Positions 1 to 64,000 of a stretch of 64,000 bases of DNA are shown one piece after another (within the stretch, counting starts at the first letter, position 1; every line of letters starts with the position of its first letter). The stretch spans positions 496,001 to 560,000 of the forward strand of contig NZ_CP030239.1 of the NCBI RefSeq assembly GCF_003285265.1, in the 5' to 3' direction. A program made the translations under genes and the position numbers. Below the pieces are notes generated by a model that had not been told where the DNA came from, made no database searches, and saw only the letters and a program-made list of their open reading frames with translations. The DNA is from Paracoccus mutanolyticus. GTDB taxonomy: Bacteria > Pseudomonadota > Alphaproteobacteria > Rhodobacterales > Rhodobacteraceae.

Positions 1-617
1 CCTTCGCGGTGGCGGTCGACGCAGAACGGATCCGACAGCGCGATGCCCGCCTGCCCGCCGGCGGCGTGGCAGGCCTCGGCGGCCTTCAGGAACGCCGCCT
101 TGCCGGCGTCCTTGTCGAAGAGGTACCCCTCCAGGAACAGCCAGTCGCAGCCGCTGAAGGTGGCGGGGTTCACGTCCTCGGGCCCGAGTTCGCCGGAAAT
201 CCCCAGATAGGTGTTCATCGACCGCTCGCCGTCCGGCGTCACGAAGATGATCGAACGCGAGGTCGGCGCCACCTCCCCGGCCACCGGCGGATTGACGAAG
301 ACGGTGCCCTGCGCCTCGGTCTGCTCGGCATAGGACAGGCCCAGCGGATCGCCCGCCACCTTGCCGATGAAGGCAGTGCGCAGCCCCATCATCCCCAGCC
401 CCGCCAGCGTGTTCGCGACCGAACCGCCCGGCACCAGCCGCGCCTTCCCGGCCTGCGGATCGGCGGATTGCGCGGCCATCAGGAACTCGGACCGCTCGCG
501 GTCGATCAGCTGCATGATGCCCTTTTCCACCCCCAGTCGCGCCAGCGTCGCATCCGAGGTCGGCGCAATCACATCCATCACGGCGTTGCCGATCCCGATC
601 ACATAGGGGGTGGTCAT
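1..617 (-). CDS. PfkB-family sugar/adenosine kinase, C-terminus beyond window edge
   Basis: Only the first 205 codons are inside the window; the gene runs off the left edge. The translation starts MTTPYVIGIGNAVMDVIAPT and contains the ribokinase-family N-terminal signature with a glycine-rich patch, PGGSVANTLAGLGMMG, around residue 64, which forms part of the substrate site. Members phosphorylate sugars or nucleosides with ATP in the cytoplasm; the close relatives in Rhodobacteraceae are usually called adenosine kinase. The catalytic GAGD segment lies outside the window, so the substrate cannot be settled. The ATG overlaps the nth stop as ATGA, indicating translational coupling with nth. Confidence 0.85.
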   Translation of the reverse strand, partial: MTTPYVIGIGNAVMDVIAPTSDATLARLGVEKGIMQLIDRERSEFLMAAQSADPQAGKARLVPGGSVANTLAGLGMMGLRTAFIGKVAGDPLGLSYAEQTEAQGTVFVNPPVAGEVAPTSRSIIFVTPDGERSMNTYLGISGELGPEDVNPATFSGCDWLFLEGYLFDKDAGKAAFLKAAEACHAAGGQAGIALSDPFCVDRHRE

Positions 618-1282
618 GCGGTCTTCTCCTCATAGGGGCAGAGGTCTTCGATGGGGCAGATAGCGCAGCGCGGGCGGCGCGCCTGGCAGATGTAGCGGCC
701 GTGCAGGATCAGCCAGTGATGCGCATTCTGCTGGAAGGGCACGGGGACATTGTCCTCGATGGCGCGCTCGACCGCCTCGACGTCGCGACCGGGCGCGATG
801 CGGGTGCGGTTGCCGACGCGGAAGATATGGGTGTCGACCGCCTGCGCGGGAAAGTCGAAGACGCTGTTCAGGACCACGTTGGCGGTCTTGCGGCCGACGC
901 CCGGCAGGGTCATCAGCGCGGCGCGCGACTGCGGCACCTCGCCGCCGTAAACCTCGACCAGGATGCGCGACAGGGCGATCACGTTCTTTGCCTTCTGGCG
1001 GTAAAGGCCGATGGTCCTGATATGCTCGGTCAGGCCGTCGACGCCCAGGTCCAGCATCTGCTGCGGGGTGGCGACGCGCTGGAACAGGGTCTTGGTCGCC
1101 TTGTTCACGCCCACGTCGGTCGCCTGCGCCGACAGCGCCACCGCGACCAGCAGGGTGAAGGCGTTGGTGTATTCCAGTTCCGTCACCGGATGCGGATTGG
1201 CCTCGCGCAGGCGCGAAAAGATCTCGATCTGCGCGGCATAGGGCAAGGCAGCAGGAATGCGGGGCGAAGCGGGGCGGGCCAT
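614..1282 (-). CDS. nth: Endonuclease III
   Basis: Base-excision-repair DNA glycosylase/AP lyase acting on oxidised pyrimidines. About 222 residues, normal for the family. The helix-hairpin-helix LPGVGRKTANVVLNSVF carries the catalytic lysine, followed by the catalytic aspartate in VDTHIFRVGNR. The C-terminus has a 4Fe-4S cluster loop with cysteines spaced C-x6-C-x2-C-x5-C. The reading frame is open far upstream, but that extension is low-complexity and unlike the family, so the ATG giving MARPASPRIP is preferred. It overlaps the downstream kinase gene by four bases. Confidence 0.95.
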   Translation of the reverse strand: MARPASPRIPAALPYAAQIEIFSRLREANPHPVTELEYTNAFTLLVAVALSAQATDVGVNKATKTLFQRVATPQQMLDLGVDGLTEHIRTIGLYRQKAKNVIALSRILVEVYGGEVPQSRAALMTLPGVGRKTANVVLNSVFDFPAQAVDTHIFRVGNRTRIAPGRDVEAVERAIEDNVPVPFQQNAHHWLILHGRYICQARRPRCAICPIEDLCPYEEKTA

Positions 1283-1371
1283 GGCCGACTGATGCACCGC
1301 CCTGCCCTTCGACGCAAGCCACTGGATTCCGTCGCCCGCGCTGCTAGTCTGACCGGGACAGGAGGAACACC

Positions 1372-1974
1372 ATGACCCGGACAATCCTCGCCCTTGCGCC
1401 CGAGCTGCCATCCGCCTATGCTGCGTCGAGCCCTGGCCCGGCGAGCCCGGCGAGGCCGGGGACCTGTGCACGGCTGCTTTGGGAAGTCCCCTGCCAGGGC
1501 CCGGTCGTCGCCCTGGGAGCGTGCGGGGCGCTGTGGGGGCTGGGCTTTGCGGCCGAAGGCACGCCGGACGCGGTTCTGGCCGATCTGGGCGCCCGCTGGC
1601 CCCGCGCCCGCCTGGTCGCGGCACCCGAGGCCTTGGCCCCCGCCATCCAGGCGCTGCGGCAGGGCCAGGGCGACATCACCGTCCGCCTGTCGGGCACGGG
1701 TTTTCAGATGCTGGTCTGGCAGGCGCTGCTGGAGGTGCCCCCGGGCCAGGTCATCAGCTATGCCATGCTGGCCCACCGCATCGGCCGGCCGCGCGCGCTG
1801 CGGGCCGTGGGCACCGCGGTCGGGCAGAACCCGGTCAGCTGGGCTGTCCCCTGCCACCGGGTCACCCGCACCGACGGCAGCATCGGCGGCTATCACTGGG
1901 GCGAGGCGGTCAAGCGCGCGCTGCTGGCCCGCGAAGGCGCGGCTATCGGACCCCGCGCCATCCCCTCGTTGTGA
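1372..1974 (+). CDS. ogt: Methylated-DNA--[protein]-cysteine S-methyltransferase
   Basis: Suicide DNA-repair enzyme that moves the methyl group from O6-methylguanine to its own cysteine. The C-terminal half carries the active-site motif PCHRV (in WAVPCHRVTR) and the preceding helix-turn-helix-like segment ISYAMLAHRIGRPRALRAVG that recognises DNA. The N-terminal domain is short, giving 200 residues in total, which fits stand-alone Ogt rather than Ada fusions. A strong ribosome site, AGGAGG, lies eight bases before the ATG. It is divergent from nth, so two repair genes share one intergenic region. The exact symbol (ogt versus ada C-terminal homologue) is less certain than the function. Confidence 0.93.
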   Translation: MTRTILALAPELPSAYAASSPGPASPARPGTCARLLWEVPCQGPVVALGACGALWGLGFAAEGTPDAVLADLGARWPRARLVAAPEALAPAIQALRQGQGDITVRLSGTGFQMLVWQALLEVPPGQVISYAMLAHRIGRPRALRAVGTAVGQNPVSWAVPCHRVTRTDGSIGGYHWGEAVKRALLAREGAAIGPRAIPSL

Positions 1975-2130
1975 CCGGTCGCGCCGGATTTCCCGCGTAT
2001 TTCTGTGGAGTTGCGCAGGAACCCGTGCCATTCTGCCCACGTTTGGGCATCAGCCGCCGGACCCTTGCTTGGCCCGGCCGCGTCGTAAGGACAGGCGACA
2101 GCAGATCGCCCCATCCAGAAAGGTGAAACC

Positions 2131-2787
2131 ATGAAGACCCGTATTTCGCTGCTTCTCGCCTCGGCCGGCGTGCTCGCCATCGGCGCCTGCACCCCCACCG
2201 AACCCGCCGGGACCGGACCCGGAGGATCCCAGCTTAGCCGCACGCAGCAAGGCGCCATCGCGGGCGCGGTCGTGGGCGGGCTGATCGGCGCGGGCGAAAG
2301 CCGCTCGAACGCCGTCAAGGGTGCGCTCATCGGCGCGACCGCGGGCGCGGTCGGCGGCTCGATCCTGGACCAGCAGCAGCGCGCCCTGCAGCAGTCGCTG
2401 AACAACCCCAACATCCAGGTCGTGAACCGCGGCACCCATCTGTCGGTGGTCATGCCGGAATCGACGCTGTTCGCCACGGATTCGGCCGCCGTCGGCGCGC
2501 GCGGGCAGAACGACCTGTACATCATCGCCCGCAACCTGACCCAGTATCCGAACAGCCGCATCCAGGTGATCGGCCATACCGACAGCACCGGATCGGCCGC
2601 CTACAACCAGGACCTGTCGGAACGCCGCGCGCGGTCGGTCGCGGGCATCCTGTCCGCCGGGGGCGTCTCGTCGAACCGCATCGCCACCACGGGGCGCGGC
2701 GCGACCCAGCCCGTCGCCTCGAACGACACGGCTGCGGGGCGCGCGCAGAACCGCCGCGTGGAAATCCAGATCATCCCGACCAACTGA
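2131..2787 (+). CDS. OmpA-family outer-membrane lipoprotein
   Basis: The protein begins MKTRISLLLASAGVLAIGAC, a lipoprotein signal with the lipid-anchored cysteine at residue 20. Residues 38 to 75 are a glycine-zipper stretch (GAIAGAVVGGLIGAGE) of the kind that inserts in or lies on the membrane. From about residue 110 to the end is an OmpA-like peptidoglycan-binding domain, recognisable from VIGHTDSTGS and the NRRVEI C-terminal motif. It probably tethers the outer membrane to the cell wall, as Pal/YiaD-type proteins do. An AGAAAGGTGA ribosome site precedes the ATG. It is a single gene followed by a terminator. Confidence 0.9.
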   Translation: MKTRISLLLASAGVLAIGACTPTEPAGTGPGGSQLSRTQQGAIAGAVVGGLIGAGESRSNAVKGALIGATAGAVGGSILDQQQRALQQSLNNPNIQVVNRGTHLSVVMPESTLFATDSAAVGARGQNDLYIIARNLTQYPNSRIQVIGHTDSTGSAAYNQDLSERRARSVAGILSAGGVSSNRIATTGRGATQPVASNDTAAGRAQNRRVEIQIIPTN

Positions 2788-2810
2788 CCCGAGCCTTGGG
2801 TACATGACTA

Positions 2811-2842
2811 AGGGGGCCGGGGGCGAAAGCCGCCGGCCTTTT
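2811..2842 (+). terminator. Intrinsic terminator after the OmpA-family gene
   Basis: A GC-rich hairpin with a GAAA loop, GGCCGG paired to CCGGCC, is followed by TTTT. It lies 24 bases after the stop codon and points in the gene's direction. Confidence 0.7.
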
Positions 2843-2875
2843 CCGTTGCGCCTTCCCGGCCGCCCCAAAAGGAAA

Positions 2876-2904
2876 GGCCCCCGGACGTTTCCGTCGCGGG
2901 GGCC
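2876..2904 (-). terminator. Intrinsic terminator of the atp Fo operon
   Basis: Read on the minus strand, GGCCCCCG and CGGGGGCC pair around a 13-base loop and are followed by TTTCCTTTT. It sits about 55 bases after the atpF stop, facing the OmpA-gene terminator. Confidence 0.75.
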
Positions 2905-2959
2905 GCTCACTGTCCGGAGGTTGCCGCGCGCGGTTCCCCCTTCTCGTTATTCGGTGGCG

Positions 2960-3517
2960 TCAGTTCAACCGGCGCTCGACCTCGGCAATCGCGCGGTCGA
3001 TTCCGGCGCTGCGCTGGTCGGCCGTGGCCTGTTGGCCCAGGATCTCGGTCGCCGCCGCGATGGCGGTCTGGATCGCACGGTCACGCACGGCGCGCAAGGC
3101 GTCGGCCTCGGCGCCCGCGATCTGGTCCTCGGCCGCCTTCAGCCGGCGTTCGATCGAGACCTGCAACGCCTTCTTGGCCTTCTCGGCTTCCAGCGTCGCT
3201 TCACGCTTGGCATTGGCCACGATCTCGTCGGCCTGCGACTTGACCTCGCGCTGCCGACGCTCGTAGCTCGCATAGATCTCCTGCGCTTCCTCGCGCAGGC
3301 GGCGGGCTTCGGCCAGGTCGTTGCGGATGCCTTCGGCGCGCTTGTCCAGCAGGCCGCCAACCAGCTGCGGCACCCGGAAATAGACCAGGATGCCCACGAA
3401 GACCAGGAAGGCCAGCGTGACGATGAAGTCCGTGTTGCGCAGCGAGAAGAACGGCCCCGTCGCGGCCAGCGCGGGGCTGGCCATCACTAGGGCAAAAAGA
3501 ACGCTCAGACGTTTCAT
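2960..3517 (-). CDS. atpF: F0F1 ATP synthase subunit b
   Basis: Peripheral-stalk subunit that links the membrane Fo sector to F1. At 185 residues it has a signal-like N-terminus, a single membrane helix at about residues 30 to 50 (DFIVTLAFLVFVGILVYF) and then a long charged coiled coil rich in Ala, Glu, Arg and Lys. It is the last gene of the Fo operon, and its ATG overlaps the stop of the upstream b' gene as ATGA. The operon lacks the F1 genes, which is usual for Rhodobacterales, where F1 is encoded elsewhere. Confidence 0.93.
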   Translation of the reverse strand: MKRLSVLFALVMASPALAATGPFFSLRNTDFIVTLAFLVFVGILVYFRVPQLVGGLLDKRAEGIRNDLAEARRLREEAQEIYASYERRQREVKSQADEIVANAKREATLEAEKAKKALQVSIERRLKAAEDQIAGAEADALRAVRDRAIQTAIAAATEILGQQATADQRSAGIDRAIAEVERRLN

Positions 3518-4158
3518 TGCAGAACCCCCTTCAGACGCTGGTCCACCACCTGGTTCACCAGCGCCGGATCGGCCTGGCCGCCAAAGTTCTGCACCAAGGC
3601 CTCGGTCACGTCGCGGGCGACGGTCCGGGCGTCCTCGACCGCCGAGGCGCGGATCTGCCCGATGCGCTTTTCGGATTCGGTCGCACGCGCGGCGATCTCG
3701 GCATCGGCATGGGCGATGGCCGCGTCCAGTTCCTTCTGGATCTCGGCCTTGTTGGCGGCGACGATCTTGTTCGCCTCGGCCCGGGCGTCGGCCAGCGCCT
3801 TGTCATAGGCGGCTTCCGCGTCCTTGGCCTTCTGCTTGAATTCCTCGGCTGCCATCAGATCGCCGGTGATGGCGCCCTGACGATCGCTGATGACGCCGCC
3901 GATGCGCGGCAGGGCCACGCGCGACAGCACCCAATAGATCACGCCCAGCACCACCAGCAGCCAGAAGATCTGGTTGCCGAAGGTGGTGATATCCAGCTGC
4001 GGCATGCCCGGCGCGCTGGCGGCATGACCCGCCGCATGGGCCGCATCGGCGCCATGCACCGCCACGCCATGCGCTGCATCGGGGGCGGTTTCGGTGATGA
4101 TCACCGTTTCAGTTTCTTCGACCACGACGGGCGCGGTCTGTTGCAACAGGCTGAACAT
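3514..4158 (-). CDS. atpF2: F0F1 ATP synthase subunit b'
   Basis: Second, diverged b-type stalk subunit, typical of phototrophic and related alphaproteobacteria, which build a b/b' heterodimer. It has 214 residues: an Ala/His-rich N-terminal extension, one membrane helix at about residues 57 to 78 (IFWLLVVLGVIYWVLSRVAL), then a long coiled coil. It is also called atpX or atpG in some genomes. It lies between the c-subunit gene (77-base gap) and atpF (four-base overlap). Confidence 0.9.
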   Translation of the reverse strand: MFSLLQQTAPVVVEETETVIITETAPDAAHGVAVHGADAAHAAGHAASAPGMPQLDITTFGNQIFWLLVVLGVIYWVLSRVALPRIGGVISDRQGAITGDLMAAEEFKQKAKDAEAAYDKALADARAEANKIVAANKAEIQKELDAAIAHADAEIAARATESEKRIGQIRASAVEDARTVARDVTEALVQNFGGQADPALVNQVVDQRLKGVLQ

Positions 4159-4234
4159 ATCCTACCCCATGCCGGTCGTTTCACAATCGGGTGGGCGCGT
4201 CACGCCCCCACCCAACCGCAAGGATGGCAAAGGA

Positions 4235-4474
4235 TCAGACTGCGAACAGCAGCAGCAGAGCGACCAGGAACGAGAAGATCCCCAGGGCTTCGGCAAAGGC
4301 CATGCCGATGAACAGCGTCGCGGTCTGCGAAGCGGCGGCCGACGGGTTGCGCAGCGCGCCCGACAGGTAGTTGCCGGCGACATTGCCCACCCCGATGGCG
4401 GCACCGGCCATGCCGATGCAAGCCAGACCGGCGCCGAGGTACTGTCCCAGTTGACCCAGATTTTCCATGTTCAT
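4235..4474 (-). CDS. atpE: F0F1 ATP synthase subunit c
   Basis: The proton-carrying ring subunit: 79 residues folded as two membrane helices with a polar loop (ALRNPSAA) between them. The first helix is glycine-rich ([21 protein letters not shown]). The second contains the proton-binding carboxylate, a glutamate in [13 protein letters not shown]. The ATG giving MNMENLGQ is used; a second ATG two codons later is equally possible. A GGAG-type ribosome site precedes it. Confidence 0.95.
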
Positions 4475-4526
4475 GCTCCTTGAGGCTTGGAAAGGGTTTT
4501 TCGGTTGTCCTGATCCGCTCCGGCGC

Positions 4527-5285
4527 TCAGTGCGCCGGATGCAGGGCGTCCTTCAGATAGACGCAGGTCAGGATGGTAAACACATAGGCCTGGATGAGGG
4601 CGACCAGCACCTCGAGCCCGTAGACCGCGACGATGGCCAGCACCGAGACCGGCGCCAGGGCCGCGACGGCGGCAAAGGCCGCGAACACCTTGATCACCGC
4701 GTGGCCGGCCATGATGTTGCCGGCAAGTCGGATCGAGTGGCTGACCGGACGCACGAAATACGAGATCAGCTCGATCACGGCCAGGACGGGGCGCAGCGCC
4801 AGCGGCGCCGAGCTGACCCAGAACAGGCCCAGGAAATGGGCGCCATTCTTGACAAAGCCCAGCACCGTCACGCCGACAAAGACCAGCAGCGCCAGCACCG
4901 CCGTCACCGCGATGTGGGATGTGGGCGAGAAGCTTTTCGGCAGCAGAGCCAGGAAGTTCGCGAACAGGATGAAGCAGAACAGCGTCATCACATAGGGGAA
5001 GTATTTCAGCCCATCCTTGCCGGTCACGTCCTCGACCATCTTGCGGACCATGCCGTAAAGCAGTTCGGCGATGGACTGGATGCGGTTCGGAACGATGGCG
5101 CGGCCGCGGGTACCGAACACCAGCAGGCCGGTGATGCACAGGGCGGCCAGCGCCATCCACAGCGTCGCGTTGGTGGGCGTGTACCAGTGCACCTCGGTGC
5201 CGCCGAACAGCGGCTTGACGATGAACTGGTCCATGGGATGGAAAACCAGCCCTTCAACTTCTTCTTCGGTCACGGCCATCGTCAT
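4527..5285 (-). CDS. atpB: F0F1 ATP synthase subunit a
   Basis: Stator membrane subunit that forms the proton half-channels against the c ring. At 252 residues with five to six hydrophobic segments it has the usual length. The essential arginine is in the segment [14 protein letters not shown] at about residue 180. Later helices contain the conserved polar residues of the exit channel, in [16 protein letters not shown]. The ATG overlaps the atpI stop as ATGA, and atpE follows after 52 bases. Confidence 0.96.
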
Positions 5286-5641
5286 TCACCCTTGTCATCG
5301 CCGGGATTGCCGCTTGGGCGTGCCCCGGGTTCCTTCCCTATCTCGTTCGCGGTGCGCAGCATCGTCTTGATGCCGGCGGCCAGGCCGAACAGCACGAAGA
5401 CGATCATCAGGAACGGCGTGGTCCCGAACACATAGTCCAGCCCAAAGCCGATCCCGAACCCGATGCCCAACCCGGCCACCAGTTCCGTCACCATGCGCCA
5501 GGCCATGTTCGCCTGGCTGAAATGCTCTTCCCCGCGCGATGCAGGCCCCGTTCCCGTCCGTTCGCCCAGACGGGCTTCCAGCTGGCGCAGCCGCTCCGCG
5601 TCCCGGGCACGCGCGTCCTGCTGGTCCGGATCCTGGCCCAA
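5282..5641 (-). CDS. atpI: ATP synthase accessory protein AtpI
   Basis: Small membrane protein (119 residues) with two hydrophobic helices, the first glycine-rich ([20 protein letters not shown]) and the second [18 protein letters not shown]. This matches the AtpI/Atp1 family, thought to help c-ring assembly or Mg2+ supply. It opens the Fo operon, as in other alphaproteobacteria. The start chosen is TTG at 5641, giving a charged N-terminus ([10 protein letters not shown]). It is translationally coupled to atpB. Confidence 0.85.
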
Positions 5642-5716
5642 GGCTCACACCCCCGTTATCGGTTGGCGCGGTGATAGGGGCTGACGCCGCCCAAGTCAAG
5701 CCGAGCGGGAGAATAC

Positions 5717-5817
5717 TTAACCGATTGTATATGAATGGGATTTCAGGGAAATTGGTGTGCAGCGCATTGGGATTGCGGGCGATCTGCGCGGTGGCGCTTA
5801 TTCAACCCATCGGTTAA
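5717..5817. promoter_or_regulatory. Widely spaced inverted repeat upstream of the ArsR-family gene
   Basis: TTAACCGAT at 5717-5725 and its exact reverse complement ATCGGTTAA at 5809-5817 bracket the region between atpI and the regulator gene. The right arm ends nine bases before the ATG. The arrangement suggests an operator, perhaps autoregulatory; this is inference. Confidence 0.4.
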
Positions 5818-5826
5818 ACAAGGCGG

Positions 5827-6174
5827 ATGACTGGCCCGGGCCCCAATCTCGACACCATCTTCGCCGCGCTGGCCGATCCGACGCGGCGCGCGATCCTGGC
5901 CATGCTGCTCGAGGACGACATGGCCGTGACCGACGTCGCAGCGCCCTTTCAGGTCAGCCTCGCCGCGATCTCCAAGCACCTTGCCGTGCTGGCGACGGCC
6001 GGGCTGATCCGGCAGGAACGGCGGGGCCGGATCATCTGGTGCAAGCTCGATCCCGACGGGCTACGCGCCGCCTCGGTCTGGATGCAGGGCTTCGGCCAGT
6101 TCGAGCCGGTGGACCTCGACGACTTCGAACGTTTCCTGATGACCGAACTGCACGAGACCCAATCGCCGGACTGA
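5827..6174 (+). CDS. ArsR/SmtB-family winged-helix transcriptional regulator
   Basis: A 115-residue DNA-binding protein. It opens with the family signature ALADPTRRAILAMLLED, then a helix-turn-helix, FQVSLAAISKHLAVLATAGL, with the recognition helix in AAISKHLAVL, and a beta-wing, IRQERRGRIIWCKLDP. No paired cysteines of the arsenic or zinc sites are seen, so a metal sensor is not supported. The ALADPTRRAIL type often accompanies an SRPBCC-domain gene, but none is adjacent here. A hairpin terminator follows. The flanking inverted repeat may be its operator. Confidence 0.88.
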   Translation: MTGPGPNLDTIFAALADPTRRAILAMLLEDDMAVTDVAAPFQVSLAAISKHLAVLATAGLIRQERRGRIIWCKLDPDGLRAASVWMQGFGQFEPVDLDDFERFLMTELHETQSPD

Positions 6175-6189
6175 CCCCCGGACATGCGA

Positions 6190-6216
6190 AAGCGGCCGGG
6201 ACGGGTCCGGCCGCTT
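6190..6216. terminator. Bidirectional terminator between convergent genes
   Basis: AAGCGGCCGG and CCGGCCGCTT pair around a seven-base loop, between the stop codons of the ArsR-family gene and the convergent nucleotidase gene. No long T run is present on either side. Confidence 0.6.
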
Positions 6217-6219
6217 GCG

Positions 6220-7818
6220 TCATTTCACGGTGATGCGCCCATCCAGCACGGGGACGAACTCCCGGCCCTGCCGCGCCAGGTATTCAGCCAGCACATCGGC
6301 CAGATCGGGCCCGAAGTCATAGGCCGCCTGCGCATTGCTGGCAAAGACCTTGTAGCCGTCCCCGCCCATCCGCATGTAGTTGTTCGAGACGACGCCATAG
6401 GTCTTGGCGCGGTCGATGGGCACCCATGCCTCGCCCTCGCGCACCAGCACATCCGATATGCGCGCGCCCGCCTCGGCCGCGGGATCGACCGTGTATTTCA
6501 GCCCGGCGACCTGGGCAAAGCGCCCGGCCTTGTCCTCATACTGGCTGGCGCCGTTTTCCAGGGCAGCAATGATGTCGGTGCCGCTGACCTGAAAGGTCGA
6601 CAGCGTGTTCTGGAACGGCAGCACCGCCAGCACATCGCCCATCGTGACCGGTCCCGCCGGAAGCGAGGCGCGCAGCCCCCCGCCGTTCTCGATGGCAATG
6701 GTGATGCCCTGGCCCTTGACGCGGTCCAGCATCGCTTCGGTGACGACATTGCCCATCTCGCACTCGCGTTGGCGGCAGGTGTCGCGGCTGCCGTCGACGG
6801 GCGCCTTCAACTCGGCCACGCGCTTCTGCTTCAGCTGCTCGATGGGGGCGGCCAGATCCTTGACGCGGGCGGCGATGCGCGCATCGGGCGCGACCGAGCT
6901 GTCCAGCAGGATTGGCTGCCCTTCGGCCCTGGTCAGCCGACCCGAGTCGTCGAAAGTCAGCACCAGATGGCCCAGATACTTGCCATAGGCATAGGCCGTC
7001 GCGACCGGAACCTCCGCCCCGTCCGCGCCCTTGACCATGGTGGGATAGGGCCCCTCGGCGCCCTCCATCTGTCCAAGCAGCGTGTGGCTGTGCCCGCCGA
7101 TCACCGCGTCGATGCCCGGAACCTGCGCCGCGATCTCCTGGTCGCGGCGATAGCCTTCATGGGTCAGGGCGATGATCTTGGTGACGCCCGCATCCGTCAG
7201 TTCCTGCGCATCGGCCTTGAGGCTGTCCAAGTCGTCCTGGAAGATCACCTTGTCGCCGGGCGAGGATGTCTCGGGCGTGTCCATCGCCAGGGCCGAGACG
7301 ATGCCGACCTTGTCGCCGCCCACGTCCAGCGTCACCGTGCCGCCGACCTTGCCGTGCAGCTCGGGCGATTGCGAGACGTCCAGGTTCCCCGAGATCACCG
7401 GGAATTTCACGCCCTCGGCCAGCAGCTGCAACCCGGCGGGACCGTCGTCGAACTCGTGATTGCCGACCGCCATCGCGTCAAAGCCGATGGCATTCATGAA
7501 CTCGACCGTGTCCTTGCCCTTGTAGGTCGTATAGAACAGGCTTCCCTGATACTGGTCGCCGGCGTCCAGGACGATGACGTTCTGCCCCTCGGCGCGCAGA
7601 CCGTCGCGCAGCTCGGCGATCTTGGCGGCCAGCCGCGCAACGCCGCCGAAACATTCGCCCTTGGCGTCCGCCTCGTCGTCGCAGGTGCTGTCATGCTCGT
7701 TGATCGGCTCGACCCGGCTGTGGAAATCGTTGATGTGCAGCACATGCAGCGTATAGTCCGCCTGCGCGGCACCTGCGCCCAGAACGACCGCCGCCGTCGC
7801 CAATAGCCAAGCTTTCAT
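6220..7818 (-). CDS. Periplasmic 5'-nucleotidase/UDP-sugar hydrolase family
   Basis: A 532-residue exported metallophosphoesterase. A signal peptide (MKAWLLATAAVVLGAGAAQA) is followed by the UshA-type catalytic domain: HINDFHSRVEP for the first metal ligands, DAGDQYQGSLF, the GNHEFD motif and GGHSHT. The C-terminal half is the substrate-recognition domain, with NGGGLRASLPAGPVTMGD and a Y-x-x-K-like region. Such enzymes strip phosphate from nucleotides in the periplasm so that nucleosides can be taken up. It stands alone, convergent with the ArsR-family gene. Substrate preference (AMP, UDP-sugar or NAD) cannot be told from sequence. Confidence 0.9.
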   Translation of the reverse strand: MKAWLLATAAVVLGAGAAQADYTLHVLHINDFHSRVEPINEHDSTCDDEADAKGECFGGVARLAAKIAELRDGLRAEGQNVIVLDAGDQYQGSLFYTTYKGKDTVEFMNAIGFDAMAVGNHEFDDGPAGLQLLAEGVKFPVISGNLDVSQSPELHGKVGGTVTLDVGGDKVGIVSALAMDTPETSSPGDKVIFQDDLDSLKADAQELTDAGVTKIIALTHEGYRRDQEIAAQVPGIDAVIGGHSHTLLGQMEGAEGPYPTMVKGADGAEVPVATAYAYGKYLGHLVLTFDDSGRLTRAEGQPILLDSSVAPDARIAARVKDLAAPIEQLKQKRVAELKAPVDGSRDTCRQRECEMGNVVTEAMLDRVKGQGITIAIENGGGLRASLPAGPVTMGDVLAVLPFQNTLSTFQVSGTDIIAALENGASQYEDKAGRFAQVAGLKYTVDPAAEAGARISDVLVREGEAWVPIDRAKTYGVVSNNYMRMGGDGYKVFASNAQAAYDFGPDLADVLAEYLARQGREFVPVLDGRITVK

Positions 7819-7950
7819 CCCTGCTCTCCGCCGCCGATGATGGATCGGGGGCCAGCTTCCGGGATCGGCGCCGGACGGTCAACAGGTCATCATGCCTGTC
7901 GAAAAAGGTTCACGCTTGACGCAAGCCGGCCGGCGTCGCAGAACCGCGCC

Positions 7951-8283
7951 ATGCTTGCCTACAAGATCCTGCGCCCCGCCGAATTCCAGGCGTTCCAGAC
8001 CGCCGGCCGGACGGACGGCGCCGCGGTCGATCTGGCCGACGGCTATATCCACCTGTCCACCGGGGATCAGGTTCCCGGCACGCTGGCCCGGCACTTCGCG
8101 GGAGAGACCGATCTGCACCTGCTGGCGCTCCGGACCGAAACCCTGGACGCGCTGCGGTGGGAGCCTTCGCGCGGGGGCCAGCTGTTCCCCCACCTCTATC
8201 GCGAACTTCGCGCCTCGGACGTGCTGTGGTCGCGCACCATTCCGCTCGGGCCCCAGGGCCACGACATCGGAGATCTGGAATGA
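7951..8283 (+). CDS. DUF952-family protein
   Basis: A 110-residue cytosolic protein of the DUF952 family, recognisable by [12 protein letters not shown], the [20 protein letters not shown] segment and LFPHLYREL. Function is unproven; the fold resembles glutathionylspermidine-synthase-like or ADP-ribosyl-binding proteins in some annotations, but nothing here supports a specific reaction. The frame is open further upstream, but the ATG giving MLAYKILRP fits the family. Its stop overlaps the pyrD start as ATGA, so the two are co-translated, a common Rhodobacteraceae arrangement. Confidence 0.85.
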
Positions 8284-9338
8284 CCCTGATCGAGTCCCTC
8301 GGCCTTCGGGCGCTGCACCGTTTGCCGCCTGAAACCGCGCATGACCTTTCGATCCGGGCGCTGGAACGCGGCCTTGTGCCGCTGGACGGCGGGCCCGTCA
8401 CCTCGGACAGGCTGCGGCTGACGATTGCGGGGCTGGACCTGCCGAACCCGGTCGGACTGGCGGCGGGCTATGACAAGAACGCCCGCGCGGTGCCCGCGCT
8501 GATGCGGGCGGGCTTCGGCTTTGTCGAGGTTGGCGCGGCGACCCCCCGGCCTCAGCCCGGCAACCCCAAGCCCCGGCTGTTCCGGCTGACGCAGGATCGC
8601 GCCATCATCAACCGCTTCGGCTTCAACAATGACGGGGCGCAGGCGATTGCCGCGCGCCTTGCGGCGCGGCTCGCAGGCATTCCGGTCGGGTTGAACATCG
8701 GCGCGAACAAGGACAGCCTGGACCGCAGCGCGGATTTCGCCTCGGTCGTGCGCATCGCGGGCGCTGCGGCCGATTTCCTGACGGTCAACGTCTCGTCGCC
8801 GAATACCGAAAAGCTGCGCGATCTTCAGGGCGCCGATGCGCTCGCAGCCCTGCTGGACGGGGTGATCCGCGCGCGCGACGAATTGCCGAACCGCCCGCCG
8901 GTCTTCGTCAAGATCGCCCCCGACCTCGATGACGAGGCCCTGGCCCAGATCGCAAGCGTGGCCATGGCAGCGCCGGTCGATGCGATCATCGCAACCAACA
9001 CCACCCTGTCGCGCGACGGCATCGACCCCACCCACGCCCAGCAGGCCGGCGGGCTGTCGGGCGCGCCCTTGTTCGACCGTTCGACCCGCATCCTCGCGCG
9101 GCTCGCCCGCCAGACGGCGGGGCGGGTGCCGCTGATCGGGGTCGGCGGCATCGGCTCGACCGACCAGGCATGGGAAAAGCTGCGCGCGGGCGCCTCGGCC
9201 GTCCAGATCTATTCGGCGCTGATCTATCAGGGGTTCTCGCTGGCTGCCCGCATCGCGCAGGAACTCGACGACCGCCTGACGCGGCAGCGCATGACCCTGC
9301 CCGAACTGACAGGCAGCGGCATCGACGACTGGCTGTAA
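8280..9338 (+). CDS. pyrD: Quinone-dependent dihydroorotate dehydrogenase (class 2)
   Basis: Membrane-associated flavoenzyme oxidising dihydroorotate to orotate in pyrimidine synthesis, with electrons passed to ubiquinone. It has 352 residues. An N-terminal helical pair ([19 protein letters not shown]) marks the membrane-bound class 2 type. The FMN and orotate sites appear in [37 protein letters not shown] (which includes the catalytic serine region), [10 protein letters not shown] and [20 protein letters not shown]. It is coupled to the DUF952 gene by overlap. Confidence 0.96.
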
Positions 9339-9342
9339 GGGG

Positions 9343-10184
9343 CTAGAACAGCCCTTCGTGGCCCAAAAGCTGGTTCATCGTGTTCGACGGATCGGTGCAG
9401 CCCGCGTCGCCCACGATCCGCGCGGGCACCCCCGCGACGGTCTTGCAGGGCGGCACGTCGCTCAGCACGACCGAGCCTGCAGCAATGCGCGAATGATGCC
9501 CGACGTGGATATTGCCCAGGACCTTGGCCCCGGCGCCGATCATCACGCCATTGCCGATCTTGGGATGGCGGTCGCCATCCTCCTGCCGGTGCCGCCCAGC
9601 GTCACGGAATGCAGCATCGAGACGTCGTTGCCGACCACGGCCGTCTCGCCGATGACAATGGAATGGGCATGGTCGATCATCACCCCGGTGCCGATGCGGG
9701 CGGCCGGGTGGATGTCCACGCCGAACACCTCGGAACAGCGCATCTGCACGAAATAGGCCATGTCGCTGCGACCCTGCTGCCACAGCCAATGGCCGATGCG
9801 ATAGGCCTGCAGCGCCTGGAAGCCCTTGAAGAACAGGATCGGCTGCATCAGCCGATGCGTCGCCGGGTCCCGCTCATAGACCGCCAGCAGGTCGGCCATG
9901 GCCGCCTGCGCCAGTTCGGGCGCCCGGCCGAAGGCGTCGTCCGCGATCTCCCGCAGGATCTGCTCGCTCATCTCGCGCGAGGCGAGCTTCAGCGAAAAGC
10001 GATAGGCCAGAGCGGCGGCAAAGGTCGCATGGTGCAGCAGGCCGGCATGGATCAGCGCCCCCAGCAGCGGCTCGTCGCGCACGGCGATGCGGGCTTCGCG
10101 CTGGATTCGGGTCCAGACCGCGCCCATCGAGTCCGCGCGCGCGTCCTCGGGCAGCTTTTCGATCAGGTCCTTTTGAAGGTTCAT
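9343..10184 (-). CDS. cysE: Serine O-acetyltransferase, interrupted by one frameshift
   Basis: Makes O-acetylserine from serine and acetyl-CoA, the first step of cysteine synthesis. The N-terminal helical domain starts [18 protein letters not shown]. The left-handed beta-helix carries [24 protein letters not shown] and [10 protein letters not shown], and then the frame is lost near 9584. It resumes as [20 protein letters not shown] to the end. [15 protein letters not shown] is expected across the break, so one base (a T in CCTCCTTGCC on the plus strand) appears to be missing. The full product would be about 280 residues. It lies just downstream of the GTA cluster, separated from it by a hairpin. 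Confidence 0.88.
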
Positions 10185-10246
10185 AACAGCGCGTCCGTCA
10201 GCTTCCGTATCCCTCCTTCTTATCGGAAACCGACAGACGCGGAAAG

Positions 10247-10262
10247 CCCCGCTCAATCGGGG
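10247..10262 (-). terminator. Hairpin at the 3' end of the GTA cluster
   Basis: On the minus strand CCCCG pairs with CGGGG, followed by CTTTCC. The stop codon of the DUF2793 gene falls in the hairpin loop. It is a weak intrinsic terminator at best, separating the GTA cluster from cysE. Confidence 0.45.
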
Positions 10263-10966
10263 ACGCGCAACTCCCACCAGTGCAGGACCACCCGCACCCG
10301 GCCGCCGGCGAACTGGCCACCCGCAGCACCCAGCCGCAAAGCGGTCGGCTGCCAATAGGTGACGGGAGAGCCCAGCATGCCCCGAACCCAGGAATTCGCA
10401 GCCTTGCCCAGGTTTTCGTTGAAGCGGTTCGGAACGGCGGTATCGCCCAGGGTCCAGCTGGTCAGCGACCCGGTGATCGCCGTCAGGACCCGCGCGGTCA
10501 CGCCGACGACCATTGCGCCGGCGGGCACCACCATCGTGGTGTTAAAGACGTTTCCCGCCCCCAGCGTCACGTCCTCGGCCATCTGGCGCACGATCAGGCC
10601 CGAACCGTGCTGGCCCAGGCTGACCGCGCCCTCGACCCAGGTCGTGCCGTTGTGGATGGCGGGCACGCCGGTGTCGGCGACCAGGGCGCGCTTGCCAAAG
10701 CGGGGCCGGAAAAAGACCCAGCCCCCGTTCGCCCCGATGGCAACCTTGCCGGCCTGCCCCTCCCATGCGTTGACCGCGCCCTGTGGCACCGCCCAGCACA
10801 GCCCGTCGGCCACCACCTCGGGCGGCGTGGTGCGGGTCAGGCTTTGCAGCACCAGGTCGACCTGACCATCCAGCCGCAGCAGCGCGTCGTTGACGGTGAC
10901 ATGCTTTTGCGCCTGCGCGGGCATCAGCAGCGGCAGGTCCATGTTCGCGGTCGCGTTCTCAGCCAT
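10253..10966 (-). CDS. DUF2793-domain protein at the end of the GTA cluster
   Basis: A 237-residue protein whose first half matches the DUF2793 family found in phage and GTA tail regions: LPLLMPAQAQKHVTVNDALLRLD, then WVFFRPRFGKRALVADTG. The C-terminal half is beta-rich with Gly/Val stretches, plausibly a tail-fibre or host-contact module. It overlaps the g15 stop by eight bases, so it is probably co-expressed with the GTA tail genes. A receptor-binding or fibre role is inference from position; no enzymatic motif is visible. Confidence 0.8.
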   Translation of the reverse strand: MAENATANMDLPLLMPAQAQKHVTVNDALLRLDGQVDLVLQSLTRTTPPEVVADGLCWAVPQGAVNAWEGQAGKVAIGANGGWVFFRPRFGKRALVADTGVPAIHNGTTWVEGAVSLGQHGSGLIVRQMAEDVTLGAGNVFNTTMVVPAGAMVVGVTARVLTAITGSLTSWTLGDTAVPNRFNENLGKAANSWVRGMLGSPVTYWQPTALRLGAAGGQFAGGRVRVVLHWWELRVPD

Positions 10967-13900
10967 CGATCCTCATCCTTGCTTGGGGCCCGGCGCCGAA
11001 CGTGTCGGACAGTTGGGCAATCCTGATTTCAAAGGCGCCGCCCGCCTTCGCCGAACTCCAGACATCGGCCGGCACGGCCCAGCGCGGCTCGCCGACCAGA
11101 GCCTGGGCCAGCACGGCGCCATCGCGCACCAGGCTTGCGCTGTAGCGCTCCTGCGCCTCGCCCAGGGGAACGTCGGCGCCCTCCCAGCCGTCGCCCTGGA
11201 CGCGGGTACGGCGAACCCAGGTGACGGTGCTGCCGCGAACCGACAGGTGGCAGGGCGACAGCGGCCGCAGCCCAGCGCCCCGAAACGCCAGCGCCACATG
11301 GCGATAGCTGGCATCATCCACTGCCCGCGTCGCCGGCCCGATCCGCCAGTGCCGCATCTGGTTCAAGGCCGAGGGCGCCAGGTCCACCTGCCGCGCCGAC
11401 CCGTCCACCAGCACGACCGTGCTGCCGGCCGGCCAGACCTCGGGCATGAAGGCATCCGTGCCCGCCTGCCCCCGCAACCGGGTCGCGATGTCCCACACCC
11501 CCGGGGAAACCAGCCGCGCGTCCCGGAACTGCAGCAGCTCCCACCCCTCGGCCGAGCCGTCGCCCAGGGCCAGCAGGTTCGCCCCGCTCATCAAGGCGGT
11601 CTCGGTCGCGGACTCCAGCGCACCGCCCTTGACCCGGATGCGCAGCGCCGGACCCCGGTCCCAGACCCCCGGCCGCGCCGCCGCCAACGGTCCCAGCGTC
11701 ACCCCCATGATCGAGGCCGCGGGCACCGTCGTGTTCAGCGCATAGCCGCCCGCCTGCTGGGCCGAAACCCAGACGGCGGCGGCGCCCGGCCAGGGCGTGG
11801 CCGTGACCGCCAGATGCGGCGCATGGGGCACTTCGTCGCCCCGCAGCAGCGGCAGGTCCAGAAACACCGGCCAGACCGGGATCGGCGGGCTGGAGGCCCG
11901 GGCAACACTCTGGCCCTCGATCACCCGCGCCGGACGATAGACGCCGGGTTCGACGCGCACCGCATCCACGGTCATCGCGCCTGCCCGCTCGACCCGGTCG
12001 ATGCGCCAGCGGCGCGCTCCCGCCCTTGGCTCGACCAGCGCCACCACGTCCCCCGGTCCCAGATGACCCAGCGAGGGCGGCAGCGCAAAGCGCGCCGTGT
12101 CGCGGGCAATCACCGATTCCGAAATCCAGCGCTCGGCCATGGCCAGCCCCTCGGCGCGGGTCAACGCCATCGGCAGGGCGCTGCCATGACGCCATCGCTG
12201 CCCGCAGTGCAGTGGCGGTCATTCCGCCGAGACGGCATATCGCCGACAGAATCGACATGGAAGCCGGACACGGCCGGGGCCCGGGCACGCAGCGAGAGCC
12301 TGCGGGCATCGAAACACTTTGTCCGGCGCTCTGGCGGAACTGGAGCGGGTATCACCGCCGCAGCAGGGTGGGTGAAAACGCAGCACCCCGTCCCGCTCAA
12401 GCGCGTCGAAGCCATAGGTCAGCATCAACGGCTGCAAGGCCGCCCGCCCGGTTTCCGAGCCGGTCAGCGCATAGCCCCGCACCAGACCCGCCAGCCCCTG
12501 GGTGTCATAGGCCGCGACGCCGGCGGCAGCGCAGATCTCGGCCACCACGTCCGCCAGGGGCACGGCCCCGGCGCGACCGTTCAGCCAATGCCCGCGTTCC
12601 CAGGCAGGTCCGTCCGACCATAGGTCGGTCCGCGCCGGAAATGCGGGGAACGGCCGTGCGTCCCAGCACGAGACATGGGCGCGGCTCATGTCGATCATGC
12701 GCCCGGCCCCGATCCGCTCGCCGGCCTCGCGCAGGGGATTGTTCGCCGGATCGCCCCAATACTCGGTCATCGCCCGGACATAGGCCGCCTGCACCAGATC
12801 GTCCCGCCGCCCGTCCGAAAACCAGGGCAACCTGGATTCCGAGCTCATCGCATCCAGGAACTTGTTGGGCTGGTTCGTGCCCTTGTCCAGTGCCGCGCAG
12901 CCCATCTCGGTGAACCAGACGGGTTTCGAGCGCGGCACCCAGGCCGTGGGCCGCGCGCTGCGCTGTCCGCCGACGCGGTTGCGATGCTCGTTCGCCCACC
13001 AGCCGCGGATGTCCTTGTAGCGCCAGATCCAGTGCTCATGGTAAAGTCCGTCGCTGATCGGCGTGCGGATCTGCATCTCACGGTCGACGTCGCGGGCATA
13101 ATACCAGTCGAAGCCCTCGCCCCCCGCGACGTTCGCCTGCAAATAGGCCGGATTGTCGATCCGGCCCCAGGCGGCATCCAGATGATTCTCGCCCTCGCGC
13201 CAGTCCGACAGCGGCATGTAGTTGTCGATGCCCACGAAGTCGATGTTGTCGTCGCCCCACAGCGGGTCCAGATGAAAGAACACATCCCCGTTGCCGGGGT
13301 GATAGCCGAAATACTCCGACCAGTCCGACGCATAGCCGATCTTGACCGCATCCCCCAGGTCGCGCGCACGTCGGCCGCCAGGCGGATCAACTGCTCGACT
13401 GCCGGAAAGCGATGATCCGCCCCCTGGATCTGGGTCAGCCCCACCATCTCGGAGCCGATCAGGAAGGCATCGATCCCCCCCGCCGCCGCGCAAAGATGCG
13501 CGTAATGCAGGATGAACCGCCGATAGGACCACTCGTCGGGACCGGAATAGCGGATCTCGTCCCCTTCGCGCGAAAAGTCGCTCGCCCTGGCCGTTCCGAA
13601 GAACGCCGCAACCTCATTCTCGGCGGCGGCGGTGCCTGCGGGGCTGCCCGCGCGGTCCGCCGCGATGCTCGTCGTGATACGGCCGCGCCAAGGCATCACG
13701 GGCTGGTCGGCCGCGCCGGTCCAAGGGTCGGCCCGGCCGTTCCCTGCCAGCTGCTCCATCAGGATGAAGGGATAAAAGACCGCCTTCCGCCCACTGGGCG
13801 CAAGCGCCCGCAGCGCCTCGATGACCGATCCGTCGGCCGGCGTTCCGCCATAGATCGGACGCCCGCCGACCCGTGCGACCTCGACCGCCGCATCGCGGCC

Positions 13901-14836
13901 GATGCCGCCGGCGCGCCAGGCCACGCCCTGCCCGTCGCGGGACTTGACCTCGACCTCCGGCCGCACCGTGCAATGGTTCACCCTCAGGTCGTCGCCGAAC
14001 CAGGACACGACCAGCGACACCGAACCCACATTCGGCAGTTCGCGCCCCAGGATACGCAACGAGGCGCGGAAATCCGTTCCCGCGATCGGCGTGTTGCGGT
14101 TGATGACCTGCGTTTCGCCCAGACCCAGGTCATAGCTGACCGGCGTGGTCGCCAGAGAATATTCTCCCGTGCCAGGGATCATGGCGACGGCCCGCACCTC
14201 GCGCGACAGCCCCCGCCCTTCCTTGGCGCGGCGCGTCACCTCGAACGACAGCTGCGGCACACGGTTGCCCCAGCGCTCAAGCCCCAGGTCCTCCAGCACG
14301 ACATAGGCGATGCCGCGATAGGCTGGCGCCTCGTCGCCTTCCTGCGCGACGATGGCGGGGTCGGGCAACTGCGCCTCGTCCCCAAGATAGACCCGCATGT
14401 TCAGATCGTCGGGCGAGATTTCCTCGCCATCCGCCCAGACACGGCCCACCCCCAGGATCGGACCCTCGCACAGGGCCAGCGCAAAGCTCAGCCGATAGCT
14501 GACCTCGGTGACGCTGGGGCTGGACCCCTTGCCGCCGCCACCCTGGGTGCGGCGCACCCCGACCAAGGGGCCGGCCCAGATCGCATGGCCGGGCACGCGC
14601 ATCTGCCCCCAGATCCGCGGGATCGGCGTGCCCTCGCCCGCGGTCTGGATCCGCATCCGGTCCACCCGCCCCGTCTCGACCGCCTTCGAGCCAGAGCCCA
14701 GCAGCTTCTGGTCGATCACCCGGCCCAGGGTCGCCCCCACGGCCCGGCCGATGACGGCGCCCGACAGGCCCAGAACGGTGCCGCCAAAGCCCGCACCGAT
14801 GGATGCACCGGCCGCCGCCAGCAGAATCGTCGCCAT
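10959..14836 (-). CDS. GTA g15 tail/host-specificity megaprotein, frameshifted
   Basis: The largest GTA gene, about 1,292 codons, close to the length of Rhodobacter capsulatus gene 15. It has an N-terminal glycine-rich membrane-like stretch (MATILLAAAGASIGAG). A phage tail-hub region follows (RVDRMRIQTAGEGTPIPRIW), then the GTA TIM-barrel-like domain (SEMVGLTQIQGADHRFPAV, IGYASDWSEYFGYHPGNGD, KPVWFTEMGCAALDKGTN) and a C-terminal beta-rich domain ending RMRIDG. The frame breaks near 13,366 and at least twice between about 12,170 and 12,370, where no frame gives clean family sequence. All three long fragments match consecutive parts of one protein. It probably forms the tail tip and contacts the recipient cell. 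Confidence 0.88.
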
Positions 14837-14851
14837 TGCGCCTTCCTTCTC

Positions 14852-15280
14852 TCATGTCAGGGGCGGAAACCGGAACCTGCCCGCGATCTTTGCCCGCCAC
14901 GGCGTCGAAAGCGGGCTTTCGACGACGCCATGCCGGTCATAGGCATGCACAAAGCTTGCCCCGGCCCCGGTTTCAGCCAGAATACCCATGTGCTTGGCGA
15001 TGGCGCCGGATCTCATGCGAAAGATCAGCACATCGCCCGCCGCCTCGGGACCCGCGGGCAGCAACAAGCGCCCCGCCCCGCCCAGCAGCAACTCCTGCGC
15101 CCCCGCCTCGCCCCAGTCGGGGGTATAGGCGGGCAGCGCCTCGGGCTCGGGACCGTAAAGCTCGCGCCAGATGCCCCGCACCAGCCCCAGGCAATCGGTT
15201 CCCGCCCCCTTGACCGAGGCTTGGTGCACATAGGGCGTGCCGATCCAGCCTCGCGCCGCCGCAACGATGCGCTGGCTCAT
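14852..15280 (-). CDS. GTA g14, NlpC/P60-family cell-wall peptidase
   Basis: A 142-residue NlpC/P60 cysteine peptidase. The catalytic cysteine sits in GAGTDCLGLVRGIWREL, preceded by WIGTPYVHQASVKG. The catalytic histidine is in IAKHMGILAETG, followed by a third polar residue in FVHAYDRHGV. In the R. capsulatus particle the homologous baseplate protein is thought to cut recipient peptidoglycan during DNA delivery. The start at 15280 (MSQRIVAAARGW) overlaps the g13 stop as ATGA. The reading frame is open upstream, but that region belongs to g13. Confidence 0.93.
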   Translation of the reverse strand: MSQRIVAAARGWIGTPYVHQASVKGAGTDCLGLVRGIWRELYGPEPEALPAYTPDWGEAGAQELLLGGAGRLLLPAGPEAAGDVLIFRMRSGAIAKHMGILAETGAGASFVHAYDRHGVVESPLSTPWRAKIAGRFRFPPLT

Positions 15281-16100
15281 GACCCGACCTGCGGGGCGAT
15301 CAGCCAGTCCTCGGGCGGCAGATGCGGAAAACCCCGGAAATTGGCATAGTTCAGGAACTTCAGCCGGCAGGTCGCGGCCCGCTTGTCGCAACCCGCCACC
15401 AGCTTCACCCGATCGCCCGCGGCCGGGGCGATGCCCAAGGCCGCCCAAAGCGCGATCTCGCGTCCGCCGGGACCGGCCAGATCGCTCTTGACCAGCCCCT
15501 CCAGCCCGGCGGCCGCGCCGCTCAGCACGATCAGGCGGCCACGCTCGAACCAGCCGGCCTCGTGGTTCGCGATGCCGCCAAGGGTCAGGCGCTCGCCTTC
15601 CTCATGGGCGCGGACGACGCCTTGGGCGCTGTAGCCTTCGGCACCCAGGTCGAAACGGCACTTGCCGTCGCCCAGCTGGGCCGAGCAGCGCGGATGATAG
15701 ACCCGGCCCTGCGTGCGGTTCAGCGGTTCGGACAGACCCCGCAACTCGGCGCGGAACGACCGGCCGCTGCGGCTGACCTCGCCCAGGTGGCCGCGAAAGA
15801 CCAGGACTCGGTTCGCCGTATTGGCCCAGTCGACCTCCCACAACCGTACCTCGGCGGCGTCCCACCGGCCCGCCATGATGTCGACCCGGTGATCGCATCG
15901 ATCGACAGGGCGCCGCTCGCCTCGGTGTTATCGAGCGACAGGCCCGCGCCCTTGCACGGACGGCCGCGGCGCTCAGCACGCTATCGGGGCGAAAGGTGAT
16001 CCGCCCCGAAGGCCAGCATCCGGTCGTGGTCGGTAAAGCCCAGGACCAACCCATCCCGGCGCGTCACGGCCCAGGCCCGCGCAATCGTCTCGCCCTTCAC
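15277..16100 (-). pseudogene. GTA g13, DUF2163 tail/baseplate protein, several frameshifts
   Basis: A baseplate hub component with DUF2163 and phage_BR0599-type domains. The GTG start at 16100 overlaps the g12 stop as GTGA and gives VKGETIARAWAVTRRDGLVL, the usual start of this family. The frame is lost near 16,007, again near 15,950 and near 15,897. It is recovered as DIMAGRWDAAEVRLWEVDWA and continues intact to the C-terminus. The family cysteines are present in YHPRCSAQLGDGKCRFDLG and AGCDKRAATCRLKFLNYANF, a pattern likely to hold an iron-sulphur cluster or metal in GTA hub proteins. Sequence error is the likely cause of the breaks. Confidence 0.82.
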
Positions 16101-16732
16101 AGCCGCACCTCGATCACAGGAACATCGGGCAGGTCGCCCGCATGGAACGACGCCACCGAAACCGAAATCCGGTCGGTATCGAACCGCACCGGCACGTCGA
16201 ACTCGAACCCGGCCGAGACTGCGGCGCCAGCCTCGGGCGGCACGGCGAAATGCACGGTGCCCGTCACGGTATCGACAGTGAAATCGCGTCCTGCGGCCAG
16301 TTCCACGCCCCGATCCCGGCCAAGCGGGTGTTCGACCGGCTTCGCGATGAGTGCGGCTTTACCGGCGGCTATACGATCATCAAGGACTACATTCGGGAGC
16401 GGGAACGGCGTCCGCACCCCGTCGCCCCGGCCCAAGACCTGGTCGCCGAACGCCGGCGCCACGCTGGGGGCCGAGGATTTGTAATCCGACCAGTCCTTCC
16501 AGCGGAACCCGTGCAACTGACCGGCGCGCGCCTCGAAAAAGGCGATCAGCAGCGACACGTCGTCCAGCGACCGCAGGCCCATGCCCGCGTCATAGCGGCG
16601 CCGCGAATGGGCCCAAGGGCTCGACCGCTCCTCATGCCCGTTGGTCAGCGCGACGATCTCCGTGCGCCGTTCGGGCCCGCCCACCGACCCGAAGGAAAGG
16701 CTGGCGGGAAACCTGATCTCGTGAAATGCCAT
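16097..16732 (-). CDS. GTA g12, DUF2460 distal tail protein
   Basis: A 211-residue protein of the DUF2460 (TIGR02217) family: FHEIRFPASLSFGSVGGPER at the start, then HSRRRYDAGMGLRSLDDV and FFEARAGQLHGFRWKDWSDY. In the R. capsulatus particle the homologue forms the distal tail ring between the tail tube and the hub. It is six bases from g11 and overlaps g13 by four. The middle part (about residues 110 to 145) reads less like the family, which may reflect a compensated pair of indels. Confidence 0.9.
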   Translation of the reverse strand: MAFHEIRFPASLSFGSVGGPERRTEIVALTNGHEERSSPWAHSRRRYDAGMGLRSLDDVSLLIAFFEARAGQLHGFRWKDWSDYKSSAPSVAPAFGDQVLGRGDGVRTPFPLPNVVLDDRIAAGKAALIAKPVEHPLGRDRGVELAAGRDFTVDTVTGTVHFAVPPEAGAAVSAGFEFDVPVRFDTDRISVSVASFHAGDLPDVPVIEVRL

Positions 16733-16738
16733 CTGTCG

Positions 16739-17407
16739 TCATCCGTTCCTGTCGCCGCGCGCCAGCATCCGGCCGAACCGGGCCGCGATCTGGCTTTGGC
16801 TGCGGGCGAACCCGCCCACATCGGGGGTCGAGACGTTGAACGTGACGTTGACCGCCCGGCCTCCGCCACCCGCCACCGCAACCCCCAGCTTGCCGTCGGC
16901 CCCGCGCCGCAGGGGCATGATCGCCTCGGGCCCCGCCTCGCCCATCAGCCCGGTCGCGCCGCGCATCGGGAAATAGGTGGGCTGGCTGACCACGCCCCCC
17001 TTGGCAAAGGGCATCACCCGCCCCTGCGAAAAGCTGCCGCCGTCGGCAAAGGGCATCGCCCCCGACACCAGCCCCGTCACCCCTTGCGAGATCGCGCCCG
17101 CCAAGGCCTGCTGAATCGGCCGCATGGCAACCGAAAAGGCGCTGTCGGCCATGCTGCGCGCCACGGTGGACAAGGCGTCGCTCAGCTTCATGCCGTCGAA
17201 CACCAGCCCGTTGAAGGCGCGGCGCAGCCCGCTGCCGATCCCGCTGGTTAGCGAGCCGACCTCTCGGTTGGTGTAAAGCATCGACTCGCGCAGCCGCGAC
17301 AGTTCCTGTTCAAAGGCGGCCGTCACCCGGCCGCTGTCGTCCAGGCTTCGGCCCAGCGTGCCGTCCCCTGCGTCGGCCAGACCGCCGAACCCGTCCTTGC
17401 TCGCCAT
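16739..17407 (-). CDS. GTA g11, short tail tape-measure protein
   Basis: A 222-residue tape-measure protein with the lambda-type tail tape-measure C-terminal motif: MPFAKGGVVSQPTYFPM, GLMGEAGPEAIMPLRRG and FADGGSFSQGR. Tape-measure proteins of phages run to hundreds or thousands of residues. This short form matches the short tail of GTA particles. The N-terminal half is helical with Ser/Leu-rich repeats. It follows g10.1 after 22 bases. Confidence 0.92.
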   Translation of the reverse strand: MASKDGFGGLADAGDGTLGRSLDDSGRVTAAFEQELSRLRESMLYTNREVGSLTSGIGSGLRRAFNGLVFDGMKLSDALSTVARSMADSAFSVAMRPIQQALAGAISQGVTGLVSGAMPFADGGSFSQGRVMPFAKGGVVSQPTYFPMRGATGLMGEAGPEAIMPLRRGADGKLGVAVAGGGGRAVNVTFNVSTPDVGGFARSQSQIAARFGRMLARGDRNG

Positions 17408-17429
17408 GACCGGCGCCTCCTTTCGACAA

Positions 17430-17651
17430 TCAGTTCTGCTTGGGCGCGGGCCGGTCGGGATAGCGCGCCACCAGCTCGGCCAGCCGGTCGCGCGTCATCG
17501 CGCCGCCGCCCCCCTCGATCCCCAGCATCAGGGCCAGTTCGGCCGGGGTCAGCGCCCAGAAGGTCGCGGGCGTCAGCCCCAGCCCGCCCAGCCGCGCCGG
17601 CCCCATGCCGACCTTCATCAACCCCGGCCAGTCCAGCCCCCGGGCCCTCAT
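17430..17651 (-). CDS. GTA g10.1, phage tail assembly chaperone-like
   Basis: A 73-residue protein of the Rcc01693/phage_TAC_6 type: WPGLMKVGMGPARLGGLGLT then FWALTPAELALMLGIEG. Position between g10 and the tape-measure gene matches the tail assembly chaperone pair of siphophages, which bind the tape measure during tail assembly. Its start overlaps the g10 stop by four bases. Confidence 0.85.
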   Translation of the reverse strand: MRARGLDWPGLMKVGMGPARLGGLGLTPATFWALTPAELALMLGIEGGGGAMTRDRLAELVARYPDRPAPKQN

Positions 17652-17965
17652 GCGCCCTCGATGCGAAACGCCCGCGCCAGCATCGCGGCTGCCGTGTGGG
17701 CCGCGGCCACCGGACCGCCCCGGATGTCGCAGGCGCCCAGCGCGGCGATATCCCCGCTCCAGCCGGCCCCGCGCAGCCCCGCGACCAGCACCGCCATCAC
17801 GTCGCGGGTGGAAAATCGCCCGCTCTCGAACCGCTCGACCAGGGCGATCATGCTTTCCGCGCCCAGTTCGGCCTCAAGCTCGGACAGGGCGCCCAGGGTC
17901 AGCTTGCCGACATGGGGCACCCCGTCCAACACGACCTCGACCTCTCCCGCCAAAGGATTGGCCAT
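17648..17965 (-). CDS. GTA g10, gene-transfer-agent tail assembly chaperone family
   Basis: A 105-residue member of the GTA_gp10/phage_TAC_11 family. It shows MANPLAGEVEVVLDGVPHVG, then KLTLGALSELEAELGAES and FSTRDVMAVLVAGLRGAG. The ATG at 17965 is one base before the end of the tail-tube gene, and that start gives the family N-terminus; the longer open frame runs into g9. The product probably acts with g10.1 in tail assembly. Confidence 0.88.
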   Translation of the reverse strand: MANPLAGEVEVVLDGVPHVGKLTLGALSELEAELGAESMIALVERFESGRFSTRDVMAVLVAGLRGAGWSGDIAALGACDIRGGPVAAAHTAAAMLARAFRIEGA

Positions 17966-17966
17966 C

Positions 17967-18380
17967 TCAGAGCGTGTTGAAGCTGAGCACGCCCGCGCTT
18001 GCCATGGAAACTTCATAGGTCGCCTCGCCATTGTAGCTGCCGGAATATTCCAGGCTGGTAATCTGGAACGGCCCCTGCACCGTGCCGAAATCGGGGATCA
18101 CCACCTGGAACTCGGGAACCTCGCCGTCGAAAAAGACCTGCCGCGCGCGTTCGTCCGTGGTGCCGTCCCGAAACACCCCCGACCCCGAGATCGTGGCCGA
18201 CCGCACGCCCGCGCCGCCCAGCAGCTCACGCCAGCGCCCTTCGCTTTCGATGCTGGTCACGTCGACCGTCTCGGCGTTGAAGCTGATGCGGGATGCCCGC
18301 AGTCCCGCGATGGTCTCGAACAGACCGTCCCCGGTCATGTCCATCTTGATCAGCAGATCGCGCCCGTTCTGCACCGCCAT
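17967..18380 (-). CDS. GTA g9, major tail tube protein
   Basis: A 137-residue protein of the TP901-1-type major tail protein family: MAVQNGRDLLIKMDMTGDGL, then the conserved GLRASRISFNAETVDVTS, ESEGRWRELLGGAGVRSATI and SLEYSGSYNGEATYEVSM. It polymerises as rings to form the tail tube. The start at 18380 is chosen over a codon five residues upstream because it gives the family N-terminus; an AGGAGAAACGACATG context supports it. Confidence 0.93.
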   Translation of the reverse strand: MAVQNGRDLLIKMDMTGDGLFETIAGLRASRISFNAETVDVTSIESEGRWRELLGGAGVRSATISGSGVFRDGTTDERARQVFFDGEVPEFQVVIPDFGTVQGPFQITSLEYSGSYNGEATYEVSMASAGVLSFNTL

Positions 18381-18391
18381 GTCGTTTCTCC

Positions 18392-18811
18392 TCAACCAAG
18401 GTCAATGCGGGCGCGAAAGGTCAGGTCGACCCGCCGCCCCGCGCCGTTTTCCGCCCGGCGCGCCTTGGCGCGCAGGAACCAAAGCCCCGCCAGTCGGCCC
18501 CGCGCCAGCCCGATCCGCGCCGTCTCCAGCGCGTCCGACACCGCCACGGCGGCCGCCTTGACCGCACTGAATCCGTTCGCATCGTCCGATCCCGACAGGA
18601 CCGAGACGACGAAATCATGCTGCGATCCGGCGGCCGTCATGTCGCCCGCGTCGCGGACCTCTTCGGGCCCAAGCGAGACATAGGTGCCCGCCGGCGCCGC
18701 CACCGGCATCGCGTCATAGATCGCGTCGCCGACCAGCGCGTGCAGGGCGTCGTCCTCGCGCAGCACCTGATAGACTGCCGCTTGCAGCGCGGCCGTCGCG
18801 GCATAGCTCAT
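18392..18811 (-). CDS. GTA g8, DUF3168 tail terminator
   Basis: A 139-residue DUF3168 protein: ALQAAVYQVLREDDALHALV, DAIYDAMPVAAPAGTYVSLG, then a C-terminus ending LTFRARID. In tailed phages and GTA this protein caps the tail tube and joins it to the head connector. It overlaps g7 by four bases and precedes the tail-tube gene by 12 bases. Confidence 0.9.
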   Translation of the reverse strand: MSYAATAALQAAVYQVLREDDALHALVGDAIYDAMPVAAPAGTYVSLGPEEVRDAGDMTAAGSQHDFVVSVLSGSDDANGFSAVKAAAVAVSDALETARIGLARGRLAGLWFLRAKARRAENGAGRRVDLTFRARIDLG

Positions 18812-19158
18812 GCCAGGGACTCCTCTTTGGCGATACAGACCAGATAGCGGCCGGGTCGGTCGCTCTCGGCCACGGCTTCGATGCGAAAGCGGCGCTCGGC
18901 GGGGCCCGCGCCCAGCCGCAGCCGCTGCTCGGGGCGCGGGCGGCGCGGGTCGCCGGCAGCCGCCGCCCGGACGGTGATCCGCCAGTTGACGACGCTTTGC
19001 GCCCCCACCTCGGCGAACCGTTCAGCCCCCGCACCCGACCGCATTTCCGCCCAGATCCGTCCGATCGGCTGCCAGGACAGCGCAAAGCCGCCCATGCCGT
19101 CTGCCGCCCGGACCGGAGATTCCAGGACCAGCGGCACAGTCAGACGCGGCAGGTTCAT
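18808..19158 (-). CDS. GTA g7, head-tail adaptor/stopper protein
   Basis: A 116-residue phage head-tail joining protein (SPP1 gp16-type): RLTVPLVLESPVRAADGMGG, WQPIGRIWAEMRSGAGAERF and RFRIEAVAESDRPGRYLVC. It forms a ring below the portal. It overlaps g8 (ATGA) and the recovered g6 3' end. Confidence 0.9.
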   Translation of the reverse strand: MNLPRLTVPLVLESPVRAADGMGGFALSWQPIGRIWAEMRSGAGAERFAEVGAQSVVNWRITVRAAAAGDPRRPRPEQRLRLGAGPAERRFRIEAVAESDRPGRYLVCIAKEESLA

Positions 19159-19767
19159 GCCCGGCCGCGCGAAGCACCGCGCCCCCCCAGCACCCGGACC
19201 GAGCGCCAGCGCTCGATCAGCGCGCCGACACTGAAGGGCATCGCCGCCTGCGTGCCCTCGAACACCCGGTCCTCGTGATAGCGCGCAGCCACATCAGGAC
19301 GCCTGCGCCAGATCGGCCGGCACCGAACCCAGGCACGGGCCAACCCGCGGCAAACGTCCGGTCACGAACCCCGCCTCCGGCACCGCCGGCAGGCAGCCGC
19401 CCCGGGGCAGCAGCATCGGCCGCTGCATGTCCGGCGCCAGCCGATAGACCCCGGGATCGACCAGCGTAACCTCACCCGCGCCATCGTCCATCTCGACCCG
19501 CTCGACGGCATTGACGGGCGCCAGCGGCAGCGGCTGGCCGGCCGGATCGCGCCAGTCCTCCAGCCGCAGCCGGAACTGCCGCGCCAGCAGCACCTTGCCG
19601 GTGCGCGCCTCGATCGTGGCGATGGCAGCGCGCAGAAAGCCCGCCAGCGCCAGCGTCTCGGCCTCGTCCTGGGCCATCTCGAAACCCGATCCCAGCCGCA
19701 GGTGCTCGCGCAGCCCCGCGACTGGCAACGCCGCCAGCGCCGGCGCCGTCAATTCCACAAGCATCAT
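19155..19767 (-). CDS. GTA g6, head-tail connector, one frameshift
   Basis: A head-tail connector of the phage_gp6-like family. The N-terminal part reads MMLVELTAPALAALPVAGLR, then a helical region and GVYRLAPDMQRPMLLPRGG. The first frame stops at 19294, just after VPADLAQAS. The expected C-terminus continues in another frame as ARYHEDRVFEGTQAAMPFSV and IERWRSVRVLGGRG, ending at 19155 and overlapping g7. The join is near 19,290 to 19,300. A GGAGGTTCG ribosome site precedes the ATG at 19767. Confidence 0.85.
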
Positions 19768-19902
19768 CTTCGAACCTCCGTTCGCACGGTCGCTGCGTTC
19801 CATTCGGACGAAAAAGGGGGCCGCGCGTGTCCGCCCATGCGCGCGCGGACAGCTTTGCCGGTAAAGCGGCACTGGCCGCGCGGCCCCCGCTTCGGCCGTG
19901 GA

Positions 19903-21062
19903 TCAGCCGAAGACCATCAGCTTGATGGCGCGGGCGTCGGTGACGCCGCCACCGACGCGCTTGGTGGCATAGAACAGCACATGCGGCTTGGCCGAGAAGG
20001 GGTCGCGCAGCACCCGCAGGTCGGGACGCTCGACGATGGTATAGCCCGACTTGAAGTCACCGAACGCGATCGAGGCCGAGCCGTTGGCGATATCGGGCAT
20101 GTCCTCGCACAGCAGCACCGGATAGCCCAGCAGCTGCGGCGGCTGGCCCATCGCCAGGCTGTCGGCCCACAGGAAGCGGCCGTCCGTGTCGCGCATCTTG
20201 CGCACGGCGGCGGCAGTCTTCGAGTTCATGACGAAGGTCGCATTGGCCCGGTATTGCGCGCCCAGCGCATAGACCAGGTCGATCAGCGCGTTCGCCGGGT
20301 TGGTCGCCGCGAAATCGCCCGTTGCGCCCGAGGCGATGGTCCCGATCTGCACGTTGGTCGCGGTGGCGTTCGCGGCGCGGGCATGGGTCAGGAACCCCTT
20401 GGGCTTGTTCGTGCCGTCGCCGCTGATGAAGGCGGTCGCTTCGGCGCGGATGAACTTGTCGGCGATCCGGCCGGCCAGCCAGCTTTCGACGTCGAAGGCC
20501 GCGTCGTCCAGCAGGCGCTGGCTGGCCTTCGGCATGGCCGACAGCTCGTGGACCGGGATCACCACGCGGGTCACGGTCGCGGTGCCGGTCTCGGCCTGGG
20601 CCGCGGCCTCGGTCGCCCAGCCGCTGGCGATGTCGCCCATGTCGACCAGCTTCTCGAGGACGTGGTTCACCTCTGGCTGACAAAGTTTGCCGGCAGCGCG
20701 CTGGTGCTGTTCAGCGCCTTCTGCTCCTGCAGCGCCACCGTCGGCGGCCAGGAACCCCCGTCCGAGGTCGAGGTCATGGCCTTGCCCTCCAGCGGCAGCC
20801 CGCGCAGCGCGCCGTCGTCGCCGTGGCGCACATAGGCGTCGAACGCCTTCTGGTGCGGCGCGCCCGCATCGGCCTCGACCGACAGAGGGGCGCGAGCGCG
20901 GGAAAGGGTCTTGCGGTCCAGCATGGTCATGCGATCTTCCTGTGCTTCCAGTCGTTTCTGAATATCGGAACGGAATGCCTTGAGTTCGCTGACGAACCCC
21001 AGCATCTCGGCCCCCAGGTCGCCGGGCATGTCCGCCCCGGCCGCGGCTTTCACCTCGGTCAT
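19903..21062 (-). CDS. GTA g5, HK97-type major capsid protein, frameshifted
   Basis: The N-terminal scaffold-like region (MTEVKAAAGADMPGDLGAEM, coiled coil FRSDIQKRLEAQEDRMTML) leads into the linker APHQKAFDAYVRHGD and the capsid-family sequence EGKAMTSTSDGGS. The frame is then disturbed between about 20,690 and 20,760. It recovers as DMGDIASGWATEAAAQAETG and runs to the end (SGYTIVERPDLRVLRDPFS, DARAIKLMVFG). The span of about 386 codons matches HK97-fold GTA capsids. It would build the small head that packages host DNA. Confidence 0.9.
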
Positions 21063-21084
21063 CGTCCCCTCCATCTGGTGAAAT

Positions 21085-21621
21085 TCACTCGGCGCGCAGC
21101 GCCTGCGCCGCGGCCCGGAAGGCCGCCGCCAGTTCCAACGCGCCATCGGACTTGCGCCCGACCTTGGCCTCGGCGAGCATCGGGAAGGTCACCAGCGACA
21201 CCTCCCACAGCTCGACCTCGGACAGCAGCCGGCGCCCCTTGGCGTCGCGCTCGGCGGAAATCGTGCGATAGCCGATCGACAGCCCGTCGATGGCGCCCGC
21301 CGCAATCAGCGCGGCGGCCTCGCGGGCCTGCCCGATCTCGGGCAGCAGCCTGCCCTTGACCCACAGGCCCTTCTCGTCCTCGCGGATCTCGTCCCAGACG
21401 CCGATGGGCTTGGCCGGGTCGTGCTGCCACAGCATCCGCACCTTGTCGCCCCGAGCTGCCAGCCGCTTCAGGCTGGCCGCATAGGCGCCCCTCCGGACGA
21501 TGTCGCCGCCCTGGTCGGTCAGCCCGAACAGGCTCGCATAGCCTTCCAGTTGCGTGCCGTCCGCCACCAGCGCCGAGCCCGGGGCGAACTTCAGTTCCAA
21601 CCCGTAATCCTTTGAATTCAC
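21085..21621 (-). CDS. GTA g4, HK97-family prohead protease
   Basis: A 178-residue capsid maturation protease: LEGYASLFGLTDQGGDIVRR, the catalytic histidine in VRMLWQHDPAKPIG, and the serine in AIDGLSIGYRTISAERD. It trims the N-terminal region of the capsid protein during head maturation. The coding frame is intact, and the gene sits 22 bases upstream of the capsid gene in the transcription direction. Confidence 0.94.
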   Translation of the reverse strand: MNSKDYGLELKFAPGSALVADGTQLEGYASLFGLTDQGGDIVRRGAYAASLKRLAARGDKVRMLWQHDPAKPIGVWDEIREDEKGLWVKGRLLPEIGQAREAAALIAAGAIDGLSIGYRTISAERDAKGRRLLSEVELWEVSLVTFPMLAEAKVGRKSDGALELAAAFRAAAQALRAE

Positions 21622-21622
21622 G

Positions 21623-21856
21623 TCAGCCTCCTTTCGGGGTAAAGGTCAGGATCGACTGCACCGCTTGGGTCAGGATCACCGCGACGACGCCATAGACCGT
21701 CATCCACAACCGCCGCTCCAGCCCCTCGATCAGCGACTCGATCCGCTCCAGCCGCCGCTCGACCTGCCCGAACTGCAGCGCCATGATCCGCTCCTGCGTG
21801 TCGAAGCGCTGGTCGTGCCAGCCGAAGGGCTCCTTCACGAAACGCGAGCCCTCCAT
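21623..21856 (-). CDS. GTA g3.5, small head-formation protein
   Basis: A 77-residue protein. It has an aromatic, charged N-terminus (FGWHDQRFDTQERIM), a coiled coil (QVERRLERIESLIEGLERRL) and one membrane-like helix (VYGVVAVILTQAVQSILTF). Position between portal and protease and this pattern match the GTA head-formation protein of the RCAP_rcc01685 type. It starts directly after the portal stop codon. Confidence 0.82.
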   Translation of the reverse strand: MEGSRFVKEPFGWHDQRFDTQERIMALQFGQVERRLERIESLIEGLERRLWMTVYGVVAVILTQAVQSILTFTPKGG

Positions 21857-23041
21857 CTATTCCTCCGCCAGCGGCGGCAGGCCCAGCGCGGCCCGCTTCT
21901 CGGCATCGGTCAGAAACAGCGCCTCGCCGATCCGCTTCCACTGCCCGTCGCGCTCCTCGGCCAGGGCGGGCACCTGGTCGGGGTCGGCGCGCAGGTCGAT
22001 CTCGGCCCCCAGATGCTCGGACAGCCACCAGGCGACGGCGCTCGCGACCCGCGACACCAGCGGCAGCACGGTCAGGCGATAGAACGCCCGGTGCGCCTCG
22101 GCGTAATTGGCATAGGTCGCCTCGCCCGGAATGCCCATCAGCATCGGCGGCACGCCGAAGGCCTGGGCGATCTCCCGCGCCGCCGCCAGCTTGGTCTCGT
22201 GGAACTCCATGTCGCTGGGGCTGAACCCCATCGGCTTCCAGTCCAGCCCCCCCTCCAGCAGCATCGGCCGCCCGGCGTTCCGCGCGCCCTGGTGATGCAT
22301 CTCCATCTCGCTCACCAGCCGGTCGTACTGGTCGGACGACAGGCTGCCCTGCCCGTCCGCCCCCTTGTAGACGATGGCGCCGCTCGGCCGGGCCGCGTTG
22401 TCCAGCAGCGCCTTGGACCAGCTTGACGCGCTGTTGTGCACATCCACCGCCACCGCCGCCGCCTGCATGGGCGACAGGCCGTAATGGTCGTCCAGCGGGT
22501 GGAAGCTCTTGATGTGGCAGATCGGGTCGGGACTGCCCACCATGTCGAAGCGGACCTTGCGCCCGCCGACCGCGTATTCATAGGCCGCGGGCCAGCCATC
22601 CGGCCCCGGCACCACCGCCATCCGGTCCGAGCGCAGGACGTGCAATTCCCCCGGCAGCCCCTTGGCGCCCTCGCCCACCGCCTCCAGATAGCCGTTGCCG
22701 CTCAGCAGGATCTGGCCGTACAGCGCCTCGAACAGTTCGGCCCGGCCCTGGCCGATGTTGGGCCGCCGCAGCAGGTCCAGCACCGGGTGCGTGTCATAGC
22801 GCCGCTCGCGGTCCTGGCACAAAAGCGGCACGGCGGCGGCGGCCTCGGCGATAAGCCGCACGGCGCGGAACCCGACCGGATTGCCGGCAAACCCGGCATT
22901 GGTCAGGCTGACCGTGTCGCGCGGCGACCAGACCACCCGCCCCGAGCCCGCCGCCAGCGCCACCACCTTGCCCGCGGCGCTCGCCTTTTTCTCGACTTCG
23001 ACGGCGGGCGCAGCCGCTCGCCCGAACCAGGGAAATGCCAT
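21857..23041 (-). CDS. GTA g3, HK97-family portal protein
   Basis: A 394-residue portal, the dodecameric ring through which DNA enters the head. It starts MAFPWFGRAAAPAVEVEKKA behind a strong AGGAGGGACCG ribosome site. The family core is seen in GFRAVRLIAEAAAAVPLLCQ, HPVLDLLRRPN, QILLSGNGYLEAVG, ICHIKSFHPLDDHYGLSPMQ and SPSDMEFHETKLAAAREIAQ. The open frame extends about 450 codons upstream, but that part overlaps the terminase in another frame and is a shadow. The length is typical for GTA and HK97 portals. Confidence 0.94.
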   Translation of the reverse strand: MAFPWFGRAAAPAVEVEKKASAAGKVVALAAGSGRVVWSPRDTVSLTNAGFAGNPVGFRAVRLIAEAAAAVPLLCQDRERRYDTHPVLDLLRRPNIGQGRAELFEALYGQILLSGNGYLEAVGEGAKGLPGELHVLRSDRMAVVPGPDGWPAAYEYAVGGRKVRFDMVGSPDPICHIKSFHPLDDHYGLSPMQAAAVAVDVHNSASSWSKALLDNAARPSGAIVYKGADGQGSLSSDQYDRLVSEMEMHHQGARNAGRPMLLEGGLDWKPMGFSPSDMEFHETKLAAAREIAQAFGVPPMLMGIPGEATYANYAEAHRAFYRLTVLPLVSRVASAVAWWLSEHLGAEIDLRADPDQVPALAEERDGQWKRIGEALFLTDAEKRAALGLPPLAEE

Positions 23042-23088
23042 CGGTCCCTCCTGAAATCCCATTGAAAAAGGGCCGCCAAGGGCGACCC

Positions 23089-24492
23089 TTAGCGCACCAG
23101 CAAACTCTTCCGCTTCGCTTCCGAGATTTGCGTGCGATCTCCCCGGGGCAGAGCCCCAGCCGATGGCGAACCCCGTCGCCGCGTGCCGCGACGAACCGGA
23201 AGAGCGCGCCGCCTCTTCCAGACCATCTCCAGCCAACCTCGGCGGTTGGATCGCCCGCCCGTTCCGGCCACGCTCATGCGGCACATCTGGTCCTCCAGGG
23301 CGCCAAGGCGGCGCAGGTGATGCACCCGCCCCTGCTCGTACAGCGCCGCGACCGGCTCGGCCCGCAGCCCCTTGCCGCGGCCGGCGCGCAGGGCCCGGAA
23401 CGGCACCAGCGGGTCGATCTGGCGGATCACGCTCTCGACCAGATCGCCGCCCTGGTTGACCTCGGCCACCAGCCGCTCGGCGCCATGCCGGTCCATCGCG
23501 GCAATCGCGGCGCGCGCCCAGTCCGTCGGCCCGCCCCGGACCGTGGCGTCCTCCAGCACATAGGCCCGCCATTCCGTCACCGGCCCCTCGGCCAGAACGC
23601 CCGCGACCACGATCCCGCATTCGTCGGACGCCGCACCCGCCGTCACCGCCGGATCGACAGCCACGACCACGCGCGACAGTTTCGGCGCCCGGTCCACCCG
23701 GCAGCGCTCGACCATCGCGGTCGTCCACAGTGCGCCTTCGACATCCTCCAGAAGCAGCCCTTCCAGCTCCTGCCGGCCCAGCCGCGTGCCGGCATAGCGG
23801 CTTTCGACCTCGGCCAGGAAGCTCTCGGCCAGATAGGCGCGGTTGGCGTCCGTCGGCGCATGGGTGGTGACGGTCGAGGCGTTGCCCAGAATCCGCTTCA
23901 GCACCCCCACATTGCGCGGTGTCGTGGTGACGACCTGCTGCGGATGCTCGCCCAGACGCAGCGCGAATTGCAGCATGTCCCAGCTGTCCTCGGCCTTCTT
24001 CCACTTGGCCAGTTCGTCGACCCAGGCGGCATCGAACTGCGGCCCGCGCAGGGCCTCGGGCTCGTGCGCCGAATAGACCTGCGCGGTCGCGCCATTGGGC
24101 CAGATCAGCCGCCGCCGCCCCGCCTCCCAGACCGGACGCCGGTCCGGGGGCGAACAGGCCAGAATCCCCGACTCGCCAAAGACCATCACGTCCCGCGCCT
24201 GGTCGAAGGTCTCGCTGACCAGCGCCACGCGATGCGCGCGGCCCGGCGCATCCGGCGTCGCCCCCTCGACCTGGGACCGCACCCATTCGGACCCGGCGCG
24301 GGTCTTGCCCGCGCCGCGCCCGCCCATGATGACCCAGGTCTTCCAGTCGCCCTCGGGCGGCAACTGGTGCGGCAGCGCCCAGAACTCGAACAGCCACGGC
24401 AGCGCCGCCAGCGCATTGCTGCTCAACCCCTCCAGGAAGGCGTCAACTTCCTCCGGCTCTGCGCAGGCAAGCCAGGCGGCGCCCGATTTCAT
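23089..24492 (-). CDS. GTA g2, large terminase (TerL)
   Basis: DNA-packaging motor. The ATPase part shows the Walker A motif (VIMGGRGAGKTRAG) and Walker B motif (FDAAWVDELAKW) plus VVTTTPRNVGVL. The nuclease part shows VVVAVDPAVT and VAEVNQGGDLVE. GTA terminases cut host DNA by headful rather than at a cos or pac site. The start at 24492 (MKSGAAWLACAEPEEV) is chosen; an ATG at 24561 is in frame. The last roughly 55 residues (after AGTGGRS) do not read like the usual SPDRxDALVWAL ending and run across a GGGGCTCTGCCCC palindrome. Confidence 0.92.
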   Translation of the reverse strand: MKSGAAWLACAEPEEVDAFLEGLSSNALAALPWLFEFWALPHQLPPEGDWKTWVIMGGRGAGKTRAGSEWVRSQVEGATPDAPGRAHRVALVSETFDQARDVMVFGESGILACSPPDRRPVWEAGRRRLIWPNGATAQVYSAHEPEALRGPQFDAAWVDELAKWKKAEDSWDMLQFALRLGEHPQQVVTTTPRNVGVLKRILGNASTVTTHAPTDANRAYLAESFLAEVESRYAGTRLGRQELEGLLLEDVEGALWTTAMVERCRVDRAPKLSRVVVAVDPAVTAGAASDECGIVVAGVLAEGPVTEWRAYVLEDATVRGGPTDWARAAIAAMDRHGAERLVAEVNQGGDLVESVIRQIDPLVPFRALRAGRGKGLRAEPVAALYEQGRVHHLRRLGALEDQMCRMSVAGTGGRSNRRGWLEMVWKRRRALPVRRGTRRRGSPSAGALPRGDRTQISEAKRKSLLVR

Positions 24493-24805
24493 CTCGTGCC
24501 GCGACAAGGTCGAGTGCGCCTGCACCGACCTGTCCGGCAGCATCCTTGCGTAGCTTGTCAACCTTGCCCCTTTCCTCCAGCACCATCTTGGTCGCTTCCC
24601 GCAGAGAGCGCACCAGATTGCCGGACTCTTTCAGATCACCTGCGTCCCCCGCCTCGATCTTTTCCCGCAAGCGGGTCAGATCGGCGGCATAGGACCAGAA
24701 CAGCCCGTCGGCGATGTCCAGCACGTCCATCTCGGTCGCCTCCTCGGCGACCGACGCGAACGGTCCTTCCGGTGGCTCCTGCCCCGGATCGAAGTTTACT
24801 GTCAT
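24443..24805 (-). CDS. GTA g1, small terminase-like protein
   Basis: A 120-residue mostly helical acidic protein at the head of the GTA cluster. It reads MTVNFDPGQEPPEGPFASVA, then DIADGLFWSYAADLTRLREK and a coiled coil, SLREATKMVLEERGKVDKLR. Position and composition match the small terminase (gene 1) of Rhodobacterales GTA, which is short and lacks strong DNA specificity. It overlaps the TerL start by 50 bases. The start at 24805 is chosen over an upstream codon because it follows the leader hairpin directly. Confidence 0.78.
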   Translation of the reverse strand: MTVNFDPGQEPPEGPFASVAEEATEMDVLDIADGLFWSYAADLTRLREKIEAGDAGDLKESGNLVRSLREATKMVLEERGKVDKLRKDAAGQVGAGALDLVAARDEIGRRLACLRRAGGS

Positions 24806-24853
24806 TCCTGATACGCCTTGCCCTCGTGTGCCTGTCCGCACGAGCGAGACATG

Positions 24854-24888
24854 AAAAAAGCGGCCTCGGTCCCTCGACCCGGCCGCTT
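24854..24888 (-). terminator. Terminator-like hairpin in the GTA 5' leader
   Basis: On the minus strand GGCC-type arms AAGCGGCC/GGCCGCTT pair around a 15-base loop and are followed directly by TTTTTT, a textbook intrinsic terminator. It lies about 50 bases before the first GTA codon and about 25 bases after the putative promoter, so it may act as an attenuator of the GTA operon as well as stopping read-through from mltG. Confidence 0.6.
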
Positions 24889-24912
24889 GCCCATCTCTCC
24901 CAGCATGGATAA

Positions 24913-24964
24913 GTTCTACCTTAGGGTGTTCGCACAGTCAACGCAAAACCACTGGTTGCGCAAC
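24913..24964 (-). promoter_or_regulatory. Putative GTA operon promoter with upstream palindrome
   Basis: Read on the minus strand, TTGACT (24941-24936), a 17-base spacer and TAGAAC (24918-24913) form a good sigma-70-type promoter aimed at the GTA genes. Upstream of the -35 box is the perfect palindrome GTTGCGCAAC (24955-24964), a possible activator site. In R. capsulatus the GTA promoter is switched on by GafA; whether this palindrome is such a site is inference. Confidence 0.5.
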
Positions 24965-25030
24965 TCTCTGTTAATTTCCCTTCAGAAACAATGAACTTTG
25001 CCACGCAACACCCCAGCGCGCGGCCACGCA

Positions 25031-25052
25031 ACAGGGGCGGCATCGCCCCTGT
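25031..25052 (-). terminator. Hairpin downstream of mltG
   Basis: ACAGGGGC and GCCCCTGT pair around GGCATC, 13 bases after the mltG stop. There is no T run after it, so it may be an RNA-stabilising or weak termination hairpin. Confidence 0.4.
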
Positions 25053-25064
25053 GATACCCCGAAT

Positions 25065-26240
25065 CTAGTCGCCCTGGACCGGCGACATGGCCTGCCCGCG
25101 CTGCCGTTCGATCTCGCGCCAGCGCCGGACGTTCTGGTTGTGCTCCTCCAGCGTGCGGGCAAAGGCGTGCCCGCCGCTGCCATCGGCCACGAAGAACACA
25201 TAGTCCGAATCGTCCGGGTCCAGCGCCGCCTCGATCGAGGCGCGCCCCGGGTTCGCGATCGGCGTCGGCGGCAGGCCCGCGATCTGATAGGTGTTGTAAG
25301 GTGTGCGCCGCCGCAGCTCGGACCCGCGGATGCCGCGATCCAGCACGCCCTTGCCTTGGGTAATGCCATAGATCACGGTCGGGTCCGTCTCCAGCCGCAT
25401 GCCCTGGCGCAGGCGGTTGACAAAGACGCTGGCGACCAGCCGCCGCTCGTCCGGGACCGCCGTTTCCTTCTCGATTATCGAGGCCATGATCAGCGCCTCC
25501 TGCGGCGTCCGATAGGGCAGCCCGGTCTCGCGCGCCTCCCAGGCCTGGGCCAGGAAATTCGCCTGCCGCCGCGCCATTTCGGCCAGCAGCGTGGCGCGGT
25601 CCGCGCCCTTCTGCACGTCATAGGTGTCGGGGGCCAGGCTCCCCTCCTCGGGAAGGTCCGCGACCTCGCCGGCCAGGAAGCCGGCCTGCTTCAGCCCCTC
25701 GACCACCTGCCAACTGGTGACGCCCTCGGCCACCGCGATGCGAAGCCGCGCATCGGGCCGCGCCTCGGCAGCCTGGATCGGCGCCGGAACCGGCTCGCCG
25801 GGGATGTATTTCGCCTGCTCGGCCATCTGACCCGTGGCGGCGTCGGTGTCGCGCAGGATGACCGAGTTCTCGCGCACGCCGATGCGGAACACGATCTCGG
25901 TCCCGCAGGTGCTGGGCCCGCCGGCGGTGATCGCGGCGACCACGTCGGCCATGCTCGCGCCCGGCGGCATCAGGTAGGATCCGTATTTCAGGTCGCGCGA
26001 CTTGCCCGCATAATCGGCGCCCGCGCGAAAGATATAGGCGTTCGACACCACGCCCTGCGCCGCCAGGCTTTCGCTGACCGCGCTCAGGCTTGCGCCCGGC
26101 GGCACGCGCACGCAGGATGCGACGGCGCCGGGCCCGGGGGCAGTGTATTGGTGCTTGGCCCAGGCCACCGCCGCCGCCACGGCGATCAGGATGACGATCA
26201 GCAGCGTCAGGAAGTTCGACGCGACGTGGCGCCAGATCAT
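25065..26240 (-). CDS. mltG: Endolytic murein transglycosylase MltG
   Basis: Inner-membrane lytic transglycosylase that cuts nascent glycan strands and so sets their length. It has 391 residues: one N-terminal membrane helix ([19 protein letters not shown]), a LysM-like region, then the YceG domain with the catalytic glutamate in [19 protein letters not shown] and the conserved [11 protein letters not shown] and [17 protein letters not shown]. Its ATG overlaps the fabF stop as ATGA. The fabF-mltG pair is a conserved arrangement. It is the last gene before the GTA cluster. Confidence 0.95.
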
Positions 26241-27498
26241 TCGGCCGCCCGCCCCATCACCAGGCTTGCGTTGGTGCCGCCAAAGCCGAAGCTGTTGGAC
26301 AGCACATAATCCACCTTGCGGCGCACGGCAGCATTGGCGGCCAGGTCGATGGGCGTCTCGCGCGACGGATTGTCCAGGTTTATCGTCGGCGGGCAGATCT
26401 GGTCGCGGATCGCGAGGATGCAGAAGATCGCCTCGACCGCGCCCGCCGCGCCCAGCAGGTGCCCGATGCTGGACTTGGTCGAGGACATGACCACGTTCCC
26501 CGCCGCATTGCCCAGCATCCGCTCGACCGCGCCCAGTTCGATCACGTCGGCCATGGTCGAGGTGCCGTGCGCGTTGATGTAGTCGATATCGGCGGGCGAC
26601 AGGTTCGCCCGCTTCAAGGCATTGGTCATGCTGCGGAAACCGCCATCGCCATCCTCGCTGGGGGCGGTGATGTGATAGGCGTCGCCCGACATGCCGTAAC
26701 CCAGCACCTCGGCATAGATCTTGGCGCCGCGCGCCTTGGCGTGCTCGTATTCCTCAAGGATGACGATGCCCGCGCCCTCGCCCATGACGAATCCGTCGCG
26801 GTCCTCGTCCCAGGGGCGGCTCGCGGCCTGGGATCGTCCTCGCGCCTGGTCGACAGCGCCTTGCAGGCGTTGAAGCCCGCGACGCCGATCTCGCAGATCG
26901 GGCTTTCGGCGCCGCCCGCGACCATCACGTCGGCATCCCCCAGCGCGATCAGCCGCGCCGCGTCGCCGATGGCGTGCGCGCCCGTGGAACAGGCCGTGAC
27001 GACCGCATGGTTCGGCCCCTTGAAGCCAAACCGGATGCTGACCTGCCCCGACACCAGGTTGATCAGCGCGCCGGGAATGAAGAAGGGCGAGACCCGCTTG
27101 GCCCCGCGTTCCTTGATCAGCACGGCCGTGTCGGCGATCGAGGACAGCCCGCCGATGCCCGAGCCGATCATGACGCCGGTGCGCTCGCGCTCATCCTCGT
27201 TGGCGGGAACCCAGCCCGAATCCTTGACCGCCTGTTCGGCGGCGGCCATGCCGTACAGGATGAAGTCGTCGACCTTGCGCCGGTCCTTGGGCTCCATCCA
27301 GTCGTCGGGATTGAACGTGCCGTTCGTGCCATCGCCCAGCGGCAGTTCGCAGGCGTATTTCGTCGCAACGCCGCTGGTGTCGAACCGCGTGATCGGCCCG
27401 GCCCCGGATTCCCCCGCCAAAAGGCGCTTCCAGGTCTCTTCGACCCCCGAGGCCAGCGGCGTAACCATCCCAAGCCCGGTGACGACAACTCTGCGCAT
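26237..27498 (-). CDS. fabF: Beta-ketoacyl-ACP synthase II, one frameshift
   Basis: Elongating condensing enzyme of fatty-acid synthesis. It starts [20 protein letters not shown]. The nucleophilic cysteine is in [20 protein letters not shown], and the two histidines are in [14 protein letters not shown] and [20 protein letters not shown]; it ends [14 protein letters not shown]. The frame is broken near 26,830: [19 protein letters not shown] is expected, and one C of a CCCC run (minus strand) is missing. Restoring it gives a normal protein of about 420 residues. As an essential gene, it is strong evidence that such breaks are sequence errors. Confidence 0.92.
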
Positions 27499-27719
27499 AG
27501 GCCGCTCCTTAACCCTGACGTAATCCGGCAGGTTCTACACGCCCCCCGGCCCTCGCGCAACGCCAAGCCTGCCGCGCCCGTTCCGGCCCGGGCCTGCCCG
27601 GCATCGGGCAGGGGCGCAACAGTCGCGCATCAAAGCGGCGGACCCCCGCTTGCGGCGTTGAACCCGGCCGGAATCCTCCTATTCTGCGGCGGTCCCGCCC
27701 CGATCAAAGGACGACCCGG

Positions 27720-28895
27720 ATGACCGACAAGACCCAGGCCAGCGCCGCAGCCGCGGCCGATGCCATCGAAAGCGTGACCGCTGTGGTCCTGCCCGAGCCA
27801 CCCGCCGCCCCCACCCTGGCCGACGCGCCCCCGCCGGTGGCCGAGGAAATCCGCAAGCGCGTCGCCGAGATCGACATCCGCGACACCGCCTCGATCGTGC
27901 ATTTCGGCGCCCGCGCGCAGAACGAGTTGCAGGAAATCAGCCAGGCCATGCTGGCGGACGTCAAGAACAAGGACGTCGGCCCCGCCGGCGAGTCGCTGCG
28001 CGAGATCGTGACCACGATCCGCGGCTTTTCGGTCAGCGAACTGGACGTGCGCCGCGAACGCAGCCTGTGGGAACGGTTGACCGGCCGGGCCGCGCCCTTT
28101 GCCAAGTTCGTGGCCAATTACGAACAGGTCCAGACCCAGATCGACCGCATCACGGCGGACCTGGACGCCCACCAGCACCGGCTGCTGAAGGACATCAAGT
28201 CGCTCGACCTGCTGTATGAACGCACCCTGGCCTTTTACGACGAACTGGCGCTTTACATCGCCGCCGGAGAGGAAAAGCTCGCCCAGATCGACCGCGAGGA
28301 GGTCCCGGCCAAGGAGGCCGCCGTCGCCGCCGCCGCCGAAGGCGACAAGGTCATGGCCGCGCAGGACCTGCGCGACCTGCGCTCGGCCCGCGACGACCTG
28401 GAACGGCGCGTCCACGACCTCAAGCTGACGCGGCAGGTCACGATGCAGTCCCTGCCCTCGATCCGGCTGGTGCAGGAAAACGACAAATCCCTGATCACTA
28501 AGATCAATTCGACACTGGTGAACACCGGCCGCTGTGGGAAACGCAGCTTGCGCAGGCCGTCACCATCCGCCGCAGCGCCGAGGCCGCCCGCGCGGTCAAG
28601 GAAGCCAACGACCTGACCAACGACCTGCTGCGGCGAACGCCCGCAACCTGCGCGAGGCGAATGCCACCATCCGCACCCAGGTCGAGCGCGGCGTCTTCGA
28701 CATCGAAAGCGTCAAGGCCGCCAACGCCGAACTGATCGCCACCATCGAGGACAGCCGCGCATCGCCAGCGAAGGCAAGGCACGCCGCGCCGCCGCCGAAC
28801 AAGACCTGCAGGCGATGGAAACCCAGCTCCGCAACACCCTCGCCTCGACCCGCGCGGGTCAGGACCGGGGCCAGATCCCGAACGCGACCCCGTGA
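27720..28895 (+). pseudogene. TelA-family toxic-anion/stress protein, about three frameshifts
   Basis: Member of the TelA/KlaA family linked to tellurite and antimicrobial-peptide resistance. After an Ala/Pro-rich N-terminus, the family core reads LREIVTTIRGFSVSELDVRR, ERLTGRAAPFAKFVANYEQV, RLLKDIKSLDLLYERTLAFY and VTMQSLPSIRLVQENDKSLI. The frame then shifts near 28,525, 28,630 and 28,755, but the remaining family sequence can be followed across frames (ETQLAQAVTIRRSAEAARAV, ERGVFDIESVKAANAELIAT, QAMETQLRNTLAS). The last frame ends PNATP at 28895. The stop overlaps the next GTG start, so the five genes to 33,339 look like one unit. Confidence 0.82.
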
Positions 28896-29917
28896 CCACG
28901 CCCCCTGCCCTTTTCCTGCGCCTTGCCTGCGCCGCGGCCCTTGCGGTGCTGGCGGCCTGCTCGACCGAACCCCGTCCCCGACACCGCGCCGCCAATCCAG
29001 GCCGCCGCCCCCCTGCCGCGCCCTGACCGGCCGCCGGTCGATCAGGCCGTGCTGCGCCGCGAACGCGCCGAACGCGCCCGCGCCGCCAATGCGACGGCCG
29101 CCCGCGCCGCCGAAACTCCGGCCAGCGCCAACATGCGCAGCTATCTGGCCGAGGTCGAACGCACCCTGGTCGCGCGCGGCAAGCTGCGCACCGACGACGG
29201 CAGCGACATCGCCCTGACGCCCGAGCGGCTGACCGAGGATTTCGTCCAGATCGCGCTGCACGACGAATACACCCGCCAGGGCGACAGCCTGGTGTCCCAA
29301 TCGACCCCGGCGCCGCTGCGCCGCTGGACCCAGCCGGTCGCCATCCGCGTCGAGTTCGGCGATTCCGTCGCCCCCGCCCAGCGCGACCGCGACCGCGCCG
29401 AAATCGCCGGCTATGCCGCCCGGCTTCAGGCAGCGACGGGCATTCCGTCGCGCTGACCGGCACCAGCGGCAACTTCATCGTGATGATCCTGTCCGAGGAC
29501 GAACGCCGCGCCGTCGGGCCGCGCCTGAACGTGCTGGTTCCCGGCATCCCCGCCAGCGACGTGCGCGCGCTCAGCGAACTGTCGCCGCAGAACTATTGCA
29601 CGGTCTTTGCCTATTCGCGCGGCGCGTCGCCGACCTATGCCCAGGCCGTCGCGCTGATCCGGTCCGAGACCCCGCCCCGCCTGCGCCGGTCCTGCGTGCA
29701 CGAGGAGCTGGCCCAGGGGCTGGGGCTGGCCAACGACAGCCGGCAGGTCCGCCCGTCGATCTTCAACGACGACGAGGAGTTCGCCTATCTGACCCTGCAT
29801 GACGAACTTTTGCTGAAGATCCTGTACGATTCGCGCCTGCGCCCCGGCATGACCGAGGCCGAGGCCCGCCCCATCGTCCTGCAGATCGCGCGCGAACTTC
29901 TGGCGACCAGCGCTTGA
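28892..29917 (+). CDS. DUF2927-domain lipoprotein, two frameshifts
   Basis: Starts with GTG overlapping the telA stop (GTGA). The N-terminus LACAAALAVLAACSTEP is a lipoprotein signal with a lipobox LAAC. After a break near 28,980 the protein reads SANMRSYLAEVERTLVARGK, FVQIALHDEYTRQGDSLVSQ and PVAIRVEFGDSVAPAQRDRD. After a second break near 29,440 it gives MILSEDERRAVGPRLNVLVP, QNYCTVFAYSRGASPTYAQA and the HEELAQGLGL segment typical of DUF2927. The HEELAQ helix resembles a zinc-peptidase-like motif, but enzymatic activity is unproven. It probably sits in the periplasm attached to a membrane. Confidence 0.8.
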
Positions 29918-29978
29918 CGCCGGCGCCGGGGGCGGCACTATCCTTGGCAGGTAGCGCAAACGTGCGAAAGGCAGGCCC

Positions 29979-31117
29979 ATGTCCCTGTTCGACATCCTCG
30001 GCGGCGAGTTCATCGACATCATCGAATGGACCGACGACTCGCGCGACACGATGGTTTACCGCTTTCCGACCGTGGGCCGGGCGATCAAATACGGCGCCAA
30101 GCTGACCGTGCGCGAAGGTCAGGCGGCCGTCTTCATCCACGAGGGCCAACTGGCCGACGTGTTCCAGCCCGGTCTTTACATGCTGGAAACCAACAACATG
30201 CCGGTGCTGACCCGGCTGCAGCATTGGGACCACGGCTTTCGCAGCCCGTTCAAGTCCGAGATCTATTTCGTCAACACGACGCGCTTCAATGACCTGAAAT
30301 GGGGCACCAAGAACCCGGTCATCGCGCGCGATCCCGAATTCGGCCCGGTCCGCATCCGCGCCTTCGGCACCTACTCCATGCGCGTGACCGATCCCGGCAG
30401 GTTCATGACGGAGATCGTCGGCACCGATGGCGAATTCACCCGCGACGAGATCAGCTTCCAGCTGCGCAACGCATCGTGCAGGAGTTCTCGCGCATGATCG
30501 CCGCGTCGGGCATCCCGGTTCTGGACATGGCGGCGAACACCGGCCACTTCGGCCAGTTGGTCGCCAAGGCGATCGGCCCCGGTCGCCGAATACGGCCTGA
30601 CCATCCCCGTTCTATATCGAGAACATCAGCCTGCCCGACGAGGTCGAAAAGATGCTCGACAAGCGCACCTCGATGGGAATCGTGGGCGATCTGGACCGCT
30701 TTGGCCAATATGCCGCGTCCGAGGCGGTGCTGAACGCCTCGAACCAGCCGGGCGGCATGGGCGCGGGGATGGGCGCGGGCATCGGCGCCGGGCTGGGCGC
30801 GGGCCTGGGCGCCGCCATGGCGGGACGCAGCGGCCCCGGGGCGCGATCCCGCAGGCAGCGCCGCAACCCGCAGCGCCGCCGCCGGTCCAGCACCGCCGCC
30901 GCTTCGGCCCGAAACCCTGTGGCACGTCGCGCTGGACGGCCAGGCGCAGGGGCCCAACGGCCGCGCGGCCATGTCCCGGCTGGCGCAGGACGGGCGGCTT
31001 TCGGGCGACACGCTGGTCTGGACGCCGGGACAGGACGGCTGGAAACCGGCCCGCGACATCGCCGAACTGGCCCCGCTTCTCGCCCCCGCGCCGCCCCCGC
31101 TTCCGGACGCGGGATAA
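29979..31117 (+). CDS. SPFH-domain (virion-core-type, YdjI-like) protein with C-terminal GYF-like domain, frameshifted
   Basis: The SPFH domain reads MSLFDILGGEFIDIIEWTDD, VREGQAAVFIHEGQLADVFQ, LETNNMPVLTRLQHWDHGFR and FGTYSMRVTDPGRFMTEIVG. Breaks near 30,470, 30,590 and 30,614 interrupt a continuing match (EVEKMLDKRTSMGIVGDLDR). A Gly/Met-rich linker follows (GMGAGMGAGIGAGLGAG), and, in another frame, a GYF_2-type end: WHVALDGQAQGPNGRAAMSR, SGDTLVWTPGQDGWKPARDI. Related Bacillus subtilis YdjI binds PspA at stressed membranes. Role in envelope stress is inference. Ribosome site GAAAGGCAGGCCC precedes the ATG. Confidence 0.8.
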
Positions 31118-31126
31118 GCGCGGGCG

Positions 31127-32422
31127 ATGCCGACGCCCCCTTCGGAATACCGCTATCCTTGCGAAAACTGCGGGGCGAGTCTGCAATTCTCGCCCGGAGA
31201 GCAGCGCCTGGTCTGTCCCTATTGCGGACATGAACAGCAGATCGGCCCGGGTCCGGCCCGCGCGCCCTCGCGCCAAGGCGCGGGCGGCCCCTGGGGCGAG
31301 GCCGCGATCCTGGCCGACCCCTCGACCGGGCGGGCGATCCAGTGGGATGCCAGCCACAAGTCCGACCTGCCCGAGATCCCGCTGGAGCGCGGCCTGCGCT
31401 GGACCCGCCAGCGACCTGACCGAAACGGTCCGCACCTGTCCTGCCCGAACTGCGGCGCCAAGGTGGAGATCACCAGCGACCGCCACGCCTCGGCCTGCCC
31501 CTTCTGCGCAACGCCGGTCGTCACCGACACCGGCGCCACGCGCCAGATCAAGCCTCAGGGCGTGCTGCCCTTTGTCATCACCGAAGCCCAGGCCAAGGCC
31601 GCGCTGGAAAGCTGGCTTTCGGGATTGTGGTTCGCCCCGTCGGGTCTGACCGCCTATGCCCGGCGCGGCAAACGGATGAGCGGCATCTATTCCCCGTTCT
31701 GGACCTTCGACGCCGACACCACCTCGGCCTATGCCGGCGCGCGGGGCGACTGGTATTACGAAACCGTCTGGGTCACGCGCGAGATGAACGGCCAGCGCCA
31801 GCAGGTCGCCCAGCAGGTCCGCCGCACCCGCTGGACGCCGGTCTCTGGCCGGGTCTCGCGCAACTTCGACGATGTGCTGGTGCTGGCCGCCGCCTCGCTG
31901 CCGCGCCGGATCACCGATGCTCTGGCGCCTTGGGACCTGTCGCATCTGGTGCCCTATACGCCCGAATACCTGGCCGGCTTTCTGGCCGAGGGCTATACGA
32001 TCCCGCTGGCCTCGGGGCACGAGATCGCGCGCCAGGAAATGCCGGGGTGATCGCGATGGACGTGCGCCGCGCCATCGGGCGGCAACGAACAGCAGATCGC
32101 CAGCATCCAGACCCGCCATGCGAACGAGACGTTCAAGCATGTCCTGCTGCCGGTCTGGACCGCCGCTTATCGCTACAACGGCAAAAGCTATCGCTTCGTC
32201 GTCAACGGCCAGTCCGGCCGGGTGCAGGGCGAACGGCCCTGGTCGGTCTGGAAGATCGCGCTGGCGGTGCTCCTGGCCCTGGCGGTGGTCCTGGGCCTGC
32301 TGTGGCTGAACGAACGTGGCGGCTATGTCCGGTTCGGCGCCGACACCCGGACGCCCGATATCATCGTCACAAACCGTTACGACAATCCGGACAACAGCGG
32401 ACCATTGGGGAGGCAACCGTGA
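31127..32422 (+). CDS. Zinc-ribbon membrane protein (YdjG-like), one or two frameshifts
   Basis: Contains two zinc ribbons: YPCENCGASLQFSPGEQRLV with CPYCGHEQQ, then LSCPNCGAKVEITSDRHASA with CPFCATPVV. They are followed by a soluble beta-rich region (MSGIYSPFWTFDADTTSAYA, DWYYETVWVTREMNGQR) and, after breaks near 32,047 and 32,080, LPVWTAAYRYNGKSYRFVVN and a single membrane helix, WKIALAVLLALAVVLGLLWL. Such proteins are often misnamed primosomal protein N' or helicase relatives; there is no helicase motif. With the preceding SPFH gene the pair resembles B. subtilis ydjG/ydjI. It ends in a GTGA overlap with the kinase gene. Confidence 0.78.
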
Positions 32423-33339
32423 TCCTGTGTGCAGGCGAATCGCTGATCGACATGGTGCCAGAGGCGGGCCGCTATCGCCCTCTGGCTGGCGGCGCGGTCT
32501 ATAACACCGCGATTGCCCTGGGGCGGTTGGGCGTGCCCACGGCCTATCTGTGGCCGATCTCGCGCGATGGGTTCGGCCAGGACCTGCTGCGGCCCCTGGC
32601 CGAGGCGGGGGTGGACACCACCCTTTGCCCGCGCAGCGACCGGCTGACCACGCTGGCCTTCGTCACCCTGACCGGGGGCGAGGCGCGCTATGCCTTTTAT
32701 GACGAGGGCTCGGCCGGGCGGATGCTGTCGCCCGCAGACCTGCCCGAGATCCCGCCCGAGGTTTCGGCCCTGTTCATCGGCGGCATCAGCCTGGTCCCCG
32801 ATCCCTGCGGGGCGGCAATCGAGGCGCTGGCCGAGCGGCTTGCCCCACGCGTGCCGGTGATACTGGACCCGAACATCCGCCCCTTCTTCATTCAGGATGA
32901 GGCCGCCTATCGCGCCCGGCTGGACCGACTGCTGGCGCTGGCGGACATCGTCAAGCTGTCGGCCGACGACCTCGACTGGCTGATGCCCGGCGCGCGCTTT
33001 GCCGAAGCGGCCAGGGCGCTTCTGGACAGGGGCGCGCAAGTCGTGCTGCAGACCGGCGGAGCCGAGGGGGCAACGGCCCACTCTCGCCATGCCCCGATCA
33101 GCGCGCCCGCCACGCGCGTCGAGGTGGCCGACACCATCGGCGCCGGCGACACGTTCAACGCAGGCGTGCTGGCAGCGCTGCATCGCGCGGGCGCGCTGAC
33201 CCGCAAGGGGATCGCATCCCTTGACCCCGAGACGCTGGGCCAGGCCCTGACCCTGGGCACCCGAGCCGCGGCGATCACCGTCTCGCGCCCCGGGGCCGAC
33301 CCGCCCTGGGCGCGGGAACTGGACGCCTTGCGCAGTTAG
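32419..33339 (+). CDS. PfkB-family carbohydrate kinase (fructokinase-like)
   Basis: A 306-residue ribokinase-family enzyme starting from GTG, VILCAGESLIDMVPEAGRYR. It has the N-terminal substrate signature PLAGGAVYNTAIALGRLGVP and the C-terminal catalytic signature DTIGAGDTFNAGVLAALHRA, in which GAGD supplies the catalytic aspartate. It phosphorylates a sugar, most likely fructose, using ATP in the cytoplasm. Its coupling to the zinc-ribbon gene may be accidental operon membership. The frame is intact, in contrast to the four genes upstream. Confidence 0.9.
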   Translation: MILCAGESLIDMVPEAGRYRPLAGGAVYNTAIALGRLGVPTAYLWPISRDGFGQDLLRPLAEAGVDTTLCPRSDRLTTLAFVTLTGGEARYAFYDEGSAGRMLSPADLPEIPPEVSALFIGGISLVPDPCGAAIEALAERLAPRVPVILDPNIRPFFIQDEAAYRARLDRLLALADIVKLSADDLDWLMPGARFAEAARALLDRGAQVVLQTGGAEGATAHSRHAPISAPATRVEVADTIGAGDTFNAGVLAALHRAGALTRKGIASLDPETLGQALTLGTRAAAITVSRPGADPPWARELDALRS

Positions 33340-33345
33340 GCAAAA

Positions 33346-33410
33346 GGGGGCTCTGCCCCCGTCGCGTGCCGCGACTCCCCCAGGGGTATTTCGGCAACAA
33401 GGAAGCGCTA
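33346..33410 (+). repeat. Intergenic GGGGGCTCTGCCCCC element
   Basis: Between the convergent kinase and hflX genes lies the perfect hairpin GGGGGC-TCT-GCCCCC, then GTCGCG-TGC-CGCGAC and CTCCCCCAGGGGTATTTCGG. This word pattern recalls small intergenic elements common in Rhodobacteraceae. The first hairpin may end the kinase transcript. A similar GGGGCAGAGCCCC core occurs at 23145-23157. Confidence 0.45.
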
Positions 33411-33509
33411 AGGCGCCAAAGGACGGCAGCGGCGGGTCGGCGCGCAACATCTGTCATTCACCGTTTTTCAAATACCCATGCGACCGGGCGATCGGCGCTG
33501 TGGCCGAGG

Positions 33510-34817
33510 TCAGAGCGCCTCGTAGGCCGCCTTCTGCCGCGCGGTCCAGCGCACCAGCAGGCGCACGCCCTTGTCGCCCATTTCCTCGGAGGCCACGATA
33601 CCCTGGCGGTGCAGCCAGGCGCGGCGGCGGCCGTCGTCGGAGGGCAGGATCAGCACGGCCTCGTCCCGCGGTTCGTCCAGGACCTCGGCCAGGCGGGTTT
33701 CGACGGCCAGCAGCAGGTCCTCGAGCCCCTCGCCCGACAGCGCCGAGATCGCCTGCACCCCTTCGGTCCGCGCATCGTGCCGGCGCAGGGCCGAGCGGGT
33801 TTCGCCGGAAAGCGCGTCGATCTTGTTCCAGACCTCGATCAGCGGCACGTCCTCCTCGACGCCCAGCGATTCCAGGATCTCGCCGACATCGCCGGCCTGC
33901 TCCTCGGTCTCGGGGTGCGAGATGTCGCGGACATGCAGGATCAGGTCGGCCGCCAGCACCTCTTCCAGCGTGGCGCGGAAGGCGGCGACCAGCTCATGGG
34001 GCAGGTCGCTGATGAAGCCCACGGTGTCCGACAGGATCACCCGGCGCCCGCCCGGCAGCACCATCTGGCGCATGGTCGGGTCGAGCGTGGCGAACAACTG
34101 GTCCCTGGCCATGACCTCGGCCCCGGTCAGCCGGTTGAACAGCGTGGATTTGCCGGCGTTGGTGTAGCCCACCAGCGCCACGATCGGATAGGGCACCTTG
34201 GCGCGGGCCTTGCGGTGCAATTCGCGCGTCTTGACCACCCGTTCCAGTTGCCGGCGCAGGCGGATCACCTGTTCGTCGATGGCGCGGCGGTCGGCCTCGA
34301 TCTGGGTCTCGCCGGGGCCGCCGACGAAGCCAAGCCCGCCGCGCTGGCGTTCGAGGTGCGTCCAGGCCCGGACCAGCCGCGTGCGCTGATAGGCCAGAGC
34401 GGCCAGTTCGACCTGCAGCACGCCTTCGCGCGTCTGCGCGCGGTCGGCGAAGATTTCCAGGATCAGCCCGGTCCGGTCCAGGATCTTGACGTCCCATTCC
34501 TTTTCCAGGTTGCGCTGCTGCACGGGTGTCACCGGCCCGTCGATCAGCACCAGCTCCGCCCCCTCGCCCTCGGCGGCGGCCTTGATGTGCTGGCCGATCT
34601 CCTCGCGCTTGCCCTTGGAAAACAGCATGCCGGGGTCGGGGTTGCGCAGGCGGGCCACCTCGGCCCCGGTCACGTCGATGGCGGGCAGCGCATGAGCCAG
34701 GGCTACGGCTTCCTCAAGCGCCAGTTCCGGGGACCGGCGCGTGCGGGCGTTGCCCAGGTCCGGGTGGATCACATAGGCCCGCGTCGGGCGGTCCCGCGTT
34801 TCCGTGGTTTCGGCCAA
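33510..34817 (-). CDS. hflX: GTPase HflX
   Basis: Ribosome-associated GTPase that splits or rescues stalled 70S ribosomes. It has 435 residues. The N-terminal HflX domain contains GKREEIGQHIKAA and ILDRTGLILEIFADRAQTRE, with GFVGGPGETQIEADRR. The G domain has GYTNAGKSTLFNRL (G1), DTVGFISDLPHELVAAFRAT (G3) and NKID (G4). The start is a TTG placed immediately after the hfq stop codon (TGATTG), with AGGA upstream inside hfq, so translation is coupled. The hfq-hflX order is widely conserved. Confidence 0.95.
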   Translation of the reverse strand: MAETTETRDRPTRAYVIHPDLGNARTRRSPELALEEAVALAHALPAIDVTGAEVARLRNPDPGMLFSKGKREEIGQHIKAAAEGEGAELVLIDGPVTPVQQRNLEKEWDVKILDRTGLILEIFADRAQTREGVLQVELAALAYQRTRLVRAWTHLERQRGGLGFVGGPGETQIEADRRAIDEQVIRLRRQLERVVKTRELHRKARAKVPYPIVALVGYTNAGKSTLFNRLTGAEVMARDQLFATLDPTMRQMVLPGGRRVILSDTVGFISDLPHELVAAFRATLEEVLAADLILHVRDISHPETEEQAGDVGEILESLGVEEDVPLIEVWNKIDALSGETRSALRRHDARTEGVQAISALSGEGLEDLLLAVETRLAEVLDEPRDEAVLILPSDDGRRRAWLHRQGIVASEEMGDKGVRLLVRWTARQKAAYEAL

Positions 34818-35051
34818 TCAGTCCTCGCCTTCGTAAAGGCTGATCGGCTGGCCCGGCATGATGGTCGAGATCGCGTGCTTGTAGACCAGCTGCGACTGGC
34901 CGTCGCGGCGCAACAGCACGCAGAAATTGTCGAACCAGGTGATCACGCCCTGCAGTTTCACGCCGTTGATAAGAAAGATCGTCACCGGAACCTTGCCCTT
35001 GCGGACGTGGTTCAGAAAAGCGTCCTGAAGATTCTGTTTGTCGCCGGCCAT
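34818..35051 (-). CDS. hfq: RNA chaperone Hfq
   Basis: Sm-like hexameric protein that pairs small RNAs with mRNAs. It has 77 residues: [20 protein letters not shown], the Sm1 motif [20 protein letters not shown] and the Sm2 motif [13 protein letters not shown] (YKHAIS) are intact. The ATG at 35051 is chosen; an in-frame codon at 35084 would add a charged, atypical N-terminus. The short acidic tail (LYEGED) is typical of alphaproteobacterial Hfq. It lies downstream of trkH and the ntr genes. Confidence 0.96.
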
Positions 35052-35155
35052 TCGATGCACCTTGTTCTTATCGCGGGTTTTCAAGACTTAGGCGAGCGGA
35101 CAGGCGCATGCAAGCCGATGATCGGCCAAGCCGCGGAGGCGTGGCATCCGTCCCA

Positions 35156-36777
35156 CTATCGCCGCCAGTATTCGGGCGACAGCAGCGCCAGGATGGCCAG
35201 CGTCTCGACCCGGCCGGCGATCATGGCGCCGGCCAGGATCGCCTTGGTCAGTCCGGGCAGGCCGGCCCACCCCTCCCACGGCGCGCCGGCAAGGCCGGCC
35301 GAGCCCTGGAAGGTCGGCACCATCGGGATCGCGCCGGCCAGGGGCCCGGTGTTGGTCAGCGCGGCGATCGACAGGATGGTGGCGCTGTCGAACTCGATCC
35401 CCTGCAGCGAGATCAGCATGATGACCACCGCGATCGAGCTTGCGAACAGCATGAAGAAGATGAAGGCCAGATAGGCGCCCTCGTTGCGCAGGCGTCGCGC
35501 CATCAGCCCGCCGCCCCCGACCGAGTTCGGATGCACGATCTTTTCCAGCTCGCGCTGGGAATGGCGGGCCAGGGCATAGACCCTGAGCAGCTTGACGCCG
35601 CCGGCCGTGGTCGCGACCCCGCCCCCCATCATCGCAAGCCCCGCCAGGATCAGCCCGGGCGAGCTGAGCCCCGACCAGTTGCGCGCGCCCTGCCATTCGA
35701 CCGAGTTCCAGCCCGTCGTCGTCAGATAGCTGAGCCCGTTGAAGATGCCGCCCCAGGCCGCCGACAGCGCATTGTCCAGCGTTTCCAGCACCCCCCGGGC
35801 GCCGGTCGGCGACACGCCGATGGCGCCCAGGAAATGGCGCGCGAACAGCGTCAGCGCGACCAGCAGCACCATGCCGGCGGCGATGCGCAGTTCGGGGTCG
35901 CCGGTCCAGCTTTGCGCGGTCTTCAGTTCCATCCCCCCCGGCCAGAACCGCCGCGACAGGGCCGGGATCAGGAACAGGAAGATCACCGCCTCGCCTGCGA
36001 TGCCGCTGGACTGGACGGCGGGGCCGCCCACCGGGCTGATGCCGCTGGTCGACAGCGTACCCATGGCGCGCGTCAGGCGACCAGGCCCGATTCCCCCAGC
36101 ATCAGCAGCAACACCCACATGGCCAGCGTCAGCCCGGCATAGATCGGAAAGACCTGCCAGAACGACCGGACGGCGCGGCTGACCGGGTCGATCAGCTCCG
36201 TCTGGAAGGCGGGTGCCGACAGGTGGGTGACCAAGGGCGACATGTCGGCCGAGCGCGGCAGGCGCTGGAAATGCTCGCGCCGGCCATAGGGCGAGGACAT
36301 GATCTCGAACCCGCCGACCCGCAGGGGGGCCAGCAGGGCGACGGCGGCGACCAGGATGAACAGCCCGCCCAGCCAGCCGACCAGCGCCCGCCACAGGTGC
36401 AGCGGCGCGGGCAGCAGCTCGGCCGCGTAAAGCGAGGCGCCCGTGGTGGTCAGGCACGAGATCATCTCCCACCAGGCGTTGAAGAAGCCGGTGTCGGGCA
36501 GGGACAGCACGAAAGGCACGGCCATCATCGCCGGCAGCACCGTCATCGCCCCCAGCATGGTCAGCAGGACGCTGCGCGGCCGCGACTGGTCGGGCCGGTC
36601 GGCGGTGGCCAGCGCGACGATCCCGGCCAGGATCAGGAACAGCCCCGCGCAGCCCAGGAAATCCGCGCCGATCCCGTGCTGTTCCAGCGCATGGGCGTAA
36701 AGCCCAGGGACCAGCATCGCCAGCGCCGCGAAACCGGCCAGGATCACCAGCAAGGGCAGGCGCAGCAGCAGGCCCAT
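35156..36777 (-). CDS. trkH: Trk-type potassium uptake protein TrkH, one frameshift
   Basis: Potassium-translocating membrane subunit with about ten hydrophobic segments. The selectivity-filter-like pore loops are visible: MISCLTTTGASLYA, AMGTLSTSGISPVGGPAVQS, LSYLTTTGWNSVEW and SIAALTNTGPLAGAI. The first frame ends at 36073 after LGESGLVA; the next residues should be LTRAMGTLS, so one C is missing from a CCC run near 36,075. Full length is about 540 residues. It follows trkA, which regulates it, after 12 bases. Confidence 0.92.
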
Positions 36778-36789
36778 CCCGCGCGCGCC

Positions 36790-38163
36790 TTAGAAGAAGT
36801 CGATCGAGACCTGCAACAGGCGCTCGACCTCGGGGATATCGGCGGCAAGGGCAAAGATCACGATGATGTCGCCCTCTTCGATGCGCAGATCGCCGGTGGG
36901 CTTGACCACGCGCTCGCCCTTCTGGACGGCGCCCAGAAGCGCGCCGCCGGGAAACTCGATGTCGCGGATCGGCCGCCCGGCCAGGGGCGAGGTCGACAGC
37001 ACCTGCGCCTCGATCACCTCGGCCTCGGCATCGCCCACCGAATAGATGTCGCGCACCCGCCCGTGCCGGATGTGGCGCAGGATGGTCGAGACGGTGCTGG
37101 CACGCGGGTTGATGAAGGCGTCGATGTCCAGGGGCTCCATCAGCGACATCAGCGTCGGATCGTTCACCAGCGAGATGACCAGCCCTGCCCCCGCCTGCTT
37201 GGCGCGCACGGCGGCCAGGATGTTGGTCTTGTCGTCGTCGGTGATCGCCAGGACCGCATCGGCGCGCGGCACGGCGGCTTCCTCCAGCAGTTCGGCCGAA
37301 AGCCCGTCGCCATGCAGGACGATGGTGCGATTCAGCGCATCGGCGGCGTCCTCGGCCCGTTCGCGGTTGCGCTCGATCAGCTTCAGCCGCACCCGCTCGG
37401 GCCGGGCCTCCAGCGCTTGGGCCACGGCAAGGCCCACGTTGCCGGCGCCGATGATGACGACGCTTTCCTGCTCTTCAGCGCTTGCCAAAGATCTCGGCGT
37501 GCGGCGCACGTCCTCGGTCAGGGTAAAGACATAGACCTGGTCGCCGTCGAACAGCTGGTCGCCCGGTTCGGGCGCGAACAGCCGGCCGCCGCGCCGCACC
37601 CCGGCGACGATGGCCGAAAGGCTGGAGAACATCTCGTTCAACTGGCGCAGCGGGGTGTTCAGCACCGGGCTGTCGAGATCCAGCGAGATGCCCAGAAGCT
37701 GCAGCCGCCCGGTCAGGAAGGTCTCGGCGTCGAAGGTCGAGGGCGCCGAAAGCCGCTGCAGGGCCGAGCGCGCCACCTCGCGTTCGGGGCTGATGACCAC
37801 GTCGATGGGCAGGTGGTCGGTGCGGTAGAGGTCCGACCAGATCGCGTCCAGATAGGCCGGGGAACGCAGCCGCGCGATCTTTCTGGGCACCTGAAAGACG
37901 GAATGGGCCACCTGGCAGGTGACCATGTTCACCTCGTCCGAATGGGTCGCGGCGATGATCAGGTCGGCGTCGCGCGCGCCTGCCCGATCCAGCACGTCGG
38001 GATGGCTGGCAAAGCCCGTGACCCCCTGGACGTCCAGCGCGTCGGTCGCCCTTCGGATCAGTTCGGCATTGGTGTCGATGACGGTCACGTCATTGCGTTC
38101 GCCCGACAGATGGCGCGCGATATGCCAGCCGACCTGCCCCGCCCCGCAGATGATGATCTTCAT
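36790..38163 (-). CDS. trkA: Trk system potassium transporter regulatory subunit TrkA
   Basis: Cytoplasmic nucleotide-binding regulator of Trk potassium uptake. It has 457 residues as two RCK halves. The first Rossmann fold begins MKIIICGAGQVGWHIARHLS, and the second contains VVIIGAGNVGLAVAQALEAR. Each is followed by a TrkA_C domain (LGISLDLDSPVLNTPLRQLN and VLSTSPLAGRPIRDIEFPGG). The frame is intact. It lies between ntrX and trkH, an arrangement conserved in alphaproteobacteria. Confidence 0.96.
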   Translation of the reverse strand: MKIIICGAGQVGWHIARHLSGERNDVTVIDTNAELIRRATDALDVQGVTGFASHPDVLDRAGARDADLIIAATHSDEVNMVTCQVAHSVFQVPRKIARLRSPAYLDAIWSDLYRTDHLPIDVVISPEREVARSALQRLSAPSTFDAETFLTGRLQLLGISLDLDSPVLNTPLRQLNEMFSSLSAIVAGVRRGGRLFAPEPGDQLFDGDQVYVFTLTEDVRRTPRSLASAEEQESVVIIGAGNVGLAVAQALEARPERVRLKLIERNRERAEDAADALNRTIVLHGDGLSAELLEEAAVPRADAVLAITDDDKTNILAAVRAKQAGAGLVISLVNDPTLMSLMEPLDIDAFINPRASTVSTILRHIRHGRVRDIYSVGDAEAEVIEAQVLSTSPLAGRPIRDIEFPGGALLGAVQKGERVVKPTGDLRIEEGDIIVIFALAADIPEVERLLQVSIDFF

Positions 38164-38191
38164 GTCCGTCCCGGTTCCTGCCCCTGGTGAA

Positions 38192-38487
38192 GGGCGATCC
38201 TAACGCGCACGGGCCCCGGCGGATACAGGGAAAATGCCGGGAGAAGATGGGCATCGGCGGCCCGGGCTGCGCCGTCACTTGCCCATCATTTGCACCTCCT
38301 GACGCATAGCCGCCGCCACGCCCAGGGATGTAGCAGCATGCGGTGCAGGCTGGCGAGCCGATGACCGCAAACGAGAGAAAGCGCCACGGGCGATCCTAAC
38401 GCGCACGGGCCCCGGCGGATACAGGGAAAATGCCGGGAGAAGATGGGCATCGGCGGCCCGGGCTGCGCCGTCACTTGCCCATCATTT
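38192..38487. repeat. Tandem duplication of the ntrX 3' end
   Basis: A 100-base sequence occurs twice without a visible mismatch, at 38192-38291 and 38388-38487. It covers the last codons of ntrX and its downstream hairpin. The bases between them (38292-38387) are a damaged copy of the next ntrX-coding stretch, with many small differences from 38488 onward. This is therefore a 196-base tandem duplication. It fills most of the 308 bases between trkA and ntrX; nothing else is seen there. Confidence 0.85.
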
Positions 38488-39859
38488 CCTCCTCGACCCG
38501 CATGCCGCCGACCACGCCCAGGGATTTCAGCTTGCGGTGCAGGGCCGAGCGTTCCATGCCGACGAATTGCGCCGTGCGGCTGATGTTGCCGCCGAAGCGG
38601 TTGATCTGGGCCAGCAGGTATTCGCGTTCGAACAGTTCGCGCGCCTCGCGCAGCGCCAGGCTGGTGATCTGGGGGCCAAGCGCCAGCGCCTCGCCCGCGC
38701 CGTTGCCGCCGCCCTGGGATTCCAGTTCCGACGGCTGGATCGGGCCGGTGCCGTCGCCCAGGATCAGCACCCGCTCGACCACGTTGCGCAGCTGGCGGAT
38801 GTTGCCCGGCCAGGCCATCGCCTGCAGGGCGGCGATGGTTTCCTCGGGCAGGCGGCGCAGCGGCAGGCCCTGCTGTTCGTGGAACTGCTCGATGAAATGG
38901 CTGGCCAGCAGGGCGATGTCCTCGCGCCGCTCGGCCAGCGAAGGCACCGCCACCGGCACCACGTTCAGTCGGTCGTAGAGTTCCTGGCGGAACCGGCCCG
39001 AGGCGATTTCCACCGCGAGGTCGCGGTTGGTCGAGGAGATCACCCGCAGGTCCACCCGCACCTTGTCCGTGCCGCCCGAGCGCTGGAACTGCTGTTCGGT
39101 CAGCACGCGCAGGATCTTGGGCTGCGTGCCCAGCGGCATGTCGGCGACCTCGTCGAAGTAGATCACGCCGCCATGCGCCTGTTCCAGAAGCCCGGGCTCG
39201 ACCCCCCGTTCGGGGCTTTCGCGGCCGAACAGCACCTCTTCCATGTGGTCGGGTTCGATCGTGGCGCAGGAGACGGTGATGAAGGGCGCGCGCGCGCGCG
39301 GGCTGTGGGCGTGGATGTAGCGCGCGGCCATTTCCTTGCCCGCCCCCGGCTCTCCGGTCAGCATGACGCGACCGTTCGATTTCGACACCTTGTCCAGTTG
39401 CTCGCGCAGCCGGCGCAGCGGCGCGGACTGGCCCAGCATCTCGGTCGAGCGGCTTTCGCCGCGCTTCAGGGTCGAGTTCTCGCGCCGCAGCCGGGCGGTT
39501 TCCATGGCGCGGCGGATCACCACCAGAAGCTGGTCGATGTTGAAGGGCTTCTCGATGAAGTCATAGGCGCCCTGCTTGATCGCCGCGACCGCGATCTCGA
39601 TGTTGCCATGCCCCGAGATGATGACCACCGGCACCTCGGGGTTGTTGCGCTTGACCTGCTTGAGGATGTCGATTCCGTCCATCCGGCTGTCCTTCAGCCA
39701 GATGTCGAGCACCATCAGCGCCGGCTCGGCCAGGTTCAGCTCGGCCACGGCCTGGTCGGAATTGGCCGCAAGCCGGGTCGAGAAGCCTTCGTCGCGCAGG
39801 ATGTCCGAGATCAGCTCGCGGATGTCCTTTTCGTCGTCGACAATCAGAATGTCACTCAT
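38471..39859 (-). CDS. ntrX: Nitrogen-assimilation response regulator NtrX
   Basis: A 462-residue response regulator. The receiver domain is MSDILIVDDEKDIRELISDI, with the phospho-acceptor aspartate in LMVLDIWLKD and the lysine in YDFIEKPF. A AAA+ domain follows (Walker A-like GEPGAGKEMAARYIHAHSP, VIYFDEVADMPLG), then a Fis-type helix-turn-helix (GGNISRTAQFVGMERSALHR). The sigma-54 contact loop GAFTGA is absent; the place reads FGRESPERGVEPG. It is partnered with NtrY, whose gene overlaps by four bases upstream. It probably controls nitrogen and redox or envelope genes without sigma-54. Confidence 0.95.
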   Translation of the reverse strand: MSDILIVDDEKDIRELISDILRDEGFSTRLAANSDQAVAELNLAEPALMVLDIWLKDSRMDGIDILKQVKRNNPEVPVVIISGHGNIEIAVAAIKQGAYDFIEKPFNIDQLLVVIRRAMETARLRRENSTLKRGESRSTEMLGQSAPLRRLREQLDKVSKSNGRVMLTGEPGAGKEMAARYIHAHSPRARAPFITVSCATIEPDHMEEVLFGRESPERGVEPGLLEQAHGGVIYFDEVADMPLGTQPKILRVLTEQQFQRSGGTDKVRVDLRVISSTNRDLAVEIASGRFRQELYDRLNVVPVAVPSLAERREDIALLASHFIEQFHEQQGLPLRRLPEETIAALQAMAWPGNIRQLRNVVERVLILGDGTGPIQPSELESQGGGNGAGEALALGPQITSLALREARELFEREYLLAQINRFGGNISRTAQFVGMERSALHRKLKSLGVVGGMRVEEEMMGK

Positions 39860-42112
39860 TTCACTGTTTCCTGCTCGGGTTTATGGCGTCGCGCGGACAG
39901 GCGCACGGGCTGGCGTTCGCGCGGCAGACGGATTTCGGCCATGGCGCCGGCCTGGCCGGGGGCATCGGCCAGCGTCAGGCTGCCGCCGTGCTCCTCGACG
40001 ATCTTCTTGACGATAGGCAGCCCGAGGCCGGTGCCGCCCCGCTTCATGGTCACGTAGGGCTCGAACAGGCGCGAGCGGTCCTCGGGCAGGCCGGGGCCGT
40101 TGTCGGTGATGCGGATGGTGACGACATCGGGCGCCTCCGCCAGTTCGATGCGGACCTGGGGCTGCCAGCCCTGGGGCGGGTCCTCGCGCTTTTCGTCGAT
40201 GGCCTCGCCCGCGTTCTTCAGAAGGTTGGTGAAGACCTGGCGCATCATGCCGGGATCGGCATCGACGATCACCGGCCCCTCGGGGATCTGCGACACCAGC
40301 GCGCCGCCCAGCGCGTCGCGCTGCATCAGCTCGGCCTCGCGCAGAAGGCCCGCGATGTCGGTTTCCTTGCGGTCGGGCTCGGGCATGCGGGCAAAGCGGG
40401 AAAATTCGTCCACGATCCGGCGCAGGTCGTTGGTCTGGCGGATGATGACGCCGGTCATCTGCTCCAGCGCCTCGGCTTCGCCGCCGACCAGCGGGGTGAA
40501 CTTGCGCCGGAGCCGTTCGGCCGAAAGCTGGATCGGGGTCAGCGGGTTCTTGATTTCATGCGCGACGCGGCGGGCGACATCGCCCCAGGCCGCCATGCGC
40601 TGGGCCGAGACCAGGTCCGTCACGTCGTCCAGCGCGACGACATAGCCTTCCAAGCCCCCCGCCGCGCCGCGCCGGATCGCCATGCGCACCAGCAGGCTTT
40701 CGACGCGGCCGTCGCGCGACAGCCGGATTTCGTCCTGCACCCATTCGTTCACCGACTGGTGCAGCTTGTCGAAGAGCGGCGCGAACTCGGGCACCACCTC
40801 GGACAGAAGCTGGTCGTGCGCGGTGGCGGGGTCCAGCCCCACCAGCCGGGTGGCCGAGCGGTTCAGGAAGTCGATTTCCCCCGCCGCGTCCAGTCCGATG
40901 ACCCCGGCCGTCACCGAGGACAGCACCGAATCGAACAGCCGCCGCTGGTCGTCGGCGGCGCGATAGCTTTCGACCAGCTCCTGGCGCTGCTGCTTCAGCT
41001 GGCGGGTCATGCGGTTGAAGCTTTGGCCCAGGGTCTGGATTTCGTCGCCGGTGTCGGGTTCGGGGATCTGCAGGTCCAGGTTGCCGCGCCCGACCTGTTC
41101 GGACGCCTCGGCCAGCCGGCCGATGGGGCGCGACAGGCGGTCGGCGAACCACAGGCCCAGCCACATCGCCGCCGCCACCAGAAGCAGCGCAAAGCCCAGA
41201 TACAGCAGCGAGAATTCCAGCAGCAGCCGGCCGCGTTCCTGTTCCAGCGTCTGGTAGCGGCCGACGGTCTGGCGGGTGTCGTCAGTCAGGCTCAGCAGGT
41301 TGCGTCCACGTCGCGGGTGACATAAAGGTATCGGTCGGCCAGCGGCGCCAGCGGCAACAGGGCGCGGAATTCGTTGTTCGGCCAGTCCTCGATCAGAACC
41401 AGCCCCTCGGCGCGCGAGCGGTCGAAGTCCTGCGCCGTGGGCTGTTCGTACCAGAACTGATAGCTGCGTTCGCCGCGCGCGCGGATGATGCCGCGCCCGT
41501 CGACCACATAGGCCTCGCGCAGGCCGCGCTGGATCAGCGCCTGGCCCTGCCCCAGCAGCAGGCGCAGCGCGCCGTCGTCGATCATCGGGTTCTGCCGCGC
41601 CGCCTGGGTCAGGGCCCCGGCCAGCAGGCGCGCGTCGTTCGTCAGGTCGCGGCGGTGTTCGTCCTGATAGGCCTCGGCCGCGGCGAGCGAGCTTGAGACA
41701 ACCTGCCGGACCTGGTTCGAGAACCAGCCCTCGAGCCCGATGTTGACGGTGACGCCGGCGAACAGCGCGACCAGCACCGTGGGCACCAGCGCGATGGTGG
41801 CGAAGACGCCCACCAGCCGCATGTGCAGCCGCGACCCCGCCGCCGACTTGCGCCGCGCGGCGACGATGCGGGCCATGCGCGCGACCACCAGGCCGGTCAG
41901 CACGATCAGGTAAAGCAGGCCGCCAGCAGCACCAGCCGCAGCAGCGTCCCGCCCGAGGTCGCCCCCGCAAGGGGCCCCATCACGGCGAAGGTCAGCCCGG
42001 CCAGCACCGGGCCCAGCACCGCCAGACTCAGCGTGCCCGCATTGCGCCAGAATCGCAGCCTTCGCAGTCGTGCCACGCGTTTCCACGTGCTTTTGGACAG
42101 CGTTTCCGCCAA
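39856..42112 (-). CDS. ntrY: Sensor histidine kinase NtrY, two frameshifts
   Basis: Membrane sensor kinase for NtrX. The start MAETLSKSTWKRVARLRRLR leads to several N-terminal membrane helices. The frame breaks near 41,920 (after LVLLAACFT) and near 41,295 (after YVTRDVDA). The HAMP region (LSRPIGRLAEASEQVGRGN), a PAS domain (SSVTAGVIGLDAAGEIDFLN), the H-box (RRVAHEIKNPLTPIQLSAER), the N-box (VFTNLLKNAGEAI) and the G-boxes (ITDNGPGLPED, GTGLGLPIVKKIVEE) all follow in one frame. Full length is about 750 residues. It overlaps ntrX by ATGA. Confidence 0.92.
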
Positions 42113-42196
42113 CTTGCCCCACCTCGCGGTTTCGCCGCTGTGCCGCGGCCGTTCTGTGGCCGCTGCGTAACGAACGTGGGGCCATCTGTGGCCGTT

Positions 42197-43666
42197 TTAC
42201 ATCAGCTTGCGGCGCCGTGTCACCTCGATATTCAGGTCGGTCAGCTTCTTGCGCAGCGTATTGCGGTTTATTCCCAAAAGATCGGCGCATCTCAACTGGT
42301 TGCCGCCGGTCGCGTCCAGCGCGATTTCCAGCAGCGGCTTTTCAATCTCGCGCAGAATCCGGTCGTAAAGGCCGGGGGGCGGCAACTGGTCGCCGTGCAG
42401 GTCGAAATAGCGCTGCAGGTGCATTTCGACCGATTGCGCCAGCCGGGCGTTCGCGGGCTCGGCCACGGCGGCGGCGCCGGGTGCGCCCGACGCCGGGCCG
42501 GCCGCGGGCACCGGGGAATTGGCCGGGGCGGGCATGCGCGGGACCGGCGCGGGGCTGGCGCCCGCGGGCGCGGCCATGGGGATGGATTCGGACAGGGCGG
42601 CGCGGGCCTCGGCCTCGGTGATCTCGGTCCCGGCGGCGGTCAGGGCCAGCCGGCGCATCAGGTTTTCCAGCTCGCGCACGTTGCCGGGGAACGGATAGGC
42701 GCGGATCAGCGCGGTCGCGCCCTCGGACAGGCTGCGCGCCGGCAACCCCTGCGAGGCGGCGCGGGCCAGCAGGTGGCGGGCCAGCGGCGGAATGTCGTCG
42801 ACGCGCGAGCGCAGCGGCGGCACGGTGATCGTCACCCCGGCCAGCCGGTAATACAGGTCCGCCCGCAGCCGCCCCGCGGCGACATCGGCCTGCGGCTCGG
42901 GCCCGGTGGTCGAGACCAGGCGCGGCATCTGGTTGCGGCCGGGGCCGACCTCCCAGGCCTCGATCAGGCCGATCAGCCGGGCCTGGGCGGCGGCGCCGAA
43001 ACCGGCCGGATCCTCGATCAGCAGGTGCCGCCGGCGGCGCGTTCGCCCGCCCGCGCGATGGCCTCCTCGGACAGGTCGGCCGAGGTCAGCACGGCAAAGC
43101 CCGCGTCGCGCCGGTCCGACAGGTCGTGAAAGGACCGCGCCACCACGGTCTTGCCCACCCCCGCCTCGCCCGCGATCATCACCGGCAGGTCGGCGTTCAG
43201 CACGCGCGCCACCATGCGGAACAGGTTCTGCATCGCGGGCGCGTGGCCGATCAGCGGCAGCGCCGGGTCGGCCGCCGCCTCGGGCGAGGGGATGCCCGCC
43301 GGTAACAGGCCAACGGCCAACGCACCTGCTATGTCTATGGCGTTGACGGCGCGCGTCTGAAGAAGGTCGAAGGGCTTGCGGCCAATCAGAACTGCGCAAC
43401 GCTGCGCGGATCGCGGTGACGATGGTCTTCTCGGGGATGTCGAGATCCGCAACTGGGGCGTTGCGGAGCGGGAGACGGTCGACGCCGTTGCCGTCGGGCA
43501 TCATCACGTCGGTGATGACCAGATCGCCCCGCCCCTCCTCGACCCAGCGCAGAAGCTGCGCTAGCGAGCCGGTGGCGTGGACCCGGCACCCCGCCCGGGT
43601 CAGGGCCTGGGTCAGGACGGTGCGGATGGTGCGGTCGTCGTCAGCGATCAGAACGGTGCCGTCCAT
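42197..43666 (-). CDS. ntrC: Nitrogen regulation response regulator NtrC, frameshifted
   Basis: The receiver begins MDGTVLIADDDRTIRTVLTQ, with the phospho-acceptor in GDLVITDVMMPDGNGVD. Between about 43,370 and 43,490 the sequence is scrambled by several indels. The AAA+ domain then continues in a second frame (PLIGHAPAMQNLFRMVARVL, VMIAGEAGVGKTVVARSFHD) and returns to the first frame near 43,030 (LIEDPAGFGAAAQARLIGLI, YPFPGNVRELENLMRRLALT). A Fis-type helix-turn-helix closes it (GGNQLRCADLLGINRNTLRK). No GAFTGA loop is seen, as in Rhodobacter NtrC, which works with sigma-70. It lies ten bases from ntrB. Confidence 0.9.
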   Translation of the reverse strand: MDGTVLIADDDRTIRTVLTQALTRAGCRVHATGSLAQLLRWVEEGRGDLVITDVMMPDGNGVDRLPLRNAPVADLDIPEKTIVTAIRAALRSSDWPQALRPSSDARRQRHRHSRCVGRWPVTGGHPLARGGGRPGAAADRPRARDAEPVPHGGARAERRPAGDDRGRGGGGQDRGGAVLSRPVGPARRGLCRADLGRPVRGGHRAGGRTRRRRHLLIEDPAGFGAAAQARLIGLIEAWEVGPGRNQMPRLVSTTGPEPQADVAAGRLRADLYYRLAGVTITVPPLRSRVDDIPPLARHLLARAASQGLPARSLSEGATALIRAYPFPGNVRELENLMRRLALTAAGTEITEAEARAALSESIPMAAPAGASPAPVPRMPAPANSPVPAAGPASGAPGAAAVAEPANARLAQSVEMHLQRYFDLHGDQLPPPGLYDRILREIEKPLLEIALDATGGNQLRCADLLGINRNTLRKKLTDLNIEVTRRRKLM

Positions 43667-43675
43667 GGGGAAACC

Positions 43676-44833
43676 TCAGGCTTTGGGAAGTGAGATGCGG
43701 AAAACGGTGCGCCCGGGGCGGCTGTCCACCCCGATCCAGGCGCCGTGGTCGGTGATGATCTTGGACACCAGCGCCAGCCCCAGCCCGGTGCCGTTCTCGC
43801 GCCCGGACACGAAGGGCTCGAACACCTGGTCGGCGATGGCTTCGGGGATGCCGGGGCCGTCGTCCTCGATCTCGATCTGCAGGGGCAGGCTGCGGCCCTG
43901 CGGCTCGGCCTCGGTGGGGGCCAGGCGCAGGGTGCCGTCGTAGAAGCTGCGGATGCGGATGGTGCCGGTGTCGCGGCCGGCACGCCCGATCGCCTCGGCC
44001 GCGTTCTTGACCAGGTTCAGGCAGACCTGCACCAGCTGGTCGCCGTCCGCCAGCGCCGTCGGCAGCGAGGGGTCGTAGTCGGGCACGATCTTGAGCCCCT
44101 TGCCGAACCCCACCACGGCCGAGCGGCGCACCCGCTCCAGCACGTCGTGGATGTTCAGCTCGGTCAGCTTGGGGGCCGAGGTGTCGCCGAAGCGTTCGAC
44201 CTGGTCCAGCAGCTCGACGATGCGGCGCGATTCGGCGACGATCAGGTCGGCCAGGTCGCGGTCCTCGGGCGCCAGGTTCATGCCGATCAGCGCGCGGCGC
44301 CGCGGATGCCGGCCAGGGGGTTCGTGACCATGCGCCAGCATCTCGGCCATGCCGATGGCCGAGCGCGCGGCCGAGCGCACCGCCCGCGCCTGCCCCAGCC
44401 GCCCCGCGCTGTCGCTGGGCGCGATCAGGATGCCGACGCCGCCGGCGGGGCTGGGCACCGCGCCGGCATGGATCGTGGCGATGCGGTCGGTGTGGCCGCC
44501 CAGCTGGTCGCCGATCTCGAACCGGACCGAGGAATGGTTCAGCGCATCGCGCCCCTCGCGCACGCGGTCCAGAATCTCGGCCAGCGAGGGCAGGATGCGC
44601 AGGCGCTTGCGCATCTCGGCCCCCTCGATCGGCTGGCCCAGGGCCGAGCGGCGCGAGACGTTCAGGAACGCCTCGGCCAGGTCGTTGATGGCGGCGACGC
44701 GGCCGCGCGCGTCCAGGATGATGGCGGGCAGCGGCAGGGCCGACCAGTTCGGCCCGACCTCGGCCGGAACGAAGTCCGGGGGCAGGTCGTGCGCGGGACG
44801 GGGGTCGGGCTTGACGGGCACGCGAAACCTCAT
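43676..44833 (-). CDS. ntrB: Nitrogen regulation sensor kinase NtrB
   Basis: Cytoplasmic sensor kinase, about 385 residues, that phosphorylates NtrC under control of PII. A PAS domain is at the start (LPLPAIILDARGRVAAINDL), and the C-terminal kinase has VCLNLVKNAAEAIGRAG (N-box), IEDDGPGIPEAIADQVFEPF and GTGLGLALVSKIITDHG (G-boxes). The H-box should read AHEIKNPLAGIRGAAQL but here reads AHGHEPPGRHPRRRAL. Nearby bases still encode NPLAGIRGAA in another frame, so two small indels that cancel out are likely. The ATG overlaps the dusB stop as ATGA. Confidence 0.92.
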   Translation of the reverse strand: MRFRVPVKPDPRPAHDLPPDFVPAEVGPNWSALPLPAIILDARGRVAAINDLAEAFLNVSRRSALGQPIEGAEMRKRLRILPSLAEILDRVREGRDALNHSSVRFEIGDQLGGHTDRIATIHAGAVPSPAGGVGILIAPSDSAGRLGQARAVRSAARSAIGMAEMLAHGHEPPGRHPRRRALIGMNLAPEDRDLADLIVAESRRIVELLDQVERFGDTSAPKLTELNIHDVLERVRRSAVVGFGKGLKIVPDYDPSLPTALADGDQLVQVCLNLVKNAAEAIGRAGRDTGTIRIRSFYDGTLRLAPTEAEPQGRSLPLQIEIEDDGPGIPEAIADQVFEPFVSGRENGTGLGLALVSKIITDHGAWIGVDSRPGRTVFRISLPKA

Positions 44834-45855
44834 GCGGGGGCCCCTTGGGGCGCGGCATCGGCAAAGCCCGCGCGGATGGCGGCGAGCGCGGCCCCGGGGG
44901 TGGGCGCGCGCATCAGTTCGGCCCGGTTCGGCGCGCCGTTCGCCTCGGCATACCAGCCCAGGTGCTTGCGGGCGACGCGCAGGCCCAATTCGCTGCCGTA
45001 AAGCGACAGGATGTCGTCGTAATGCCGGGCCACCGCATCGGCCAGCGCAGCGCCCTGCGGCACCACCGGCGCGGGCGTGCCCCACAGCGCATGGGCGATC
45101 TGTGCGGGCCGCCAGGGCGCGCCCTGCGCGCCACGCCCGACCATCACCGCATCGGCTCCCGACTGCGCCAGGGCCGCGCGGGCGCTGGCCGCATCGACCA
45201 CGTCGCCATTGGCGACCAGCGGCGGCCGGCCGGGCAGGTTCGCCACCGCCCGGATCGCCGCCCAGTCGGCGCGGCCGGTATAGAACTGCGCCCGCGTCCG
45301 GCCATGGACGGTCAGCATCCTGACCCCCGCGGCCGAGGCGCGCGCCGCAAGCTGGGGCGCGTTCAGGCAGCCGTCGTCCCAGCCCAGCCGCATCTTCAGC
45401 GTGACCGGCAGGTCCGGGACCGCCCCCACAACCGCCTCGACCAGGCCCAGGGCGTGATCCAGGTCGCGCATCAGCGCCGCGCCCGACAGCCCGCCCGTCA
45501 CCTTGCGCGCCGGGCAGCCCATGTTGATGTCGATGGCGCGCGCCCCCATGTCCGCCACGATCCGCGCCGTCTCGGCCATCGCGCCCGCCTCGCGCCCGGC
45601 GATCTGGACGCTGACGGGGGACGCACCCTCGGTCAGCGCCTTGGCGCGGACGGCCGCGCGGGTCGAGGCCCGAACCGAGGGATTGGGCGTCACCATCTCG
45701 GTCGAGGCGACCATCTCGCTGACCATCAGTCCCGCGCCGCCATGGCGCGCGACCGCGCGACGGAAGGCCAGGTCGGTGATGCCGGCCATCGGCGCCAGAA
45801 ACACCGGGGGGCCAAGCCGCATGTCGCCAAGGATGATCGGTTCGGGCAATGTCAT
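44830..45855 (-). CDS. dusB: tRNA-dihydrouridine synthase B (NifR3)
   Basis: Flavoenzyme reducing uridine to dihydrouridine in tRNA. It has 341 residues. Conserved segments include PVFLAPMAGITDLAFRRAVA, DINMGCPARKVTGGLSGAAL (catalytic cysteine in GCPA), VTLKMRLGWDD, LTVHGRTRAQFYTG and DAVMVGRGAQGAPW. In R. capsulatus the same gene, nifR3, opens the nifR3-ntrB-ntrC operon, and the same order is seen here with a four-base overlap to ntrB. No nif genes are in the window. Confidence 0.95.
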   Translation of the reverse strand: MTLPEPIILGDMRLGPPVFLAPMAGITDLAFRRAVARHGGAGLMVSEMVASTEMVTPNPSVRASTRAAVRAKALTEGASPVSVQIAGREAGAMAETARIVADMGARAIDINMGCPARKVTGGLSGAALMRDLDHALGLVEAVVGAVPDLPVTLKMRLGWDDGCLNAPQLAARASAAGVRMLTVHGRTRAQFYTGRADWAAIRAVANLPGRPPLVANGDVVDAASARAALAQSGADAVMVGRGAQGAPWRPAQIAHALWGTPAPVVPQGAALADAVARHYDDILSLYGSELGLRVARKHLGWYAEANGAPNRAELMRAPTPGAALAAIRAGFADAAPQGAPA

Positions 45856-46086
45856 GGGAACCTCGTAGGACGCGGCGCGGGGATGCGAAAGAAAGAGGCG
45901 ACTGCCTGCCGGAAAGGCGAAGGCAACCGCCCCGGTTCTGCCTTAATTAGGGGCAGCATGGCGCATTTTCCATCAGAAACGGTTTTCCGCCCTGTCGCGA
46001 AGTTGCCGACCGCCCGTCGCAGCGGCACTGGCATCCGGCGGTCCGGGGCATTACCTGATGGGCAAGAAAAGGATAAGGGGCGCACC

Positions 46087-47467
<1,381 letters not shown>

Positions 47468-47664
47468 AGCGCGGCGCCCGTGGCGGGCACGGCGTTCGGG
47501 TATTTGAAAAACAGTAAAAACCTGTGGGCGGCCGGATCCCGGGGCGAAACCTTGCCACAGTCCTGCCACGGCAGTGTCGCACATGGCGCGCGGCGCTTGC
47601 CCAACACCGGGGGTTCCTGTAGCCAGTGAGCATAAGGAAAACCCAAGGAACCGGGACAGAGCAG

Positions 47665-48509
47665 ATGAATTTCCGTTCGGCTTTCGCCGTGCTGTCGATG
47701 ACGGTGGCCCTGACCGCCTGCGGACAGTTGCCCTTCCAGCAATCCGAGCCCGAGGCGCCGGCCCATTCCGGCCCGCCCACCGTGTCGCCGCTGGACCAGC
47801 CGATCGAAACCGGGGCCGAGGCGATCCCCGTCTCGACCGCCGAGGCGAGCACCATGCAGACCGCCATGTTCCGCGCCGCCGGCAACGGCTGGGTGGCGAC
47901 CGCGTCCGACAAGACCGCCGTGCTGGAAAGCGCGCGGCGGAAGGAGGCGGAGCTGACGGTGCGGCGCAGCCTTTGCCCGCGGTCCCTTCGACGAGCAAGG
48001 ATGACCGCCAGGTGTTTTCGCTGAACATCCGCGCCGCCGAATGCGACACCGGCAGCGGCAAGGCCCCGTTCAGCGCCCGGCTGAAGGTCGGAAGCCAGAG
48101 CATGACCGGCTGCGCCGCGCCGACCGACACCATGCCCAAGGCCCAGGTGAAGGCCGCATCCGCGGCGCCCAAGCCCAAGGCCGCGGCCAAGCCCGCGACG
48201 CCGGCGGCGAAACCGGCCACGCCGGCGTCGGCGCCCGCCCCGGCGGCGCCCCCCGCCCCGGCAGCGGCGCCCGCGACCGAGCCCGCATCGACGCCGGAAG
48301 CGACGCCGGCGCCGGCCGCTGAGCCCGCGACGCCGCCGGCGGCCGAAACGCCGGCCCCGGCCGAGCCTGCGGCGACCACACCCGCGCCTGCCGCGACCAC
48401 ACCCGCGACCTCCGCGCCCGAGGCAGCCCCGGCCGAACCCGCGCCGGCCGCGGACCCGGTGCCCGCGCCGTCGGTCGTCCTGCCCGAAACCCCGCCCGCC
48501 GCAGAGTGA
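47665..48509 (+). CDS. Ala/Pro-rich lipoprotein of unknown function, one frameshift
   Basis: Begins MNFRSAFAVLSMTVALTACG, a lipoprotein signal with the anchor cysteine at residue 19. The body reads EASTMQTAMFRAAGNGWVAT. The frame changes near 47,960, after which FSLNIRAAECDTGSGKAPFS and ARLKVGSQSMTGCAAP form a small domain with two cysteines. This loosely resembles the short META/COG3650-like lipoprotein domains; I do not claim the family. From residue 155 to the end is a 130-residue Ala/Pro/Glu/Thr-rich tail that probably spans the periplasm or cell wall. It precedes yjbH by 60 bases. Confidence 0.7.
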
Positions 48510-48569
48510 CGCCCCTTCGGCCCGCGCGCCCTGCGCGCGGGTCGCCCGCTAGCCTGAGAGGACCCGCCG

Positions 48570-50729
48570 ATGCGCGCCCATTCGACCCTGACCCGCCGCC
48601 TGCTGGCCTCGACCGTTCCGGCGGCGCTGCTTCTCAGCCTGGGGGCCCAGCCCGCGCGCACCGATCCGATGATCGGCACCGTGATGAACAGCTATGGCCT
48701 GCCCGGCGCCGTGGACACCCCCACCGCCGAGATGCTGCCCGATGCAACCCTGGGCGCCACGCTGAGCTATTCCGACCTGGCGCGGCGCAACACGCTGGTC
48801 TTCCAGCTGCCCCGCGCTGACCGCCGGGCTGCGCATTCCCGGTTCGGACGGGCGTGCTGACGTCGGACGAACGGCGCGGCTATGTCTGGGACCGCAGCTT
48901 CGACCTGCGCTATCAGATCCTGGACGAGGCCGAGTCCGGCTGGCGGCCTGCGGTGGCCATCGGCTTGCAGGACTTCATGGGGACCGGCTTTTACAGCAGC
49001 GAATACATCGTCGCGACCAAGACCATCACGCCGCGCCTGCGCGTCAGTGCCGGTCTGGGCTGGGGCCGGCTGGCCGGCGTCAGCGAGCCGCCGGACACCG
49101 GGCGAAGGCGGCAAGCCCAATGTCGATCAATGGTTCCGGGGCGAGGCGGCGCCCTTCGTCAGCGCCACCTGGCAGGCGACCGACAAGCTGGCACTCTCGG
49201 CCGAATATTCCGGCGACGACTACAGCTGCGAGACCGGCAATGCCGATGAATGCCGCCGTGCCGTCTGGCTGGACGACAAGGACGACTGAAAACAGCATAT
49301 CAGCTGGGCGCCTTCGTGCTGGGCGGCCAGCATTTCGGCCTGCAGTTCAGCGTCGCCATGGATCCGCGGCAATCTCCGTTCCCGTCGGGGCTGGAGAAGG
49401 CGCCGGCGCCGGTCCGGCCGCGCCCGCGCCCGCCGCCGATCCCGACGGCTGGTCGGGGGCCTGGTCGGCCGATCCGACCGCGCAGCCCGCGATCCAGAAG
49501 GCGCTGGGCGACGCGCTGGCCAAGGAAGGCCAGATGCTGGAATCCATGGCGCTGGACGCGAACCGGGCCGAGGTGCGCATCCGCAACAACCGCTATATCC
49601 AGCAGGCCGAGGCCGTGGGGCGCACCGCGCGGCTGATGACCCGCGCGCTGCCGCCTTCGGTCGAGACCTTCGTCATCACATCGTCGGGGACGGCCTGCCG
49701 ACCTCGTCGGTCACGCTGCGCCGGTCGGATGTCGAACGGCTGGAAAACAGCGAGGCAGGCCGGATTGCCAGCGTCGCCGTGGTCAGCGACGCCGATCCGC
49801 GGCCCGGCAATCTGGTGCGGGCGCCAGGCGAGTTTCCGCGCTTCCGCTGGGCGCTGAAGCCCTATGTCTCGACCTCGCTTTTCGACCCGGACGAGCCGTT
49901 CCGCTATGAACTGGGCGCCGAGCGAATACGAGGATGAGTTCATCCGGGCCTGGTCCTGGCCGGATCGGTGCGCCAGCGCGGCTTGGGCACCACCAACAGC
50001 GCGGCCCCGGATACCTGGCCAGCGCGGCGACATTCACCCCGAGGAATACCTGAGGATCTGGATAACGAATACGAGAACGGCGTGCCGCGCGTGCGTTCGG
50101 ACAGCCGGATGTACTCGGGCAACAAGAGCCCGACCATCCCCCGCCTGACGCTCAGCTATTACGCCAAGCCGGTGGAGGCGGTCTATACGCGGCTGACGGT
50201 CGGCCTGATCGAGCGCGCCTATGCGGGTGTCGGGCGAACTGCTGTGGAGCCCGCCGACAGCGCCCTTGGCGTGGGGGTCGAGGTCAACCGTGTGCGCAAG
50301 CGCGACTTCCGCGACGCCTTCGGCCTGCGCGATTACGAGGTCACCACCGGCCATCTCTCGGCCTATTACGAGTTCCAGAACGGCATCGCCGCGCAGCTGG
50401 ACGTCGGGCAGTACCTGGCCGGCGACAAGGGCGCGACCCTGACCGTGTCGCGCCAGTTCGCCAACGGCTGGCGGGTCGGCGCCTGGGTGACCAAGACCGA
50501 CATGAGCGAAGAGGATTTCGGCGAGGGCTCGTTCGACAAGGGCGTCAGCCTGTCGATCCCGCTGGGTTGGGGCACCGGCGATCCGTCCTTGCGCCGTGTC
50601 GGCGGCGACATCCGGTCGCTGTCGCGCGATGGCGGCGCGCGCCTGCGCGTGGATGGCCGGCTTTACGACAAGGTCCGGGAAAGCCAGTCGGGCCAGCTTT
50701 ACCAAGGTTGGGGGAGGTTCTGGCGATGA
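48570..50729 (+). pseudogene. yjbH: YjbH-family outer-membrane exopolysaccharide protein, many frameshifts
   Basis: About 720 codons, the usual YjbH length. A signal peptide (RRLLASTVPAALLLSLGAQP) leads to NSYGLPGAVDTPTAEMLPDA and LGATLSYSDLARRNTLVFQL. Matching fragments then continue in changing frames: YVWDRSFDLRYQILDEAESG, GLQDFMGTGFYSSEYIVATK, FRGEAAPFVSATWQATDKLA, PYVSTSLFDPDEPFRYELGA and the intact C-terminal barrel LSYYAKPVEAVYTRLTVGLI, YEFQNGIAAQLDVGQYLAGD. At least six indels are needed. The family forms an outer-membrane beta barrel for group-4-capsule or exopolysaccharide export. Its stop overlaps the yjbF start. Confidence 0.82.
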
Positions 50730-51373
50730 TCGGAACAATGATGCGCGTTTCGATCGGCGGCGGCGCTGATCGCCGTGCTGACCGCCTGCGGCAACAGGAC
50801 CGGGCACCCGCGCACCGGGGTCCTGTTCGCGGCCAAGGCCGCTCAGCGCCGTCGCCCAAGCGCGCTGCGAACGCTGCGGCCCAGGCCGAGCCACCCTGCA
50901 GGCCCGAGCAGATGGCCGCCGAGGCGCTGCGCGTCAATCCGGGCCCGCTGATCCTGGTCGGCTCGAACGGCAGCGGCCGACCAGGTCATGGCGATGACCG
51001 GCCAGAACGGCCATGCGCACCTACATGACGCCGGCCGAGGAGGCGCTGATCCTGCGCGGCGGGATGCTGGTCGGCACGCGCGGCCGGGCCACGACCTGTC
51101 GGTCGCCGAGACGCAGACCGCGGTGCGATCCGCGCCGGGGCCGCGGGCCAGGGACAGCGCGTCATGCGCTTTGCGCGGCGACGGGCTGGAACGAGCGCTG
51201 GCTTGACGGCTCGACGGTGGCGCCCGAAGCCGGGCGTCATGCTGGAAAGCTGCGTAAACGGCCCCCTGAAGTTCCAGAACAACTATCTGGTCCAGGGCGG
51301 GCGCATCACCGTGTCGCGCCAGTGGATCGGGCCGAACCTGGGCTATGTGACCATCCAGGAACTGCGCCCCTGA
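50726..51373 (+). pseudogene. yjbF: YjbF/GfcB-family lipoprotein, many frameshifts
   Basis: Starts in an ATGA overlap with yjbH. The N-terminus becomes a lipoprotein signal (LIAVLTACGN) after one shift. Further pieces lie in different frames: MTPAEEALILRGGMLVGTRG, then VMLESCVNGPLKFQNNYLVQ and GGRITVSRQWIGPNLGYVTI to the stop. The C-terminal piece is the family's best conserved part. YjbF works with YjbH and YjbG in exopolysaccharide export. A strong terminator follows after 22 bases. Confidence 0.75.
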
Positions 51374-51394
51374 CAGTGGGCGCCAGGACTGCAG

Positions 51395-51421
51395 AAAGGC
51401 CCGCAGCGATGCGGGCCTTTT
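51395..51421 (+). terminator. Intrinsic terminator of the yjbH-yjbF unit
   Basis: AAAGGCCCGC and GCGGGCCTTT pair around AGCGAT and end in TTTT. The bases from here to 51,642 hold no recognisable gene, only GC-rich sequence. Confidence 0.85.
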
Positions 51422-51642
51422 CCGTTCCGCCAAGCCAAGCGAAGGGCGTCAGTTAAAGGCGCCAAGCTGGCTGGGCGGTGCCCCCTTGGAACGCTGCGGT
51501 CCCCGGGCGCGGAGGGTACCGCCAGACCGCGAGCGTGTGCGTGGCACGTGCCCGCACCGCATCCTGCGCGCTGGCCAGGCAGGGCCTCCGAGTACGCTGC
51601 ATGGTCCGGCCCTACCTGGCGGTCGTGCCCCCTTGAATGCGA

Positions 51643-51668
51643 AAGGGCTGGCCCGTGGGCCAGCCCTT
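51643..51668 (-). terminator. Intrinsic terminator of the small Asp-tailed gene
   Basis: A near-perfect 12-base-pair hairpin, AAGGGCTGGCCC with GGGCCAGCCCTT, lies 26 bases after the minus-strand stop and is followed on that strand by TTTC. Confidence 0.75.
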
Positions 51669-51693
51669 CCTTGCCGAGCTTCCTGGCGGAAGA

Positions 51694-51912
51694 TCAATCG
51701 GTGGTGTCGTCGTCGTCGTCGTCATCCGAAGCGACGGCAGCGATGACGCCCAGCAGCAGCAGAGCCGGAACGACGAGGCCAGCGTTCGACGAAGCGGGCT
51801 TCTCGTCGACAACGACGGGCTCGACGTCCACGACGGGGGCAACGTAGCCACCGGCGAGAGCGGAGGAGGCCGTCAGGCCCATTGCCAGGGCGAAGGTAGC
51901 GAATTTGGTCAT
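51694..51912 (-). CDS. Small exported protein with poly-aspartate tail
   Basis: A 72-residue protein. It has a signal peptide (MTKFATFALAMGLTASSALA), a short proline/valine linker (GGYVAPVVDVEPVVVDEKPA), a hydrophobic helix (AGLVVPALLLLGVIAAVAS) and a C-terminus of seven aspartates then TTD. The second of two ATGs is used because it has GGAG at proper distance. Neighbouring yjbH/yjbF suggest it is a Rhodobacterales counterpart of the small GfcA/YjbE proteins, but I see no sequence proof. The aspartate run is encoded by six GTC units plus ATC (plus strand), a triplet repeat that can change length. Confidence 0.75.
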   Translation of the reverse strand: MTKFATFALAMGLTASSALAGGYVAPVVDVEPVVVDEKPASSNAGLVVPALLLLGVIAAVASDDDDDDDTTD

Positions 51913-52117
51913 GATCATGCTCCGTTCAGTACTTTGAAGGCTGCCGTTTCCAGCAGCATCGTTGAGACAGTCGCATAAAGCCAATGACTTGGAAAGCGGT
52001 CTTGAAAGCGGTTTTGGCGTTGGCGAGCGCGACTGTTGCATATTCGCCAACACGTTTAACGATAGGCGAGATGCCGCCCGCACACCAGCCCGTTCCGGCA
52101 GTCCCCTGCCCCGCCGA

Positions 52118-52908
52118 TCACCCTTTCGCGCGCTGGTAAAACCCTAAGGATATTGCATAAAATGCCGCCGAGATCGCGACGATGGTCGGTCCGGCCGGCG
52201 TGTCGAAATGCAGGCTGGCCCACAGCCCGCCCAGGACGGCCATCGCTCCGATCAGGGTGGCGGAACCCGCCATCTGCTCGGGCGTTCTGCTGAATCCCCG
52301 CGCCGCCGCGGCGGGCACGATCAGCAGCGCGGAAATCAGCAGTGCCCCGACCATTCGAATCGCGATTGCGACGACGATCGCCAGGGCAATGGACAAAATG
52401 AACCGCTCGCGGCGCGGGTCGATGCCCGAGGCGAGCGCCAGTTCCTCGTTCACCGAGGCAGTGACCAGCCGCTGCCAGCGCCAGGCCAGAAGCCCCAGGA
52501 CCAGCGCAGCCCCGCCCCAGATCCAGGCCAGGTCGGCCCGCGTCACCGCCAGGATGTCGCCGAACAGATAGCTGTCCAGGCTGGCGCGCAGCGTCGGGAT
52601 GAAGCTGGCCGCCAGCAGGCCGAAGGCCAGCGCGGAATGGGCGATCACGCCCAGCACCGTATCGACCGCCTGCCCCCGCCCGCTGAGCGCGGCGACGATC
52701 AGCGCCACGGCGATCGCCACCACCAGCGTGCCAAGGTAATAGGGCAGCGCAAAGGCAAAGCTCAGCGACACGCCCAGGATCGCCGCATGGGCGGTCGAAT
52801 CGCCGAAATAGGCCATGCGCCGCCACACCACGAAGGAGCCCAGCGTTCCCGTCGCCAGGACCAGCCCAGCCCCGCAAGGACCGCGCGGGTCAGGAAATCG
52901 TCAAGCAT
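52118..52908 (-). CDS. znuB: Zinc ABC transporter permease ZnuB, one frameshift
   Basis: Inner-membrane permease of high-affinity zinc uptake, about 263 residues with eight or so helices. It starts MLDDFLTRAVLAGL. The frame is lost near 52,866, where GLVLATGTLGSFVVWRRMAY is expected and one C of a plus-strand CCCC run is missing. It continues AYFGDSTAHAAILGVSLSFA, SASIDPRRERF-like (ALASGIDPRRERFILS) and RMVGALLISALLIVPAAAAR. It overlaps the end of znuC. Confidence 0.9.
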
Positions 52909-53698
52909 CGGTCTTCTGCGATGATGGTGGTGGTGATGGTCGTGGCCGAGTCCGGGCCGTGGACATGATCCGTCCATGGTCGTGGTCGTGATCGTGGTGA
53001 TGGCGGTAAAGCGCCAGCGTGCCCTGCGAGTCCGCGCCAAAGAGGGCACGATAGGCCGGGGCCGCGCTGACCACCTGGGGCGTGCCCTCGCAACAGACAT
53101 GGCCGTTCAGGCAGACCACCCGGTCGGAGGCGCGCATGACCACCAGCAGGTCGTGGCTGACCATCAGGACGGCGGCGCCGGTTTCGGCGCGCACCTCCTC
53201 GATCAGCTTGTAGAAGGCGACGATGCCGGGCTGGTCCAGCCCCTGCGTCGGCTCGTCCAGCACCAGCAACTGGGGGTGGTTCAGCAGCGCCCGGGCCAGC
53301 AGGACGCGCTGGAACTGCCCGCCCGACAGCGACACGATCTGGCGCCCCTCAAGCCCCGGAACGCCCGTCCGTTCCAGCACGGCGGCGGCCTGGGCGTCGG
53401 TGACGCGGATCGGCAGCGACAGGAAGCGGCGCACGGTCATGGGCATGGCGCGTTCGATATGGACGCGCTGGGGGACATAGCCGATGCGCAGGCCGCGCAG
53501 CCGTTCGACCCGGCCGCTGGCCAGCGCCACCTGCCCCAGCATCGCCCGCACCAGCGTCGACTTGCCCGAGCCGTTGGGGCCGACGACGGTCACGATCTCG
53601 GCCGGGTCGATGTGCATGTCCACATGCGACAGCACCGGTAGGTCGGCGCCCGGATGGCTGACGGTCAGGTCCGTCGCCCGGATCAGGGCGGTGGTCAT
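52901..53698 (-). CDS. znuC: Zinc ABC transporter ATP-binding protein ZnuC
   Basis: The ATPase that powers zinc import. It has Walker A (VVGPNGSGKSTLVRAML), the Q-loop (IGYVPQRVHIERAMPMTVRR), the ABC signature (VSLSGGQFQRVLLARALLNH), Walker B (LLVLDEPTQGLD) and the switch histidine (AAVLMVSHDLLVVM). The C-terminus has a zinc-binding-like HHHDHDHDHG run. Just after it, another frame of the same bases encodes six histidines in a row, so the natural tail was probably longer and more His-rich before a likely base loss. The ATG overlaps the zur stop. Confidence 0.93.
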   Translation of the reverse strand: MTTALIRATDLTVSHPGADLPVLSHVDMHIDPAEIVTVVGPNGSGKSTLVRAMLGQVALASGRVERLRGLRIGYVPQRVHIERAMPMTVRRFLSLPIRVTDAQAAAVLERTGVPGLEGRQIVSLSGGQFQRVLLARALLNHPQLLVLDEPTQGLDQPGIVAFYKLIEEVRAETGAAVLMVSHDLLVVMRASDRVVCLNGHVCCEGTPQVVSAAPAYRALFGADSQGTLALYRHHHDHDHDHGRIMSTARTRPRPSPPPSSQKTDA

Positions 53699-54198
53699 GC
53701 CGCGTCGCCCGCGCAGCGGCTGCACAGGCCCAGCAGTTCCACCGTGCGGCGTTCCGGGGCAAAGCCGTTCGCGGCGCAAAGCCCGGCCAATGCCTCGCGC
53801 AGTTCGGGGCTTTCGGCCTCGGCCACGGTTTCGCATTGCCGGCAGATCAGGAAGGCCGGCGAATGGTCGCGCTGGTCCGAGACGCAGGCCGCATAGGCGT
53901 TCAGCCGCCGCACCCGATGCGCCAGCCCCTGTTCGACCAGGAAATCCAGCGCGCGATAGGCGACGGGGGGCTGCTTGCCATAGCCCTCGGCGGACAGCCG
54001 TTCCAGCACGTCATAGGCCCCCAGCGCGCGGTGCGATTCCAGCAGGATCTCCAGCACGCGGCGGCGCACCGGGGTCAGGCGGACACCTTCGGCGCGGGCC
54101 TGCTCCTCGGCCCGGCGCAGCACGGTCTCAGAGCAATGGGCGTGGTCATGGGCGTGGAACGGGTCGGGTGCCGCGCCGTTGGGGGAATGGGGGCTCAT
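53695..54198 (-). CDS. zur: Zinc uptake regulator Zur (Fur family)
   Basis: A 167-residue Fur-family repressor. The winged helix contains VRLTPVRRRVLEILLESHRA and the recognition region KQPPVAYRALDFLVEQGLAH. Structural zinc cysteines are in FLICRQCETVAEAE and LLGLCSRCAGDA. The N-terminus carries a His-rich stretch (FHAHDHAHCSE). It is the first gene of a zur-znuC-znuB operon divergent from znuA, an arrangement that points to zinc rather than iron sensing. It would repress both units through the sites between them. Confidence 0.93.
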   Translation of the reverse strand: MSPHSPNGAAPDPFHAHDHAHCSETVLRRAEEQARAEGVRLTPVRRRVLEILLESHRALGAYDVLERLSAEGYGKQPPVAYRALDFLVEQGLAHRVRRLNAYAACVSDQRDHSPAFLICRQCETVAEAESPELREALAGLCAANGFAPERRTVELLGLCSRCAGDAA

Positions 54199-54199
54199 A

Positions 54200-54242
54200 T
54201 GTTATACTATCACATTTTTCTTGACGGGTTACGATATAACAT
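54200..54242. promoter_or_regulatory. Putative Zur boxes between zur and znuA
   Basis: TGTTATACTATCACA at 54200-54214 is an imperfect palindrome of the Zur type. A second site, read on the minus strand as TGTTATATCGTAAC, covers 54229-54242. They fill the AT-rich gap between two divergent zinc genes, so binding would shut both. Confidence 0.65.
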
Positions 54243-54284
54243 AAATAACCGGAGCGTTTCCGCAATAGCATTGGCCCTCGCTTC

Positions 54285-55268
54285 ATGTCCCATCTTCGTC
54301 TTTTGCCGCCCGCCCTTGCCGCGCTTGCGCTGTCGGCCCTGCCCGCCCTGGCGGCCCCGCCCCGGATCGTGACCGACACCGCCGTCACCGGCGCGCTGGT
54401 GGCGCAGGTCATGGGGGACCTTGGCGCGCCCGAGGTTCTGACCGAGGCGGGCGCCGACCCGCATCACTATCAGCTGCGCCCCAGCCAGGCGCGCAAGCTG
54501 CAGGACGCGGACCTGCTGGTCTGGGTCGGGCCCGAACTGACCCCCTGGCTGCAATCCCCCGCCGAAGGGCTGGCGCGCGGCACCGCGCTGGCGCTGCTGG
54601 CCCTGCCCGAGACGCAGCGCCAGTCCTATGCCGCCGAGGGTGGGCATGACGCGCACGCGCATGATGACCACGGGCACGAGGAGCTGACCATGACCCGCCA
54701 TGACCATGAGGGCCACGGCCACGACCATGAGGGCCACGATCATACCGGAACCGACCCCCACGCCTGGCTCGACCCGGAAAACGGCCGGGCATGGCTGACG
54801 GCCATTGCCGAGGCCCTAGCCCGGCACGACCCAGAGAATGCCCAGACCTATCGCGCCAACGCCGCGGCCGGCACGCAGGCGCTTGCCGCGCTTGAGCAGG
54901 AGTTGCAGGCGCAGTTGCAGCCGGCGCAGGGCAAGACCTTCGTGGTCTTTCACGACGCCTACGGCTATTTCACCGGGCACTTCGGCCTGAACCCGGCGAT
55001 TGCGGTCAGTCTGGGGGACGCGGCGGCGCCATCGGCCGCCCGGCTGAGCGAGGTGCAGGACCGCATCCGCGATTCGCATGCCACCTGCGCCTTTCCCGAG
55101 GCGAACCACGATCCGAAGCTGTTGCAGGTCGCGGTCGAAGGCACCGGCGCACGCCTGGGCGCGGCGCTTGATCCCGAAGGCACCCGGCTGCCGCCCGGCC
55201 CGGAGCTCTATGCCCAGGTGCTGCGCGGGATCGGCACGGCCCTGGCGGATTGCCTGACCGCGCCATAG
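54285..55268 (+). CDS. znuA: Zinc ABC transporter substrate-binding protein ZnuA
   Basis: A 327-residue periplasmic zinc-binding protein. A signal peptide (LPPALAALALSALPALA) is followed by the first metal histidine in ADPHHYQLRPSQARKLQDAD. A His/Asp-rich flexible loop at about residues 120 to 155 contains HDAHAHDDHGHEE and HDHEGHGHDHEGHDH. Further ligands lie in TDPHAWLDPENGRAW and VFHDAYGYFTGHFG. The loop is typical of zinc rather than manganese carriers. It delivers zinc to ZnuBC. The frame is intact. Confidence 0.95.
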   Translation: MSHLRLLPPALAALALSALPALAAPPRIVTDTAVTGALVAQVMGDLGAPEVLTEAGADPHHYQLRPSQARKLQDADLLVWVGPELTPWLQSPAEGLARGTALALLALPETQRQSYAAEGGHDAHAHDDHGHEELTMTRHDHEGHGHDHEGHDHTGTDPHAWLDPENGRAWLTAIAEALARHDPENAQTYRANAAAGTQALAALEQELQAQLQPAQGKTFVVFHDAYGYFTGHFGLNPAIAVSLGDAAAPSAARLSEVQDRIRDSHATCAFPEANHDPKLLQVAVEGTGARLGAALDPEGTRLPPGPELYAQVLRGIGTALADCLTAP

Positions 55269-55393
55269 ATCCCGACGCCCCCTCCGGCGGGCGGGATGGG
55301 CGGGTGCCGCAAGCGGCATCCGCCTTTTTCACGTCTTCTGTTCAGGCCCCATGGCCCAAGGCGCTGAAAAAGGACGGAAAGCCTCTTTCGAAT

Positions 55394-55441
55394 AATACCC
55401 GAGTATTTTTCTTTGACATCGCGAAAACAAGCTGGCAGATT
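55394..55441 (+). promoter_or_regulatory. Putative promoter and operator of hemP
   Basis: The inverted repeat AATAC-CCGA-GTATT (55394-55407) is followed by a TTGACA -35 box (55413-55418) and, 17 bases later, CAGATT as a weak -10. An iron-responsive repressor site is plausible for hemP but is inference. Confidence 0.4.
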
Positions 55442-55478
55442 GTCCCTACCGCGACGGAACACCAACAAGGACATGGAC

Positions 55479-55655
55479 ATGACCGCGACCCGCCCCGCAG
55501 AATTTGCCCGCCCCGGCGTGACCGCCCTTCAGCGCCTGCCCGAACACGACGCCGAGGTGCTGACCGCCGGCGGCAACCAGGCCCTGATCGTTCTGGGCGA
55601 TCAGGTCTATAACCTGCGCATCACCCGCGCGGGCAAGCTGATCCTGACGAAGTAA
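55479..55655 (+). CDS. hemP: Hemin uptake protein HemP
   Basis: A 58-residue protein of the HemP family. The conserved core is near the C-terminus: GNQALIVLGDQVYNLRITRA ending GKLILTK, the family hallmark. Its role is in haem uptake or control of haem receptor expression. Two ATGs six bases apart are possible (55473 and 55479); AAGGA is better spaced for the second. No haem receptor gene is adjacent. A bidirectional terminator separates it from rluB. Confidence 0.88.
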   Translation: MTATRPAEFARPGVTALQRLPEHDAEVLTAGGNQALIVLGDQVYNLRITRAGKLILTK

Positions 55656-55715
55656 GCCTTTCCTGCTTCTCCTCCCCTTCTCTCTCTCGACGGGACGACA
55701 GCCTTTCCCGACGAA

Positions 55716-55746
55716 AAAGGGCGCGGCCTCCCCCCGCGCCCTTTTC
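55716..55746. terminator. Bidirectional terminator between hemP and rluB
   Basis: AAGGGCGCGG pairs with CCGCGCCCTT; AAAAA precedes it and TTTT follows, so it can work for both convergent genes. Confidence 0.85.
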
Positions 55747-55764
55747 CCTTTCGTTGGTCCGGGA

Positions 55765-57333
55765 TCAGCCCTTGCCGGGTCCCTTGCCGGGGCCGCGATC
55801 ACTGCGCGGGCCGGGCTTCGGCCCCGGACGCGGGCCCGGCTTGCCGGTGCGGGCGCCGGGCTTGCCGAAGGGCTTGCCGCCGGGCCGATCCCCGCCCGCC
55901 CGCTCGGGGCGCCCCTGCGGCTTGCCAAAGGGCTTGCCGCCCTCGCGCTTGGCGAAGGGCTTGCGGTCCCCTTCCTCGCGCCGGGCGAAGGGCCGGTCGC
56001 CCTCCTCGCGCTTGGAAAACAGCCGGTCGCCCTCGCGCTTGGCGAAGGGTTTGCGGTCGCCATCCTCGCGCCGGGCAAAGGGCTTGCCGCCCTCGCGCTT
56101 GGCAAAGGGCTTCCGCTCGCCATCCTCGCGCTTGGCATAGGGCTTGCGGTCGCCGTCCTCGCGGCGGGCAAAGGGCCGGTCGCCATCCTCGCGCCGCGCA
56201 AAGGGCTTGCCCCCCTCGCGCTTGGCAAAGGGTTTGCGGTCACCGTCATCACGCTTGGCAAAGGGTTTCCCACCATCGCGCCGGGCGAAAGGCTTCTCGC
56301 CGTCCTCGCGCTTGGCGAAGGGGCGGTCGCCGTCGCGTCGTGCAAAGGGACGGTCGCCCTCGCGCTTGGCAAACGGCTTGCGGTCACCATCCTCGCGCCG
56401 GGCAAAGGGCTTCCGCTCGCCATCCTCGCGCTTGGCGAAGGGCTTGCGGTCACCGTCATCCCGCCGGGCAAAGGGCTTGCGCTCCCCCTCGGCCCGTCCC
56501 GCCGAGGGGCGGCGCGGGCGGTCGCCGTCGCGGTCGTCCCGGCCCGCGCCACGTTCGCGGAAATCGCGGGGCTTTTCGTCCACCTCGCCCGTCAGCAGCC
56601 CGCCAAGCTGGTCGCGCAGCACCTTGCGCTTGATCTCGCGCACCTCGTTCGGCTCAAGCCCCGTCAGCTTGAAGGGACCGTAGCCGATGCGGATCAGCCG
56701 GTTCACGATCAGCCCGACATGGGCCATGGCGCGGCGGATCTCGCGGTTCTTGCCCTCGCGGATGCCGACGGTCAGCCAGGCGTTCGCGCCCTGCTGGCTG
56801 TCCAGGCTGATCTCCATGGGGGCGAATTCCTCGCCCTCGATGGTGGCGCCGCGGCGCAGGGGGCCAAAGGTCAGGTCGTTGGGCTGGCCGTTCACCCGCA
56901 CCCGATAGCGCCGCAGCCAGCCGGTCGCCGGCAGTTCCAGGCGGCGCTTCAGCTCGCCGTCGTTGGTCAGCAGTAGCAGCCCTTCGGAGTTCAGGTCCAG
57001 CCGGCCCACGGTCATCACCCGCGGCAGGTCGCGCGGCAGGGCGTCGAATACGGTCTGGCGACCCTTTTCATCGCTTTCCGAGGTCACCAGCCCCAGGGGC
57101 TTGTAATACAGCCACAGCCGGGTTTCCTGCGGCGCCTCCAGCGGCTTGCCGTCGACCGTGACGCGGTCGCCCGGGCCCACGTCCAGCGCGGGGCTTTCGA
57201 TGCGCGTGCCGTTCACGGCGACGCGGCCCTCGAGGATCATGCGCTCGGCCTCGCGGCGGCTGGCGACGCCCGCGCGGGCCATCACCTTGGCGATGCGGTC
57301 GGTCTGGGGTTGGGGTTCGGTCTTGTCGGTCAT
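55765..57333 (-). CDS. rluB: Ribosomal large subunit pseudouridine synthase B with long basic repeat tail
   Basis: Modifies a uridine of 23S rRNA. Residues 12 to 60 are an S4 RNA-binding domain (RIAKVMARAGVASRREAERM). The synthase domain contains the catalytic aspartate in MTVGRLDLNSEGLLLLTNDG, then LELPATGWLRRYRVRVNGQP and EGKNREIRRAMAHVGLIVNR. After about residue 280 comes a tail of about 240 residues. It is 18 degenerate copies of RKPFAKREDGD-like units, then a Gly/Pro/Lys-rich end (PGPRPGPKPGPRSD). The tail is probably disordered and binds RNA; E. coli RluB is about 290 residues, so the protein is nearly doubled. Confidence 0.93.
   Translation of the reverse strand: MTDKTEPQPQTDRIAKVMARAGVASRREAERMILEGRVAVNGTRIESPALDVGPGDRVTVDGKPLEAPQETRLWLYYKPLGLVTSESDEKGRQTVFDALPRDLPRVMTVGRLDLNSEGLLLLTNDGELKRRLELPATGWLRRYRVRVNGQPNDLTFGPLRRGATIEGEEFAPMEISLDSQQGANAWLTVGIREGKNREIRRAMAHVGLIVNRLIRIGYGPFKLTGLEPNEVREIKRKVLRDQLGGLLTGEVDEKPRDFRERGAGRDDRDGDRPRRPSAGRAEGERKPFARRDDGDRKPFAKREDGERKPFARREDGDRKPFAKREGDRPFARRDGDRPFAKREDGEKPFARRDGGKPFAKRDDGDRKPFAKREGGKPFARREDGDRPFARREDGDRKPYAKREDGERKPFAKREGGKPFARREDGDRKPFAKREGDRLFSKREEGDRPFARREEGDRKPFAKREGGKPFGKPQGRPERAGGDRPGGKPFGKPGARTGKPGPRPGPKPGPRSDRGPGKGPGKG
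55921..56490 (-). repeat. In-frame tandem repeats within rluB
   Basis: About 18 units of 24 to 36 bases encode (R)(K)PFA(K/R)R(E/D)(D)G(D/E/G). Unit length varies by whole codons and the frame is kept throughout, so the array is under coding constraint. Confidence 0.85.
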
Positions 57334-57457
57334 GGCGATCTCCTGCGCATCGCTGCGGTGGCAAAGGCTGCACCTCTAGGCCCAACGCCCGCACATGGAA
57401 AGCGGTTCTTGCGCGCCGGCCTTGGCGGCCTGAAACCCCCTTGGCCTTCGCGCCCAT

Positions 57458-57904
57458 ATGCCCGAGGCGCTGGATCAGGCGCGCGCGCCGTCCTGCGGAG
57501 CGAAGGTGCCGGTCGGCGCTTGCCGCTGGGGAGCCGCTTCGCCCGACACAACCCGTCCCGGCCATTCCGACCCGACCGCCCATGCCGAGATCCTGGCGAT
57601 TCGCGAAGCCTGCGCGGCCCTGAGGTCGGAACGCCTGCCCGGCGCGCGGCTGTGGGTCACGCTGGAGCCCTGCCCGATGTGCGCCGCCGCCATCTCTGCG
57701 GCGCGGATCGCGGTGCTCTATTACGGTGCCGAGGACCCCCGGATGGGCGGGGTGCGGCATGGCGCACGGGTGTTCGATCACCCGCAATGCCACCACCGCC
57801 CCGAGGTCGTCGACGGCATCCATGCAGAAGAATCGCGCCGGCTGCTGCAGGACTTCTTCCGCGAAAGGCGCGGCCATGGCACTGTGCCGCCCGGCACGTT
57901 TTAG
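57458..57904 (+). CDS. tadA: tRNA-specific adenosine deaminase TadA, N-terminal part shortened
   Basis: Converts adenosine 34 of tRNA-Arg to inosine. The zinc site is intact: DPTAHAEILAIREACAALRS (HAE) and TLEPCPMCAAAISAARIAVL (PCxxC). The region between VPVGAC and DPTAHAE is about 12 residues shorter than usual and unlike the family, and the N-terminus is weak, so base losses near 57,490 to 57,570 are likely. The gene is divergent from rluB, 124 bases away. A deaminase of another substrate is possible but less likely given the RIAVLYYGAEDPRMGG motif. Confidence 0.85.
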   Translation: MPEALDQARAPSCGAKVPVGACRWGAASPDTTRPGHSDPTAHAEILAIREACAALRSERLPGARLWVTLEPCPMCAAAISAARIAVLYYGAEDPRMGGVRHGARVFDHPQCHHRPEVVDGIHAEESRRLLQDFFRERRGHGTVPPGTF

Positions 57905-57905
57905 C

Positions 57906-57948
57906 CACTTGCGCTGCAGTGCAGTTAGACACTTGCGCTGCAATGCAG
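57906..57948 (+). promoter_or_regulatory. Two PhaR-type sites upstream of pyc
   Basis: The 19-base sequence CACTTGCGCTGCANTGCAG occurs twice, 24 bases apart, each containing CTGC-N3-GCAG (57914-57924 and 57938-57948). This equals the reported recognition pattern of Paracoccus PhaR, the polyhydroxyalkanoate regulator (CTGC-N3-4-GCAG). Position between tadA and the pyc start suggests control of pyc. Confidence 0.55.
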
Positions 57949-57988
57949 CGACACTACCATGCCGGCCGGGCTGAACATCGGGGGACAC

Positions 57989-60900
57989 ATGTTCAACAAG
58001 ATTTTGATTGCGAACCGTGGGGAGATTGCGATCCGTGTGATGCGGGCGGCGAACGAGCTTGGGAAGCGGACGGTCGCGGTCTATGCCGAGGAGGACAAGC
58101 TGGGCCTGCACCGCTTCAAGGCGGACGAGGCCTACCGCATCGGCGAGGGGCTGGGGCCGGTGGCGGCCTATCTCTCGATCCCCGAGATCATCCGGGTGGC
58201 GAAGGAATCGGGCGCCGACGCGATCCATCCGGGCTATGGGCTGCTCAGCGAAAACCCCGATTTCGTGGATGCCTGCACGCAAGCGGGGATCACCTTCATC
58301 GGCCCCAGCGCCGACACCATGCGCGCGCTGGGCGACAAGGCCAGCGCCCGCCGCGTCGCCATCCAGGCCGGCGTGCCGGTGATCCCGGCGACCGAGGTCT
58401 TGGGCGAGGACATGGAGGCGATCAAGCGTGAGGCGGCCGAGATCGGCTACCCCTTGATGCTCAAGGCCAGCTGGGGCGGCGGCGGACGCGGCATGCGGCC
58501 GATCATGGGCCCCGAGGAACTGCCCGAGAAGGTGCGCGAGGGACGGCGCGAGGCCGAGGCCGCCTTCGGCAATGGCGAGGGCTACCTGGAAAAGATGATC
58601 TTGCGCGCGCGCCATGTCGAGGTGCAGCTTCTGGGCGACAGCCACGGCGGGCTTTACCATCTTTATGAGCGCGACTGCACCGTGCAGCGCCGCAACCAGA
58701 AGGTCGTCGAACGCGCCCCCGCGCCCTATCTGACCGAGGACCAGCGCGCCGAGGTCTGCGCGCTGGCGCTGAAGATCGGCCGCGCCGTCGGCTATCAGAA
58801 CGCCGGCACCGTCGAATTCCTGATGGATATGGATTCGCAGCAGTTCTACTTCATCGAGGTGAACCCGCGCGTCCAGGTCGAGCATACCGTGACCGAGGAG
58901 GTCACCGGCATCGACATCGTGCAGTCCCAGATCCTGATCGCCGAGGGCGCGACGCTGGCCCAGGCCACCGGCGCCGCCAGCCAGCAGGACGTGCATCTGA
59001 ACGGCCACGCCCTGCAATGCCGGGTCACGACCGAGGACCCGCTGAACAACTTCATCCCGGACTACGGCCGCATCACCGCCTATCGCTCGGCCACCGGCAA
59101 CGGCATCCGGCTGGACGGCGGCACCGCCTATTCCGGCGGCGTCATCACCCGCTTCTACGATTCGCTGCTGGTCAAGGTCACCGCGCATGCCCAGACCCCG
59201 GAAAAGGCCATCGCGCGGATGGACCGGGCCTTGCGCGAATTCCGGGTGCGGGGGGTGGCGACGAACATCGAATTCGTCATCAACCTGCTGAAGCACCCGA
59301 CCTTCCTGGATGACAGCTACACCACCAAGTTCATCGACACGACCGAAGACCTGTTCCGCTTCGACAAGCGGCGCGACCGGGCGACCAAGATCCTGACCTA
59401 TATCGCCGACATCAGCGTGAACGGCCACCCCGAGACCGCGGGCCGGACCCAGCCCCCGGCCGAGGCGCGCCCGCCGGTGCCGCCGAAGCCCCGGGCCGAG
59501 CCCTCTGCCGGCACGCGCCAGTTGCTGGAGGAACAGGGGCCGAAGGCGGTGGCCGACTGGATGCTGGCGCAGAAGCGGTTGCTGATCACCGACACCTCGA
59601 TGCGCGACGGGCACCAGTCGCTGCTGGCGACGCGGATGCGCTCGATCGACATGATCCGGGTCGCGCCGGCCTATGCCGCGAACCTGCCGGGCCTCTTCAG
59701 CGTCGAATGCTGGGGCGGCGCGACCTTCGACGTCGCCTATCGCTTCCTGCAGGAATGTCCCTGGCAGCGGCTGCGCGACATCCGCAAGGCGATGCCGAAC
59801 CTGATGACGCAGATGCTGCTGCGCGCCAGCAATGGCGTGGGCTATACCAACTATCCCGACAATGTGGTGCAAAGCTTCGTCGCGCAGGCGGCGAAGTCGG
59901 GCGTCGACGTGTTCCGCGTGTTCGACAGCCTGAACTGGACCCCGAACATGCGCGTCGCCATGGACGCAGTGATCGAGGCCGGCAAGATCTGCGAAGGCAC
60001 GATCTGCTATACCGGCGACCTGCTGGACCCGGACCGGTCGAAATCGACCTGCACTACTATCTGGGCATGGCCCGCGAACTGCAGGGCGCGGGCGCGCATG
60101 TGCTGGGGCTGAAGGACATGGCGGGGCTTTTGAAGCCCGCCTCGGCCAGCATCCTCATCAAGGCGCTGAAGGACGAGATCGGCCTGCCGATCCACTTCCA
60201 CACCCATGACACCGGCGGCATCGCCGGGGCCACGGTGCTGGCCGCCAGCGCCGCCGGCGTCGATGCCGTGGACTGCGCCATGGACGCGTTCTCGGGCAAT
60301 ACCTCGCAGCCCTGCCTGGGCTCGGTGGTCGAGGCGCTGCGCCACACCGACCGCGACACCGGCCTCGACATCGCCGCCATCCGCGAGATCTCGAACTACT
60401 GGGAGACGGTGCGCGAGCAATACGCCGCCTTCGAGAGCGGCCTGCAGGCCCCCGCCTCCGAGGTCTGGCTGCACGAGATGCCGGGGGGCCAGTTCACCAA
60501 CCTCAAGGCCCAGGCCCGCAGCCTGGGGCTTGAGGATCGCTGGCACGAGGTCGCCCAGACCTATGCCGAGGTGAACCGCATGTTCGGCGACATCGTCAAG
60601 GTCACGCCCAGCTCCAAGGTGGTGGGCGACATGGCGCTGATGATGGTGGCCCAGGGCCTGACGCGCGAGCAGGTCGAGGATCCGGCCGTCGAGGTGGCCT
60701 TCCCCGACAGCGTCGTGGACATGATGCGCGGCAATCTCGGTCAGCCCCCGGGCGGCTGGCCCGAGGCGCTGCAAAGGAAGGTGCTGAAGGGCGAGGCGCC
60801 CCTGACCACCCGCCCCGGCGCCAGCATGCCCCCGGTCGATATCGAGGCCGCGCGCGCGAAGCTGAACGCGGAACTCGAGGGCGGGGTCGATGACGAGGAC

Positions 60901-61419
60901 CTGAACGGCTATCTGATGTATCCCAAGGTCTTCACCGATTACCGCGCGCGCCACGAGGTCTATGGCCCGGTGCGCACCCTGCCGACGCGGACCTTCTTCT
61001 ACGGCATGGAGCCGGGCGAGGAGATCTCGGCCGAGATCGATCCCGGCAAGACGCTGGAGATCCGGCTGCAGACCATCGGCGACACCGACGACAAGGGCGA
61101 GGTCAAGGTGTTCTTCGAACTGAACGGCCAGCCGCGCGTGATCCGGGTGCCGAACCGGCTGGTCAAGTCCCAGACCGCCGCCCGCCCCAAGGCCGACCCC
61201 GCCAACGACGGCCATATCGGCGCGCCGATGCCGGGCGTCGTCGCCTCGGTCGCGGTCGCCCAGGGCCAGAAGGTCAACCCCGGCGACCTGCTGCTGACCA
61301 TCGAGGCCATGAAGATGGAAACCGGCCTGCACGCCGACCGCGAAGGCGTGGTCCAGGCCCTCCACGTCAGACCAGGCGAACAGATCGACGCAAAGGATCT
61401 GCTGGTCGAGATCGCCTGA
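57989..61419 (+). CDS. pyc: Pyruvate carboxylase, one frameshift
   Basis: Biotin enzyme making oxaloacetate from pyruvate, bicarbonate and ATP. Its domains, in order: biotin carboxylase (MFNKILIANRGEIAIRVMRA, LKASWGGGGRGMR, FYFIEVNPRVQVEHTVTEEV); carboxyltransferase (ITDTSMRDGHQSLLATRMRS, FSVECWGGATFDVAYRFLQE, HDTGGIAGATVLAASAAGVD); and the biotinyl domain, with the modified lysine in LLTIEAMKMETGLHADREG. The frame breaks near 60,040, where GDLLDPDRS should run on to EIDLHYYLGMARELQ; one base is missing. Full length is about 1,143 residues. GGGGGA precedes the ATG. Two PhaR-type sites lie upstream. Confidence 0.95.
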
Positions 61420-61425
61420 GGCAGG

Positions 61426-61448
61426 AAAGGGGCCGCAAGGCCCCTTTT
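61426..61448 (+). terminator. Intrinsic terminator of pyc
   Basis: AAAGGGGCC pairs with GGCCCCTTT across GCAA, followed by TTTT, seven bases after the stop codon. Confidence 0.88.
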
Positions 61449-61528
61449 CCGTTCCGACAGGGCAGCACCGTTTACCTGTCGTTTGGGTTCGATCGCCTAA
61501 AGCGGGCGGGACGACAAAGTGAGTGCCC

Positions 61529-62719
61529 ATGCGACCGCGAACCATTCTTGTTCTGATTGCCCTGATGCTGCTTCTGGCGGGGGGCTGGTGGTTCAGGGGC
61601 GCGCAGGGCGAGACGATGCAGCGCCCGGCGACGGCCGAAGTCACCCGCGGCGATGTGACCGTGACGGTCCTGGCCTCGGGCCAGATCGAGGCGAGCCAGC
61701 TGGTCAGCGTCGGCGCCCGCGCCTCGGGCCGGATCGAGACGCTGCCCGTGACCCTGGGCCAGGAGGTCCGCGAGGGCGACCTGATCGCCCAGATGGACAG
61801 CCTGGACCAGCAGAACGAGGTGCGCCAGGCCGAGGCGGACCTGGCCAACATCGAGGCCCAGATCGCCGCCAAGACCGCCGGCCTGACCCGCGCCCGCCAG
61901 GTGCTGGATCGGCAGAAGAAGCTGGGCACCAGCAACTATTCCTCGCGCGAGACGGTCGAGACGGCGACGGCCGAGGTCGATGTGGCCGTGGCCGAGCTCG
62001 AGGCGCTGGAGGCCCAGAAGGCGCGCGCCGAGGTCAGCCTGTCGACCGCCAAGATCAGCCTGGAGCGCACCCGCATCACCGCGCCGACCGACGGCACCGT
62101 GGTCGCCGTCGTGGTCGAGGCGGGCCAGACCATCAACTCGATCCAGAGCGCGCCGACCATCGTGAAGCTTGCCAAGCTGGACCGGATGCTGGTCAAGGCC
62201 GAGATCTCCGAAGCCGATGTGGTGCGCGTGAAGCCAGGCCAAGAGGTCAGCTTCACCATCCTGGGCGAGCCCGACCGGGCGTTTCAGGCGACCCTGCGCG
62301 GCATCGAGCCCGCGCCAAGCGAGATCAAGACATCGGACACCATCTCGACCGACAGCGCGATCTATTACAACGGCCTTCTCGAGGTCGAGAACCCCGGCCA
62401 TGTCCTGCGCATCGGCATGACGACGCAGGTGACGATCACGCTGGACCGGGCGCAGGACGTGCTGCGGGTGCCGGCAGCGGCCCTGCAGGGGCAATCCGTC
62501 CAGGTCTGGAACCCCGCCACGGGCACCATCGAAACCCGCCGGGTCGAGGTCGGGCTGAACGACAAGGTCTGGGCCGAGATCCGCTCGGGCCTGAGCGAGG
62601 GCGAACAGGTCGTGACCGGCGGCGTCGCGATCGCCAGCGGCACGGGCACGGGCGGCACGGGCACGGGCGCCAGCGGGCGAAGCGGCGGCCGGCGGATGGG
62701 CCCGCCGATGGGGTTCTGA
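61529..62719 (+). CDS. macA: MacA-like periplasmic adaptor subunit of an ABC exporter
   Basis: HlyD/RND-type membrane-fusion protein of 396 residues that joins an ABC transporter to an outer-membrane channel. One N-terminal helix (TILVLIALMLLLAGGWWF) anchors it. A lipoyl-like half follows (VTVTVLASGQIEASQLVSVG), then a helical hairpin (NEVRQAEADLANIEAQIAAK), the second lipoyl half (ERTRITAPTDGTVVAVVVEA) and a beta-barrel domain. The C-terminus is Gly/Thr-rich. The ATG at 61529 is chosen; a GTG two codons upstream is possible. The macB gene begins after one base. Confidence 0.9.
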   Translation: MRPRTILVLIALMLLLAGGWWFRGAQGETMQRPATAEVTRGDVTVTVLASGQIEASQLVSVGARASGRIETLPVTLGQEVREGDLIAQMDSLDQQNEVRQAEADLANIEAQIAAKTAGLTRARQVLDRQKKLGTSNYSSRETVETATAEVDVAVAELEALEAQKARAEVSLSTAKISLERTRITAPTDGTVVAVVVEAGQTINSIQSAPTIVKLAKLDRMLVKAEISEADVVRVKPGQEVSFTILGEPDRAFQATLRGIEPAPSEIKTSDTISTDSAIYYNGLLEVENPGHVLRIGMTTQVTITLDRAQDVLRVPAAALQGQSVQVWNPATGTIETRRVEVGLNDKVWAEIRSGLSEGEQVVTGGVAIASGTGTGGTGTGASGRSGGRRMGPPMGF

Positions 62720-62720
62720 C

Positions 62721-64000
62721 ATGGGCGCGCTGAAGCCTCTGATCTCGGCCCGCGGCATCACCCGCAGCTTTCAGGCGGGGGACGAGACGATCACCGTGCT
62801 GCGCGACGTGGACATCGACATCTGGCCCGGCGAGATGGTCGCGATCATCGGCAGCTCCGGGTCGGGCAAGTCGACGCTGATGAACATCCTGGGCTGCCTG
62901 GACCGGCCCAGTTCGGGACGCTACCGTTCGACGGGCAGGACGTGGGCCGGCTGGCGCCGGACGACCTGGCGCGGCTGCGGCGCGACCATTTCGGCTTCAT
63001 CTTCCAGCGCTACCAGCTTTTGCCGGATGGACGCGGCCGAGAACGTCGAGGTGCCGGCCGTCTATGCCGGGGTCGCGGGCGGACGCAGGCGGGCCCGCGC
63101 GGTCGACCTGCTGACGCAACTGGGGCTGGACAGCCGGCTGGACCACCGCCCGAGCGAGCTGTCGGGCGGCCAGCAGCAGCGCGTCTCGGTCGCGCGGGCG
63201 CTGATGAACGGCGGCGAGGTCATCCTGGCCGACGAACCGACCGGCGCGCTGGACAGCAAGAGCGGCGCCGACCTGATCCAGCTGCTGCTGGACCTGAACG
63301 CGCGCGGCCACACCATCGTCATGGTGACGCACGACCCCGCCGTTGCCGCCCACGCCCATCGCGTGATCGAGATCAGCGACGGCCGCATCCTGCGCGACAG
63401 CGGCGGCACGCCCCCGGCGGCGGCGCCGCCCCGCCCCGCCCCGGCGCCCCGGCCGCAGTCGGGCCCCGCCGCCGCCCTGCGCCGGGGGGCCGAGACGCTG
63501 CGCATGGCGCTGAAGGCCATGGCCGCGCACCGCATGCGCAGCTTTCTGACCATGCTGGGCATCATCATCGGCATCGCCTCGGTCGTGCTGGTGGTGGCGC
63601 TGGGGACCGGCAGCCAGGAAAAGGTCTTGCAGGACATCAGCACGCTGGGGACCAACACCATCACCGTGCGGGCGGGCCTGGGCTTTGGCCGGCCCGGATC
63701 GGGGCGCATCCGCACGCTGGTGCCCTCGGACGCGGCGATGATCGCGGTCCAGCCCTATGCCCGGGGCGTGTCGCCCGCCGTGCAAAGCTCGGCCACCGTG
63801 ATCCACGGCAACACCGAGGCATCGGCCCAGATCAACGGGGTCAGCGGCGACTATTTCCAGGTCCACGCCTACAGGACGGTGGCGGGCGACGTGTTCGACG
63901 CGCGCGACATCGCCCAGATCGCCCAAGTCGCGGTGATCGACGGTGACACGCGCGACACCTTCTTTCCCGGCAGCGACCCGCTGGGCCAGGTGCTGATGCT
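62721..64000 (+). CDS. macB: MacB-like ABC exporter ATPase-permease, frameshifted, incomplete at window edge
   Basis: Begins MGALKPLISARGITRSFQAG. The ATPase has Walker A (IIGSSGSGKSTLMNILGCLD), the signature (SELSGGQQQRVSVARALMNG) and Walker B (VILADEPTGALDSKSG). Breaks near 62,927 and 63,030 separate these parts. A Pro/Ala-rich linker leads to the MacB membrane domain (MRSFLTMLGIIIGIASVVLV), and a periplasmic domain runs to the window end. MacAB pairs export macrolides, peptides or virulence lipids; the substrate here is unknown. Confidence 0.9.
   Translation, partial: MGALKPLISARGITRSFQAGDETITVLRDVDIDIWPGEMVAIIGSSGSGKSTLMNILGCLDRPSSGRYRSTGRTWAGWRRTTWRGCGATISASSSSATSFCRMDAAENVEVPAVYAGVAGGRRRARAVDLLTQLGLDSRLDHRPSELSGGQQQRVSVARALMNGGEVILADEPTGALDSKSGADLIQLLLDLNARGHTIVMVTHDPAVAAHAHRVIEISDGRILRDSGGTPPAAAPPRPAPAPRPQSGPAAALRRGAETLRMALKAMAAHRMRSFLTMLGIIIGIASVVLVVALGTGSQEKVLQDISTLGTNTITVRAGLGFGRPGSGRIRTLVPSDAAMIAVQPYARGVSPAVQSSATVIHGNTEASAQINGVSGDYFQVHAYRTVAGDVFDARDIAQIAQVAVIDGDTRDTFFPGSDPLGQVLM

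Follow-up and report, generated by a model that had tools for sequence, protein, structure and literature searches.

The window, a stretch of 64,000 nucleotides from the chromosome of Paracoccus mutanolyticus RSP-02, carries an RcGTA-type gene transfer agent (GTA) cluster on its minus strand, in which g1 to g15 and a DUF2793 gene follow one another in canonical order from the start codon of g1 at position 24805 to the stop codon of the DUF2793 gene at 10253 (Table 1). The cluster, about 14 kb long, sits between cysE on one side and mltG and fabF on the other. The open frames match Pfam or PHROG families for the large terminase (TerL), portal, S78 protease, HK97-type capsid and head closure; these are followed by tail completion, tail tube, GTA-gp10 (PF11836), TAC_6 and short tape measure families, and then by DUF2460, BR0599/gp84, NLPC_P60 (slightly under its cut-off), GTA_TIM, Rcc01698_C and DUF2793. 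g1, g3.5 and g6 were placed by alignment to P. limosus. The genes, their order and the single strand proposed in the initial annotation were confirmed by these profile matches together with the alignment to P. limosus, and its identification of the block as a GTA is supported by three GTA-named Pfam models (GTA-gp10, GTA_TIM and Rcc01698_C) and by the loci of relatives. Among the best 80 loci retrieved with the window capsid, 61 were full length, and in every one of these, drawn from many genera, those of the g2 to g15 genes that were found are colinear; g6 occurs in 60 of these loci, g3.5 in 52, g1 in 49, the DUF2793 gene in 34 and the other g2 to g15 genes in all 61. GC skew is negative all through 10-30 kb of the window (-0.07 to -0.13 per 2 kb), consistent with the location of GTA clusters in GC-skew peaks given in a passage of PMC9836097.

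Table 1. Features of the GTA cluster and of its immediate flanks (window positions).
Feature	Position	Strand	Evidence and state
g1, small terminase position	24443..24805	-	start ATG at 24805; aligns to P. limosus g1 without frameshift; no Pfam or PHROG match
g2, large terminase TerL	23089..24561	-	Terminase_6N and 6C; frame open to 23089, foreign 3' end from ~23260
Heterologous block replacing the TerL 3' end	23105..23259	.	unaligned to same-species G138
g3, portal	21857..23041	-	PF04860, E 2e-85; frameshift-free
g3.5	21623..21856	-	77-aa ORF of P. limosus, 91% identity; frameshift-free
g4, prohead protease S78	21085..21621	-	PF04586, E 2e-29
g5, major capsid protein	19903..21074	-	PF05065, E 7e-81; frameshift near 20661 at divergent block
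Divergent block in g5, no donor found	20651..20725	.	29 events in 75 bp vs G138
g6, head-tail adaptor	19155..19770	-	phrog_442, weak, E 2e-8; frameshift near 19292
g7, head closure	18808..19140	-	PF05521
g8, tail completion, gp17-like	18392..18811	-	PF11367
g9, major tail tube	17967..18380	-	PF06199, E 1e-47
g10, GTA-gp10	17648..17971	-	PF11836; frame checked
g10.1, TAC_6	17427..17651	-	PF09550
g11, short tape measure, 222 aa	16739..17407	-	PHROG tape-measure families, best E 1e-17
g12, DUF2460	16097..16732	-	PF09343, E 1e-74; frame open, replaced block inside
Heterologous block in g12, IS21 istA sequence	16323..16408	.	plasmid matches annotated istA, IS21 transposase
g13, hub protein	15277..16100	-	PF09356, PF09931; single-base indels at three places
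g14, NlpC/P60	14852..15280	-	PF00877, E 9e-5, 22.8 bits, just below the cut-off of 23
g15, large tail tip protein	10959..14836	-	phrog_4271, GTA_TIM, Phage-tail_3 and Rcc01698_C over three pieces; broken near 13360 and at 12177-12379
Heterologous block in g15, IS5-element-related	12177..12379	.	plasmid matches
DUF2793 gene after g15	10253..10966	-	PF10983, E 9e-28
Flank, cysE	9343..10184	-	SATase_N; frameshift near 9584
Flank, mltG (YceG)	25065..26240	-	PF02618
Flank, fabF-type ketoacyl synthase	26237..27498	-	PF00109; frameshift near 26829

The RcGTA-type assignment was made by gene content, and homology suggests how the cluster would work. The products of g1 and g2 would package host DNA, and those of g3 to g5 would provide the portal and build the head. 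Connector, tail tube and tape measure would come from g6 to g11, and the baseplate and tip from g12 to g15. The particles predicted in this way would transfer about 4 kb of host DNA and would be released by a holin encoded at a separate location. The cluster itself is passed on vertically with the chromosome. The genomes of R. capsulatus, P. limosus and the same-species G138 each have one copy of the GTA holin family (PF11351), as does the source genome (half the profile), and none of 14 control genomes has it.

The structural genes of the window copy are not all intact. The frameshifting indels that the initial annotation had reported in g5, g6, g13 and g15 are all present in the window sequence; its list of damage stands for these indels and omitted the replaced 3' end of g2, a replaced block in g12, the divergent sequence that forms part of the breaks in g5 and g15, and the indels of surrounding genes, a telA-type gene among them. 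Host sequence of 86-203 bp is replaced by mobile-element DNA (plasmid, IS21-type and IS5-related) in g2, g12 and g15. Over 166 bp, the g2 block shares 99.4% identity with a region of the P. yeei TT13 plasmid pTT13-6 that is close to mobQ and has no genes listed, and a 95-bp part of the block is identical to G000:C1:3185421-3185515 in the source genome; with just these two strong copies there, a dispersed repeat was rejected as its explanation. At the second site, the 95-bp plasmid-like piece terminally extends the frame of a gene that by eye resembles one for a small heat-shock protein, and is possibly another misplaced block. In TerL, the g2 block deletes the conserved C-terminal SPDRxDALVWA segment, a motif that is kept in all 61 full-length relatives and reads SPDRLDALVWA in G138. 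The g12 block shares 60 identical bp with G000:C1:3175668-3175727 of the same genome, and the g15 block is 88% identical over query positions 7-202 to a P. yeei plasmid (no feature is listed there) and 70-75% identical to plasmid stretches annotated as IS5 family transposase, with partial matches elsewhere in the source genome. The 75-bp block in g5 gave no plasmid match, and a plasmid origin was rejected for it; among other Paracoccus genomes, one has its best match (82% over 77 bp), and there are short matches besides. All four blocks are close in length to what they replace (155 vs 163 bp in g2, and net changes, summed by hand, of -15 bp in g15, +3 bp in g12 and -4 bp in g5), and this near preservation of length fits small repeat contigs placed in the gaps of a reference-guided scaffold.

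In the same-species genome G138, none of the 18 GTA genes is interrupted within its homologous length, the TerL end is intact, and the cluster occupies the position beside cysE and mltG/fabF that it also has in P. limosus. The dN/dS ratios between G138 and P. limosus range from 0.064 to 0.358 for 17 genes (g10 was checked for openness alone), values that show purifying selection on the GTA genes. Because the G138 genes are all open and dN/dS is low, the cluster is intact in the species; G138 is another strain, and as such does not prove the GTA content of RSP-02 itself. An independent genome with confirmed stop codons in g5 and g15 was, in the initial annotation, one finding that would speak against a complete cluster; no such stops were seen in that other strain.

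Aligned to G138, positions 1-59470 of the window fall into four long pieces of 96.7-97.9% identity and one 2.2 kb piece of 90.5%, with 288 indels and 1,279 substitutions. From this alignment 17 blocks were called, three within the GTA and the remaining 14 in the right flank, apart from the unaligned g2 end at 23105-23259; the count of 17 still holds two alignment effects, at 30727 (where a 51-base probe matches G138 at 98% over its full length) and at 56358 (within short repeats that match G138). The blocks are unevenly placed, with none of the 17 in 1-12 kb and a dense group at 48-52 kb. One pair of blocks in the right flank repeats window sequence that lies close by, the origins of the right-flank blocks having been sought by comparison with the window, G138 and P. 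limosus alone. The density of differences from G138 peaks at window positions 48001-52000, with 87 frame-changing indels in 4 kb. At 38192-38487, a region that aligns poorly to G138, stretches of 62 bp and 85 bp each occur exactly twice, about 190 bp apart, which is likely an assembly duplication, and at 55920-56490 imperfect short repeats align to several places in both G138 and the window.

Measured against P. limosus, the GTA has 10 net frameshifts in 5 of 18 genes over 14,432 bp (0.69 per kb) and the flanks have 18 in 9 of 22 genes, cysE and fabF included, over 20,088 bp (0.90 per kb); in these counts a replaced block scores as an indel, the g2 block is missed (it causes no net shift), and some of the flank frameshifts are at divergent gene ends. 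The comparison with G138 gives indel densities per kb of 4.37 for the GTA, 1.17 for the left flank and 6.15 for the right flank; outside the called blocks the values are 1.06, 1.17 and 2.44, respectively. Decay specific to the GTA was rejected, since its indel rate does not exceed that of the flanks in the comparison with P. limosus and falls between those of the two flanks in the comparison with G138. Homopolymer error was likewise rejected as the sole cause: 143 of 152 single-base deletions lie in runs of 1-2 bases (many of them within blocks of unsure alignment), and such error leaves the foreign blocks unexplained.

Similar defects are found elsewhere in the genome, in a 20-kb stretch around rpoB that shows 22 indels in 18,621 aligned bases against G138. 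In rpoB, which was named by the position of PF00562, 12 single-base deletions within ~185 bp jointly preserve the frame, and the genes that we take from their N-termini to be rpoC and fusA have three and two frame-changing pieces, respectively, in the source genome when compared with G138. We consider the assembly to be at fault, because a living cell could hardly have broken both rpoC and fusA. The published genome (CP030239; 3,592,357 bp in one contig, with 3,889 coding sequences and 1,492 pseudogenes) was built from Illumina reads, 694 contigs being mapped to a P. yeei reference genome, and its authors named assembly artefacts as a possible cause of the pseudogenes (PMC6256630). This method explains both the indels and the foreign blocks, the latter if, as we infer, small mobile-element contigs were placed into scaffold gaps during assembly. 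Given a reference-guided Illumina assembly, the broken rpoC and fusA, and a same-species genome with 18 open genes, the GTA damage is best read as sequence error, and the breakage in RSP-02 is almost certainly an artefact of assembly and not decay. We are thus highly confident that the block is the chromosomal RcGTA-type (alphaproteobacterial type I) GTA cluster of the P. yeei-group strain P. mutanolyticus RSP-02, and that its damage arose in the assembly.

It is very unlikely that the cluster has truly decayed in RSP-02, with mobile-element pieces replacing parts of g2, g12 and g15, and perhaps of g5, and GTA production lost as a result. Such decay would accommodate blocks that go beyond errors of single bases: of those in the GTA, three out of four match known mobile DNA, and the one in g2 deletes the conserved TerL end. 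Points against an assembly artefact are the uneven density of indels and blocks, the left flank having fewer indels than the GTA, and a g5 block for which no donor was found. However, divergent blocks also occur outside the GTA, with 14 of the 17 in the right flank (at least two of these 14 being alignment effects), a similar damaged stretch is present in rpoB, rpoC and fusA are frameshifted, and the published assembly method accounts for both kinds of defect (PMC6256630); each GTA block, moreover, nearly keeps the length of the sequence that it replaces, unlike an insertion. We find it highly improbable that RSP-02 is a rare natural GTA-null strain, in which short plasmid and IS replacements, with the TerL end lost, were brought about by short-patch illegitimate recombination. 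Double recombination of this short-patch kind was rejected as a natural cause because there are too many blocks, a similar stretch exists in rpoB, and a limited literature search found no paper describing it.

That the block is an ordinary prophage or a prophage remnant is scarcely credible. Most of its genes do also match general phage families, and the source genome contains another HK97-type capsid homologue (G000:C1:655155-655880), but the latter is just 44% identical to the GTA capsid and probably belongs to a separate prophage. GTA-named models match the cluster, the same block is found in the same order in many genera, and its genes are under purifying selection. The lack of integrase, replication and lysogeny genes claimed in the initial annotation held up in a non-exhaustive scan of 30 flanking ORFs, in which no such family passed the Pfam cut-off and four ORFs had no match of any kind. 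An assembly artefact in a GTA cluster remains our reading, and it carries a warning that extends beyond the cluster: an assembly presented as "complete" in one contig has frameshifted rpoC and fusA and mobile-element DNA in chromosomal genes, and claims of pseudogenes or decay drawn from it, for the GTA or for other genes, are untrustworthy without the reads or a second genome.

The GTA cluster of P. limosus JCM 17370 has the same genes, order and flanks (cysE, mltG and fabF) as that of the window, and its capsid piece is 94% identical. It differs in an additional 168-aa ORF between g1 and mltG that the window does not have; the ORF is apparently missing from G138 too, as the window and G138 align continuously there. 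A search of 24 same-genus genomes with the GTA capsid piece gave no match in two (one of them 71% complete), a very weak match in one and a match of 47% identity in another, and some Paracoccus may lack the cluster or carry it on missing contigs. The likeness extends to RcGTA of R. capsulatus, presumably at locus tags rcc01682-rcc01698: the TerL proteins of R. capsulatus and P. limosus share 78% identity, the capsid piece of the window is ~70% identical, and the GTA holin family is common to the R. capsulatus and source genomes. Particle production is described for RcGTA in a passage of PMC9662315, and for the window cluster it is predicted by homology. The same source groups RcGTA with three RcGTA-like agents in the Rhodogtaviriformidae, under a proposal that admits functionally demonstrated agents only. 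The window cluster is an ordinary one, already reported for its species, and adds little on GTAs as such. The closest counterpart is the GTA operon of P. yeei CCUG 32053, which belongs to the same species group and, as described in a section of Lasek et al. 2018 (PMC6209633), comprises 17 ORFs in ~13.5 kb, with 99% identity reported for its counterparts in two more P. yeei strains. Likened to that description, the window copy, with the DUF2793 gene counted as an eighteenth, is set apart by frameshifts and foreign blocks, for which assembly is the best explanation.
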